This document shows positions 1 through 64,000 of a stretch of DNA of 64,000 bases, piece by piece (the stretch's first letter is position 1; the number at the start of each line of letters is the position of its first letter). The notes beneath the pieces are model-generated. The model was not told where the DNA came from and did no database searches. It saw only the letters and a list, made by a program, of their open reading frames with translations. The stretch is from Nannochloropsis oceanica (taxonomy: Eukaryota > Sar > Eustigmatophyceae > Eustigmatales > Monodopsidaceae). Where the stretch lies: positions 682,001-746,000 of the forward strand of contig CP038112.1 in assembly GCA_004519485.1 (NCBI GenBank), in the 5' to 3' direction. Position numbers and translations under genes: made by a program.

Positions 1-104
1 GTGCCTTGGGGAAAGTTGGATTTCCTCCATTTTTCTTTCCTTCCTCCCTCCCCACCTCCCTCCCTCCCCTCCCTCCCTAAATCCCTCCCTCCCTCCCTTC
101 TCAC

Positions 105-400
105 CGCCTGAAAATAGGGAATCGAATCCCGTGTGATCTGCGCATCAATCCCTCTCAGCTCCCCCACAGTCAACTTCCGCTTTTTCTGTTGTTTCTTGAG
201 CTTTTTGTGTCGGATGGTGCTCTCACTGCCGAGGCCGAGGCGCTCCAAGTGTTGGTAAAGACGGGGATCGATCGGGGCATGCTTCAGACGCTGGCGGAGA
301 CTTTCTCCTTTTCCTCCGACTGCTCCTGCCCCTTCCTCTTTTTCCCTACTTGGTGAATCTGCTTTATTTTTGTGGAAGGGACTGCTGGCTTGGGCGTATC
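105..400 (-). CDS. 3' part of an unidentified basic (probably nuclear) protein
   Basis: A minus-strand open frame with clear protein character ends at a good donor (GCG|GTGAGA at 105/104), followed by a GGGA-rich intron running off the window edge. The readable part is Ser/Glu/Gly-rich, then reads SLRQRLKHAPIDPRLYQHLE, a strongly Lys/Gln/Arg-rich stretch (HKKLKKQQKKRK), and LTVGELRGIDAQITRDSIPYF. The basic cluster suggests a nuclear or nucleolar protein. I do not recognise the family. The 5' end is not resolved: the frame stays open towards about 600 with no clear start, and the C-terminus lies outside the window. Confidence 0.45.
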
Positions 401-1074
401 CCGCTGTAGTCGTGTTGGGTGGGGACAGTCGGGGGGAGAAGGAAAGCGAGGGGGGAAGGGCAGGAAGAGACAGCCATCGAATTGCAGGTCTGCAACTACT
501 GTTGCTGCAACTGCTACTGGTGACGCTGAATAGTATTCGCCGCCGCAGTGCCAAGGCCGTGCCCTGGAACATTCTCTATGGGCGCGGGTGCAGGCCCTGA
601 AGATGTAAGTGGGTGGGGGGAGGTCACGCTATCTTGCTTTATGAGTTTTACATTTGATTAGCTTGCTGGTGCCCCGTTGCCTTTATCCGCACTTGAAACG
701 AATGATGAGCAATATGATATATGCATTCGTTAAGCAGTGGTGGTTGTTGGGGGGCATGGGAGCCCGAGGAGATGGTCACAAGAGCAGAGGGCAGAGGGTG
801 TGGAGGTCCTTGCGTCACCCTTCAACCAGCTCTCGGCTTCTTTCCCATCTATATTCCTTCTTCATGTTTTGTTTTTCTTTCTTTCCTTGCTGATTCTATA
901 CACAACCAAATCGCACCTACATGCACACTCCCTCTTCCCGCTCGTCGCCTCCCTGTCCTCCTCATATGTTACATGCTCTTTTCTTCCTAGGCTCACAAAT
1001 TCATCCCCTCCAACCTCCCCCTGCCTCCCTCCCTCACTCCTTCCCTCCTTCCCTTCTTCCCTTTCTCCCCTTTC

Positions 1075-2505
1075 CTACCCCGCAGATATAATCACATACT
1101 CATCCTCCACGTCTTCCCCATCTCCCTCTTCATCATCCTCCTCTTCTTCCTCGCCCTCCTCCACCAAGCTCTGCATCATCGCCCCCTCGTACTCAGGGGG
1201 GGCCTGCTCCACACAAAACGGCACGGGTAATTTATGTTTGCCCAAAAGTTCTTTCAGTGCCTTGACATGCGTGATGAACGACTGAAAGTCCACTTCATTC
1301 CTCACGTAGAATCCCAAGGCAAGGGAGGGATCTAAATCCTTCGCATGCATCACCTGAGGCGTTCGACACTGCACAGACCGCAAATGCTCATCCGTGGGCA
1401 AGAACCCCTCCCTCCCTCCCTCCCTCCCTCCCTCTCTCCCTCCCTCCTCCTTCTCCTCATCATCACCACTTTGGGATAACGGCGCAGATTGGACAGTATG
1501 TGGATCGAGCCCTATCATCACCGCACCTTCCCTCCCGCCCTCCCTTCCACCCTCCCTCCCTGCCTCGGCACCGACAAAGTAGATGGCATGGTTGGGCTTA
1601 CCTCCCACGAAGCCGATGGAGTGAGGGATTTGGAGGGAGGCGGTCAGACCTGGGATATAGTCAGGGTTAAGAGACGCGAGTCCCAGCCTGTGGGTGTGTG
1701 ATTTGCATATTTTTTGGTATTTCGTCAGCTAGGTAAGGTGTTCATTTGCTTTTTCGTTGCTTTTTTAGATTTATTTCTTTTTCGTTGATTTATAATTTAT
1801 GGTTGATTGATTTGCTTGCTACTTCATATGAGGGTTGGAGGAAGAGTAGAGAAGGGTTGGAGGAAGAGTAGAGAAGGGAGGGAGGGAGAGAGGGAGAGGG
1901 AGGGAGGAGAGAGGGAGAGGGGGGGAGGGAGGGAGGGAGGGAGGGAGGGAGGGAGGGAGGGAGGGAGGAATGGAGGGAGGAGGGGCGGAAGGAAGTGAGC
2001 GAGGGAGGGTGGGGATACTTTGTGCTTCAGCGTGGAGCACTTACCGAAGAGGCACGAGGAGAATTGCACCTTCGCCTTGTGGCCAGGGAGGGAAGGAGGG
2101 AGGGGCCAGCTTCTCGGCTGCTTTCCTGTCGGCTTCCACCACGGAGGGAGGACGATGCAGGAGCGGGTCGAAGAATTCGTTGGGGGAGGGAGGGAGGGAG
2201 GGAGGGAGGGAGGGAGGGAGGGAGGGAGAAGGTGTGTCGTTGCGCTGTTCCACCTTGGTGCTGGTGTTCGTCGACGAGGAGAAGGAGGAGAATGAGGAGG
2301 ATGAGGAGGTGGAGGACGAGGAGGAGGACGAGGAGGAGGACGAGGAGGAGGACGAGGAAGAAGGGAGGGAGGACGGGGCAGCACACAGCCGGTTCACCTC
2401 GTTGATATATATTACTTCCGCCTGTGTCACCATTACCCTTACCCCTCCCGCTCCCGCCCCCTCCCTCCAACCCTCCCTCCTTCCCTCTCCCCGTGTCCCG
2501 TCTAA

Positions 2506-2541
<36 letters not shown>

Positions 2542-3340
2542 GCGGTGAAGGAGAGCTAAATCCCTCAGCACGTAAGCAGCGGTGGACGGCCCATACCACT
2601 CCCCGGGAAGCTTATCGTATGACATGCCGACCTATTCCATCGAGGGCGAAAGGGGGGGGAAGGGGGGAGGGAGGGAAGGAACGGGTGCTTAAGAAAGAGA
2701 AGGAAGGAAGGAGGGAGGGAGGGAGGGAGGGAGGGCCTGTACCCACCTGGACCATGTTATGGATGGAAAAAACGTGCTCTGGTCCCGGGGCATCGATGAA
2801 ACACTGCAGCAACTGACAATAAATCGGATTCCGTTTGAGATCATCCATATCCCGTGGAGCCCGCCAATCGCGTCCGAGGGTGTGCCTGAAGGAAAGAGGG
2901 AGGGGGAGGAAAGGGATTAGATCATTTCATTCCACCCTTTGCTTCCCTTGCCTTCGGCTTCTTTAGTTCCCTCCCTTCCTCCCCCCCTCTTTCCCGCCCT
3001 CCCTCCCTCCTTACCTCAGCAAACCCTCCCCCATCATCATCTGTGCCGACCGCAGCATGCATCCCCATCCGGCGTCGTCTGTGTAGGGGTAGGGAGCCAT
3101 CGCCGGGAAATTACACCGGTAGGTAAACCAGGGAATAGAGCGGTAGTGTCGTGTCCATCCGTCCAGGTCCTCACTGTCGTAACGTTTACCCAGGATCCAA
3201 CGGCCGTGTGAAGAGGAGGTCGAGGAGGGAGGGAGGGAAGAGGGGTGGGAAGAGGGAAGGAAGAGCTCGTAGAGAATTTCGCGTGGGCGGGAGGTAGAGG
3301 TGGAGGAAGAAGAAGGAGAAGAGGAGAGGATAAAAGACAT
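1075..3340 (-). CDS. ATG4: Cysteine protease ATG4 (autophagy, ATG8-processing)
   Basis: ATG4 cleaves the ATG8 C-terminus and delipidates ATG8 in autophagy. I place four exons: about 3340-3015, 2885-2747, 2631-2045 and 1687-1075, with consistent phases. Exon 1 carries the catalytic-Cys block YTDDAGWGCMLRSAQMM. Exon 2 holds LGRDW and a block ending FSIHNMVQ. Exon 3 has GEWYGPSTAAYVL and ILLVPLRLG. Exon 4 has LNPDYIPGL, IGFVGGKPNHAIYFVG and the Asp/His block GLDPHTVQ. Exon 3 also carries polyglutamine from a (CTG)n tract and long Ser runs. Exon 4 carries two in-frame GREG-type inserts, one between the YFVG strand and the LDPHT motif. The acidic C-terminus ends DEYVIISAG, which resembles an LC3-interacting motif. 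A stop precedes the GTG at 3370, so I take the ATG near 3340 as the start; an upstream exon is possible. Confidence 0.9.
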
Positions 3341-3980
3341 GCCGGTCAGAGTGCGGAAGGTGAAAGGCACTCAGTGACCGGAAGAGGGGGTGTGACGACG
3401 GGAACAGCCCTCCTCTGTTCTGGTGTGTGGGGAGGTGATGATGACGAGAATGAGAATGGGAAGAGAACTGCGGTACGCGGTATGCCACCTACTCTCTGCC
3501 AAGCCCTTGGCAAGATGATGACCGCCGCGGGTATATACAGCAGCGCCAGCTCGGACGAGAGGGTGTAAGGGAGACAGGAGAGATGTGTGCGGAGGATGTC
3601 GGAAAAACTTTGTGGCCGCCCTCTTCGCTTTATTCTACACTTCAACACGTATTCGAAGTTCTCCAGGGCGAGGTGGCAAAATCCGTACGTCAGCCCAAGA
3701 ATACCGGATTAAATCCGGGAGCTAGTGCAGGACTGGATAGATTGATGAAAAGATTGACAGGATCTGCTTCGAGGAGGAATGCCCAGCAAGGTTGGCTATA
3801 TCGCTTCCATGTGTTTTCCTGGAGGCTTTTTTTTTAATTTCCCTCCTACCACACTCTATATGGGCCCCCGGTCTTTGCCTTCTCTTTTTATTTTTGTTTA
3901 TCTCGTCGCACACGAAAAATGTCATGGGTTGATTTCCCCTTATCACGGTGCTGCATATACCCCTCCTCAGTGGAGCTGTC
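3341..3980. other. 5' flank of ATG4; no gene seen
   Basis: Upstream of the ATG4 start. Short open frames exist on both strands, but none has family-like motifs or matching splice sites. At about 3703-3718 there is a short inverted repeat (CCGGATT/AATCCGG). I could not build a tRNA around it. Confidence 0.4.
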
Positions 3981-4170
3981 CTTATGCAGAGACCAAGGCC
4001 GTTTTTAAAGACGCAACGATCAAGGTACAACGCATCGTGACCGGAGCATGATGTACGTGTGAAAGCGTGCATCTCAAAACGTCTAAATACAAGGGCGAGC
4101 TCAATGGCCTTGTTGAATAAGACCTTGATCATTGCGTCTTTCAGGACGGCCTTGGTCTCCGCATCCGAAG
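3981..4170. repeat. Imperfect inverted repeat (about 45-bp arms, about 90-bp spacer)
   Basis: The arm at about 3985-4026 (plus) and the arm at about 4118-4164 (read on minus) are near-identical: each begins GAGACCAAGGCCGT and ends GATCAAGGT, with roughly seven differences. Both arms encode a peptide of the form AETKAVxKDAxIKV, one on each strand. The minus-strand frame stays open from about 4260 to 3722 and reads EEDRAIYDRGDGNDVASDAE before the repeat. It could be a duplicated gene fragment turned head to head or the remnant of a foldback element. I do not recognise the peptide. Confidence 0.6.
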
Positions 4171-4279
4171 CCACGTCATTGCCATCACCGCGGTCGTAGA
4201 TTGCTCGGTCTTCTTCGAGGCTGGCTGGAATAAATTCAGCCCCCCTCGGTAAAGGTACGCGGGCGCAGTGTGCTTGTTG

Positions 4280-4690
4280 TATCCCAGCCCAAGCGCTGCA
4301 TCCATTCCACTACGAAGAGAGCCCCTACCTTCCCCCTAACCCCAGCCCAGCGCTGAAACCTTCCGAAGAAGAGCCCCGTGATACCCTCAATGGAGCTTAA
4401 TGGAGCTGTTCCTTGTCCCCCAGCCACCGCGCTGCGTCCTTCCCACTCTGAAGATGAGTCCCTGTCCCCTTTCGCGCTGTATCCTCCCTTTTGCGAAGAA
4501 CTCCCCCCCTCCCCCTGCGTCCTTCCCCACTGCGAAGAAAATCTCCTGAGTTCCCATGTTCCCCCCGCCCCACGTGCTTTTCCTTCCCACTGCGAAGATG
4601 AGTCCATAGGCTCCTCCCCCGGTTCCCCAGACCTGCGAGACTTGCTTCCCACCGCAAAAGAGAATTCCCTTGTCCTCCCTTCCTCCCCCC
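4280..4690. repeat. Degenerate tandem repeat, unit about 55-65 bp
   Basis: A pyrimidine-rich stretch in which blocks like CCCACTGCGAAGAtGAGTCC recur about every 60 bases, at roughly 4300, 4370, 4440, 4490, 4530, 4590 and 4655, separated by CCCC-rich spacers. A 230-codon plus frame (4378-5070) and minus frames of up to 127-138 codons cross it. I treat those as consequences of the repeat because the peptide shows only the repeat pattern (SEDES/CEEN/CEDES). A low-complexity protein cannot be excluded. Confidence 0.5.
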
Positions 4691-5743
4691 CCCTCCCCGC
4701 GCGCGTGCATGTCTTTCTCTTCCCTAGTTTGCATCCCCCCGCCCATAGGCGTGTGGCTAACCAGGGTCAACGTCCCACCATCTTCCGTCCTAGTGTGATT
4801 CCTTATTCCCCCGACGTATCCCTTTCGCTCTGCCGGAAATCAGAGCCTTGGACCAACGGGCCACTTTTTGCGCCACACACAGTCGCCTGGTATCTCAATA
4901 ACCACCAGTCCTATCGGCCGCCGACGGCTCTGTACGCCAGGCGCCCGAGCGCTTCTTCGAGGTCGCAGTACGGCGTTTTATCTCGTCTTTCCCCTGCCGC
5001 AGCCCCTCTACGACTCCCCTGGGGCGCCACACGCTCAATTGTCCTACTAACACCTCATTCATCGAAGTGACCATATTGGCTGCCACGGTGCCGCTCTAGA
5101 AATGAGTTCAAGCATGTTATTCTTGGGCTGGTATGCCGCGATGGTTACCAAATAGGGGATTGAAAAAAAATAAAAACAAAAAACTCGGGCTTTACCGCCG
5201 CGATATCTTCATGACAACCGTCTCCCTGTTGCGCTCGTTTCGTCCTCCTTTATAAAAATTTATATTGTTTCGCAATTTCCTATGGCCGTCACGGACACAG
5301 CAATAATCGAAATATCTCACCCAGTGAATCAACCTTGTAAATTTAATACGCAAACGTCGTCGCACTCCCGTCTCTCACCTACCTCCTACTCATCCCCTAC
5401 CTTCTATTTATTCTCTCCCTCTCCCTTTCCCTGGATCAAAATCATGCTTCAAATCTTAGCATGAAATATATACAGTTCGCAGGCGTCGTCAAAATCTAAT
5501 TTCTTACCATTTCTGTTCGACGAGTCACTTCGTTTTACTCCCTCTCCTCATCCTCCCGCCTCCCTTCCCACTTAAATTTTCACATTCTGTCTTCGCCCTC
5601 GTCTCCACTCCATCCTTCCCGTCTACTCTTCCTTTCTTTTTCCTTCCCTCCCTCCCTCTCTCTTACTCTCTTTCTCTCTCACTCTTCCTACCTATCCATC
5701 TATTCATCTGTCATACACACACATAATCGCTCAAGCACCGCCC
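4691..5743. other. Intergenic, including 3' flank of the transporter gene
   Basis: Mixed composition, becoming AT-richer (about 5150-5300) and then pyrimidine-rich (5520-5720). No gene or RNA recognised. The transporter's stop codon (minus) is at 5744-5746. Confidence 0.4.
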
Positions 5744-8591
5744 TTATACCCCCACCTTTCGTTCTTCCTCCTCCTCTTCCTCCTCACCCGCCAAGATAAG
5801 CAAGGCCCCCTCCTCCTTCTTCGCCTCTCCCTCCCTCCCTCCCTCCATCTTCATTCCCCTGTAGGCCCCGTACAGGCAGCCTTCTGCGGCAATAAGGTTG
5901 AAGACTAAGACCAGCCAGACGCACTGAGGAAACTCCCACACGGTGGCGTTGTAAATGCTGTTGAGAACCAAGGGCGTGAGGGCCGTCATGAGGGTTTCCA
6001 TCTGGGGACAAGGCGAGGGAGGGGAGGGAGGGAGGGAGGGAGGGAGGGAGGATGAGGAGGATGTTGAGAACCAAGGGCGTGAGGGCCGTCATGAGGGTTT
6101 CCATCTAGGGACAAGACGAGAGAGGGGAGGGAGGGAAGGAGGGAGAAAGGGATGTGGCCAAAAGCTGAGAAAGGAGGGAAGGAGGGAGGGAGGCAGGTAG
6201 GGAGGAGGTAGGGAGGGAGGGAGGGAGGAATGGACGATTACCGCAGAGAGGGCCGCGAAAAGCTGTCCTTGTGAGTCTTGCGCGATGGCGAGGGAGAAGA
6301 TGGACCGGAGGTGGGGGTAAGCTACTTGGCTTAGGGCATTCAAGGGAATGGTGCCAAAGGCAGCGGCGGGGGAGGGGACAAGGACGAGGAGGAGGAAGTA
6401 GAGCATGTTTAAGGAGAAGCCGATGGCGACGAAGCGGAAATCGTTCAAGGGTCGGCGGAGGCGCCGATAGAGGAGGGGAAGGAGGACGAGCATGACCAGG
6501 CCTTTGCTGCCGCCCGCAAGGCCTTCGTAGTAGCTGCGGGGAAGGGAGGGAGGGGGGGAAGGAGGGAGGGAGGGAGGGAAGAATGGGTGGCGTGCCGGTG
6601 GTCGAGGACGGGGAGGAGGGAGGGAGGGAGGGGGGGGGGGGGGGAGGGGGGGGAAAGGCTCACATGCGCACACGGACGAGATCTTGACGAAAGTGATGGA
6701 GAGAGGAAGGGGGAGAGAGGGGGGAAGGGGGGGGAGGGAGGGGGGGAAAAAGGGGAGGACGTACCCGAGTGTGTCTGGCTTCCAATGAAAGACCCTCTTT
6801 CCGTAGTATATGAATATTGTCCCCTGTCCTACCAGGTCCGAAAAGGCAAGGCAAAAACACGCCGACAGCCAAAACAACGGCGGGACCTTCACCTTGCCCT
6901 CCCTCCCTCCCTCCCTCCCTCCCTCCCTCTGGTGGCTGGTGTGGCCGTGCTGGCGGGTGAAGAGAAACTGATACAGCACCACAAAGGTGTTGTGTTGACG
7001 AAACGGCCGAAACGGCTCTTGGGGTTTATCTTCCGGGTCCAGCGACTCCTTCACCCGCCAGCCTGAGAGAGGGAGAGAGGAAGGGGGGGGGTTAAGGAAA
7101 GTTTTGGGATTGCATGCCAAGGCCCCTCCCTCCCTCCCTCCCTCCCTCCCTCCCTCCCTCCCTCCCTCCCTCCCTCCTCACCCAGGAGTGTGATGGTCAC
7201 CAGACAAAGCAGGGCATTAACGAGCAGCGGCAAGTAGAAGCCATGGCTCTTGAGGAGTAGCCCGGAGACGAGGGGGCCAAGCGTGTTGCCTACTGCAATC
7301 GAGCCGACGATTTTCGCAAAGAGGACACCACGATCCGCCGGGGCTCGCTTCGTGATATCTGCGGGTTGGTTGGGAGATGGGGGTGAGGATGAGATACATG
7401 CATCAGTGCATATGCATCATTGTAAATCGATTCTATGCAACAGGACGCCGCGTGCCGGGGATTGGTCGGTGGGGAGAATAGAGAGAGCGGGGGAGCGAGG
7501 GCAAGGGAGGAGGTACCTGCAGCGTACGCGTAGATGCCGGTGAGATAGACACCGTAGGAGCCTGATAAACCGTACACGATGGTACCCACATACAGACAAA
7601 TCAGTGCCGCCCGATACGAAGAAGGGGAGGATGGCACCCCGGGCGTGGTGGCGGTGGAGGAAGAAGAGGAAGACGCGGAGAAGGTGAGGGCGAGGAGGAG
7701 TAGGCAGATGTTGAAGAGGGCGCCGCAGCTCGTGAGGATGACGGCTTTTTTTCTCCCCCAGTAGTCTGACATGGCTCCCAGGGTTCCGACCGTCAGGGTG
7801 GCACTGGCAAATTCCAGGGTGTACAGGTACTGAGGAAGTGAGGGAGGGAGGGAAAGAGGGAGGGAGGGAGGATCAAAAGAGGGAAAGAGGAAAGGAGGGA
7901 GGGGGAGGAAGGAGAATTAGAAGGCGTAAGTGAAGGAGGGAGGAAGAAAGGAAGTGAGGGAGGAGGGAGGGAGGGGTTGGCACGTACCTTGATCGTCAAA
8001 ACGGAAGCACCGCTGACCTCAGGGCTGTTGCAATCGCTAGCTCCCATTCTGTCGCATTCAAGCTGGAGGAATGAGGAGGAGGGAAGGGGAGACAGACGAA
8101 GGAAGAGAGGGAGAGGAGGGGGGGGATGTAAGAAAAAGTGTAAGCTTGGCATGAAGATAGGTACATGGCAATATGAACGTGAAGGGCGTTCGATAAGCCC
8201 GACATAATTTCTATGGAAGGTGACTATCATAGGGGATGGAGAGGAGGAAGCAACGGACGGACGGACGGAAGTGTGGACGAACCTGGATGATGAACTGGGA
8301 GAGAATGGGCTGGATCCCAAAGAGGGAGAAATAGAATAAGACGCTGGGGAGAAAAGTAGGCCACATGGACATAGCTAGCGCCGGTTTTCTCACGCTTGCT
8401 GACGCTGTGGCTGCGGCACCGGTACCATGAATGCTGTTGTCGTCCTTGATCGGGATGATGAGGGGTTGAGTTAATAACGTAGAAGGCGTGGAGGTGGCGG
8501 TGGAAGAGAAGGAGGAGGAGGATGGGGAGGAGGTGGAGGAGGAGGAGGAGGATGGGGAGGAGGCTGCCTTGCTTCTTCCACCTTCCCCCAT
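5744..8591 (-). CDS. Major facilitator superfamily transporter (SLC46/TetA-like)
   Basis: A multi-exon membrane transporter. Exons: about 8591-8283 (Ser-rich N-terminus, then a membrane segment ending QPILSQFIIQ), 8062-7988 (lumenal loop with three Cys), 7829-7517, 7358-7182, 7062-6765, 6533-6242 and about 6001-5744. Exon 3 carries the MFS motif-A-like GAMSDYWGRKKAVI after the second membrane segment. Exon 4 reads VGNTLGPLVSGLLL and LPLLVNALLCLVTITLL. Exons 5-7 supply the C-terminal helices (FWLSACFCLAFSDLVGQGTI; FSLNMLYFLLLVLV; WLVLVFNLIAAEG). Exon 5 has an in-frame GREG-type insert in the presumed cytoplasmic loop between the two halves. The C-terminus is an acidic Glu run. The substrate cannot be read from sequence. 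The start is the first good ATG; the frame is open back to an acceptor at 8635, so an earlier exon is possible. Confidence 0.82.
5960..6134. repeat. Tandem duplication of the last transporter exon's 5' edge
   Basis: The 72 bases at 5960-6031 recur at 6063-6134 with about three differences. Each copy contains, in sense, a 3' splice acceptor followed by the same 14 codons (METLMTALTPLVLN). Only the copy nearer the stop continues into the membrane helix. The other runs into a pyrimidine repeat. The offset is 103 bp and GGGA tract lies between the copies. This gives two competing acceptors. High identity suggests it is recent. Confidence 0.9.
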
Positions 8592-8599
8592 CTGGTTCA

Positions 8600-9349
8600 C
8601 GGCGGGGGGCTGGCAATTGAGCAGATCGATGTGCCTGGGTGGGTGTTGGTGGAAGAGTTAGGCTTATAACGCAGGTCTTCATGGGGAAAACGTCTGCATG
8701 TCCGCCGTGCTCGCTGGTTTTTGGCCAAGCCACACCATGCACACGCTCATCTTATCGTGTTTCTTTTGAGTGTACCATCGGGGAGAGTTTTTAGTGGCGC
8801 GAGTCGGAGTAGGCCGACACTCTATGGTGCAGAGCATCACATACTCGCGGTTAGGATGCCAAGGTCTTATGCGTTTGAACCACCTCCTGTGCAGTGTGAC
8901 AAATGTATACATGTATATCCTCCCTCGACCCCAATAAAAATCGATCCGTTCCGATCCGATTGTTCCGATCTGTTGTGCTGGGAAAGACGGCACTCGGATG
9001 GTGATGAGAGTGTGGAAGTGGGCCTTGCTTGTCCATCGGTCTTATCATTCGGCAAGAGCACTATACACACCACGCTTGTCTAGGCTTATAGGTAACATAG
9101 CATCCTCGTAGTTTGTATGTTGTTATTAGTATTTAGAATTCTGGTTGTTGGCGTAGTGCGCATGATGCAAATGGGTCTTGAATGTGCCTCGAGCACGACT
9201 TCTACTGAATACCTGCATCTCGTCCACCCTCCTCCCACCACACAAACTGAGCACGGTATTTCTTCTTCTCTTCAATCCGAGCAATCCCCAGCGATACACC
9301 ACTGCCGTGCTTATAGGATCTCTTACCCCATCGCAAGTGAAAATAAAAA
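8600..9349. other. Intergenic; no gene seen
   Basis: Upstream of the minus-strand transporter and of the plus-strand reductase copy 1. Frames here are short and overlap in several phases. I see no recognisable motif, though a first exon for either neighbour could hide here. Confidence 0.35.
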
Positions 9350-12300
9350 ATGGGCCACCATTCCCCTCCCTCCCGCATGGAGAACATGCGCATTCATCAT
9401 ACCTCCCTGGTCCTGGCAGCCAGGAACCCTTTCCTCCAGCTACCCTCTGACGCCTCGAGCACCGTCCAAATATGGGCCGGCCATGCGAGTGGACATACGA
9501 CCGTGAGAATCACTCCTACCGTCACCCTCACACCCAATGCCCCTGTGACCATCCCTCCCTCTCCTCAGCCTTCTCCCACACCTACAGCTCCGGAGGTGGA
9601 AAGCGGCAGCAGCAGCGAAAGTGATGATGACCCACTTCCAGCACCCACTGCTCCCACTGCTCCCCCTCCACCTGCAACTGTTCCACCTGCAGCTGTGCCA
9701 TTGCCATCTTTTCCTCCTCCTTCCAATCCCCCTAGCGGTACCAAGGTATATGCCGCCTACTTTACCCTTATCCTGACCACCCTCCCCCTCCAAAACTTCG
9801 AGACCAGTATCGCGAGGGCCCTTATCGCCGATGCTGCCTTTGTGAGCCCCAGCCGAGTCAACCTCAAGGCCACCACACCCTCTCTCTTCCCCCGGCTCTG
9901 GCACTCCCGCCTCCTCCAGGCCAGCTCCAGGCCAGCAGCACCGAGCTCGTCGTTCGCGTTACCAACCTCCCTGACGAACACACAGCCACTGCCTTGGTCT
10001 CGCGTCTCGACCCTTACTTCACCTCCCCCGAGCCAATGGGGTTTGGCTCGCAATACACTAAAGCTACCAGCCCTTCCTCCGCCGCCTCCTCCCTCTCCGT
10101 GCTTATGCGAGAGAGCGGGGCCAGAGTCTTTACAATCGGATCCCTCCGGTCCTTGTGCTCGCTAGACTCAACGCACGGGCTCACCCTCTCCTGGGAAATC
10201 AAGGACGATATGGCGGGTGTGGAGCTGTAGCTGGAAGGGAATGGAGAAGGCTGGATCGCGGGAGGAGTGGTTAATAAGGATACTACTATGGTCACTTCAC
10301 CGGCACACCAAGTCCTGCTCTTTGATTATGCCGCTGGTGCAGCCCAAGCATTGGCGCTACGAGGCTATCAGGCAAGCGATTTGAAGGAGATAAATATGTC
10401 CACAGTTGGTATGACGCCTATCTTGCTGCAAAGTGCAGCTGGTAAGCTCTACATGCGGTACGATCAGTCGCTGGCTCGTGCGAGCGCTCCTGTGGACCTC
10501 ACTGGCACTACCAACTTTATGTGGGCCTGGGCCGAATCTGGCTACCCTGCGATTCACGACCGTCATGGAGCCATTAAAATAAACTGGATCGCAGGCACGT
10601 GCAAGCCTTCGATAGAGCGATTCCTCCTCGGAGGATACTGGCTCCTACTACTGCCTTTTCTTGGTCTACTTCTGACGTGTACAAGGCTTAAACGGACATC
10701 TTGGGGCCACAGCCTTTTGCAACATCGCCTAGGTCCGATCCCCACTCAACTGTCCGCATGGATGAATACGTTCACAGGAGGTGCAATCCCCACTTTCCTC
10801 AACCTGAAGTACGGCGAGATATGGATAATGGCGACGTACGGCATCCTGCAATTAGCTTTCATGGTGTATTGGACCATGAAGGAAGGTGCAGAGGGCGTCC
10901 GAACAACAGGAATTGCCTTCGGAAAAGCCGCGCTTACCAATCTGATGATGACATTCTTACCAGTAAACAAAACAACGGTGTGGGTGCGGCTGTTTGGCAT
11001 TTCATTCGAGCGGTCCGTCAAGTTTCACCGGCAGTTGTCGTATCTAGCGATGGCCACGATGACCATCCATCTTGTGTGCATGACGCCCAAGGGCCCCGTG
11101 TGGGACCGCACACCTCTCGCCAGTGGCGTCGTCGTGGCCTACAGTCTCCTGGCTTTCCTTTCCTTTACATTTATGTCCTTGACGGCCATGCTCCGGCGGT
11201 GGTGCTATGAGCTGTTCCGGTACGCACACTACCTTTACATCGCAGGTACTGCCTTTGTCTTGCTCCATGCCCCGGAAGCTTGGCAATATTTAGTTATTCC
11301 TTGCGTTATACACATCGCGGACTTTTCCTGGCGATGGTATAACATCCTCCACAATCCTACTTGGGCCACACTTGCTGCCTTACCCGGTGACGTGACGCAG
11401 GTGGACGTCAGACACAGACAGGAAAAACGCAGCCGCAGCAATGGCGGCGCAGATGGCATAGGCGGCGAGAGCAAGTGGGCCTTACCCTTAGAGCCCGGAA
11501 GCTATGTCTGGGTCTGCATTCCTCAATTGTCTCTACTACAATGGCATCCCATTTCCATATCAACAGCCGGCTTGCTGCATGAAGGGGTGCAGTCGGAAGC
11601 GGAGGCGCCGCTCTTTCATCTTCACATCAAGAGCCTGGGCAAGGGTACTTGGACCAATGGTCTTTACCAAGTAGCTGCTCAAGGAGTCGTGCCCAAATAG
11701 AATCCCGGGTCTTCGAATCGCTCGGTTTGCTGTGTGTACTGATTTTCAAAATACAGATCGCTGGCAAACTCCCACAGTCACGGCGCGATGGCGAAGAACA
11801 AAAATGCCCCAAGCGCGCCGCCCATGTCGCCGCCCACGTTGGCCGTTTTGGTGGATGGACCGTATGGCAGGCTTTCGATTGACCTACAGCGATACCATCA
11901 GCTGGTGTTAGTAGCAGGAGGAATCGGTCTCATGCCTTTGACTTCATTGTTGTCGTATATTAGCCATTGCATTCGCAAAGGCATGATGACTAGTCTCAAA
12001 AGTATTACCCTTGTGTGGGCCTTACGGGATGTGGCCTTACTTGAAGGCTTCACCACCTTCCTGGATCAGATCAATGATGAGCTGAATAAGCATCTGATTG
12101 AGCAACAACAGTCACAGCAGTCCTCACAGCGGCAGTGTGTCCACTTTGGTATGCATATTTACGTGACAGCTGTCGGAGGAAATGTTGTGCACGGGGTGAA
12201 TAGCATCGGAATAGAGGATGAAAATAAGACCATGCACAAGGAAATAGGCGGTCGAATGCGCTTGGTGGACGGTGGGGGAGGAGGTCAGAAGGACTTTCGC

Positions 12301-12467
12301 GTACTGTACGGCAGGCCCAAGATATTTTGGTAAATGATTTCGTTGAAGGTCAGTCCGCAGCTTCGACAGGGGTCCTGGCCTGCGCACCTGAGGGATTGCT
12401 ACACCAGATCCAACGTCAGTGCGTGTTGCGCAATGTGGATGTTCATATAGAAGAGTTTTCTTACTAA
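9350..12467 (+). pseudogene. Decaying tandem copy of the DOMON/NADPH-oxidase-type reductase
   Basis: Collinear with the intact gene at 13808-17543. It has the N-terminal beta-rich region (VQIWAGHASG), the DOMON part, the bis-heme membrane core (FHRQLSYLAMATMTIHL and YAHYLYIAGTAFVLLH, with the His-x13-His and His-x12-His spacing kept), the FAD motif HPISISTAG, VDGPYG and VAGGIGLMPL, and the aromatic tail EEFSY. Reading is interrupted: the frame changes near 9.85-9.94 kb; TAG at 10228-10230 stands where the intact copy has CAG; another TAG at 11698-11700 breaks the FAD/NAD linker; and a one-base shift near 12315 moves the last 50 codons out of frame. Some breaks could be unrecognised introns, but the intact copy has none there. 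I infer a pseudogene or a copy in early decay. The catalytic residues that can be read are still conserved. Confidence 0.75.
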
Positions 12468-13396
12468 AAAGCACAAGGAAAATCATTTAAAACCGTCTTC
12501 CTATGATGAAGGAATATGAAAGGCAAAGTGCTGCATGCATATGTGTCGATGTGAAAAAGCAAAGGCAACAAAAACAAAGTGAACAAATCAGGCAGACAGG
12601 AATTTGTCATCTTTAGACACAAGAAAATTAGCGCGATGCGTCCATCAATAATTGTAAGGGCAAAATATAGATACTTTTTCTCTTTGAGAATTTTAACCCT
12701 GTTTTATTTCAATGCCTTGTAAATCGACGCTCATAATTGTGAGTCTTTAAATCGTAGGAAAATATATGGTGCATCATGTAAAAGTGAGACTTGTGTCCGT
12801 CTACCTCTTATACACTCTGGCAGGCGACATCCATTTCCGAATTTTGTGAGATCGATATTGTCCATGGTTGAGCCTCTTAAAGTGTCAAAATATTTGATCG
12901 GTCTTCTGTACTCATCTAGAGGAGGGGATTATGGATGATAAGGGAGGTCTCTGCGAGCTGAGTGAAAATTTCAGCTCTTAAGGTATGAGGGCCGACTTCC
13001 TATACCCCGAAGACCATGTTGGAGATATAGCTCTCTAAAGATCCTTTCTTCAGGCATTTATCCTTCTTATTGGATTGCTATTTGTTTTGTCTCCATGTCA
13101 AGAAAGCCATGTGTCACGGTATCCATTTATTAGGCTGGTAAGCATGACCAGCCTCTTGAGGGCCGTGGGGCGAGTCAAGCAACCATCAAAATTTTAACCT
13201 CCTGCCTCGATGTCCGGACTCTCATACAGCCGCGTCCATTTTGCAAGCACCAAGCAACATAGCAAGCTCAAACAATAGCATAACGAATAGAAAATAATAG
13301 CATAACAAATACATTATTTGACGTGCAAAGATTCAGTGGGGCGCTAGGAGTCGTGATGGTAGAGATCCAGGGTGGCCAAAAGCCGTTTCGATTTTG
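12468..13396. other. Intergenic, AT-rich, between the two reductase copies
   Basis: About 0.9 kb of AT-rich sequence without a plausible gene on either strand. A short near-duplicate (aatagcataacgaatag/aatagcataacaaatac) lies near 13275-13312. Confidence 0.4.
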
Positions 13397-13476
13397 ATTG
13401 GCCGTTCATTTTCTCTTTACCCTCCTTGTTTTGATTGGCCCATCACATGCGCTGGGCGGAACTCGCGGAGGATTGG
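13397..13476 (-). promoter_or_regulatory. Three evenly spaced inverted CCAAT boxes
   Basis: ATTGG (CCAAT on the minus strand) occurs at 13397-13401, 13434-13438 and 13472-13476, with 37- and 38-bp spacing. The first two lie in near-identical TTTTGATTGGCC contexts. They sit 330-410 bp upstream of the intact reductase start. CCAAT boxes bind NF-Y in eukaryotes. Regular spacing close to 3.5 helical turns suggests a real promoter module. Function is inferred. Confidence 0.5.
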
Positions 13477-13807
13477 TCAACCACGCATTCTTTAAGCACA
13501 GCTTATGCTTATCTTTCTGTGCTGTTGGACGTGGGCTCCGTACATTTGCATTCCATCCTCCCTATCTGCACTCAATCATTGCGGCATAGTACGCTCTGAT
13601 CTAGCGCGTATTTATCTTAATTTTCTTGTATCCTTGTCATGAATATAATTATCTTTGCGATGTATGTGCAACGGATGTTCTCACTGCTGCTGAATCACAA
13701 AAACATGTATTCACTTTTCCCGCACCCACCCACCCACATACGGGACGGGTCCTCCTCAAGCCCGGTGTCCTTCCTTATTGTGTGCAGGTACGGATCATTA
13801 AGAACCC

Positions 13808-16800
13808 ATGGGTTATTGTTCTGGCCGCGCTAAGCTGGATGATTCCATTTTCACATCCATTGCCTGCCTCGCCGTCTTTGTTTTGGGCCTGGGCTGGGCG
13901 CCTGTGACCCACGGCTGGGCAAGCAGCATGATCGAAGCGGACCTCTGTTCGACTCCCATGGTACGTACCCTATTTCTCTTACCTGCATATTCCATGTGTG
14001 ACGAATACGCCTTATGCCATCATCGCTCGAGATTTCTTTCTCTGCGTCCTCTGGTGCACCCAGACCCGAGAGCACTCATGCGCACACAAACTGTTTGAAT
14101 ATCTGGACAATTTTATACGCGTACCTTCTGTAATACAAACTCGAACATCCATTCAGACTATTGGCACAATTATATTGAATATACCTGCCTACCCCATTGC
14201 TGCCAACGTGTCGATCGGCGTGTACCGCGACGGAGTCTTGCTGAGCCCCCTCGACATGACCTACTTCCCTAATGAGACCTTGTCCCTCACGCTGGTGAGC
14301 ACTCTGGGCGAGTTTACGTGGGAGACTGGCGGAGGCGCGTATTTTATTGGAAATGATACAGGCTGCCCGGGAAATGTCCGCTCGGCAAATGAGGCCCCCA
14401 CAATAGTCATGCCCGCGGACGACGTGAGCGAGGTCACCATCTGGGGTGGTCATCATGCTGCTGGGGAGCTGGGTGTGGGCATCATGCGCACTGTCACCCT
14501 CCTACCCAAGGTCGAAGCTGGTATTGCCCTGCCCATAGTGGAGAAGCCTAAACCTTCCGAGCATGCTGCCTATTTCACGGCTACCATGGTGGGTCTCACT
14601 GCCACGGCTTTCCAAGCACCAGCCGCCAGGATGCTGCTCGCTGGGACGCTGGGAATGACCTATAGCCAAGTCTACCTGATAGTCTCACCTGCTGGCCCAA
14701 CCGCTGCAGGCTTAGGCTTCCACATTCTTAGATCAGACGACGGGCAAGACGGACAAAATGGTCGTAGCTTGCAGTCGGCGCCGATTCCTGTCGCCACGGA
14801 TCTGGTCTTGCGCCTCACCAACTTGGGGAGCGAGGCAGAGGCTAATTCTTTGCTCACTCCCGTGGGCAATTACTTGTCCTCCCCGCTAGCTAATGGCTTT
14901 GCTGCACAGTACCGCAACGTCACGGATACTCCCACCACTGCCCCTGCCACCTATCTTGTCTTGCGGCAGAGCGGGGCCACCACGTTTAGCGTACCAGCTC
15001 TGCAGGCGTCTTGCATTTTGGATGTAGCGAGGAGCATGGCACTTTCCTGGAAAGTAGATCCAAACCTAGATTATGTCGAGTTGCAGCTGGAAGGGGCTGG
15101 GCAAGGCTGGATATCAGGAGGGCTGGTATCGGTGGATAAGCTTATGGTTTCGAGGCCCAGGCATAAAGTCCTTCTTTATGACTATACTGCGGGGAGCCCT
15201 ATTTTTATCTCCCTTGAGGGATACCTGCCCAAGAATTTGGTGGAGATCAACGCCTCGACCTATGGTGTAATCCCTCTCCTTTCACAAGGCGCCGGTGGTA
15301 AGCTCTTCATGCGCTATCATCAGTCCATCAACAAGGCTAACGTGCCCGTGGACTTATCTGAACGCTCAACCTTCATGTGGGCATGGGCAGAGGGCCCCTA
15401 TCCAGAAATGCATAACAGTTTTGGGAGCGTCATTCTGAACTGGCGCGATGGCACCTGCGAGCCCCCTCTTATTTTACCTGAACTAGAAGGCTATTGGTTG
15501 CTATTTTTCCCCTTTCTTGCCGTGCTCGTGACGTGGACGTGCCTTCGCAACACACGGGTGGATGATTGCGGTAAGACCCTACTGCAGCGTCGGCTGGGCC
15601 CTATAATGCACATCCCTGCATGGCTGGATTGGGTTACTTGTGGCGTCATTCCTGATTTGTGTAACTTCAAGTACGGCGAACTTTTAATCACAGTGCTGTT
15701 TTATTTGCTACAAACCCTTTTGATTGTTTATTGGGCGTTGCGATATGGCGAATTTAGTTTCAAGAGCATGGGAATTGCCTTCGGAAAGGCTGCGATGACC
15801 AATTTGATGTTGTGCTATCTACCTGTCAACAAGACTTCGCTTTGGACTTACATCTTTGGCATTTCTTTTGAGCGTGCGGTCAAATTTCATCGACATCTCT
15901 CTTATCTAATGCTGGCATATTCAATTCTTCATCTTGGCCTCCTTATCGAAATAAATCCTGTCTGGGGGCTTCCTCCTAAGCTTAATGGCGTAGTCATGGC
16001 CTATGGACTATGGGCTCTCATTGCTTTCCTCATCATGACTGTCACTGCGTTACTTCGTCGCTGGCACTTTGAGTTATTCCGATATACGCACTACCTTTTT
16101 ATAGCGGGTACCGTGCTCACTCTTCTACACGTGCCCAAGGCTCTACCCTATATGTGGATGCCCTGTCTCGTGCACGCGGCAGATTTTTTTTGGCGCTGGT
16201 GGGGCGTGCTACGGGACATATCTGTTGCCAAGCTTTCCATCTTTCCTGACCACATCGCCCAGCTGGATGTCTTTTCTCAAGTACCTGGCGGGCCCAAGAG
16301 CATTCTCAGCAGCTGCACTGGCCGCCAAGAGCGCAAGTGGACCAAGCCCATCGAGCCTGGTAGCTATGTTTTCGTCTGTATCCCCCGAATATCTCCTTGG
16401 CAATGGCACCCCATCAGCATTTCGACAGCCGGCATGAGCGTGCTTGGCGGTAGTGCGATAGAGCCCTCTTACAGCTTGCACATTAAGGGCCTCGGGGATG
16501 GCACGTGGACAGACCGCATCTATCGTCTGGCCGCGTCCAGGTCACTAACTGTTACACCTATAACAGAAGACATGGGTTTGACAGGTTCCGTTCCCACTTT
16601 CAGTCCAGGAGATATCGCCATAATGGGAAGGCGGGGAAGGAGGAGCCCAACAGTGGCCGCTGCCGGGGTGCCTGTCGCGACCCTGACGGCAGATGTGGGG
16701 TTGACCGGCTCCATGCCCACATTCAGCTCGGGAGATGTCACGGCCACGAAGAGCCCTAGAACTACTAGTTCTCGCATGTGGGATTATGGTCAGACCAGTC

Positions 16801-17543
16801 CTCGTGCACTGATCTCGCCGATGAACAAAGTTGAAGGCCTGACCATATTAGTGGATGGGCCTTACGGGAAGCTCTCCATAGATTTGAGCAACTACCGCAA
16901 GCTGGTGCTGGTGGCTGGCGGGATCGGCATCACTCCCATGACAACAACCCTTTCGTTTATCAGCCATCAGAAACGTCACCATCAATTGCCTTTGCTTGAG
17001 AGCGTCATTCTTGTGTGGGCTGTCCGAAACAAAACGCTAGTGGATGGGTTTATCCCTTTTTTGGATCAGACCTTCTCGCAGCTCAATTCTCTGGAAACGC
17101 CTAGCTTCTTCAAGGTGGAATTGTATGTGAGTATAGGATCTAAATCCGCGGCTGTTCCTGCTGCAGCAGACGCCGCTGGTAGTGCTAGAGTCATTGTCTC
17201 AGTTGGTAATGGTGACGAAAACTCTGAGATGACGCGAGAGGCCGAGATGAATGGTGCATCCGCTGAAGTGGAAAAGAGAGAGGTGAAGCAAACGATACGC
17301 ATAGGAAATAAGAGCCCTGAAGATGGGAGTGGGACAGCGGTGAGTGCGCCGCCGAGCCCCTTTAATATCCATTATGAACGGCCGGATATTGCGAGGGTGA
17401 TGGAAGGGTTGTTTGGAGAGAAGGAAAAAGTAAGCGAGGAAGTGGGTGTGCTGGTGTGTGCATCGAAAGCTCTTTTGTTTGAAGTGCAGCGACAGTGCGT
17501 GCGCTGGGACGTTGACTTGCACGCAGAGGAATTTGCTTGGTAG
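13808..17543 (+). CDS. Secreted-domain (DOMON) ferric reductase / NADPH oxidase-type flavocytochrome
   Basis: Predicted to move electrons from NAD(P)H through FAD and two hemes across a membrane, to ferric iron or oxygen. Exon 1 is 13808-13960 (51 codons: hydrophobic signal SIACLAVFVLGLGW); the intron 13961-14156 (GTACGT...CAG) preserves phase; exon 2 runs to the stop. About 1,179 residues. Order: an extracellular beta-rich region (52-170, TFTW/TIWGGHH type, perhaps Reeler-like), a SEA-like stretch (about 190-330), DOMON (about 337-485), membrane core from about 494, heme ligands in FHRHLSYLMLAYSILH and YTHYLFIAGTVLTLLH (His-x13-His, His-x12-His), FAD motif HPISIST near 802, VDGPYG near 950, VAGGIGITPM near 970, and aromatic tail EEFAW. 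The FAD-NAD linker holds two copies of a GLTGSxPTFSxGD unit missing from copy 1. It is the downstream member of a tandem pair. Iron reductase and superoxide-forming oxidase cannot be told apart here. Confidence 0.88.
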
Positions 17544-18570
17544 GATTGATGAAAAAGGTTATAAAGAGAGGGTAGTGGAGAATGACTTAAATTGGGTATG
17601 CGCGCTCGGCGTAATCTAAGGTGGTACGTAGATCGAAAACAAAATTAGGAAAATAGAGAGAGTGGGGAAAAAAGTGGAGAGAGAGAAGATGACTATGTAC
17701 ACGGTACATGATACGATGTGTCAACCAGATTAATATAAGACATGGTGACCAGAAAGAAGAAGTACCACAGACAAGTGTATAATCGGCAATTTGGAGAGGT
17801 TTCCACCTTAGAGAGACATGAGAAAAAGGTTGTGTGCCAAATAGAAGTGAAAAAATGGTGAGGTCAATGATTGACGGACATGAAGGAGAGAAGAAGTGAG
17901 AGACAAAGGGAGTGGTCTGAGGGAAAGCACAAAGAAGGATACAGAGAGAGGGTCAAACTGTCTTACGCCCGTCAAGTGTGATTTCGTGGTTGAGTCTTCC
18001 AGACGTGGTCATATGTGTGTGCATAACGACCGCCCAGAATATTTTGGTGTCAGTAAAGCACGAACTCAGTTATACATATGCTTTCAAACAGACGAACGAT
18101 CAAAAAGTCATGTCATGCGCTTGAAGATGAAAATTATTAGAATGGCAGGCTACCTTACCATTAGTTTTCATAGCGGGCAGAACAATGGTGTTGAACTTCC
18201 CCCGCTAGGTCACTACAGACCATTACGCAGCAAACGCTATGACACTTTCTCAGTAACATGGCAGATAGATCTCAGCAAAATGTTACCAAAGATTATTTCT
18301 TTTTAAGAGATACAACACATCCAATGCTTATTTTTGCCCTCGCCACTGTTTTTAATTTCATCTTTGATGTTATTGTGGTATAGTAATTTGCCTTTCCTAT
18401 TCTCTTCCAATCTCGCGATTACAAGCATAATCAGACCTTTCTTTCCTCTTCCTCTCCCCCGAGAAATAAAACACTCGGCCCCATGAATTAGAAATGCAAG
18501 GTTAAAGCAACTCTTTTACTCTCTCCTCCATTCTCTTTCTTCCTCTCTTCCTCCCTCTTTCTGTGACATT
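17544..18570. other. Intergenic between convergent genes; no gene seen
   Basis: AT-rich 3' flank shared by the reductase (plus) and the FYVE/SNARE gene (minus). A 136-codon plus frame at 17896-18306 has no family-like motif and no good coding character. I leave it out. Confidence 0.4.
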
Positions 18571-21500
18571 TTAGAATTCCCACCACTTTTTGGTCCTCTC
18601 TCTCTCTGCCAGGGCCCTGGCTGCCTCGGCAAAATCCATGGCCCCCTTCTTCATGCGCTCCGTTTTGTACGTCATACGATCAAGCTTCTCGCCACGCTCC
18701 TTGGCAGGGGTGGAGAAAAGGAAGGAGGAAGGGAAGGAGGGAGGGGGGAGGGAATGTGAGACACCAAGCTTGTTGATTTGTGTCCTCATCTTCTGTTCTC
18801 TGCCATACGCCCTTGCCTTTTGCCCCTTTATAAAGAGAAAAAACGAGCTTGGAAGAGCAAGCGAAGATTAAAATGCTGCGGCGACTTCAAATCGGGCGTA
18901 CGTGGTGGGAATATTGGGAGGATAGAAACGGAGGAGAAAGAAAAGAAATGAATGTCGTCGTACCTGCATCAAGATCATGTTCTCGTCCATCATGCTCTGT
19001 GCTTGTGCTGCTGCTTCTGTAACCTGTGTGCTTGATTGCTCCGTGGGCACTACCCCTGGTCGTGTCTCAGGATGGGTAGACCCCGCCGCCCCTCCCTCCC
19101 TCCCTCCCTTCCTCCTTGCTTCCCTCCTTCCATTCAAGCAGAGTTCTCGCTTGTTTCGGCCATAAAACTCATCAGCGGGCGATGGCTGGGAAGGAAGAGG
19201 AGGAAGAACCATCGGGCTTGGGTGAGAGTGGGAAGAAGAAGGGAGCGCGGCGCGAGTGGCAGCTTTTGTGTGGGCGAGAGTAAAGCACACGTCACAGGCT
19301 CTCTCGAGGACGGGAGGGGTGGAGGAGGAAGGGGAGGAGAAAGAGGAAGAGGATACAGGAGGGAGGACGGAGAGCCTTTTGGAGGAGCAGTATGTGCAGA
19401 TTTCCACGCCACAGGCCTGGCAGCATTGCCTTCGAAAGAGGAATGTAAAATATGTCGAACATAACGGGCAGACCATGCTGTTGCTGCTGCCATTGCTGCC
19501 GCCGCCTCCTCCGACCAGCAGAGAATTCAGCGCGTGCCCCACCCCCATCCCTCCTCGAGAAATGCCACTTGTCGATCCCACCGATGACGTCAATGTCCAC
19601 CCCCCATCCCTCCCTCCCTCCTCCCCTCCCTTCTCCTTCCCTGCAATGTGCCCTCTGTACTTCACCTCCACTCCCGGCACCGCTTTCCCCTCCCACTCCC
19701 TCCTTGCCGACTCGATAACCGCAATCAGAGCAGGATCTACCCCCACACTCTTGAGCTTCTTTATACTCATCCTCCCTCCATACCGCACCACCTCAACCAC
19801 CAACGGCAGTCTTGCCAGTAGCAGACGCCGAGCATAGTCGTCCTCCACGCCCTCCGTCAGCACCTCCACCCGCCCCTCTTTCCCGCCCTCCTCTCCCTCG
19901 AAGAAACGGGAGGTGAGAAGATATTCCAAGGGACGGACGGTCGCGGCAGCACCACTGCTGCTGCTGCTGCTCCTGCTGCTGCCACCACCAGCGTTCCGGA
20001 AGGAGGTAGAAAGAGGGAGAGCGGTGGCATTGGGAGCAGCGCCTGCCTGCAACAGAGAGCGAATCACTTCCCTTGTGGCCGGGACAGATACCGAGGACGA
20101 GGGATGAGAGGACGAAGGGAAGGAGGAAGTGTCACTACGACTACTCTTCTCCCTCTCCTTGACTGGTCCATCGCCACCACAAGCGATCTGGAGTGCGGAT
20201 AAACCATCTCTTCCCCTCCTTGCTTGTACATCAGCCCCTCTCTCCAACAACAACCGCACCATCCCCTCAGCCTCCTTCCTCATCCATTTCTCCTCTTCCT
20301 CCCACTCTATCTCTTTCTTTCTCACGTCTATTCCCTCCTCCTCTAAGAGACGCACTCTCCTTGCTAGCACCTCTCTTTCAACGGCGACTGCAAAAGACAC
20401 CGCGACATGCAAAGGAGACGAACCCATCCCTTCCTCTACCCCCCCATCACCACTATCACCAACAGCGGCGGCATCATCATCATCAGCAGCAGCAGCACTA
20501 GGAACAGTCGCAGTAGGAGTATTCAACTGTGTGAGCGCCATCGAGGCGTTGGTTGCCGCTTCGAGCAAGAGCAAGACGATTCTCTCTGCCTTCCCCCCCA
20601 TCCCTCTCCCCCTCCCGCCCCACCCCCCTCCCTCCCTCCCTGTCCCCCGCAAGGAGTTCACAGTGGCCCATAAAGGCGTGCACCCTACATCGTTTCTGAT
20701 CATCACGGATGCTCCCTTTGCCAGCAGCAGCTTCACAATCCCTATCTGTCCAAATCTTGCTGCCACATGCAGCGGGGTCTCCCCCTCCTCCGTCATGGCA
20801 TCAACCCCTCCCCTTCTCCTCCCTCGTCCTCCTTTTCCAGTCTTCTCTAACAAGTGAACCAGGACCCTCCCACTCCCACAGGCCGCAGCGTAATGAATGG
20901 GCTGCCATCCATATTCATCCCTCTGTGCCAAAAACGCCATCACCCTTCCCTCCCTCCCATCGTCCGCCTGCTCCTCCTCCTCCTCCTCCTCGTCTGCATC
21001 TTTGTCCGCTTCCTCCGCATAAATCACCTTGCTCCCCTCTCTCGTCTCTGCCGATCTCATCAAGGCCATTAATAAAAATAAATCATCCTCAACGGCCGCA
21101 GAAAAAACCGTTCCACGAACCAGCCGGTGTGTCCATCCTGCCTCCCTCCCTCCCCCCCCCCCTTGCCTCACTGCCAGCCTGCACAACACATCTCTCATCC
21201 TCCTTAGCCAACCCTCCTGTTCCATCATTCCCCTCTCCTCACCCTCACACACAAACCTCCAACACCTATCCCTCCCCTCCACCTCCCAAGTCGTCCCTCC
21301 TTCCCTCCCTCCCTCCCCCTCACAACCCTTTACCCACTTCACTTTCCTCAGGTCAATAATCTGCCTCACCGTGATCCTTTCTACTCCCCTCCCGTCATTC
21401 CCATCGTCCAAAAATGGTTCAGTCACCAACAGACAGTCAGAAAACAACAGTAAATGCCGCCTTTTGTCCCTCTTGATCATCGCCACAGTTCCCTTTTTCA

Positions 21501-24230
21501 GCACCATCCCCTCCTTAACCAGCATCCTGCTCGGATCACCCAACAAGGAAAAGGAACCCGAACCTCCCTCGTCTTCTCCCAGGAAGACAATCCTGGAAGC
21601 CAAGCGGTGCATGATGCGCTTTTCGCGCTCGTTTGGAGGGGGGCGAGGGAGGAATGGGCATGGCCTACGGAGCACGTGTGAGGCACGGAGGGAGTGCGAG
21701 CGGTCGAGGGCTGCATTGTCGACCACCTGGTGGGCGTTATTGGGGGCAGCTTGACCGCTGCTGTCGATGTGAGTATTGCCATTGCTGCTGCTGGTGCTGC
21801 TGCCGATATCCCTGATGCCGCTGCTGTTGATGAGGGCAGTGGTCGGGTTCATGTGACGGCTGATGGGGTTGCTGCCACTGTTGGTGGTGCTGCTGCCGAT
21901 ATCCCTGATGCCGCTGCTGTTGATGAGGGCAGTGGTCGGGTTCATGTGGCTGCTAATGGGGTTGTTGCCACTGCTGGTGCTGTTGGTGCCGATATCCCTG
22001 ATGCCGCTGCTGTTGATGAGGGCAGTGGTCGGGTTCATGTGACGGCTGATAGGGTTGTTGCCACTGCTGGTGCTGTTGGTGCTGTTGCTGCCGATATCCC
22101 TGATGCTGCTGCTGCTGTTGAGGGCAGTGGTCAGGTTCATGTGGCTGCTAATGGGGTTGCTGTCACTGCTGGTGCTGCTGCCGATATCCCTGATGCTGCT
22201 GCTGCTGTTGAGGGCAGTGGTCGGGTTCATGTGGCTGCTAATGGGGTTGTTGCCACTGCTGGTGCTGCCGCCGATATCCCTGATGCTGTTGAGGGCAGCA
22301 ATCGGATTCTTGCTACTGCTGCCCAAGGACGTTGAAGGTGCAGAAATAGTACTGCCACCGTTAATGCTGGGAAGGCGGCGGGAGGGAAGGCTGGACAAGG
22401 AGGGCGCGCCTCCTCCTCCTGTTCCTGCCCTTGGCCTTCCCGTGGCAGCAGATGACGGTTTTGGGAGGGAAGATGAAGCAAAAAAATTGATCGCGGAAGA
22501 CCCTGCAGCCGCTGATCTTGCCGATGTTTTTGCGGCTTCTCGCTCCTGCTGCTCCTTCTCCTGCTGCTGTGACTGCTGCTGTGACTGTTGCTGTGACTGC
22601 TCCTCCTGCTGCTGCTGTGGCTGCTGCTGTGACTGCTGCTGTGGCTGCTGTTGCTGTGACTGCTCTTCCTGCTGCTGCTGTGGCTGCTGCTGTGACTGCT
22701 GCTGTGGCTGATCTTGCTCGTTATGCTGGTGCTGGTGCTGCTTTGGCGGCTGTCGCAAGGGGGATGCAATCGATAGTCCTCGTGATATGCTACTCAGGGC
22801 CTTAGAGGCGGTGGCGCCAAGGCGTAGATTAAGGGTGGGATGCATGCTGACTTTGACGTTGGCTCTGCGGGTAACCGTGGGGAAGGCTTGCCTATTGTTG
22901 CTTTCGGGCTTGGAGGTATTCTGAAGAAGGCTGTTTTCTCGGCCCGGGGTATGCAGGCCAAGGGGTTTTTCCATGTTGGGAGGGGCTGGGCTGCTATCGC
23001 TTTCGGGCTTGGAGGTATTCTGAAGAAGGCTGTTTTCTCGGCCCGGGGTATGCAGGCCAAGGGGTTTTTCCATGTTGGGAGGGGCTGGGCTGCTATCGCT
23101 TTCGGGCTTGGAGGTATTCTGAAGAAGGCTGTTTTCTCGGCCCGGGATATGCAGGCCAAGGGGTTTTTCCATGTTGGGAGGGGCTGGGCTGCTATCGCTT
23201 TCGGGCTTGGAGGTATTCTGAAGAAGGCTGTTTTCTTGGCCCGGGGCATGCAGGCCAAGGGGTTTTTCCATGTTGGGAGGGGCTGGGCTGCTATCGCTTT
23301 CGGGCTTGGAGGTATCATGAAGAGAGCATTTTTCTTGGTCTAGGGCATGAAGACCGAGGGGGGTTCTCGTGATGGGAGGGGCTGGGCTGCTATCGCTTTC
23401 GGGGCTGGAGATGATAGAGGAGTCCTCTTCGTCTAGGGCATGAAGACCAAGGGGGGTTCTCGTGATGGGAGGGGCTGGGCTGCTATCGCTTTCGGGGCTG
23501 GAGATGATAGAGGAGTCCTCTTCGTCTAGGGCATGAAGACCGAGGGGGGTTCTCGTGATGGGAGGGGCTGGGCTGCTATCGCTTTCGGGCTCGGAGATGA
23601 TAGAGGAGTCCTCTTCGTCTAGGGCATGAAGACCAAGGGGGGTTCTCGTGATGGGAGGGTCTGGGCTGCTATCGCTTTCGGGGCTGGAGATGATAGAGGA
23701 GTCCTCTTCGTCTAGGGCATGAAGACCAAGGGGGGTTCTCGTGATGGGAGGGGCTGGGCTGCTATCGCTTTCGGGCTCGGAGATGATAGAGGAGTCCTCT
23801 TCGTCTAGGGCATGAAGACCGAGGGGGCTGTAGTCTGTTTTATGGACAGGAGGGAGGGAGGTAGTTAGAAAGCATAAAAGGGAAAAAAGAAAGAGGTAGA
23901 AGAAACATGAGTAATTAATACGTAATTTTCGTGTTCATGCGTGGAAGAGACTCAAAGTGTATGTCCAATCTCTTGACCAAGAGAAATGATGGAGGGAGGG
24001 AGAGCTCTGAGGATTGAGTCAAGCAGCACATACTTGGGGAACCACGCCGTCTTACAACACGCATATAATGTACAGGTATGTGTACATATAGCAACATGTG
24101 TGTTGCCGACGAGTCAAAGGTGAAAGAAGGGTAGTGCATCGATCATCTCCTTACCATTGTCTATGCTGCTGCTTTTGGGGGAGGGATGCTTGCTCTCTCC
24201 CCGTCCTGCAACCAGGTCGATGTCTTCCAT
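18571..24230 (-). CDS. Repeat/PH/ankyrin/FYVE-like protein ending in an R-SNARE-like motif
   Basis: Three exons with matching phases: 24230-24155 (MEDIDLVAGRGESKHPSPK...), 23834-18964 and 18699-18571, giving about 1,691 residues. Order: about 9.5 copies of a 33-residue repeat (26-340, LGLHxxxxEDS...PESDSSPAPP), polyglutamine (393-460), six copies of an IRDIG...NPISSHMNPTTAL repeat (528-708), a PH domain (about 796-916, MLVKEGMVLKKG...HLLLFSDCLLV), ankyrin repeats (about 1003-1291, ETPLHVAARFGQIGIVKLLL), a FYVE-like zinc domain (about 1480-1541, four C-x2-C pairs, with RRQCCQACG where FYVE has R(R/K)HHCRxCG), then QAQSMMDENMILMQ|ERGEKL across the last intron, followed by DRMTYKTERMKKGAMDFAE and a KKWWEF end. 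The last part matches the VAMP-type R-SNARE core, with Arg at the zero-layer position (ERxxKL), but no membrane anchor follows. Likely an endosomal tether or fusion regulator; function is inferred. Confidence 0.85.
21780..22330 (-). repeat. Coding minisatellite, about 90-bp unit, about six copies
   Basis: Tandem copies inside the FYVE/SNARE gene encoding IRDIGSST...NPISSHMNPTTALINSS units of about 27-33 residues. On the plus strand they appear as repeated GATATCCCTGATGCTGCTG and GGGCAGTGGTCGGGTTCATG. Unit lengths vary by whole codons, so the frame is kept. Confidence 0.85.
22880..23834 (-). repeat. Coding minisatellite, 99-bp unit, about 9.5 copies
   Basis: Each unit encodes 33 residues. The copies nearer the start (about 23340-23834) read LGLHALDEEDSSIIS(S/E)PESD; the later copies (about 22900-23340) read LGLHTPGRENSLLQNTSKPE. 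Within each block copies are nearly identical, which points to two rounds of recent homogenisation. The antisense strand is also open through the later block, which explains a 167-codon plus frame there; I consider that a shadow. Confidence 0.9.
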
Positions 24231-25156
24231 GGGCCTCGACGTGCTGCCCCAAGTGCCAGAGCCGTGAGGATGCGGGAGAGCCGACCAGAATAGGAACTGT
24301 GATTATTAAGAGGGCACAGAAGGAGGGAGAGACAAATGTGAGCTCCAGAAGGACAGCACAGGATTCTCCGACGTCTTCCGTCATATTGTCAGACACCAAT
24401 TTGAGGGATATCTTTCGTTATACAGAATAGATCCCCCTGTTGGATATAGTGAATTGACGAGGAGGTGTGTGTCGACCTCGACAGCCTGTGCAAGGGGCCC
24501 ATCTAACTAACGTCAACGAGTGAGGGGAGAGGGGTCCCTCCGGTGCTTGGAGATAAGATTTGAAAATCTCAACGGCTGAATTGCTGTTGAGGGTGTGTTC
24601 GTCGACTCCCCGAGCCCCAAAAGAAGACGCTTGCAACGGCAATAAGCCAATTCAATGATAAAAAAGCCTCTATGTTACACTCATCATTTTCCCCTATTAC
24701 ATCCTTTGCCAATTGCTTCGTGTCTCATTAGCGTATCATGCTACCCGGTCCCAGGTGTTGGTCTGTCGTCATGCAGTATGAAGAGAGACTTTGGAACTCA
24801 AGTATATCGGCACTTTGATCGGCTTTGATTGAGCAATGACAATCAAAAAGTAGATTAGATGAAAAAAGCAGCCACCTGTATAACTTGCACTAGAAAGCAG
24901 GGCAGTAGGCCACATCCAAGAAATAAACCATAAAATACGATGGCTCCAAATTATTTTTATTATTATTTTTTATTTATGTGCTTGCCTTGCTTATAATCAT
25001 GCCATCATAACATGCGTATAATACTTGACTGCCTTCTTTTTGTTTACATGGATGCTTTTGAATCATTATCACAGTTGTTTTCAAAACATGCACATAGTCA
25101 AGGGGACAAGGGCATAAAGCCAGAACCCTTCCTTCCACTCCCCATCCTTTCTCTTC
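24231..25156. other. Intergenic; no gene seen
   Basis: Upstream flank of the FYVE/SNARE gene and 3' flank of the GH31 gene. AT-rich in its second half (24650-25080), with a TTATTATT run near 24955-24980. No recognisable frame or RNA. Confidence 0.4.
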
Positions 25157-28100
25157 CTACTCTAAGGTAAGAAGCACCCGCACTACTTCCCTCCCTCCGT
25201 CACTCCCTCCCTCCGTCCCTCTTTTCATTCCCGACGACGTCACTCGCAGCCAAAATACCCCCTGCTCCTCCTCGTCCATTGCCCACAAATCCTCCCCTCC
25301 CTCCTTCCGGCCACTATCCCATCCGTCTTCATCAACATGAACAACGTGCCTCCATCCCCCTCCATCCCCTCCGTCCGCCTGCCTGATGTCCACCACATGC
25401 CCTCCCTCTTTCCCACCCACGTCAGAAGACAGCCGTTTCACCCCTCTTACACTCCATCCTCCCTCCCTCCCTCCCTCCCTCTTCCCCAAAGGCATCCGTA
25501 ACGGCAATGCCAGCTGTAAGATAAATGTGTTCGAGAACGGCGCATCCGATGCAGAGGGCGGAGAAAAAGTGCAGAGGAGGGAGGACGCGATGGAGGACGA
25601 GAGGGAAGACGCGGGATAGGGATGAATGGTGTAGGCGCCCCCATCCCATTGCGGGCCAGATGTGGAGCTGTTAATGTCGTGCGTTTTGTTTATGTTGTAG
25701 AGGCCGTCAGCTTGTCCGAGTGAGCAATCCCCTCCCTCCCTCTCTCCCTCCCTCCTTCCATACTTCCTCTTCATGTGCGTGTCAGTACATGCAAAGGGCA
25801 TCCCACACCCTCACTCTCTTCCTCCCTCCCTCCCTCCCTTCCTCACCTCAATCCCTCATCGAGCCACGCCCACAAATGAAGCACATGCCGCATCGTCCCG
25901 TACCTCCTCCTCCTCCTCTTCCCTCCCTCCCTCCCTCCCTCTTCCTTTTTCCCTTCCTCCTCCTCCTCCTCGCTCATGCACCACACCGATGGGTCCAGCG
26001 TGGGTACTATCGTCCCTGCCCGGACAAAGACAGGCAACGTATCGATAGGAGCCGCCACAGAAACGGACTTGAGGAGGGGAGGGAGGGAGGGAGGAAGGGA
26101 GGGAGGGACGGTCGGTGGGAAGAAGGGGGTGAGTGAGGGAGTGAGGCAGGGCGGGAGGGAGGGAAGGAGGGAATAGCTCCATGTGTAGTACCTTAAGAGG
26201 CGAGGAAAATTGATTCAACAGTGAAGCTGCACACAAAACGGACACATCGAGGTCTAGCCCTCCCTCCCTCCCACCCTTCCTCCCCCCCTCCCTCCCTTAC
26301 CTGTCCCCCCTTCCACAAGCGCTGTCTCCCCGCAATCCGGAAACGACCGTCGTCCTCCTCGTACCTCAGCCCGCTCGACACGTCCATCCATTCGTTGGAG
26401 GAGGAGGGTGAGGGAGGGAGGGAGGGAGGGAGGGTTTTGTGGCAGTCGAGGGGGAGGTAGACGACTTGGATGCTTTGATTGGGGAGGAGGACGGGAGCGA
26501 GGAGGAGGGAGGGACCGAGGAGGTACTGGGAGTCGGCGACGGTAGGGTTGGACCAGGCCTGAAGGGAGGGAGGGAGGGAGGGAGGACAGAGTGAGTGAGG
26601 AGGAGGGAGGGGTGCAGAAAAACACCACGAAACGCGGGGGGTAACAAAGAATAACAATGATGGCACAGCCACAAAATGCTGCTTGAGAGCTCTTGTCCCT
26701 CCCTCCCTCCCTCCCTCCCTCCCTCCCTCTCTCCCTACCTTGCTATCACCCGGGAAGGAGAGGAGGTGGTGTCGTAACAGGGGCAAGCCTGTGGTGTGGG
26801 CCTCCAGAGCTGCCGTGTAGAGGTAGGGAAAGAGGGCCGTACGGAGCTTGGCAAACTGAGAGGGAGGGAAGGAGGGAGGGAGGGAGGGAAGGAGGGAGGG
26901 AGGGAGGGAGGGAGGGAAGGAGGGAGGAAAGGGAACTTAAGTACAGGGCGCCTTGAACTCAACTTCCTCTTCCCTCCATTCCTCTCTTTCCTCTTCCTCC
27001 CTCCCTCCCTCCCTCCCTCCCTCCCTCCCTCCCTCCCTCACCTTCCTGTACACCCTGGAGCCTTCCTCCGAGTCATGGACGTGTGTCTTCGGAAGCTTAA
27101 ACAGCGAGGTGCCGCCTGTCTGTGTATGCATCATGCCCGAGGCCACGCCCACCTGAGGGAGGGAGGGAGGGAAGGAGACGGAGAATTTAAGGAAAAATCA
27201 TGTACTCATGCATGAGCCGCAGCAGCCGTTTAGCGACAAGCCTTTTCCCTCCCTTCCACCCTCCCTCCCTCCCTCCCTCCCTCCCTCCCTCCCTCCCTCC
27301 CTTACCGCTGTCCACCGCAGCCACAGCTCTTCAGAGGGCGGCTCTTCCCACACGAAGCCCCCAATATCCGACCCGGAGAATGGAATCCCGCTCAAGCCCT
27401 AGGAGGGAAGGGTGGGAGAGAGGGAGGGGGGGAGGTGAGAAATTCATATCGAATGCCTCCTTCGCCCCCTCTCTCCCTCCCTCCCTCCCTCCTCCTTACT
27501 AGTGTCAGCTGGGCCTTGACCTGGGCGGCCAGCCCACTGTCCTTATCCCACCCTGCGTACGGATCACCTGTAAGGGCAGGGAGGGAGGGAGGGAAAGAGA
27601 ACTCGTCAGAACGATCAATTACCGTCCTTCCTTCTTGTCTTCCCTCCCTCCCTCCCTCCCTCCGTCCCTCCCTCCCTCCCTCTCTTATGCAAGCTTGTGT
27701 ACCCTCCCCTGTAGGGACAGTAGAGAGACGTATCTTCCCTCCCTCCCTCCCTCCCTCCCTCCCTCCCTCCCTCCCTCCCTCCCTTCCTCCCTCCCTCCCT
27801 CCTTCCCTCCCTCCCTCCTTCCCTCCCTCCCTCTCTCCCTCCCTCCCTCTCTCCCTCCCTCCCTCCTTCCCTCCCTCCCTCCCTCCCTCCCTCCCTCCCT
27901 CCCTCCCTCCCTCCCTCCTCCCTCCTTCCTTCCTTCCCTCCCTCCCTCCCTCCCTCCCTCCCTCCCTCCGTCCGTACCTGTCCAATGCGCCCACATCCAG
28001 GCTTGGGAGCCCGTGTATCCGCTTCGGACGTAATACAAAAATGGAGGCGCGAAACGAGGGTCGGAGGTAGGAGGCTGCTTGCTCTGGGGGGTGGGTGGGA

Positions 28101-31100
28101 GGAAGGAAGGAAGGGAGGAAGGAAGGGAGGGAGGGAGGGAGGGAGGGAGGGAGGGAGGGAGGGAGGGAGGGAGGGAGGGTGTGGTTTACGTAGGAAGGTC
28201 GGCAGTGGCAGCTTGCTTGCTTTCAAACACCTCCCTCCCTCCCTCCCTCCCTCCCTCTCGTCCTCCCTCCCTCCCTCCCTCCCTCCTCCCCCCACCCCCC
28301 TCCTGCCTCACCATAAAGAAATCGAAGGCCGCCCGCTGGTACTGGAGAGGGTAGAGATTATGGGCCGCTGCCCCCGAGAGGCGGGAGTACGTGAGCGTGT
28401 GTGGTGACACGTACTCTCCATAATCGTACATCCACCCGCTGAAGCCTGGGAGGGAGGGAGGGAGGGAGGGAGGGAGGGAAAGGGAGGGAGGGAGGGAGGG
28501 AAAGTGTGTCTCCCTAGTCGTACATCCACCCGCTGGCGCCGGCCATGGAGGGAGGGAGGGAGGGAGGGAGGGAGGGAGGGAGGGAGGGCACCCACCGAGG
28601 TCCAGCCCCTCCTGCATCTTGGCTTGGAACCATGCCGTGGTGTTGGGGTGGGAGAAATCGAGGAGGGAGGCGTAGAAGGCATCCGGGCCTGCGCCCTTGT
28701 AGGCGAATGTGTAGAGGGAGCCGTTGGGCCGGTGGAGGAAAAAGTTGTCACGCTCGCACTGGAGGGAGGGAGGGAGGGAGGGAGGGAGGGAGGAAGAGGA
28801 CGGGAGGGGGAGGAAAAGTGATTGCTCGGGTGCTTTGAAGCTCCATGTTTTCCTCCCTCCCTCCCTCCCTGCCTCCCTCCCTACCTCCTGGTATTCCGGT
28901 GTATAGCGTTGGTCCAACATGGAGTTAAAGTAAGCCACAGGCATCAGGCCTGCTGCCCGGACCTGAGGGAAGGAGGGAGGGGGAAGGGGGTAATATGGAT
29001 ACCTCTACGTAAACATGAATACCTTCACCTCTCGGGCGGGCGGCACGGCCTCTCTTTCCCTCCTTTTTTCCCTCCCTACCTCCTCCCCTCTCTCTTCGCG
29101 CATTAATTTCACCATGCCATCTCCCTCAACTTCCCCTTCCCCAGGAGGGATCAATCAAGCTCGGCCTCCCTCCCTCCCTCCCTCCCCCCCTCTCCTCCCT
29201 CCCTCTCTTCCTCTCTCCCTCCCTCCCTCCCTACCCGCGCATTCCGCCTCCTGATCTCCTTCTCATTACCCTTCTCGCTGCCCAGGGGGAAAAAATGGAC
29301 CGGGTCAATGGCCACAGAGCTGGAGGGAGGGAGGGGGGGAGGGAGGGAAGGGGGGAGGGAGGGAGGGGCAAGAGGAAGGGTGTAGCAAAAAAATGTGAGC
29401 GAAAGAAATGAAGAGGAGGCAGAGCACTTAAATGCACTCCTTCACCCCCTCCCCACTTCCATCAGTGAGTAATAAAATAAATGGAATGCATGAACGAATG
29501 AATCAATAAAACAATTAATTAATCGATAAATCATACTTTCAATAAATAAAAAACTAAATATATCAATAAATCAATGAATTACCTGGGTATGTCCAGCGCC
29601 TGGAACCTGACGAGGGCCTCCTCAAAGGAGGTATCATTAAATTCATTCGCGAATTGATTCCAGCACCCGAACTGATATTTGGGGGGGATCAGGGAGCGGC
29701 GGGGGGCTAGGGAGGGAGGGAGGGAGGGAGGGAGGACAAGGTGAGGTGCAACACGTCAAAAAGTCCGTTTCCCCCCGTATTTTTTTATCGATCCTCCCCT
29801 CTCGTCTTCCTTCCCTCCTTCCCTCCTTCCCTCCTTCCCTCGACACCAAGCAACAGCGGGGCCCTCCCTCCCTCCCTCCCTCCCTCCCTCCCTCCTTTGG
29901 CACCTACCGACAACGGGACCGGTGAAGAGGGAAAGAGACTCCGCCGGTGTCTGGCCCAAGAAGAGGAGGACTTGAGTGGAAAGGCTCTCCACCTGGGTGC
30001 CGAGGGAAGGAGGGAGGGAGGGAGGGAGGGAGGGAGGGCATGAATGCCACAGGCGGGAAGGAAGAAATGAGGGAGGGAGGGAAGGAGAGAGGGGGGGAGG
30101 GGGAGAGGAGAGAGGGTGGCGTCCGGACGTACCAGGAAGTCGAAAGCAGGCCTGCCCTCCTCCTCCTCCTCCTCCTCCTCCTCTTCCTCCTCCTCGTCCT
30201 CCTCTATTCCATTTGGGGGAGACAAGACACTTCTTATCCTCCTCATCCTCTCTTCCCTTACCACCCCTCCCTCCCCTCTTCCCTCCTTCATCGCCGCCGA
30301 CACCCCCCCCTCACTTTCCCCCTCCTTCCTCTGGTACTCTCTCCGTTGCTCCTTACTGTCCAAGCGCCAGTCGGAGCGGTAAGTTGTATTGAGGAGGAGG
30401 CCGTAGCCCCGGGAGGAGAGGAGGAAGGGAATGGGCACGTCTGGAGGGAGGGAGGGAGGGAGGGAGGGGGGTTTTCAAAATGGTGGGGATGGCCAGAGAA
30501 GACAAAGTCTCCCCCCTCTCCCCCCTCCCTCCCCCCCTCACTCCCTCCTTACAGGTCGATCTCTCCTTCGGGAGACGCACTTCCTTCCCCAGCACCCACG
30601 ATCCATCCTCCGCCCAGCAGTATAGCTCGTGTCCTCGTTTGTTGGTGGTGCCGGCGAACCTGAGGAGGGAGGGAGGGAGGGGGGGAGGGGGGAAGGAGTG
30701 GATACATGGGCCAATGGATAGATGTCCGCCCCTCCCTCCCTCCCTTCCTCCCTCCCCCCCCTCCTCACCGCTCCCCGAAGCCAAAGAGCCCTTCCTCTAC
30801 CCCGCCCTCCATCGCTTCCTCAATCGCCCAGGCCATGCCTAGCCGGTTTGCCACGAGCGTGCTGCTGCCTGTGTGAGGAAGGAGGTGGGAGAAGGAGGTG
30901 GAAGACATGTATGTATACGTATATATAATAATAATAGTAATAATTCTTATAATTTCATCAACATAATGTACAGGTCGGTAAAGGAAGAACGAGGAAATGA
31001 AGTCATGCATCAAGTGGAGAGGGAAAAAGGGAGGCAGGAGGAATCCACTCGGCTGTTGACATATATCGTACACTATACATAGACACACACGTGCAGTATA

Positions 31101-32707
31101 TTTTCATATTTGCGCCAGTATCAAAAGGGAAGCACAGGGAGACAAGAGAGTAAACAATACCCTAGCACGTCCTTCCCTCCCTCCCTCCGTCACCTCCTCG
31201 CGCAGTCATATTTATGGCCAGCACAGAAGCCTCACTGGCATCGGGAGGGAGGAAGAGTGATACGTCTATCTCCCCCCGCAGTGGATCGGAAGTGGCGAGG
31301 GTGAGGGAGAGAGAGGGCAGGGGGAAGGGAAGGGTGCTGCTCCCCTCCTCGCTCATGCCATGGTCAATGAGACGAGCACTTAAGACCTGCAGGTAGGGAG
31401 AGAGGAAGGGAGAGTAAGAAGGAGGGTGGGAAGGAGGGCAATGATGGGAGAAGGACGAGGCGGGTATTAGAAGCCGGTCCATATATAGCCAAGCCTTGAC
31501 CCTCCCTCCCTCCCTCCCTCCCTCCCTCCCTCCCTCCCTCCCTCCCTACATGTGTCGCATGCCACCACTTCACCACTGTCCCCACGCGCCATGAGTACCC
31601 TGTGTGTGTACGTCCTCGTCCCAATCAATTTCCCGGTAAAACAAAGAACGAATCTCCTTTTTATGCTTCCTTCTTTCTTTCCTACCTTCCCCACCTCCCT
31701 CCTTCCCTCTGTTTTCCTCACCTTCGTAGATCGCATCGGTCACATCAGCACCCACCCACACGCCGTACCCTAGCCGGCCCCTGGGGATTGTGATATAATG
31801 GGAAGGCAGTGTGGGTGTCGAGGCGCAGGGCGCTCCCAAAAGACAAGAAAAAGAATAGATAAAAGAAGATTAAAATAGGCGACGCGAGGCGGGATGAGGA
31901 ACGGGATGAAGTGACGGCTCGCTTTCGATAAGAGTTAAAATACACGCATTGAATGCACGGATCGATGAACATATCGCCTTCATCCTCCTCCTCCTCCTCC
32001 TCCTCCTCCTCCTCCTCCTCCTCATCATCATCATCATCATCATCATCCCCATCATCCATATCTGCACCTGGGCAGGTATTTGACAGCGCGTGTGAATAAT
32101 AAAGTACTCAAGGATTCTGCCTTCTAAACCTCAATAAAGACGAAATGCCCGCGCGAATTTAAAATAAATGTTAGATCGATCGTAGTTATTCAATCGTTGA
32201 CGGAGCATTGCCTGTGGATTAACCTACCGTCGCGAAAGCACGGTCTGAAGCACCAAAGGAGGGGAGGAGGGACGATGCGTCTTCTCAATCTGAAGGAAAA
32301 AAGGGTCCATGCCCACGCGAACAGTGAGAGAGGGAGCGAGGGTAAAGGCCTGCATGCCTTCGCCGGCGTTTTGCTCTGTGTACGTTCTTGTGTCCTGGAT
32401 AAGTAGAGAGGGCCGCATTAAGAGGGCATCAGCAGTAGCGCGAAGGGGGAGGATTGAAGGACATGGGGAGAGAATCAAAAGGGCTGTATGCCTGACCTGA
32501 ACTTACCCCTCGTTCGACCTCAGCAGCCATTGCGGATGGTGTTGTAAGAAAAGAGAAGTTGATAGACAAGAAGAGAGGGAGCAAGGCGACGTAAGACCAA
32601 AGTTCTCCCGCCGCCCCTCTACGTTGACATCTACTTCTTCTTCTTCCACCGCATGTGCCGCAACTGGTGCTCCTAGTATTATGGCTGCAGCTGCCAGTCA
32701 GAGCCAT
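25157..32707 (-). CDS. Glycoside hydrolase family 31 enzyme, secretory
   Basis: At least 17 short exons separated by GGGA/TCCC introns. The first exon (32707-32507, 67 codons) has a Cys/Arg-rich start and a hydrophobic segment (LWSYVALLPLFLSINF), so entry to the secretory pathway is likely. Recognisable blocks, sense order: FGFGER (about 30.8 kb), LLSSRGYGLLLNT (30.4), LFTGPVVG (29.9), PPKYQFGCWNQF (29.65), AGLMPVAYFNSML (28.9), the nucleophile block GFSGWMYDYGEYVSP (28.42), YYVRSGYTGSQAWMWAHWTG (28.0) then DPYAGW (27.55), which together give the acid/base HWTGD, GIPFSGSDIGGF (27.38), the block FPYLYTAALEAHTTGLPLLR (26.8), QYLLGPSLLLAPVL (26.5), and APIDTLPVFVRAGTIVP (26.0). The WMxDxGEY form is closer to YihQ/YicI-like GH31 members than to the WxDMNE glucosidases. 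I see no convincing sulfoquinovose-binding motif, so substrate is open. Acid-rich inserts lie near 32.0 and 30.2 kb. Confidence 0.85.
27735..27971. repeat. Longest (TCCC)n/(GGGA)n intronic tract
   Basis: About 235 bp of almost pure CCCT on the plus strand (GGGA in the sense strand of the minus GH31 gene), directly next to a donor site. It stands for dozens of similar tracts in the introns of the transporter, GH31, RRM, CBSX3-like and ALKBH8 genes. The 4-base unit has a 12-base codon period (Gly-Arg-Glu-Gly or Ser-Leu-Pro-Pro) with no stop in any of six frames. Confidence 0.95.
28415..28535. repeat. Duplicated edge of the GH31 catalytic exon
   Basis: The 27 bases at 28415-28441, covering the WMYDYG catalytic motif and the exon start, recur at 28509-28535 with two differences inside the adjacent intron. 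In the intronic copy the Tyr codon after the catalytic Asp reads TAG. The offset is 94 bp with GGGA tract between. The intronic copy looks dead. Confidence 0.85.
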
Positions 32708-34431
32708 TTTGCCCTGGGAAAAACGCCAGCCTAAATATATGTAGGTGTCTATGTGTCTATGAGTCTATGAGTGTGTGTGGTGAAAACGATTTCAAAAGAT
32801 GGTGAGCGGTTCATTGCACTTTCGCAGGGACGCAACAAAAAGGATGCAGCAGCACTTATGCACCAGGACATTCAACTATCAATCCGCATGAAGGACCAAC
32901 GTCGAGTACCAATCAGAGGCTCAGTTCCCGGGGCAAGCAAGGGGGCACGGGTCATTTCGACGACATACTTCTGCGTCGTCATTCGCGCCGTGACAAACGC
33001 CGCCCCTTTACCCTTTACCTTTTTGGGATGCAATAAGGTTACGTCAACCAGCACAGGCACAAGGCAATATACGTGCTTGGAAATACACTTCATGTTTCGC
33101 ACACCACTGGGGTATCACATAGATTCATTTTGATGCATAATCCAAGAGCTCGCTCGCTGATTATTTCCTCATCCTTTTTTGTGGCGGCAAAATTGGAAGT
33201 GTTCAGCAGATTCAGGGGGTCTTTTGCTTGTTGGAGCGACTAAGAGAAGGGGAGAGGAAGTCGACAACGGAGGATTTGTTTCACAAGCAAGAAAAAGAGG
33301 GGAAACGATAGAGAAGGAAGGATATATTATCGATGAATGATATTTGCCTTGATACCCGCGTACTTCGCTCATAGCTTCGTGTTAAAAAAAAGAAGGAACC
33401 TAGCTATGAAACACTCGACAACGCATTGCATGCCAGAAAGGAAAGGAAAGCGCACGAATATATGCACGCACCCATGCTTTCTTCAATCAACGCCGGGCGA
33501 ATACATCAATCTGTGTCTTCTTGAGGCTCTTACTTTCCATTTTTTCTTTTTTTCTACCTTCTCCCTCATCCCTTTTTGTCTTGTTATTTGCCCCTGCCCC
33601 ATCTATTGCAACTGAACCGAAAATCCAAACCGTACGTGCAGGACACGAGAGAAATTATGGTGACAATTCCCAACTTCTCTTTCTCCTGCTCTCACTCTCT
33701 CTACTTGTCGCTCGCTTTTGTCTCTCTCAAGACACACACTCACACGCACACACACATAGACATAAATCAAAAAGGGTTGATTAATTGGTGGTGAGGAATG
33801 GGGGGGTGAAACAGGGAACGGGGGGGGTGGCTATTCTTATCAAGGGAGTATTATCGGATGTATGGCTTGTCGTGAAGAGCCGTGAGTGGAAGACGGACGA
33901 GTGATGTAATGGGAAGAAAGGCTTATGAGAAGGAAGGAAAACAAGGGAGATCTCTCTTCCTTGCTGGATTACCCCCTTCCTTTTCTCGACGCTGTGTTTC
34001 TCCCTACGCTTCCCCTCTTCTCTCCGTCCCATCTTTTTTACCTTCCCGTCACTCATTTTGTCTCTCTTCTCTCTTATGTCTCCTCCTCCTCCTCCTCCGC
34101 CTCCTCAACCTTTTCCTCTCCTTCCTTCTCATTCTTCTCCTCTCCTCCTCATTCCCTCCTCCATCCCCCTGTTCATCTTAATGTCGATCTCTTTCCCTCT
34201 CTATCTCTTTCGACCTCCTCTGCCCTCTTCCTCTCTCTCTCTCTCTTACGTACTCAAATGCGGTATCTTCAAATCATTCTGTTCCTAAATTAATTGATTA
34301 TGCCTGCTGGCTCTTGCTCATGGTGGTGGTCTTGGTGGTGGTGGTGCTCCTGTCTTTCTTCTTCACTAGTTCTGTCGGGACGATATCTCTTTTACCGACC
34401 ATCCTTCCTCCTCTCCCTCCTCTTGATGTGC

Positions 34432-34490
<59 letters not shown>

Positions 34491-34709
34491 GGCTGGCATG
34501 TTTACAGGATAAAGGGAGACTGAAACAAGAGGGGAAAAGAGAGGGACCGGCGTCGCTAGATCCTTACTTCTCTCTCCTTCGCTTCACCCTCCTCCTCCAT
34601 CACTTACGAACCCCACGCATGAATTGACTGATACCATGATGTAATAAAACCCGTCCTCTTCCCCCCCCCCCTCTTTCTCCTCCTCCTCCTCTCGTGCCTC
34701 CTGCAAATC
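32708..34709. other. 2-kb intergenic region; no gene supported
   Basis: Upstream flank of GH31 and 3' flank of the RRM gene. It holds a 120-codon plus frame (32771-33133) without recognisable motifs, pyrimidine-rich low complexity (33980-34250) and the CTG repeat listed separately. A small novel gene cannot be ruled out. Confidence 0.4.
34433..34489. repeat. (CTG)19 trinucleotide repeat
   Basis: Nineteen uninterrupted CTG units followed by CGG. It lies outside any gene I can support. Reading frames through it give poly-Ala, poly-Leu or poly-Cys and stop soon after. Confidence 0.95.
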
Positions 34710-37700
34710 TTAAACCACTCGGTTGTCCTCCCTCACCTCGATGGTGCGGTTGTTGAGGGTGGTGCCATTAAGAGAGTCCTGCGCCCGTTGAGCCTCAGCC
34801 ACCGTTCCAAAGCGGACCTGATGGGGAGGGAAGGAAGGAGGGACAGAGGGAGAGAGGGAGGGCAGATGAGCGTGTGCAGAAGGGAGAAGGGAGGGAGGGA
34901 GGGAGGGAAGAAGGGAAGGTGGGGGGGGGGCGTACCGTTCCAAAGCCCCGGGAGCGGCCGTCGGCATCATAGGCTACCTCAGCACGCTGGACGTCAAAGC
35001 CCTTGAAGTGGTCTTTAAGGCCCTGCCAGGTGATCTACAGACAAAGGGAGGGAGGGAACGAGGGAGGGAGGGAGGGAAGGCCGTCAGAAGGACGTCTGGA
35101 TCGACGGGAGCAGCCTCAGACAAGCAGCAGACCCTCTCACCATCCCTCCTCCCCTCAACTACCCTTACCCTCCCCTCTTTCCTCCCTCCTCCTCACCTCA
35201 AAGTCCAGGTTTCCGACATAGAGCTGCCTTCCCGCCGCGGACGGAGGCCCTCCTCCCCCTCCTCCTCGCATGGCCGCCCCCTGGCCCATATTGGCGTGGA
35301 AGCCGCCGCCGACGGGGCCGCCGACCTGGAGCAGGGAGGGAGGGTAGGAGGGGGTGAGGGAGGGTTAGGCGGGTGGGTGCGGAGGGAGGGAGGGAGGGAG
35401 GGAGGGAGGGAGGGGCTTACCTTCTTGTCTTCCCGGTCCTCGCGCACAAAGATGAGCCGGCCTTTGAGGTCCGTATTGTTCAACTGAAGAGGGAAGGGAC
35501 GGAGGAAAGGAGGGAGGAAAGGAAGGAAGGGAAGGGAAGCAGGAAGGAAAGAAAGGAAGGGAGAGGTCCTCGTGAGTGTGGGGTTCTAATGTGCTGGCGT
35601 ATCTTTGTTTCTGGATCTCCCTCCCTCCCTCCCTACCTCCCGAATGGCCCGCATGGCGCCATGGGGGTTGTCGTACTCGACAATGCCACAGCCTTTGGAC
35701 CGTCCGTCATGGTCCTCCAACACGTCCGCGTGCACCACGTTCCCCACCTGGACAAGGGAGGGAGGGAGGGAGGGAGGGAGGGAAGGAGGTGAGTCAAGAG
35801 TACCTGGCAGACTTTCCATAGGCCCTTGCTTGTCCTCCCTCTCCCTCCCTCCATCCTCCCTCTTCCTTCCCTCTTCCTTCCCACGCTACCTCCCTCGCTA
35901 CCTCCCTCGCTCCCTGCCTCCCTCGCTGCCTCCCTCGCTCCCTCTCTTCCTCCCTACCTTGCGCATGTGGTCCTTGAGGTCTTGCCACGCCACCTCATAC
36001 GACAGGTTGCCGACATACACACGCACACCCACCCCTCCCGGGGCTCCTCCGCCCCGCCCTCCGCCGCGACCTCCCGCGCCCGCCGTGGGGGGGAAGGGCC
36101 CCGCGCCGGGATATTGCGGAGGAGGGGCGTGATGGTGCACCACGGGGTGATGGACGACATGATGGCCCGCGTGAGGATGATACACCACTTGCTGCTGCTG
36201 GTGATGGGGAGGGAAGGAAGGAGGGAGGGAGGGAGGGAGGGAGGGTGGGTTTCCTTTCTGGACGGCTTTTTTTTTTTTTTTTTTGACGAGCGGGCAGGAA
36301 TCGAGGAACGAGCAAAGGGAGGGAGGGAGGGAGGGAGGGAGGGAGGGAGGGAGGGAGGAAGGAAAAAAAGGCTCACCTGGTGGTGGTGGTGCTGCTGGTA
36401 CATGTGCTGGTGCCCCCCACCCCCGCCTCGTCCTCCTCCTCCTCCCTCGCCCGCGGCGCCGCTCTCTCGGTCCTCCCGGACAAAAATGGGCCGGCCGTTG
36501 AGGGTGGTGTTGTGCAGACGCTCGATGGCAGCTGCCGCCTAAGAGAAGGAGGGAGGGAGGGAGGGAGGGAGGGAGGGAGGTAGGTGTGAGGGATTGTGTC
36601 AATGGATTATGACAGTTCAGTTCATGTAAGACGGCCCATGTTTTCCCCTCCCTCCCTCCCTCTCTCCCTCCCTCCCTCCCTCACCTCCTCCGGGGAGTTG
36701 TACTCCACAATGCCACAGCCCTTGGACCGCCCCGAGGGCTCCGTCAGCACCTCGCAGTACGACGCTGAGGGAGGGGGGGAGGGAGGGAGGGAGGGAGGGA
36801 AGGAAATGAATAGAAAGGTTCTTTCTTTCTCCGACGATCCAGAAAACGAAAATGGTATGATTTCATGCATGCTCACTAACATTTATCCCCATACCCTCCT
36901 TCCATCCATCCCTCCCTCCCTTCCTCCCTCCCTCCCTTACTCACTCTCCCCCACTTCCGCCATGTGGGCACGGAGCTGTTCCCGGTCCACATTCCACGAC
37001 AAGTTCCCTACATAGACACGCTGTGCTTGACGGGCAGGATCCAGCTTCTGCGGCTCCTCCCCTGCCGGTCCCATGGCAGCACCGGCCTCGCGATCCTCCC
37101 GAAGGAAGATCTGACGGCCTGGGAAGGGGGGAGGGAGGGAGGGAGGGAAGGAGGGCAGGAGGGTGAGATGGAGAAGAGCGATGGGGTAATAAGACGAAGA
37201 AAGGAAGGGAGGGAGGGAGGGAGGGAGGGAGGGGTACGTACCATCAAGGTCCGTGTTGTTAAGGGTGGCGATGGCCTGACGAGCCTGGGCGGGAGTCTTA
37301 AATTCAACCAACCCACAGCCCTTGGAGCGACCCGTCGCATCCAGAAGGACGTCAGCGCGGATGACTGAAGGAAGCAAGGAAGGGGGGCGGGCGGGAGGGA
37401 GGGAGGAATAAGACTTTCTTTCTACCTCGGAACTGCGCTTGTCAGGACGACACCCTCCCCTCTATCCCTACGCCTATCTCTCCCCCCACCCCCTTTCCTT
37501 CCCTTCTCATCTCCTTATCCTTCTCTCTATCCACCTCCTCTTTCCATGCCTTCTCTTCCCTTCCCTTCCCTTCCCTTCCCTTCCCTTCCCATCTCCTCAC
37601 CCTCTCCGACGGTCTTCATGTGGTCCTTGAGCCCCTGCCACGCCGTACTCCAGGACAAGTTCCCCACGTATACTCGACGGTTGTTCGGATTCACGGGCGC

Positions 37701-38128
37701 GGCCCCCTCGGCGGTGCCAGCTTCATTGTTGTCTTCTGTGGATGGAGGGAGGACGAGGTGGGCGGGTGAGTGAGTGAGTGGGGGGGATGTATTTGACAAC
37801 AAGAAGGCTGACCCTATAACTCCGACGCCTGCCCAGCACGCCGCTGTTCCCCACCGCAATATTCTGTCCCCCAGCCAATCCTTGTAAATCACCTCCAGAC
37901 AGACGCCTTTAAATAGACGCTTCCCACTCGGGTGACATGTCGCATCCATCTCATTTCCACAAAGTGGCGGAGTTTACGTAGCCCTCCTCCTGAAATGAAG
38001 GGAGGAGAATCCCTGTTCTTATTAACTCCCCTCCCTTCCCTCCTTTCCCTTCTTCGCCCGTACGTACCAATCATGCTTTCGATGGGCATATCAAGAGCGT
38101 CTTCTGTTCCTTGAAGCAACGATGCCAT
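34710..38128 (-). CDS. Four-RRM RNA-binding protein (hnRNP M / Gbp2-like)
   Basis: First exon 38128-38068 (MASLLQGTEDALDMPIESMI), second 37735-37601, third starting at 37364, then at least seven more short exons. RRM1: RVYVGNLSWSTAWQGLKDHM ... GRSKGCGLVEF. RRM2: RVYVGNLSW ... GRSKGCGIVEY. RRM3: RVYVGNLSYEVAWQDLKDHM ... GRSKGCGIVEY. RRM4: QLYVGNLDFEITWQGLKDHF ... GRSRGFGTVRF. Each ends in a (L/T)xGRxIFVREDRE-like strand. RNP1 in RRM1-3 has Cys where Phe is usual, as in hnRNP M; RRM4 is canonical. A Gly- and His-rich linker (GGGGGRGGGG; HHVVHHPVVHHH) precedes RRM3. Introns fall after the GNL..(W)QxLKDHM helix in successive RRMs, so the RRMs probably arose by duplication of an intron-bearing unit. 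Probable nuclear mRNP, splicing or export factor. Confidence 0.9.
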
Positions 38129-39899
38129 CTACTTGTGTAGCTGGTAAAGAGGTGGTGTGTGGTGGGGCTGCTGCTGTTCTGCTGCTGCCTTTTTTTCCTT
38201 CCTTTATTCTTTCTCCTTCGCCGCCTTTAAGACAACAAAGTTCAGAATAAATCTACCGGCTCCTCCCAACTGCTTGGAACGTCCTGTACTTGCGTGGGTG
38301 TGGTGTGGGTATATAGAGGTGAATGGTTGGCCGGCCAGTCATCGACGAAGGTATCTACTGTATTGGCCATCATCATCGGCAGTCCACCGCCCGCTTCGGA
38401 GGCCACCCAGCCACAATGGCGTGTCCTGTCCCTCCCTCCGCCCCCGTGTTCATGAAATTCACGCACGATGCCCTACGAAATTGCGGCTGGTTGGTGGTGC
38501 CGTGGGAAGCTTGTGGTGGCCCACCACGTGACCGGGAGAAAAGAAAGAAGAACGACAACAGCCCTCCTCTAAAAGAAGCTTCGTTCCCAGCCGCACACAG
38601 TGGGAGGTGGGGTTGCTACAAAAGGTAGTGCGCACATGCCCTTCATGCCATGCCACCGGCCGATCAAGAATTCCGTACCACTGGGGGTGGCGTGATAGAG
38701 GGCCAACGAAACATGAATATGACAATTGTGCCTGGCTACCATGCAGAGCGATTGGCCTTGCCGGACATGAGATGGAACGAGGCACACCTCCAACGAGTGG
38801 GCAGCGGCGATGATATGCCATCACTGTATCTTTTTTTTTTTCTTCTTCCCGAGAAGTTCAGGCCAACCAGTGTTAGGAAAGAGTTCCTCTTTTTACTGAA
38901 GTACTAACAACATACAGCAGCATGACCTTGTAAGCCTTGAACCTTTTGTCATTATTCATACGCTATTAGGAGGGACAGTATGAGAGTTTACTGGGAGCCA
39001 GCTCCCAAAACTCTCCATTGGCATGTATATCCGAGGAGGAACACCGAAAACGCGGTGATAAGACAGCACCCAAAGTCTTAAAAAACTTTAAGAAAAAAAA
39101 AACACCTGCTTACCTCGCGACAAGAAAACTCGAGGTAGCTCTTGAACAATTAGAAGAGTTGAACAGGGGGGGGATATTGTGTCCTTTCCTTATTTTCCGA
39201 CAAAAGAGGAGGAGGAGGAGGAGGAGGAGAGAGAGGGGGAGAACGGTGGTGCCATATCACTTTTACGAGGTGCTGAAGGACAGGCTTTAGGGTTTGCTTT
39301 TATAAAAACAATTGAAAAGTTCATTGTGTCTTGTAGCGGGTACTTGCATTTCGCAAATATGTTGCTTGGAGACAAAAGCATTGCGCTTTTTACATCGGGC
39401 TTGGAGGATAGAGGAAACGGGGTGACGATGTGGATGCACTTTTTTGAAAGCGTGGAAGCAGCAACAGACAGCAGCAGTGTTGTAAAAAGATGAGGGATTG
39501 TCGGATGAGGGTAAAGAGCTTGCACTTGCCAGTTGGCCAATATACCGCCGATATGAGAAGAAGCATGGACTGCTGTTGCCGCGTCCGAAAGACAGCATCA
39601 ACAACAGAAGCAATTAAAGTAGATGGAGGTAGATTGGATGCTAGCAAAAGAAAACAAGAAAAATAATTGGATGTGTCCCTATAACCACTCCCCAAAAAAA
39701 CAGAAATGTATATATATATATATGTGTGTGTATGTATAAAAATATATACATTTTTTTTCCCCCCACATTTTATGACATCACAACACACCTATACGTAGAT
39801 TTGTTGCTGAATTACTCTTTGAATGTCTCGACATTATACACTTAAGCTGTCTTTGACAAATTCCGTCATCTCCGGCGGAAACATACTCTCGTACCGCGT
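38129..39899. other. Intergenic; no gene supported
   Basis: Moderate-GC stretch (38.13-38.85 kb), then AT-rich sequence with a TATATA/TGTGTG microsatellite at about 39706-39755. Overlapping frames of 60-130 codons occur on both strands at 38.2-38.9 kb and 39.2-39.8 kb, none with recognisable motifs. Confidence 0.35.
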
Positions 39900-40107
39900 A
39901 TACTATGCCCTACACCTCTCATCCGCCTCCAATGCCGCCCTCATCGGCGCACAATCCTGCTTTGTATCCTTCGACTGCGTTATATGATTCGCATATGGCT
40001 CACTTCTGGGATCTGATACCGAGAAAATTCCGAGTGGTGGTGACTGTAGCTCCATCATCTCCCTCGCTATACCTCTTGCGTCCACCACCCCTCCTTGCAC
40101 CTTCCGT

Positions 40108-40835
40108 CTACATCCTTGCCATCGCCTCCACCACTTCCGTCATACCCTCGATGGAATGGAGCGCAGAAGAATGCATGTGTAATGCATTCTCAGGCCCCGC
40201 AGCTTCGGCAAGGTTGAAGATTCTCTTTTCATCCTGCGCCATGGTATGGTCTGCACGCAAGGCCTGATTGAGATCCTTGAAGAATATCACAGCAAACATT
40301 TTGGCTTGTGGGCAAACCATGTCATACGGGTCGCGGTGGGTCACCAAGAAGAAATCGGCGCTCTTGTGATAAGTCTGATTCGGCGTGTGAACTTTATACA
40401 TCATGCTCACCGAGCCCTGGGCTTTGGAGACGACATCCCGGATTACGACATGGGCATCGATACCCGTCACGTCCTCCTCCAACCCCGAAACGGAATTACG
40501 GTTCCACCCATTATATCAAAATCCGAGCAAGGTTGACAGCAACCCGTTGAGACAGTGCACGGGTTGGCCAAACAAGCGATGATAAGAGGGGCGACTAAAC
40601 GTGGCAAGGGAGGGTCGACGATGTCGAGGGAGGAGGACTGAGAGCTGAGGGAGGCATCGGCAGCCAAGGAAAGCGCAGCCGGCACGGCAACGTCGTGTTC
40701 TGCCACCGCCACCACAGGAACAGGATGATGTGTCTCACATAACATAATGACAACAAACTGGGTGACCAAACCTAGCAAGACCAATGCCAAGCAGGACGAG
40801 GAGGCCTTGACGGGCCTGCTCTCGAGGCGATGCAA
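40108..40835 (-). pseudogene. Possible sulfotransferase-like gene, frame interrupted
   Basis: The upstream frame (40835 to 40467) has a short cytoplasmic start and one membrane segment (CLALVLLGLVTQFVVIML), like a type II Golgi enzyme, then reads LVAPLIIACLANPC and GGTVIPF. It passes without a visible intron into a second frame (40482 to 40108) reading MMYKVHTPNQTYHKSADFFL and VTHRDPYDMVCPQAKMF, similar to the 3'-PAPS-binding region of sulfotransferases (RDPxDxxxS). The 5'-PAPS loop is not evident. The frame change near 40475 could be a lesion, an unseen intron or a base error. A 65-codon open stretch at 39903-40100 may be a further exon. Confidence 0.35.
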
Positions 40836-42196
40836 TGTGTTTGCCTGTGTGTGATGTGCGTCGCCTGTCGCGGGGTATTTAGTGGTCGATAGACGTAAGC
40901 AAGGTTAATCGGAAGGGACAAAAATCATAATGTTTGAACGGTATACGAGGCAAGCGAGGCATACCAACACATAAACCGAAGCATGGTAACCCCGAATAAC
41001 GGACGTTGTCGCTTGAGCAGCGCTTGAGCGATCAGAAACACCTTCAGTGTCTCACCAAGGTGGCTGGACCTTTATGTGGTCACAGAGATGGTCCCTTTCC
41101 CCCAGAGAGATAAGCAAAAAGAAGAAAACGAGTGACTGGAGAACGAACTCACACTTCTTGCGTGGAGCTGTGTGGAGATGAAGACGTTGTTTTGGGTGAG
41201 CTGTGGGGAGGTTGGCGAACAGGTTATCGTCAGGATGGGCCAGGTCGTCCCAGGTCGAAGTCAGGCTGAAGCCAGTCTGAGCTAAGGAGGTCGTTTTTCA
41301 GCCTGATTTTCAGGTCGTGCTCCAGAATGTCACAGGATGCCTAATACTTATATAACTTGAGCTATGCTCCGAAATTTAGTCCGTGGTCAGCCTGTCACCA
41401 GCGGCCCCCCCGGCGATTTTGCAGTATTGATGACGAAAAGGCGGGTGAAACATCTTGCGATCGATTTCTACGTGCTCATTTATTATTTAAACCATTTTAA
41501 CACCCTAAAAAGGACCATATTAAAAAAGTAGTCGAATTTAAACCATAGGAAGCGCCACCTGGGCCAATTCCTTACGTTTTTGTTTTTATTCATTTTTCCC
41601 TCCTCCTTTTCCCCTTTCCATAGTCACTCATTACCTCTCCTCGGATCTTCGGATGAAATTGTTCATCGGGTATCGCAAACCCCAGAGGACGAGAGAGCGT
41701 CTAAACACAAACCCGAAGGTGGGGAGATGGAGGACAAAGACACCGTTCAAGCACGAGGAAAAAGTCATATGTAAAAGGGTATCCAGCAGTAACCATCATG
41801 TCCTCCCTCCCTCCGCTCCCCCCTTCCTCCATCCCTCATTCTTTAGCCATACAAAATTCTTGCTCGTAATCTCTTTTATCCATTTTGCTTTCCTTCATCT
41901 GCTCTACCCTTTCCCTCCTGCCATCCTCGTCTATTAAAATGCATTGCTATTCCAGAGAATGCCTCCTCCTCCTCCTTCCCCTTCTCCCCCTTTTCCTCTT
42001 CTCTCCTCCTCCTTCTCCTCCTCCTCTTCCTCCTCCTCCTCCTCTTCCTTCTCTCTCTTTTTCTTTAATAGAATGAGCATGACTATGCCACCGTGAAAAA
42101 GCAAGGCCACCTGCCATTCAACCACTTGACGACACTTCCTCCCTCCGTCCCTCCCTCCCTACGTCCGTTCATTTTCTACTCAGACCTAAGGCTTGG
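40836..42196. other. Intergenic; no gene seen
   Basis: Upstream flank of the sulfotransferase-like locus and 3' flank of the CBS gene. A 10-bp inverted repeat (TCAGGCTGAA at about 41261 and TTCAGCCTGA at about 41297) could form a small hairpin. Pyrimidine-rich low complexity follows at 41960-42060. Confidence 0.4.
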
Positions 42197-44249
42197 TTAT
42201 CCTGTCGAGGACCATGTGAACAAATAGAGTAGTAGAGAAGTCCCATGAGCAAGGATCGAATGAATCACTCTCACATCCCTCGAACCATCCCTCCCTCCCT
42301 CCCTCCCTCCCTCCCTACCATGCTGGAAGAAAGCCCCCTTGCCCAGATTAAAGTCTGTGAGTTTCTCGATAATGTCGTCTTTCTCCTTCTGAAGCTCCTT
42401 GATCAGGTCCTGTGGAAGGGAGGGAGGGAGGGGAAGGTGAGTCGGAGGGAGATCAACGGGATGAAGGACGAGGTAGACAGATGGAAAACACAAACAAGAC
42501 AGAAAGACATATCCACGCGATTACATCACGCATAAATAATAACATAAGGAGGTACAAACGCATGTGTTTCTACATAGATACAAACACACATCATTCCCAC
42601 ATTCACAGACGAGGGTGCGAGCCATCTGCCCCTCCCTCTTTCCCTCCCTCCTTCCCTCCCTCCCTCCCTCCCTACCTTGATAGAGAGCATGCCCACCACC
42701 TCCTTCTTCTCATCATCCACCACGGGCAAATGTCGAATGTCCTTCGCTAGCATCTTCTTCATGCACGTGGCGATCCTGAAGGAGAATAGAGGGAGGGAGG
42801 GAAGGAGGGAGAGAGTGACATACACAACATGGAAGAGATAGCTCGAGTGAGCAAAGAACCTGCTTCAAGGTTGAGATCCGCCCAGCCTTTCCTCCCTCCC
42901 TCCCTCCCTCCCTCCCTACGTGTCTGTCGTCTTAGCCACAACAATGTTGCTCCCGCGGGTGCAGATTTCCCCCACCGTGGTGCTCTTGGAAGACCGACCC
43001 AATAAGGCGATCTACATGGCAGGGAGGGAGGGAGGGAGGGAGGGAGGGAGGGAGGGGGAGTGGTGAGATGCGATTGTTACATGCCTGTTCACCTCTTCCT
43101 GTCTCCGAGCTCTCTCTGCTCTTCCTCTCGCGTTCCTCCATGCCTTCCTCCTTCCTTCTCTCCCTCCCTCGTTACTGCCTTCCCTCTTTTCCTACCTTGC
43201 AGACGTAGTCTCGCTCAGAAATGACGCCGATCACTTTCCCCGCGCTGTCGGTCACGGCCAAGGCACCGATGTTGTAGGCGGCGAAGCTGAAGGAGGGAGG
43301 GAGGGAGGGAGGGAGAGAGAGGGGGGGAGGGAGGGGTGTGAGTGGGAAAGGAGACGGAGAAATATAGTAGTAGTAGTAGTAATAATAATAATAATTATAA
43401 AAATAATTATAATAATTATAATAATACACATTTTAAAATGAGAATTGAACGACAACGGTAAGTAGTAAGTACATAAAGGACGAATTTCGATTTGAACCAA
43501 CGGCCGAACTCCAAAACACATTGTTACAGACCCCCTCCGTCCTTCCCTCCCTCCCTCCCTTCCCACTCACCGTTGGACAGCCTCGTACATCATGGCGTCC
43601 TCCGTGATCTTGAAGTCGATCTTGAAGTAACAGCTCTTCTCCCATGCCGTTTGCGCCGTGCCTGGGCCAGGGCGAGAGAAAGGAGGAATGGAGGGAGGGA
43701 GGGAGGGGAGGGAGGAGTACATGTAAGGAGACGCACCACCAGCTTCGAGACAAGGAACAAGAAGCGCGCAAATAGCTCTCATAACTACAACAGACACGAT
43801 ATCAGCCACATTCTAGTGCCAGCTCTTCCACTCGCACTCCTTCTTTCCCGTCCTCCTTCCCTCCCTCCTCCTCACCTTTCTCCCCGATGCTGGTGGGGAT
43901 ATCTTTGTAGGGTCGACCTAGATACGATGGCTCTGAAATGGAGGAGAAACCAGCAGCACTCGCATGGGCAGGGGCGGCTCGTACGGCCTGTGAGGTGACG
44001 TGCGTACAAGCGTGAGAATCTTTTGAAAGGAGGAAGGAAGCTGAGGCGGAGAGGAGGAAGGGAGGGAGGGGGGGCAACTAGGGATGGGGGGCACGCAAGC
44101 ATGCTGCACATAGGTGTGCAAGAGCGAGAGAGAAGGAGACAATCAAGACATGGGGCATCGAGACTTACGTGCTTGACGGCAGCCATGGCAGCAGGTTGGC
44201 GTTGCGCCAATTTGGAACCCAAGCTGCTGATGGCACGACGGGCAAACAT
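42197..44249 (-). CDS. Mitochondrial CBS-domain protein (CBSX3-like)
   Basis: Exons match plant CBSX3 in order: an N-terminal Arg/Ser-rich presequence (MFARRAISSLGSKLAQRQ, 44249), GRPYKDIPTS, AMMYEAVQR (about 43.6 kb), FAAYNIGALAVTDSAGKVIG with VISERDYVCK (43.25), LLGRSSKSTTVGEICTRGSN (42.98), MLAKDIRHLPVVDDEKKEVV with GMLSIK (42.72) and DLIKELQKEKDDIIEKLTDF (42.4). The last coding exon is minimal: CAT G|GA TAA joins across the final intron to end in His-Gly at 42197. Two CBS modules are present; in CBSX proteins these bind adenosine nucleotides and tune mitochondrial thioredoxin. Targeting is inferred from the presequence and homology. Confidence 0.85.
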
Positions 44250-44961
44250 CTTGGGATAGGTTCGATAGGCTGTGATAGGGGGATGCATGAGAAGACGAGG
44301 AGACCGGCAGTGAGACACGGCAGTGCGGGTGGTGGTGGTGATGGTGTGGCTTGTGGTGCATGCATAAGGTCAAAGAGGTTGGCAAGGAGTGCTTCCCCAG
44401 CACGTCTGCTTAGATAGTCGACCCAGCAACCCTCGACCCTAGGGCCAAGCCCCCCCCAATCCAAGCGGGCGTGATCCATACACAATGTAATGCTGGCAGG
44501 TACTATGTGGGGGGAAGGGGCGGGGGGGATGTCTGACTGGCGACCTGTCGGAGTGCATTTACAACTGCAAGATGGTCGTCGTTGTCTCTCGTCGCTCACT
44601 TCTTTTTCATGGCGAGATGCGGCTGTCAGCCCGCGGCTCACCCACCCTCACCCACATAGCCTACCACCGTCACGTCGGATTACGAGGGGCAGATGGTGGT
44701 GGATGAACAAGTGTTTGCAATAAGAATCTCATGAACCAAGGAGTGAGGGAGGATGCTGCGGGTTGGCGAGCGTTGGATGATGAGAGCACATATAGCAGGC
44801 TGCCTATCTGCCTGTCTCTTCCTTTGCTTGAGCAGACATTTGCCAGCCAAGCATACACAGTAACCAGCACGTTACCTTTCGTTAACTCGCGTGTATAATT
44901 ACCGCCTTTCCCTCCTTTCCAACACTTTGTCCCTCGAAAACAACTGACATAGAGCTCAAGC
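44250..44961. promoter_or_regulatory. Divergent intergenic region (CBS gene / small membrane protein)
   Basis: About 0.7 kb between genes transcribed away from each other, so it must contain both promoters. It includes GGTGGTGG repeats at 44320-44345. I see no clear TATA or initiator element. Confidence 0.4.
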
Positions 44962-45141
44962 ATGGCCCCAAAATCTAGCAGCAGCAACGACGGCGCATCG
45001 GGCTTCCTGGACGCCTTGCCCTCCTCCGTTCGAGTCTTCGTCATGGGTGCCGTGGCCCTGCATGTGCTTGCCTTTGCGGTTTGGGGCATACTGTTCATCA
45101 AGGAGCAACGCCAGGGCAAGCTCAAGAGCAAGGAATTTTAG
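44962..45141 (+). CDS. 59-residue single-pass membrane protein
   Basis: ATG in good context (CAAGCATGG) and a TAG at 45139-45141. Residues 1-14 are polar (MAPKSSSSNDGASG), then FLDALPSS, then one hydrophobic segment of about 20 residues (VFVMGAVALHVLAFAVWGIL), then a basic tail (KEQRQGKLKSKEF). That is the layout of many small integral membrane subunits of ER or mitochondrial complexes, with the Lys-rich end cytosolic or matrix-facing. I do not recognise the family. It could be missed by length cut-offs. The coding look rests on composition and topology only. Confidence 0.6.
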   Translation: MAPKSSSSNDGASGFLDALPSSVRVFVMGAVALHVLAFAVWGILFIKEQRQGKLKSKEF

Positions 45142-45965
45142 AAGGGGCAGGAGGTCGAATGAGGGAGGAAGGAAAGGAGTCGGGGGGGGCTCTGGCTCGA
45201 CCGTCTGTCGTGTGTGTGATTTATCCTCTTCCATGGATGAGTAGCTGTTTGAGGAAAAGTTGGAGAACCGATGGTGGTAGCCAATGGAGGAGGGAATGTG
45301 GGAAAGGGGAGGATGGAGGAATAGTCACATCTAGTACTGAAGACGTGGGTGGGGAAGAAGGGAGGAAAGAGAGAGCAGGGAGGAAAGAGTGAAAGAAAAT
45401 GATTACGTCCATGCACAAGTGGGTGGATGTGTCTTTATCTCACTCTGGCGATCGGAGGGCGAGAGGGAGGACAAATGAAGGTGTGAAATGTTCGACGAGG
45501 ACGGGATAAGTTAAGGTAAGCAGGCGATTGTATGTAGGAGTAGAAGTCCCCCTCCAATGAGAAAAGAGACGGTCACAGTTTGGAATAGACAAGAAAGCAA
45601 AGCACAAGAAGTATTGATCTACCTAGGTCACTCTACTTTCCCCTGAAAACAACACCAAGAAATTGGAGAAGCGAGCAGGCTCCTTCTCCCCTTCACACAA
45701 GAGGCAGCCGACCGTGCACACCAGAAAAAGAGGCAGCAGAACTCATCAACACCGCACCACTTCATTGCTTTGTCTCCTTCCTCCCATACCCACAAATCGA
45801 GTGCATGCCTTCTCCATGGATTTGTCAGTTTTCCACTTTGTTTTCTTTTTCTGTTCTCTGTTTCCGTTGTGACGTTACCGCTACCGTTACAGCTACCAGC
45901 TCCTTCTGGCTTTCTTACCCGCGCCTTTGGACACCTAAACCCCTTCTGACCTTCCACACGCCTCT
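45142..45965. other. Intergenic between convergent genes; no gene seen
   Basis: 3' flanks of the small membrane protein (plus) and the tandem-domain membrane protein (minus). A 113-codon minus frame (45628-45969) overlaps the neighbour's stop in another phase and looks incidental. Confidence 0.4.
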
Positions 45966-47250
45966 TCATTTGTTCCTCGATTTGGCAACTGGTCTTCTCC
46001 TACCACCACTACCTCTTCCTCCTCCACCAGACGACAAGGTGGACGAAGAGGAGGAGGCACCCCTCCCTCCACCCCGCCCTCTTCCTCCCCCACTTGTCCT
46101 CTCCAGCCTCTCGATCCCTCTCGTCCGTCGCGCCCAAGCCTTGCTCACCAACGCCGCCGTCAAACACGCCAAAGCCGCATTTCTAATACGACCCTTCAGC
46201 AGCCCACACGCCCTCGCTTCCTCTTCCTCCGCGTTCATCATACACCCCTCCCTCTCACACGTCGGGCATTTAAGTACGTCTAGACCGGTCCATGCCTTTG
46301 CCTGAGTCAGCAGCGCCAGGACCAAGGCCAGGAGCATCAGTACGACAAACACCCACTGTGCCGCTTTTTCCTGGCTAAACGAAGGGAAGGGGAGGGCCAA
46401 ACCAGCTTCTTCCCACATCGAGAGAGAGAGGTCGTGCTTCCACGTCACGACGCGCAGGACTTTTGCTCCCCCTTGCACACGGGCATCGAGGAAGGACATG
46501 GAAGGGCGGGCCTCGATCGCCAGCCCCATTTCGACGTTGTCTCTGGCGATGATGACGTGCCAGAGCGGACCCCCACAAGAAGGGTGGCAGGTCAGGTAGT
46601 CTTTAAGCGCGATGCTGCTTGCGACGGGCTCACCCTTACCGGTGTGAAGGGCGAGGGTGGCCAGGGAGAGAAGGAGGGGGAGGGAGGGACGGAAGGAGGG
46701 AGGGGAGATGGAATCATCGTCGGTGGGAAGATCAGTGGGAAGATCGGTTGAGTAGACGCTAGTCAGTGGCAGGGGCTCCGGTAGAGAGGCCGGGAGCGAG
46801 ACGTTGAGGGAGGGAGGGGGTGGGGGAGGGCATGGGGAGGATTGAAAGATGAGAGCCCGTAGCTTGTGGTGGGGGTTGGCCAGGAGGAAGCAGCGCTCAG
46901 GGGAAGGACGGGAGCGGTAACGGATGTTGGTGACAAAGTCTTCGGGCCCTACAACCACGTGCCAGGGGCTGGAGGTGTTTGTGTCGAGGTGTTGCTTAAG
47001 CGCCAGGGCAGTTTCTTCTTTGTCTCGCAGCTTACCCTTGTGGGTAGCCCATAGGGCATTAAGTTGGACATAAATTTGCCTGGGAAGGTGATGTTATAGA
47101 GCGGGTGGAGGTGGCTGACGGTTGAGATGGATGAACGGGGTGGTGGATGGGAAGGGGATGGCTTACGTGGATAAAGGGCCCGGTGTGCCACGGATTAGCC
47201 GCCAGGAAACAGTGTGAGACGACGATACCGCGGAAACCGGTGCCATGACG
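45966..47250 (-). CDS. Membrane protein with repeated domains weakly like LC8 dynein light chain
   Basis: The main exon (about 47086-45966) reads KGKLRDKEETALALKQHLD, SSPWHVVVGPEDFVTNI, ERCFLLANPHHKLRALIFQS; a second unit reads IALKDYLTCH, GGPLWHVIIARDNVEMGLAI and AKVLRVVTWK. The pattern of a helix ending (A)LKxxLD followed by WHV(V/I)(V/I)xxxxF is reminiscent of LC8-type dynein light chains, but resemblance is weak. An upstream exon near 47250-47172 (GFRGIVVSHCFLAANPWH) looks like part of another unit, so three copies may exist. A single membrane segment follows (WVFVVLMLLALVLALLTQA), then KCPTCEREGC and a basic Arg/Gly/Ser tail ending KSRNK. The 5' end is not resolved. No function assigned. 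Confidence 0.55.
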
Positions 47251-47879
47251 CTAGGGCCTGTGTATTTTACAGCAAGCACGGAGTGTAAAGTACGCGTGAG
47301 TTGCCGGGGGGAAAGGGTGATGGTGGTCAACGGCTCGGAGGTGTGGTACGTGCCCATCTCCACCCTGATTTATTTCAATACAAATAGCCAGTGCAATGTA
47401 AGTATCAGTCAGAATAAACCGTAAAATTGTCATAAATAAAAGTGGGAGTATAAGCGAATGCATTACTAGGCTGGATGTGCATTTTCGGCCAGACGTGTTT
47501 AATCCCCCAAGGCCAACCTCTCAACTACGTATTCATTTTGGTCACATTGTAAGTTAATTGAGTGGTGGTTTACACGGCGTTTGCAAACCAAGACAATTAA
47601 AATTAAGGTGTAATTAATGAGGCGAAAGTTGCAGTGCACTGCATGTCAGAGTCCGCGACATCGATTCTACACTATTTTTCATGGATTTAAAGGTTCCTCC
47701 CACTTGTTTACATCATCCCCATGGACCCTGTCGAGCACGGCTTCTAGCCCGTCTCTTAATCCTTCTTTCAGCCTAGCCTCACACCTTCGCGCCCATTGAC
47801 CCCTATCACAGGCTCTAGCACCACCATTTCTCTACCAGGCCATGTCGCCACACCTGCCATCCTGGTCTTCATCCTTCTT
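47251..47879. other. Intergenic or unresolved 5' part of the membrane protein gene
   Basis: AT-rich, without a convincing exon. The first exon(s) of the minus-strand gene to the left may lie here. Confidence 0.35.
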
Positions 47880-48839
47880 TCAAATGGTGGGACTCCACCC
47901 CTCTTGAAGGTGTGCCGCCTCTTTCGCAGCTTTTTCTCTAGCTCTCCTCTCTGCTCGAGGACCAAAAACATATTTCTTCATCACAAAGCCCAAAAACGGC
48001 GATCCCAAAAACACTCCCACAAAGCACCACACAAAGGACCACCAGTAACACCACCACACCCACTGCAGCAAGGTCCAGGGGACAAAGTCACCCTCCGTCG
48101 TCGACCAGTGAGTGATCAATGGTGTCATCTTCTCCTGGAGCACTGAGAGCGTTTGCAACTTGGCGTCTGCGATCGAGCTTAAGGCCAGTCGCGAGAATGT
48201 GGGGAAATACCACCAGATGGAGAGGGCCAACACCACACGAAAGGCGAGCCCCAAGCATGGATTCCCGCCTACCTTGCTCTCGTCTTGATCCTCTCGACGA
48301 TATAGCACCCGCTGCTCGTCATCCCGCTGGTGGAGGAGTCGTGTAGTCCTCTCCTCCTTCTGCAGCTCCGAGAGCTGCGCCTGCCTCTCCATCTTCATCT
48401 CCTCCTCCTCCTCCTCCTCCCGGCGTCGGTTTTCTATTTTATCTTGCTGATGGCGACGTGATCGTACTTCTACCCCCTTTCTGACATCATTCTTTTCGCT
48501 GACAAGCCATGCACGTCTTTTAATCTCCGCTGGCAGGGTCTCCTCCTTCTCCCAGCGCAACCGTGCCGTTTCATTTTCCTCCGCTTGCTGCTGGCGCTGC
48601 GCCCATCCTTCTCCCCGCTTTCTCGCCTGATGGCAGAGTTCTACTCGCCGTTCTTCCTCCACCTGTCTCTTACGCTCCATCTTTGTTATTCTGACCTTGA
48701 TGTCCTCCGCTTTGATTCTTTCCTTCGTCTCACTCCAACCATGGATATCACCGAAGCGCCCCGATCCATGGCCCAGCTGCTGCCCGAGCACCGTCCACTC
48801 TTTGTCGGTATGGACCTCGCTCTGACATTTGACGGACAT
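47880..48839 (-). CDS. Unidentified coiled-coil protein with two C-terminal membrane segments
   Basis: One uninterrupted frame. I choose the Met at 48839 (MSVKCQSEVHTDKEWTVLGQ) because the sequence upstream in frame (to 49232) is CACA-rich and looks like leader. The protein is about 319 residues: a charged, Glu/Arg/Lys-rich helix with heptad-like spacing (about residues 45-190, e.g. KRQVEEERRVELCHQARKRG), then two hydrophobic segments (LGLAFRVVLALSIWWYF and LLQWVWWCYWWSFVWCFVGV) with many Trp, and a basic tail (ERRAREKAAKEAAHLQEG). Placement near internal membranes is likely. Family not recognised. Confidence 0.65.
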   Translation of the reverse strand: MSVKCQSEVHTDKEWTVLGQQLGHGSGRFGDIHGWSETKERIKAEDIKVRITKMERKRQVEEERRVELCHQARKRGEGWAQRQQQAEENETARLRWEKEETLPAEIKRRAWLVSEKNDVRKGVEVRSRRHQQDKIENRRREEEEEEEMKMERQAQLSELQKEERTTRLLHQRDDEQRVLYRREDQDESKVGGNPCLGLAFRVVLALSIWWYFPTFSRLALSSIADAKLQTLSVLQEKMTPLITHWSTTEGDFVPWTLLQWVWWCYWWSFVWCFVGVFLGSPFLGFVMKKYVFGPRAERRAREKAAKEAAHLQEGWSPTI

Positions 48840-49250
48840 GCTGCATATATGAATATGTATGTGTGTGTGTGGGTGTGTGAGATTGAGTGTGGGTGGGTGT
48901 TTTGGATTGAGGATCGATCGTGAGGCTGTCTGTCCGATACCTAGGGAATCCGATCTCCAAATCCTTCTCTGGTCATCTCTTTCGCAGACAACACCCCGCA
49001 CTTCATTATGGTAGGGGTAACAAGACACGAATGAAGCTGATTGCCGTAACGTACAATGTTGGCCTGGTGAATACACCCTTTCATAACCTTTTTTTGCACT
49101 TTCAAAGAAAGTACGATAAAATACACCCCGGAAGCCCGGAAGTGTATGTGCCTCAGCAACTATGGCCTTCTCTCCTTGTTTTATAATTGTTCTTTCTTCT
49201 ACTCCATTGCTTTGATTCTTGTCTTCACTCACCTTCCGCCTCCTCCATTA

Positions 49251-52200
49251 TTAAAAATCCAGGTATGCATCACCCAGCTTTCGAATGGTCACATACCAAT
49301 TCCCTTTGTCATACCCCCTGTCGATGACCTCACACTCGAATTCATGCCCTACTTCATTGAGCAACATCTCAATCTCCCATTCCATGTACAAGTGACAATA
49401 ACGATCATAAGTCAGCAGTTTTAGGGAGGTATTGACTTTGGAGGGGATGGCGGAGGGAGGGAGGGGGGGAGGGGAGGCGTGGACGTAGGAGGAAGAGGAG
49501 GTAGAGGAGGTAGAGGTATTGGGAGTGGAAGCAGAGGACGAGGGAGTAGTAAAGGATATGGAAGTGATGGCAGCGGAAGAGAGATCCTTGTCATCTTTCC
49601 CTTCGTCAACCCAATCGTTACCGTCGTTGCTACCGTTGTTGTTGCTGCCGTTGTTGTTGTTGTTGTTGCTGTTGTTGTCACAGCTGCTCTCGGCGGCGGT
49701 ACCAGAAGTCGCATATTTAGCTTGCATGTTCCAGGGGACGAGGGTATCTTGGGACTCGAAACTATGCATGACATAAGAAAGAGGTTGAGACTTCAAAGAA
49801 AACAAGAAAGGAAAGAAAGAGGGAACAAAACCTCCAAAGGGAGGAGGGAGGAGGAAGGAGGAAGGAGGCAAGCCTCGAAGAGGGGAAGGCGAAAAGTAGA
49901 GAGGAGAGGAGGAAGGGCAAGGGGGGAGGCAGACTCACCGGCGACGAGAACCATCCTCTTGTTCCATGGCCCATACGTGTACATCGATCACGCCGCCCAC
50001 GCGGACGATACGCAGGAGTTCTCGCAAAGCTTGGATGCTGGTGGAAAGGGAGAGTACATGAGATATTTTATTATCATTATTATCATTTTATTGCATTTAT
50101 TATTATTATTGATCCTGGTGTGAAGGGAGAGAGGAAAAAGCATTGAAGTGCAGCTATGGCATGACAATGCAGAGGGGAAAATTATGTCCGTTTCTGCATA
50201 CACCGCATCCTTACCTCCTTCTTTTCTTCTCTCCCTCCTTCCTTCCTTCCCTCCTTTCTTCCCTCCTTCCTTCTTTCCCTCCCTTCTTCCCTCCTTTCTT
50301 CCTTCCCTTCTTCCTTCCCTCCTTCGCTCATGACGTACCGGTGGGCCTCGGTGGACAGATGGTGCAAGACTGCAATGCAAAGAGCAGCGTCAAAAGCGTT
50401 GTCACGGAAAGGCACCTGCATGATAGGTAGGTAGGTAGGTATGGAAAGAAGCATGAAGGGGAGATTTGGTAGCTCCATGAAATCCTTCTCTCCTTCTCTT
50501 CCTTCTCTTCTCCTTCTCTCTCCCTCCTTCCTCTTCCTTCTCTTCCCTTTCCTCGCTCTCTCAACCCTAAATCTCCTTCCACCTCCCTCGTTCCCTCCCT
50601 CCCCCCCTGCCTCCCTCTCTTCCTTGCTCCTTCCCTCACCTTCAGCACATCACACGCAAACACCTCTACTTTCTCCTCCACCGCTACTTTCTCCTCCACC
50701 GGCTTCGCATCCTCCCCTCCCGCCCTCCCGCCCTCCCCCCCTCCTTGCGTGCAGTGGAGGAGACGCAGGCTGCGGTCGCACCCCAGGGGGTAGGCGGAAG
50801 GGTGGATGTCGAACCGCTTTAGCTGCATGTACTTCCCGTCCCCGCATCCGACGTCGGCTGGGGAGGGAGGGAGGGAGGGAGGAGGGAGGAGGGAGGGGGA
50901 GGGAGGGTATGAAGGGAGGGAGGGAGGGAGGGAGGGAGGGTTATGTTCCAATCGAGGCATAGGGCGGACAATAACTCTCAAGGCAGTGCATCCCATACCC
51001 TCCATCCCTCCCTCCTTCCCTCCCTTCTTCCCTACCTACCTACCTACCTATCAAGGCATAGGGCGGCAGGGACTGCAGGAAGCGTACGACCCTCGGCCAG
51101 TGGACTCGGCGGATGGCACGTGTGTGGTTCCAGTGAGGGGCGATCGTCTCGCTGGGATGGATGGAGGGAGGGAGGGAGGGAGGGAGGGAGGGAGGGCAGA
51201 AGAATGTGAGGACAGGGAAGGGTGGTAGGTGATCGATAGGAGAGGAAGTAAGCAAGGAGGGAGGGAGGGAGGGAAGCAAGGAGAAAGAGACTGAGGGAGG
51301 GAAGGAAGGAGAGAGGGAGGAAGGGAGGGAAGGCATCTGTACTCACTATACCGAATGCACGTGCTCCTTCTCTATCGCTGTGGGCCTCAATGAGACCTCC
51401 TCTCCTCCTCTTCCTCTTCCCCCTACTTCTCCTCCTCCTCCTCCTCCTCCTCCTCCTCCTCCTTCTTCTTCTTCTTCTTCTCCTCCTCCTCCTCCCCCTC
51501 CTTCTCCTCTTCTTCTTGTTTTTGTTGTCATTTTTCCATTTGCTGTGGCTGCTACTGTTTCCTCCTTCTCTTTCTCCCCTCCCTCCCTCGCCCCTTCCCT
51601 CATCCTGATTAAGTAGGCTCTTCGTTCCTCCCTTGACGAGGAGCACACATCCGGGTATGGACACAGGCACGGCCGACGTCGTTTCTCGTCGTCATGGCCC
51701 ATCATGCCGCAGGGAGGCAGGGAGGGAGGGAGGGAGGGGAGGGGGAGGGGGGGGATGATACGGCGCATGGTGTAGGAGACCCGGCGCTTTTCCCGGGGGA
51801 GGCGAACGCCTCGAACCTGCACGAGGGAGGGAGAGAGGGAGAGGGGGTGGGGGGGAGGGAGGGAGGAAGGAGGGAGGAAGGAAGGCAGGAAGGGAGGGAG
51901 GGAGGGAGGGACGGCGGGATGAGGACGTTTACAGAATATTTTTTAACCCCCCCCCCTTCCCTCCTTCCCTCCTTCCCTCCCTCCCTCCCTCCCTACCTTG
52001 TCCCACCGCCTGTCAGGGATGCCGTGGGTCCACACGTAACGCGCTTCCCCCCACAAGGCAAGGGCGGTTCTTGGAGGGAGAAAAAGGGCTTTTTTAGCAC
52101 CTGAGGGATGGATGGATGGATGGAGGGAGGGAGGGAGGGAGGGTGGGTGGGTGAGGGAATGCGTGAAGGGCAAGGGAGGGAGATACGGAGGGAGATACGG

Positions 52201-54134
52201 AGGGAGGGAGGGAGGGAGGGAGGAGGGTACCTGTCTGGGCATTTCGGAGTTCAAGGATGGTAGGGGCACCTGAGGGAGGGAGGGAGGGAGGGAGGGAGGG
52301 AGGGAGGGAGGGAGGGGGAGGGAGGGAGGGAGGGTATAGTGGATGGGAGGTGAGAAAGAAGGGGCAAGAACATTGGGCACGTGGCAAGACACTCCACCCC
52401 TCCCTCCCTCCCTCCCTCCCTCCCTACCCAAGGAGAGAGAAACCACACCATCCCTAAAGGCGTGGTGTGCTTCCACATGTCCATTGATGCCTTGTCCAGG
52501 CATGTATTCGTTAAGCGTCATCTGATTGGGAGGTACCCGGAAGAGGCCTCCGTCGAGGAGCCGCTTGAGGACGGGCTTGAAGGAGGGGTGGAGGAAGGGC
52601 AGGGGGGCAGGGCGGGGGTGGAAGACGACGTCGCGGGTGGTGTAGTCGAAACCGTAGCTGGGAGGAGGAAGGGAGGGAGGGAGGGAGGGAAGGTTTTGAG
52701 AAATGGAAGGGCAGGCATTGGTTGATGTGGGCCCTTTCATCTTCCCTCCCTCCTTCCCTCCCTCCCTCCCTCCCTACCCATAATGCTGCACCCGCCGTGT
52801 CATTCCTTCCTTCCCCTCGATCCACTTGCTGCTGCTATTGCTGCTGCTGCTGCTATTGCTGCTGCTGCTAGTGGTGGTGGTGGTCTTTGGTCCCCCTCCC
52901 CCTCCTTCCACCTCCTCATCAGCAAAGGCCAACAACGACGCTTCCTCCTCTTCGGTTAGAAAATTCTAAGACATCAAAAAAGAAAATAAGGACAATAGGG
53001 AGAGGGATTGAAAGGAGGGAGGAAGGAGTTAAGGTCGAAGAAGCATGCGTACCCCCATCCTATGAAACCTCCCTCCCTCCCTCCCTCCCTCCCTCCCCTC
53101 CGTCTCTCCCTCCCTCCCTCCCTCCCTCCCTCCCTCCCTCCCTCCCTCCCTCCCTCCCTCCCTCCCTCCCTCCCTCCTCCCTCCCTCCCTCCCTCCCTAC
53201 CTCCCTCCCTCCCTCCCTCCCTCCCTCCCTCCCTCCCTACCTCAATGAGCATCACCCCAGGTATATCCACCTCCAGGGAGGCTTGCTCAAACGGATCCAA
53301 TGGCTCGGGGTGTGGTACCTTGTTGCGCTCGAGAGGGAGGGAGGGAGGGAGGGAGGGATGGAGGGAAGGAGGAGGAGCGTGAGAGAGGGAAGGAGCGTCA
53401 AGACTCTCTCCTCCAGCAGTATTGTTGCATCGCACTGCGCATTTCTTCCCTCCCCTTTTTCCCATAGCTTTTTTCCTCCCTTCCTCACACTCACCTCCTC
53501 ATCTGCCGTCACCATCACCGAATATTGCACCTTCGGCACTCTCCTCCCTCCTATCAACGGCGGTCCCCTTCCCTCCCTCTCCCCCTCCTTGTCCCCCACC
53601 CCTGCCAGTGCGTCCTTGGCCCTCTGGGCGCTGTTCTTATCGAGGTAACGCACGAGGACAAAGCCTCTTTTCGCAGGCGCTTCAATGGCCAGACCCTCGC
53701 TGTCGTCGAGCGGGCCGTAGGTCTCCAATAGGGCACGAAGCTCCTGTGGGAGGGTGGGAGGGAGGGAAGGAGACGGGCGAATGGAATCTCCCTTGACTTG
53801 CCACACTTCCTAAACTTTGAGACACCACTGGATTGCTATCAAGAAGCAAAAAAGATTGGTAGTTTCGACCCACCTATTTATGCCTGCAGTTCTTACACCT
53901 ATCCACAACCTCCCACATCCCCCACCCCACCTTCCCTCCTTCTACGGAACCAACCTGCAGGTCCGTCTTGAGGGCATCTCCAATGCCTGAGAGGTACAAA
54001 AAGCGCGTGGGCACATTTTCCTGGCCATAGGGAGCAGGATGGAGTCCAGGTTGTAAGGGTTGCGGGTCGTGTGGCGGCTCGAGCGGCGGAGGCGTACGCG
54101 AGAGTGGTCGAGGCATGGCCGACGTTGGGGGCAT
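49251..54134 (-). CDS. ALKBH8: ALKBH8: tRNA wobble-uridine hydroxylase and methyltransferase
   Basis: Completes the mcm5U and (S)-mchm5U modifications at the tRNA wobble position. Exon order from 54134: MPPTSAMPRPL..., RRM start RFLYLSGIGDALK (to 53955); RGFVLVRYLDKNSAQRAKDA (53743-53495); AlkB start PFEQASLEVDIPGVMLIE (53.3 kb); FLTEEEEASLLAFADEE (52.95); NQMTLNEYMPGQGINGHVEA with HHAFRDGVVSLSLG (52.6-52.43); PTILELRN (52.24); ALALWGEARYVWTHGIPDRR (52.1); RRVSYTMRRI (51.78); then the Trm9 part IEKEHVHSV (51.37), IAPHWNHTRAIRRVHWP (51.13), ADVGCGDGKYMQLKRF (50.85), FDAALCIAVLHHLSTEAHRY (50.4), LRELLRIVRVGGVIDVHVYT (50.0) and LVPWNMQ ... YDKGNWYVTIRK (49.75-49.25). Architecture matches animal ALKBH8 (RRM-AlkB-MTase) in one gene. 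Iron ligands read H-x-E and H; see the finding. A Ser/Asn-rich insert lies in the AlkB part. Confidence 0.92.
50952..51066. repeat. Duplicated exon edge in ALKBH8
   Basis: The exon end at 51051-51066 (plus TCAAGGCATAGGGCGG) recurs at 50952-50967 in the following intron with one difference in 16 bases. The offset is 99 bp, with GGGA/TCCC-type sequence between. Shorter and weaker than the transporter and GH31 cases. Confidence 0.6.
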
Positions 54135-57100
54135 ATTGGAAGCGTCTTGTCAGCTGCAGAATTGCGGGCGCTCTGTATCTTTATATGTTTATAAGCACTA
54201 TGTTAGTATGTGCTAGCGTGTCTATGTGTATCCAGTGCCCGGCCACTCCTTATTGCCCATCAGAGACGGACCACACACTCTCTTGCCGTTTCACTGCCAC
54301 AACTCCTCGCGCCAACGTCTTATCGTCAACTTGCCTTTGACTACCTCACACCCACGACCGCGCAACCCCGCACAGAGACAGACCAGCCGCGCCCATCCTT
54401 ACGGCCTGCAAGCCCCCCTGGCCGGGGCTTCTCCTTTAGCTTGTCCCTCAATCATCTGTCCATATGCGTCACACGACCTCATTCATGCCTGAGGTCATAT
54501 TGCCTCCCGCGCGCCACACGCAGCCATGCCCCTTGCAAAAACAGATGAACGATGCGACGGTCTCCTGACTCCCCCATGCTGCTGGGCCTCGTCTCTTTCA
54601 TTGTCGGGCAAATGCATTCATCCGCTGGCAACCTAAATCCTCTGGAGCGTCCCCTCCTCAAGAGTCTCCCCGCCTCCCTGTCTCCTCCATCTCGATTTCC
54701 GTCGATTTCTTGTCATAGGAATCGGAAATGAACGCTCCCATCTGTATGCTGAAGCACACAAACACACTGTGAAGCATGAAGCCCTGGTCCAAGCAGCGCA
54801 AGCGCAAAGCAGTGGGGCTGACGCCAAAGAGCAAGTTTCGACTTGCAGCATAGCAATGGAGCGTACGTAAGCTGTTTTCGGGCATGTGTGACCAGTGCAC
54901 TACTGAATGTGCAACTTACATGACGTCAGGGATGTTCCTGAAGATCCTGTAGCTTGCCTTTGTTTCTTAAAAACAGCTGAATGAAAGGCAATCCTGATAC
55001 CCCCAACAAAACCCACTGAATGCGGAAGGAGGGAACCTCATGCTTGTGCCTCAGCCGTGTCTGTGGATGAGTTTATGCCCTCTGTTTGATTCCGGTCTAA
55101 TTTACGCACCCGGAACGCACCCGGAATGCTCTGACTTCCGCGGGTGAGAAACACGGCGCTCCCTTCTCGCTCGACTTTGCCTCGAGTCAAGTTGGTCGTC
55201 GTGGGCTCTTTCGCGGTGGAATCTGTAGCACGATTACGGGATTGAAAGATCCTCCTCAAAGATCCTTTGGGTGATCCGTCTCGTTTCAAGGGGAGGAATG
55301 GCAAGAAGGGGAGAGGAAAGAAGGGAAAGAGAGTTGTGGCATCTGGTGTGCAATCTCTCGTATGCTGCAGGTCAAGAGAGAGAAAAGTACAGCAGCAACA
55401 ATGAGAATGAGAAGGGGCTGGAGGTGGAGAAGGTGCACTTCAAAGAGATATCGCTAGCCTAATGGAACGTTATTTCATCTGTTGAAAATGAATGGTACCG
55501 GTGCTGCAATGGCACTAGCAAAGTCAGAAGCAGCCAGGGTGGCACGTTTTGCGATGTAAAGGGTAATAGCGAGGGGAGAGGGGCAAAGAGAGATCTTGTC
55601 TGTATGGAGGAGGCCGTAGATATTTAAAGGAATTCGGCAAACAGATAAACTGGAGGAGGGATGGGAAAGGGAGAAATGAACTCGAAAAGAACAAGCGAGA
55701 AAGGGGCCACAACGCTCGAAACAGACTCCCCGTCCCTAACAAGCTCAAAAGGGAAAAAGAAAAGACTGGAAAACGGTGTCATACGAAACTTTTCTATCCT
55801 TGTTTATCTTTACTTTAATGCTGTCCTTGTGCGTGTTACAGGTTGTAGGAAGCTCATCGAGTAAACAGCACACAGATACAATTTGGCTTTGCCTACACTC
55901 ATTCGTTAGTTAACTTCCTCATACAGAAGACGTATGGTTTGTCACACGGATCTTCTCTATAGGATCGCCATATCATCAATCGTGCCCGCAAGAATCGGTT
56001 GACCCACGGCATCCATCCTGCGACACCCGCATTGCGGGGGACGCGCTTTCCTCGATCATGAAAATGGGGGCCAATAATAACAGGTATTCTTGATCTCAGA
56101 CATTTGTGCACTAATGGATAGGACATATCTACTCTAGTAGCTCAAACATGAAGCCTGACCATATTTTCCGGAAATAGTGCTCTACGTCCGGGGGAAAGAG
56201 CTGTTAACAAAGTTCGGCCTAAAAAAAGATCAATGCTCTGACGCCGAAGTGCACCCCTCATCGTCTTAACCTAGTGATTCAAGGCCTTTTTTACAAAGTA
56301 AGAGACATGTGATTACTGTGTCTTCCTCTGCCCACTACGTAGAATGTCTTAGTGTAACATATTGTCACGGAGATTTCAAGATGTATATACCGCATTTCGC
56401 GCTGTCATCAACGTTGCGGTTAAGCAAGCCACACCTGGCGGTCGTACCACAAGCATTTTGCGAATTTAATGCGACCACCTCTCTTTTTACCTGAGATATT
56501 TTGCCTTTTGTGCGTGTATCTCTCGACCAATGTAACGAGGGACCTAGAAAAATGGCTTTGAAGGGAAGCGGGCAGTAGTCCAGGTTCCTGCCGTTGAATT
56601 GCTGGCACATGCCCGCACACATCTCCTGTCGTATTTGATCAAATGATGGAAATCTAGTACAAGGAGTCCAAGAGCGCATCCAGTAGCGTCTTCAAAACGT
56701 ACATGATGTGTGTTTTGTATGCGACGCCTTGGACGAAGCTGACCAGCTCATACTTTGACAGACAGGTCATAGGAGATGCAGGAAGAGCAGCTGCATTTTG
56801 CGCTCCTTTTGTGCTAATCCACGCACGCTCTCCGGCAGCTGCTCTTTCTGTACCTTACATCCATATTAGCTATACAATGAATCATGAAGGAGGCCTTTCA
56901 ACATATACATGTTTCCACTGACGTTATAGAAATATTATAATCATATAATGGTGGTTACGGATTGCAATTAATATTTCATTGCCTCTTGTGACACCGGGAG
57001 AAAACAAGGGGGTCACTGACGCAATTTCCACTGAGGTGACTTATCGCCATTGTGCTTGAATATATTTTGCGGTGAAACGTCGAAAGCCACCAATCTCCCA

Positions 57101-57707
57101 CTGTAAGTCCTTGTTCCAATCCTGTAGCAGAGAGGCTTGGCCGGAGACGTGTAAGCTGAGTGGATCTTCGATTTTCGCTTGGAATGGAATAGCAAGACAT
57201 CGGACGGGAGCCGACAAAAAATACTGGAGCGCCGTTCGATGCCAGAAGGAGGACAAGCCTTACATGGCCGCATCGTCGCATTGGAAGCTGTCCCTGGAAA
57301 GATCGCGGGTCAAGGAAGCGCTTAAACTGGTCAGCCGGGTCTGCACCCGCTGCCGTGATGTCAGGGTGAGTTTTGCTCTCAGTCATACACCACTGAGTCT
57401 GGCGCCATGATCACGGGGATGCAATGGCAACGCCCCCAAAAGAGATTAAATGCCTTTATATACCTCTCCACCCTGAAATAGGCAGCGTGTTCAGGATACC
57501 CCTGCCAAAGGTACGTCTGTTTAGAGACCATAAAGGTGCTCTTGGCAGAAACCACCAATTGACTCTTCCATCTTCTACCTCCATTCTTCTGTTCCACATG
57601 CGTAAAGATGTTTTCGGCTTTCCTTACGCTGCTGTCCTCAGCCTCCAAGACTCCCACGAACTTCTACTGGCAAGAGCGCTCGCACGACCTCAAGCAGCAT
57701 CAGCGCC
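54135..57707. other. 3.6-kb region without a supported gene
   Basis: Upstream of ALKBH8 and of the plus-strand gene at 57.7 kb. Unlike the rest of the window it lacks GGGA tracts and has average composition. Frames of 60-136 codons lie on both strands: minus 56976-57386 and 57041-57256, plus 57072-57410 and 57424-57711. At 57.0-57.4 kb several frames stay open at once, so I cannot choose one. It may hold exons of a fast-evolving gene or a promoter-distal spacer. Confidence 0.35.
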
Positions 57708-59276
57708 ATGATACCCGGCAGCAGCAGCCGTAGTCGGAATGAATCTGTATACTCCACAGTCTCATCGATGGCAGAGCTCGAGGAGAAGAAGGAGGCGGAC
57801 TCAAGATTACTGCAATCGCAGCCAATTTCCTTCATCGACTTGGCGTTCGCACGTAGCGATCCACGTGATCTAAGTGTTACTTATATGGCCAGTTTTATGA
57901 AGGCATGGCAAGAAGTAGGGAGTGGTGGTGTAGACCGCACGCGAGTCATCCAGTCCATGCGGGCGAGGCAGCGGTGGAGCGTCGTGGCGGGGTGCGACGT
58001 GAGCTGGGGCATAGGCGCTCAACTTAGAAAGATAATGAAGATCACGCCCCTGGACCTCAAAGATGTTGTCTTGCTTTCGTGGGGTCCAACATGGGCTCAT
58101 CAGAAGGCCAAGGCAACAGATGAACTAGTTTCCTCGACCGCCCTGGCTGAAGAGGTGCGGACTTCGGAGGAGTACCGCGCCTTAGTGCAGGCGTATGGCC
58201 AAGGCACGGCTATGTATGTGGAAGTTGTCGACGGGGATATGGCGGCTCAAGTCACCAACACTGCTTTCGATCACTTGCTAGATGGAAGGGGAAAGATGGA
58301 AAGCCGCGTCTTGATACATCGGATGATGCCCATGTTGCTGCTGGGCCAGCTGGTGGCACCTGAGGATAGGGAATCTTTCTACGACGGTGTTATGTGCTTT
58401 TTCGTGCCGAGCCGAGAACCGAAGAGCACGTTTTTCCTGAAGCTGTTCGCTGGGAGCGGGGACATCAGGCTCTGCATCGTTTCCTTCCGCACCGTGCAAA
58501 TAGGACATTGGCGCGGTAGCCTATTGTTGGTGGAGTTGGCTCCCGACAGCCGGTCCCTCACCACCCAGCCAAAGCGCAACCAGATCGTCGACAGCTTCCG
58601 CGCCCCACGTTCCTGCTCTCTTTCGTCTCTCTCGCCCTCCTTCGGACGAAGGGCGCCATTACCCTACTTTTCATCCCAATCCCTTGCACCGCTGTCGGTG
58701 GAAGAAGAGCAACAACATATGGGCAAGATGTGGGGAGAACATGCAGAGGAAAGGCGACAAGAAGCGTGGCAGAGGGCCACCACCATGCAAGGGGATGGAG
58801 CGGAAGTGAATGCGAGCACAGCAGAGGAGGGAGGAGGAGTGGGAGAAAGAGGACGAAGAAGAGAAGAGGGAGGGAGAGAGGAGGAAAGGAGAACAGCAGG
58901 TGTCTATGCATTTCCCGGCCTGGCTTGTATAACACTGTCAGCGAATGAGAACCAGATGCGGGGTCTTCTGAAAGGTGCTGTGGAGAGATAAAGCCTCTTC
59001 GTCACAGGGCGCGCGCCCACGAGCCTCCACCAACAGGCGTTCGGACCGGGTAATAGTGCTGATGGAAAGGGTGCAAGGGGAAAGTTGGGCAGAACGGTCG
59101 ACTTGCAAAGGAGAAAGCAGGAAGAAAGGGATAGCAAGGATCTTGCTGCCAGCAACAGCGGCGAGACGACGGGCGTGGTCGGGGAGGAGGACGACGAACT
59201 GGACGCCGTGCTGGCCAATGCGGTAGGTCCGGGGTTGGATGACGTGGTTATGAGCCAGGTATTAAATGACTGTTGA
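57708..59276 (+). CDS. Unidentified protein, about 487 residues
   Basis: The main frame starts ATG at 57708 (MIPGSSSRSRNESVYSTVSS) and has even, protein-like composition, e.g. PISFIDLAFARSDPRDLSVT and VTNTAFDHLLDGRGKMESRV. It stops at 58989-58991, but a 108-bp GT-AG intron at 58900-59007 (CAG|GTGTCT ... GTCACAG|GGC) keeps phase and joins a second open stretch ending EEDDELDAVLANAVGPGLDD and VVMSQVLNDC at 59276. The spliced C-terminus is Glu/Arg-rich then acidic. No membrane segments and no family I recognise. If the intron is not used the product is 427 residues. Confidence 0.6.
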
Positions 59277-60023
59277 TAGGTGGTAGTGGTAGGCGGCTTT
59301 TGTAGTAGCACTAGCGGCATATGATGGGAATGAGAAAGGACAATTAGGAGCGGAATAGGAGCCAGAGGAGGTGGGGGGTGGATACATTACATTGGCTTTA
59401 CGAGACTCACAATTGAAAGTATATAGGAATAGGATATGTCGCTGTGACATGCTATCGAAGTGTAGCGTGCCTTTCGTAACATAAAACTAAAATCACTGAG
59501 ACAAGGCAAGCCGTGAAAATAAAGCAATACGTTATAACTAGTTGGAGCCCGTCGAAGTCTGAACCAAAGAATGTAAAACTTAAGTATGCACAGGAAGAGA
59601 TATAATGGATAACGACAACAAGCGGGGTTTTTCCTCTTTTTGCCCTCCTCTTCTTCCTTTTCTATACCCCTATCCCAACCCCCAAACTCAGGGTTAAGAA
59701 GCGAGGGGGCCTACTCTCAACGAAGACCTAATACATATTATATATATATAAGTATAATCCATACGACATCCACACTCAGCCTCTATAATACTACTGCTTT
59801 GTCCCTATCTAACAGCACACCATCCACTCCCCCACGTCATCCTCCTCCTTTCCAACCGACGCGTCATCCCAGCTCATCCCCTACTTCTACACGATAATTC
59901 ATGGACAAATTCCTCCATCCCGCTTCATCCTCCTCCTCTTTCTCCTCCTGCGTCTCAGTACCCCTACAACGTCTCTTCATCATACAACCCTCCCGTTCCG
60001 CCATCGCTGCCCTTTCCCTCCCC
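59277..60023. other. Intergenic between convergent genes; no gene seen
   Basis: 3' flanks of the unidentified plus gene and of AMMECR1. Contains an ATATATAT run near 59730-59750. No frame with motif support. Confidence 0.4.
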
Positions 60024-60863
60024 TCACGTCACGACCACCTTCTTGGACGAACCGCTCCCCTTCCTCCTCTCCCTCCCCTCTATGAACTCCCCATACGTCA
60101 AACTGAACTTACTACTCCTATACCTCGTCAGCGCCACCCCATCCCAGAACCCCCCCTTGTCTATCCTACCTGCATACCCACTCTTCCTCACCAAGCTCTC
60201 CAATGCCTCCCTCCGACTCCACCCTTGCTCCCGCGCTACCTCCGGGAGGTACGTTGCAGAGAAATGCCTCGCATTTCTTCCCATCCCATCTTGAAAGGCG
60301 ATAATAATCCCATGTACCCCTACCTCCCAATCCATCACATTCCCCTTCCCCACCTCCTCGTACGCCACCAACAGGGACACACTGCAGGCAAGCATCGAGA
60401 GCTCATGCGACGCGATCGGGGAAAATCGTCGGTCCTTGAACGCACTATTGTACACGTACTCTTTTAGACTCCCCAAGCTCTTCGGGCTCAACGTGCCGAT
60501 GCACCCACGCAGTTGGCGGTGCCCGTGCCCCCAGCCTCCTCCCCTTCCTCCATCCCGCCCTCCCCCTCGGACGACCACCTCCTTCTCCCACGTCACAAAT
60601 AGAGGGCATTCCACCGTCGTGTCGAACGTCGGGACAGGAAGTGGGCTATTCCCGCCGTCAAAATGATGTAAGAGGACCTCAAAGCAGTAGTGGACATGGG
60701 CAGGAGTCGCTTGGGGGTGGCCTGCCGGAGGGAAAGACGAAGGGAGGGCGGGGGAGGATGGCTTGCCTTTGCGGACTGGCACAGTGACTGCTTCCTCCTC
60801 GCTCTCACAATCACTGCTGCTGCTGCTAAATTCCTCCTCTTCATTTTCGCCTTGGGGAGGCAT
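60024..60863 (-). CDS. AMMECR1: AMMECR1-domain protein
   Basis: A single uninterrupted exon of 279 residues. The N-terminus is acidic and Ser-rich (ENEEEEFSSSSSDCESEEE), then the AMMECR1 domain from about residue 58 (HVHYCFEVLLHHFDGG) with the hallmark LRGCIGTLSP near 120, FKDRRFSPIASHEL, WEVGVHGIIIAF, ATYLPEVAREQGWSRREALE and YRSSKFSLTYGEFIE. The family is conserved from archaea to humans, and its biochemical role is unsettled. The gene lacks the GGGA introns of its neighbours. It is divergently oriented to the Iwr1-like gene. Confidence 0.93.
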   Translation of the reverse strand: MPPQGENEEEEFSSSSSDCESEEEAVTVPVRKGKPSSPALPSSFPPAGHPQATPAHVHYCFEVLLHHFDGGNSPLPVPTFDTTVECPLFVTWEKEVVVRGGGRDGGRGGGWGHGHRQLRGCIGTLSPKSLGSLKEYVYNSAFKDRRFSPIASHELSMLACSVSLLVAYEEVGKGNVMDWEVGVHGIIIAFQDGMGRNARHFSATYLPEVAREQGWSRREALESLVRKSGYAGRIDKGGFWDGVALTRYRSSKFSLTYGEFIEGRERRKGSGSSKKVVVT

Positions 60864-61165
60864 GGCTGGTTGGGTTGTGGTGGTGGTGGCGGTAGTTAAC
60901 GACAGGAGACGTCGTGACTACTGATGTTGACGCTGCCTGCTGCTCCCCCTCCGCTTCTTGCCTTCCTGTATCAGGGTGCATGCATAAGAGATAAAGAGGA
61001 GTGAGGTACGTGCCTAGATTGCGCTCTTGGTGTCTTTGCACGTGGCAGCAAGCAGATCGGCGGGACATCGTTTCCATATACGTTATGTAACGGGACGACT
61101 CGTTCGGAACCTGTCGCCCTCCCCTCCCCTTTCTCACCTCCCGCATAGTGGATATCCAAGTCACC
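60864..61165. promoter_or_regulatory. Short divergent promoter (AMMECR1 / Iwr1-ankyrin)
   Basis: Only about 300 bp separates the two start codons, so both promoters must share it. It contains GGTGGTGGTGG next to the AMMECR1 start. No TATA box is evident. Confidence 0.5.
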
Positions 61166-63040
61166 ATGAAGTCCTTCCAAACTCGCACACCGACATTATC
61201 CCCCCATCGCAACACACAGGTGGGCACAGCCACGTCATTCACTCAGATGGTCCCACCACTGCCACGGCTGCTGCCAAAGTCCTCTGCACCAACCTCCCCC
61301 CTTTCTCCCGCCCTCCCTCCACCACCGTCGTCGTCCCCACCGACACTCATTCTTCGAATCAAGCGCCGCCGGGAGGAGACCCCTGTGCCCTTACTTCTCC
61401 TAGAGGCCACCGCCGCGGGGCCCCACAAGCGGGTCCGTCCCACCTTGTCGGCACGTCTAGCTGCTTTGACAACTCAAGAGCGGGAGGATGAGGGAAGGAG
61501 GGAGGAAGGAGAAAAGGGAAATATGACAGGGGAGGAACGGAGGAAACGCTTTGTGTTCAGTCGAGTTGAGACGGTAGAGACAACTGGAATGGATGAAAAC
61601 GAGGACGATGGAGGGCAGCAACAGCAGCAGCAACACGGGGGGAGGCGGCTCCAAGGGTGGGAGAAGCCACGTCTTGCACAACGACGAGGATACGGAGCAG
61701 CGCAGGAGAGAGGAATATTTCGGGAGATCCGACGGCTCTATTCTAGGATAGATGATGAGGAGGAAGGAGAGAATAGAAGAGGAGGAGGAATTGGAGGAGG
61801 AGGAGGAGGAGGAGGAGGAGGAGGAGAAGGAGGAGGAGGGGAAGGGAAAAGAAGAAGAGGAGGAGGAAGAGAAGTAGGAGGAAGAGAGGGAGGACGAAGG
61901 CGTTTCTTCCACTTCATTGACCTAGCTCGATGCTCTCAGACACCTCCCTCCTCCCCCTCCTTCCTCCCCCTCCCTCTTCCTCATCCTCCTCGAAGACCTC
62001 ATGTTATCTTCTCCCCCGTCGACCGCCAACTCGACGCTGCCATCGCCACTGCATTCATGTCCCTCCCTCCCCCCCTCCCTCCCTCCCACGCTCCCTCCCC
62101 TCCTGCCTCCGCGCTCCTCTCCCTCATCCTCTCCCAGGGCGCCAACATCAATCATCAGCGGAAGAACGTGGGAGGAAGGGAGGGAGGAGTGACGGCACTG
62201 ATGGCATGTGTATGGAGGGGGGAGGTACAAGCGACCGCGAGTCTCTTGGCTGCAGGGGCAGACGTGAAGGTGAGGGACTGGGACGGACGGACGGCCTTGG
62301 AATGGGCCGAAGAGGGAGGGAGGAGGGGAGGGAGGGAGGGAGGATGGGCGGGGTGTGCGATGATGGTGAGGGAGGCGATGTTTGAGGCGCTTGAGGAGGA
62401 GGAGGAGGAGGAATGGGCGTACGTGTACGATGTATATTCGATGGTGAGAAAGGGGGTGAAGGAGGGAGGAAGGAGGGAGGAGGAGGTGCCTGTGGTGAGG
62501 GTCGAAGGACTCTCATTCGTGTCGAAGAAGGGAGGAAGGGAAGGAGGGAAGGAGGGCGAGGAGGAAGAGGGAGAGGATGTGTTGGTGTTTGAGGAGGGGG
62601 GGGGTTGGAGTGAGGACGAGGACGGGGGGGAGGGAGGGGGAGAAGAGGAGGACTCGAACGAGGAAGGGCACTGGGCAAATGACTACCCGGAAGAGGAGAG
62701 CGAGGAGGAGGAGGAGGAGGAGGAGGAGGAGGAAGAGGGGAGGGAAGGGAGCGAGGGGAAGGGGGCGGGGCTGGGAGGGAGGTACCGTCTGAGGAGTGGG
62801 AGTAGTGAGGAAGAGGAGGAAGAGGGGGAGGAGGAAGAGAGAGGAAGGGGGAAAGGGAGGATAAGAGGGAGGAGAAGGTTTTGGGGCGGGGCGACTGGAT
62901 GTCTGGGGATGGGAGGAAGGATGATGGTGATTGGAAGGGGAGAGAGTGAGGAGGAAGAGGAGGAGGAGGAGGAGGAGGAGGAGGAAGAGGAGGGGGAGGG
63001 GGAAGAGGAAGAGGAAGAGGAGGGGGAGGAGGAAGAATAA
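61166..63040 (+). CDS. Iwr1/SLC7A6OS-like RNA polymerase II import factor with ankyrin insert
   Basis: Iwr1 proteins bind assembled RNA polymerase II and carry it into the nucleus. One 624-residue frame from the first ATG at 61166; an in-frame stop lies just upstream. The N-terminal Iwr1 signature LILRIKRRREETPVPLLLLE is near residue 63, and FVFSRVETVETT resembles the family's (F)kLvxTV strand. The C-terminal Iwr1 hallmark is split: YVYDVYSMV near 418, and DSNEEGHWANDYPEEE near 495. Between these parts lies an ankyrin module (GANINHQRKN near 324; GVTALMACVWRGEV; LLAAGADVKVRDWDGRTALE near 365). Low-complexity Glu and Gly runs derived from GGA/GAG tracts fill the linkers and the C-terminus. The fusion is in one frame without an apparent intron. 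Confidence 0.85.
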   Translation: MKSFQTRTPTLSPHRNTQVGTATSFTQMVPPLPRLLPKSSAPTSPLSPALPPPPSSSPPTLILRIKRRREETPVPLLLLEATAAGPHKRVRPTLSARLAALTTQEREDEGRREEGEKGNMTGEERRKRFVFSRVETVETTGMDENEDDGGQQQQQQHGGRRLQGWEKPRLAQRRGYGAAQERGIFREIRRLYSRIDDEEEGENRRGGGIGGGGGGGGGGGEGGGGEGKRRRGGGREVGGREGGRRRFFHFIDLARCSQTPPSSPSFLPLPLPHPPRRPHVIFSPVDRQLDAAIATAFMSLPPPLPPSHAPSPPASALLSLILSQGANINHQRKNVGGREGGVTALMACVWRGEVQATASLLAAGADVKVRDWDGRTALEWAEEGGRRGGREGGWAGCAMMVREAMFEALEEEEEEEWAYVYDVYSMVRKGVKEGGRREEEVPVVRVEGLSFVSKKGGREGGKEGEEEEGEDVLVFEEGGGWSEDEDGGEGGGEEEDSNEEGHWANDYPEEESEEEEEEEEEEEEGREGSEGKGAGLGGRYRLRSGSSEEEEEEGEEEERGRGKGRIRGRRRFWGGATGCLGMGGRMMVIGRGESEEEEEEEEEEEEEEEGEGEEEEEEEGEEEE

Positions 63041-63539
63041 GAATACTAACACCATCCACCAGCACAAGCACGAGAAATGGAGAGAGAGAGAGAGAGAAAG
63101 GGAGAGAGAAAGAGAGGGAGAAATAAATAGTAAAAGTGTGATTGTACGTCGTTCGTCTCTGCTTTTACACTCCTTCTGCCTTCGCCTGTTCTTATCCACA
63201 CACAACGCTAGTTCCTTTCTAACCCCCTCCCCTCCTCTCCCTCCTCCTCCTGCTCTCCCTCCTCCTCCTGCTCCCCCTCCTTCCCCTCACCCCTCCCCTC
63301 CTGCCTCTTTGTAGGACCTCCTTCCTCATGTCGCTCTACATCAACCCATGCACATACTCCCCTCCTTCCCACCCTCCTTCCCACCCTCCTTCGCCCTTCT
63401 TCTTGCTTCTCCCGCATACATTTCTTTGTACACGATTTCCTCCCACGATTTACACCCAAATTCGAAGTCCCGACTCCTCCTCCTCCCTCTCTCCCTCCTT
63501 CTTTCCCTCTCCCTCCTCCTTTCCTCTCTCTGGATAGTG
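63041..63539. other. Intergenic between convergent genes, low complexity
   Basis: GAGA-rich (63080-63125) then CT-rich sequence. Frames here reflect the repeats. No gene seen. Confidence 0.5.
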
Positions 63540-63566
63540 TGGCATGCCGACACCATCGGCATGCCA
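63540..63566. other. Perfect 11-bp hairpin with 5-base loop
   Basis: TGGCATGCCGA and its exact reverse complement flank CACCA. It sits between the convergent 3' ends of the Iwr1-like gene and the EEP-family gene, in otherwise unstructured pyrimidine-rich sequence. It could be an RNA 3'-end or insulating structure. The role is unknown. Confidence 0.85.
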
Positions 63567-63756
63567 CCTACATACAGTCACAACCCTCCCTTCCCCCCTC
63601 CCTCCCTCCCTCTCCCTCACCCTCACCCTCTCCCTCCCTCACCCTCTCACTCCCTCACCCTCTCCCTCCTTCTCCCTCTCCCTCACCCTCTCCCTCCCTC
63701 ACCCTCTCCCTCCCTCCCCTCCTCCCGACCAGCACTACATCACCGCCATTCCATCC

Positions 63757-63955
63757 CTAGACGAGAGAGAGAGCCGGCCCTCCCTCCCTCCCTCCCTCCC
63801 TCCCTCCCTCCCCCCACTCCAGGTCGACCACTATGGGGTAGTGATCGGAATCCAGGCTCCCACAGAACTCGTCGTAGGCATGATAGATGTATACCGCCAC
63901 CACCTGGCCCATCAGCCGTTGGGTTAGGAAGACATGGTCGATCATGTCCAGCTCC
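63757..63955 (-). CDS. Last exon of an endonuclease/exonuclease/phosphatase-family protein (partial)
   Basis: After an acceptor preceded by a TCCC tract (CCCTGCAG|GAG), the exon reads ELDMIDHVFLTQRLMGQVVA, then YIYHAYDEFCGSLDSDHYPI and VVDLEW. The final SDHYPIVVDL matches the C-terminal catalytic Asp-His strand of the EEP fold (DNase I-like nucleases and phosphatases), and IDHVF resembles the IDyvf strand before it. The frame then runs through a GREG tract and ends PALSLV at the stop in 63757-63759. The rest of the gene lies beyond the window. Substrate cannot be inferred. Confidence 0.7.
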
Positions 63956-64000
63956 TGCAGGGAGGGAGGGAGGGAGGGAGGGAGGGAGGGAGGGCGGCGT

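Follow-up and report, generated by a model that had tools for sequence, protein, structure and literature searches.

Orientation of a tetranucleotide repeat at intron ends in tract-rich regions of the Nannochloropsis oceanica genome

Introns in a 64,000-nucleotide stretch of the genome of the marine microalga Nannochloropsis oceanica (contig CP038112.1, positions 682,001 to 746,000; hereafter the window), and in other tract-rich loci of the same genome, carry (AGGG)n/(CCCT)n tracts whose orientation changes from one end of the intron to the other. Acceptor polarity is strict, with tracts reading TCCC, and donor polarity is moderate, in favor of GGGA. The tract register at donors avoids A at +5, the tracts are concentrated regionally, toward the chromosome ends, and no matching of the two ends of an intron is detectable. 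We think it probable, if far from certain, that one tetranucleotide has expanded regionally and has had its orientation fixed separately at each splice site, and that end pairing and G-quadruplex potential simply follow. The analysis covers one species, with splicing judged from protein homology.

Tract orientation at donors and acceptors

Within 30 nt of the splice site, the donors of 37 homology-supported introns have GGGA in 20 cases, TCCC in eight and neither in nine, and their acceptors have TCCC in 31 cases, GGGA in none and neither in six; acceptors are C-skewed in 37/37 and donors G-skewed in 28/37. A junction counted as supported when, on visual inspection, three residues aligned on either side of it; of the 87 introns that the finder predicted in ten genes, 37 qualified, and the remainder fell at a gap, on the border of an alignment or outside one. 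A strict set of predicted introns from the tract-rich loci was made by removing 38 of 149 introns of at least 64 nt (donor +3 non-purine, acceptor −3 non-pyrimidine, or length above 1,000 nt), and the 111 that were kept show 65 TCCC versus 0 GGGA at the acceptor and 43 GGGA versus 20 TCCC at the donor, with the donor bias near parity by about 40 nt into the intron. A general transcription-strand bias is rejected, as it predicts a single orientation along the intron, rather than the observed flip between the ends with near parity between them. Introns from the tract-poor interior (n=49) have GGGA versus TCCC at 11 versus 2 donors, and TCCC versus GGGA at 6 versus 0 acceptors.

Loci L001-L008, L030-L033 and L036 were picked for a listed GTAGGG tract, which favors GGGA donors in the sample, and L034 and L035 were picked by position. 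Left out of the counts were L003 (overlap with L002), L009 (plastid), and L018 and L020 (26% GC), and L036 yielded no predicted gene, nor did five of the seven loci of 3 kb. The window, a sample not of our choosing, has 7 GGGA versus 2 TCCC among 11 supported donors, and its 43 strict predicted introns give 17 versus 7 at the donor and 27 TCCC versus 0 GGGA at the acceptor; the corresponding strict donor counts are 25 versus 12 in the selected loci and 1 versus 1 in those chosen by position. If donors starting with GTAGGGAGGGAGGG are removed, at the cost of genuine donors too, 12 GGGA versus 8 TCCC remain in the supported set and 29 versus 20 in the strict set. The donor bias is moderate and partly a selection effect.

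One objection is that the introns are not real, the gene models having simply chosen GT and AG where tracts end. The self-trained finder did err, skipping two exon regions of the GH31-like gene (28083-27978 and below 26558), alignment support extends to fewer than half of the predictions in the ten genes, and acceptors with GGGA number eight (versus 76 with TCCC) before filtering and none after it, the unfiltered donors being 61 GGGA versus 22 TCCC. In contrast, the 37 supported junctions break ungapped stretches of alignment with solved homologues, and genome-wide GT counts at tract edges, made independently of gene models, agree with them. All 37 fit GT-AG in frame, although the finder required GT and AG. 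We regard an artefact as extremely unlikely; from protein homology we infer that the tract-ended introns are spliced.

According to the earlier note, nearly every intron of the GH31-like gene begins in sense with one of three G-rich strings and ends in a C-rich one. The gene is read from the minus strand, and six of its introns between 25960 and 28320 do have G-rich donors and C-rich acceptors, two of them less cleanly (Table 1), but the strings are rarer than claimed and open just four of the 14 introns of the automatic model (29234, 28884, 27305 and 27041). On the minus and plus strands of the window GTAGGGAGGGAGGG occurs 12 times and once and TCCCTCCCTCAG three times and never, while GGGAGGG and CCCTCCC are about balanced (388 versus 371). 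Gene models bear out the same polarity in the ATG4 intron and TCCC at both ends of the transporter intron. In ALKBH8 the intron at 52777-52658 fits the GGGA to TCCC order, and plain reading outside the automatic model recovers the same order at about 52430-52273 and TCCC at both ends of a stretch from about 52225, with coordinates a few bases off.

Table 1. Introns discussed in the text, by position in the window. Gene names marked with a dagger (†) are those of the earlier note.
Position	Strand	Gene	Donor	Acceptor	Class or remark	Basis
2886..3014	-	ATG4†	GTAAGGAGGGAGGG	CCCTCTTTCCTTCAG		gene model only
7830..7987	-	transporter-like	GTACGT		both ends C-rich	gene model only
26559..26738	-	GH31-like	GTAGGGAGAGAGGGAGGG	CCTCCCTTCAG	clean; next exon QYLLGPSLLLAPVL	direct reading; automatic model wrongly ran to 25916
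26856..27041	-	GH31-like	GTGAGGGAGGG	CCCTCCCTCTCAG	G/C, clean	homology-supported junction
27153..27305	-	GH31-like	GTAAGGGAGGG	CCCTCCCTCAG	G/C, clean	homology-supported junction
27399..27499	-	GH31-like	GTAAGGAGGAGGGAGGG	TCCCTCCTAG	G/C, clean	homology-supported junction
27568..27977	-	GH31-like	GTACGGACGGAGGGAGGG	CCTCCCTGCCCTTACAG	less clean	direct reading; acceptor common to automatic model
28084..28311	-	GH31-like	GTGAGGCAGGAGGGGGG, G-rich	CCACCCCCCAG, C-rich	less clean	direct reading and translation of flanking exon 28083-27978; absent from automatic model, exact acceptor without independent support
28446..28595	-	GH31-like	GTGGGTGCCCTCCC		C/C, TCCC both ends; no GGGA motif inside	homology-supported junction
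36765..36944	-	RRM protein	GTGAGTAAGGGAGGG	CCCTCAG	G/C	homology-supported junction 164.3
37119..37241	-	RRM protein	GTACGTACCCCTCCC		TCCC both ends	homology-supported junction 106.3
42410..42675	-	CBS-domain	GTAGGGAGGG	CCCTCCCTTCCACAG	G/C	homology-supported junction 224.0
42776..42919	-	CBS-domain	GTAGGGAGGG	TCCC-rich	G/C	homology-supported junction 190.7, near two-residue gap
43287..43570	-	CBS-domain	GTGAGTGGGAAGGGAGGG	CCCTCCTTCAG	G/C	homology-supported junction 129.7
52658..52777	-	ALKBH8†	GTAGGGAGGG	CCTCCCAG		gene model only

Donor register and splice-site recognition

Purines dominate the donor consensus GTRAG(G), in which the G at +5 base-pairs with U1. In gene-model-free counts across the genome, the base preceding TAGGGAGGGAGGG is G in 1,055 cases versus 417 for A, C and T together, and the proportions are reversed in the +5A register (199 versus 926); the +4A register gives 684 versus 956, but reversed acceptors inflate its control. 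Locally, tracts that follow GT have A at +3, +4, +5 and +6 in 41, 17, 0 and 11 cases. The +6A register keeps G at +5 and yet is not enriched locally (11 versus 15 when GC replaces GT), so +5 G alone is insufficient to explain the register; the donor score, trained on interior introns, itself favors +5 G. An altered U1 that reads G-rich donors is rejected, the 5' end of the sole U1 match, ATACTTACCTG, being canonical. A U2AF2-like open frame lies at C23:436221-437264, its score of 302.5 bits falling below the cut-off of 310.3. A branch-site motif search of the introns returned C-rich words and no clear site.

Our preferred explanation, separate fixation at each splice site, would operate as follows. 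Outer chromosome zones are loaded with the microsatellite, chiefly inside introns, and each splice signal would fix the orientation of the tract adjoining it. The acceptor would have to remain pyrimidine-rich, so that the TCCC orientation alone survives there. Because the donor consensus is purine-rich and +5 G pairs with U1, GGGA tracts in a fitting register (a purine at +3 and G at +5) could join directly to GT and provide the donor sequence from +3 on, and TCCC tracts would be tolerated at the donor, often after a GTACGT- or GTACC-like start. Self-complementary ends would then be a by-product of two separate filters. The agents of selection are presumably U1 and the machinery that recognizes the 3' splice site, and expansion is the likely source of the tracts. 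The earlier proposal of a single repeat-based intron design, in which the tracts provide both donor side and polypyrimidine tract, gains support from the strict acceptor polarity, the moderate donor polarity and the register that avoids A at +5.

Alternatively, GGGA donors may be kept because neighboring G-runs or RNA G-quadruplexes actively help weakened donors to be spliced, a role proposed in mammals. Nineteen of the 20 GGGA donors are G-quadruplex-capable within 60 nt (a sense-strand motif of this kind lies by the donor in 21 of the 37 supported introns overall), and at +4 and +6 fused donors such as GTAGGG differ from the canonical U1 complement. However, eight of the 28 tract-bearing donors are TCCC and equally well supported, and the consulted part of the study of mammalian 5' splice sites confines the enrichment of such motifs to mammals and birds (PMC9065059). 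We consider such a role unlikely.

Pairing of the intron ends

The earlier note also supposed that the two ends pair, looping out the intron body. Structurally they could: the predicted fold joins the ends in 18/18 homology-supported introns of the G/C class and in 0/7 of the C/C class, with a median of 30 end pairs in the former versus 6 in mononucleotide shuffles, and one of the eight TCCC-donor introns is predicted to fold end to end via other sequence. Complementary simple repeats stand at opposite ends of 18 of the 37 supported introns, and the joined 50-nt ends have a mean energy of about −62 kcal/mol. A GGGA/CCCU helix might act as a functional clamp bringing donor and acceptor together, as with the repeat-ended introns of zebrafish, and GGGA donors and TCCC acceptors do co-occur above chance in the strict set (odds ratio 2.6, P 0.029), which we read as local tract density.

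Tests of matching beyond what the single ends predict were otherwise negative or consistent with that density. Native and swapped ends of G/C introns are equivalent (−61.9 versus −61.8, P 0.45); native ends fold slightly better than across-gene swaps (P 0.08), an advantage attributed to local tract density because it is lost on swapping within genes (P 0.79). Donor and acceptor tract lengths correlate at 0.02, and donor orientation is independent of the acceptor tract (GGGA in 31/44 versus 12/19, P 0.57). Moreover, the eight of 37 supported introns with a TCCC donor have no internal GGGA motif, and a U2AF2-like gene exists. On the swap tests, tract lengths and TCCC-donor introns we reject end-to-end pairing as the driver of the design. 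The repeats are so long that almost any two tracts pair well, and an unmatched clamp is therefore still compatible with the data; overall, a functional clamp appears improbable.

Regional concentration and comparison with known systems

AGGG repeats occupy 49.6 bp per kb in loci chosen as tract-rich versus 3.6 in interior loci (about 14-fold), and within the former they amount to 131 bp per kb in introns, 38 in intergenic DNA and 2 in exons. Tract DNA makes up 0-1.2% of twenty 10-kb loci inside contigs and 5% of the window; one of the two outer loci chosen by position is tract-poor (L034, 0.6%), and the position map of long tracts places 66 of 145, drawn from the 100 listed. General microsatellite inflation is rejected, as AGC is not raised (4.0 versus 5.7 bp per kb, tract-rich versus interior) and AGG stands at 7.0 versus 4.3; other purine units are raised far less than AGGG (AG 2.05 versus 0.63, AAGG 1.41 versus 0.20).

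The tracts may even have created introns, if repeats that entered or grew within coding sequence became introns and so produced intron gain in the outer zones. Predicted introns number 3.11 per kb of coding sequence in tract-rich loci versus 0.79 in the interior, and open reading frames of at least 300 amino acids cover 19% versus 47%. The same contrast is, however, expected from intron loss in interior genes, the tract-rich loci were a selected sample, compared within one genome, and the bodies of the 111 masked introns gave no intron-intron matches. For want of common sequence between intron bodies an introner family is rejected, and we consider intron creation very improbable. A broader interpretation, to which we give little credence, is that one microsatellite is a working splice signal of whole chromosome zones, serving as donor signal from +3 and in reverse as polypyrimidine tract, with two copies clamping the intron and expansion perhaps aiding a roughly fourfold accumulation of introns; repeat copy number would then tune the splicing of outer-zone genes.

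Under separate fixation, a mutational process on one part of each chromosome could reshape splice sites there and largely spare interior genes, and strongly self-complementary intron ends could arise without any sign of mutual matching. Many introns of this compact and transformable alga, varied by nature, have a microsatellite donor in a preferred register, and with such introns in one genome the roles of U1 match, G-runs or G-quadruplexes, C-rich polypyrimidine tracts and end pairing become separable.

The earlier note knew of no genome built this way. Its scale was wrong, the design being regional, atop a weak polarity also present in interior introns, and its negative calls for a qualifier in view of zebrafish and diplonemid parallels (PMC9198270, PMC12621601). 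Literature searches linking Nannochloropsis, introns and polypyrimidine found no paper with all three, those for its introns with simple sequence repeats or GGGA had no mention of Nannochloropsis among the matches listed, and those for algal introns with G- and C-rich ends listed few matches, one of them on diplonemids. As with introners (PMC9860276, whose main text does not mention Nannochloropsis), many introns of one genome have a common terminal design, but unlike introners their bodies have no common sequence. As at mammalian donors (PMC9065059, in part), G-quadruplex-capable sense-strand runs adjoin the donors of short introns; unlike there, the host is an alga, a single microsatellite is involved, a TCCC acceptor tract is usual and the concentration is regional. 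The noncanonical introns of hemistasiid diplonemids are described as having inverted G- and C-rich ends without conserved GT-AG termini (PMC12621601, in part), whereas the introns here fit GT-AG in frame and the U1 match is canonical. Zebrafish introns are described in which dinucleotide repeats at the opposite ends fold into a hairpin (Lin et al. 2016, as reported in the consulted part of PMC9198270). Both there and here, an intron is bounded on either side by simple, hairpin-capable repeats, but in N. oceanica the repeat unit has four nucleotides and is joined to the donor in register, a TCCC/TCCC class exists, end matching is not supported and a U2AF2-like gene is present.

Polarity and register of tracts at the splice sites

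An earlier note had claimed that GH31 introns carry GGGA at the donor and TCCC at the acceptor, and this polarity is real, as seen both in 37 homology-supported introns and in counts that need no gene model. The genome counted comprises 29.26 Mb in 32 contigs, with the window lying within contig C15; introns were predicted by a simple gene finder, with the window and loci of the same genome as training data, and motif counts and direct reading were used alongside. Support for junctions came from aligning the proteins with homologues of solved structure. The comparison took in ten genes, which hold 87 predicted introns between them: THOC2, propionyl-CoA carboxylase alpha, a kinase, proteasome alpha, chorismate synthase, ETHE1, AOX, a CBS-domain protein, GH31 and an RRM protein. 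Of the 87 introns 37 were supported, their junctions, judged by eye, being flanked on both sides by at least 3 residues aligned without a gap in the best alignment listed.

In these 37 introns the 30 nt next to the donor contain GGGA in 20 cases, TCCC in 8 and neither motif in 9, and at the acceptor TCCC is present in 31, GGGA in none and neither in 6. The strict set of 111 predicted introns from tract-rich loci (purine at +3, pyrimidine at -3, length ≤1,000 nt) gives 43 GGGA, 20 TCCC and 48 tract-free donors, with 65 TCCC acceptors versus 0 GGGA. Most strict-set loci came from listings of GTAGGG tracts, a choice that favors GGGA donors, and the donor counts of the selected loci therefore weigh less; the overall reading is unchanged, since the strict predicted introns of the window alone (n = 43; donors 17 GGGA versus 7 TCCC, acceptors 27 TCCC versus 0 GGGA) and the genome-wide counts agree in direction. 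With all introns starting GTAGGGAGGGAGGG removed from the strict set, donors are still 29 GGGA versus 20 TCCC (n = 97), and interior introns show a weak version of the same polarity (donor 11 versus 2, acceptor 6 versus 0, n = 49). The orientation rule is strict at the acceptor and the preference moderate at the donor. The donor and acceptor strings quoted in the earlier note have the right polarity but are rarer than was implied, and its "nearly every" GH31 intron has an exception with TCCC at both ends (see table).

The gene-model-free counts concern the register of the tract against GT. Genome-wide, the base before TAGGGAGGGAGGG is G in 1,055 cases and A, C or T together in 417, and the ratio is reversed (199 versus 926) when the edge is moved to put A at +5; GT-fused tracts thus preferentially take registers that retain G at +5. 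With A at +4 the counts are 684 versus 956, many of the listed controls being CTGAGGG, a TCCC acceptor on the opposite strand. The +6A register is not locally enriched in the sampled loci although it keeps the +5 G, which is therefore not the whole story.

We note that GTACGT donors, which put C at +4 facing canonical U1, occur in 5 of the 20 TCCC-donor, 8 of the 48 tract-free-donor and 1 of the 43 GGGA-donor introns of the strict set. The one U1 match scored has a canonical 5' end, and a U2AF2-like open frame spans family positions 171-510 of 510 at 302.5 bits, slightly below the curated family cut-off of 310.3. Nineteen of the 20 homology-supported GGGA donors are predicted to be G4-capable. 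A published study of N. oceanica (PMC10943562) reports 6mA at two motifs, AGGYV and GAGG, with enrichment immediately upstream of splice donors. The first motif is similar to an exon AG joined to GTR, and the second is the unit of the tracts.

Folding and matching of intron ends

The suggestion that the two ends of an intron can pair stands as far as the predicted fold is concerned; matching of the two ends finds no support. End-to-end folding (at least 8 end-to-end pairs) is predicted for all 18 homology-supported introns with GGGA donor and TCCC acceptor (G/C introns), with a median of 30 pairs, and on these models is certainly possible for that class; it is also predicted for 7 of the 12 homology-supported introns that belong to neither the G/C nor the C/C class, and for none of the 7 C/C introns, which have TCCC at both ends. 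No GGGA motif is found inside the 8 homology-supported TCCC-donor introns, so tract pairing cannot be required in them; one of the 8 is predicted to fold end to end anyway, via other sequence.

Mean joined-end energies of 31 predicted G/C introns are -61.9 kcal/mol native versus -61.8 swapped (P 0.45). Among 104 introns, swaps within genes give P 0.79, with an SD of 0.85 kcal/mol such that a mean shift below about 1.7 could escape detection, and swaps across all genes give P 0.08. Donor and acceptor tract lengths correlate at 0.02, and among tract-bearing donors of the strict set GGGA is not significantly more frequent with a TCCC acceptor (31 of 44) than without one (12 of 19; P 0.57). The chief result opposing this reading is the strict-set association of GGGA donor with TCCC acceptor (odds ratio 2.6, P 0.029), which we attribute to local tract density. 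The two ends of one intron show no detectable matching.

Regional concentration of tracts and introns

AGGG repeats reach 49.6 bp/kb in loci chosen as tract-rich, against 3.6 bp/kb in those of the interior. Repeats of AAGG and AG are likewise higher in the tract-rich loci, at far lower levels, and AGC repeats show no such rise. Tract DNA in tract-rich loci amounts to 131 bp/kb in introns, 38 in intergenic and 2 in coding sequence. The position map covers 66 of 145 long GTAGGG tracts, each on a contig of known length. The nearest contig end is no more than 200 kb away for 53 of the 66, where 31% would be expected, and no more than 300 kb away for 62, where the expectation is 47%; of two outer loci taken by position alone, L035 is tract-rich (2.1%) and L034 is not (0.6%). 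On contigs C1-C14 and C16 the right half holds 54 of the 66 mapped tracts and the left half 12.

Among the matches listed, TTAGGG arrays occur on contigs C1 and C2 only, at both ends of C1 and internally on C2, where listed tracts flank the array on either side. The C2 array looks like two joined telomeres, as if either the assembly had joined them or two chromosomes had fused. "Outer zone" is a provisional label for the tract-rich parts because the assembly authors mention possible interaction-map errors, which they blamed on repeat-rich contigs and not on contig order (PMC6610115); that the concentration is regional is independent of the label.

Predicted introns number 3.11 per kb coding in tract-rich versus 0.79 in interior loci, about fourfold, and long open reading frames cover 19% versus 47%. 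Both figures fit intron retention or gain in tract-rich loci; lower gene density would alternatively fit the second.

Coordinates of individual features (window positions unless a contig is named)
Feature	Position	Strand	Remark
Similar gene, first of adjacent pair	10288-11700	+	presumably ferric reductase/NADPH oxidase-type, from translation
Similar gene, second of pair	13808-17543	+	presumably as above, from translation
Repeat protein (predicted)	18571-24230	-	about 10 tandem repeats of about 30 residues (PLGLHALDEEDSS-like) near start; stretches further on presumably ankyrin-like
GH31 intron	28595-28446		TCCC at both ends
TTAGGG array	C2:1402002-1402580		forward then reversed, head-to-head
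Listed C2 tracts	C2, 1,202-1,586 kb		either side of array near 1,402 kb
Low-GC stretch L018	C5:200001-210000		10 kb; 26-27% GC (genome about 54%); possibly centromeric
Low-GC stretch L020	C6:300001-310000		10 kb; 26-27% GC; possibly centromeric

Simplest account and known relatives

The simplest account is regional expansion of one microsatellite with separate filtering at each splice signal: (AGGG)n/(CCCT)n would have expanded within the outer zones, each signal deciding on its own the permitted tract orientation and register, and intron ends would be self-complementary because the donor is purine-rich and the acceptor pyrimidine-rich. G-runs, G4s or the hairpin may add a function. In the portions consulted of the literature on Nannochloropsis introns and genomes and on algal G-/C-rich intron ends, we found no description of a donor-registered microsatellite concentrated in parts of chromosomes. 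Partial likenesses are reported elsewhere. Zebrafish introns with repeats at opposite ends form hairpins (PMC9198270), and diplonemid introns have inverted G- and C-rich ends (PMC12621601), both resembling the G/C introns of N. oceanica, while the G4-rich donors of mammals and birds (PMC9065059) resemble its G4-capable GGGA donors.
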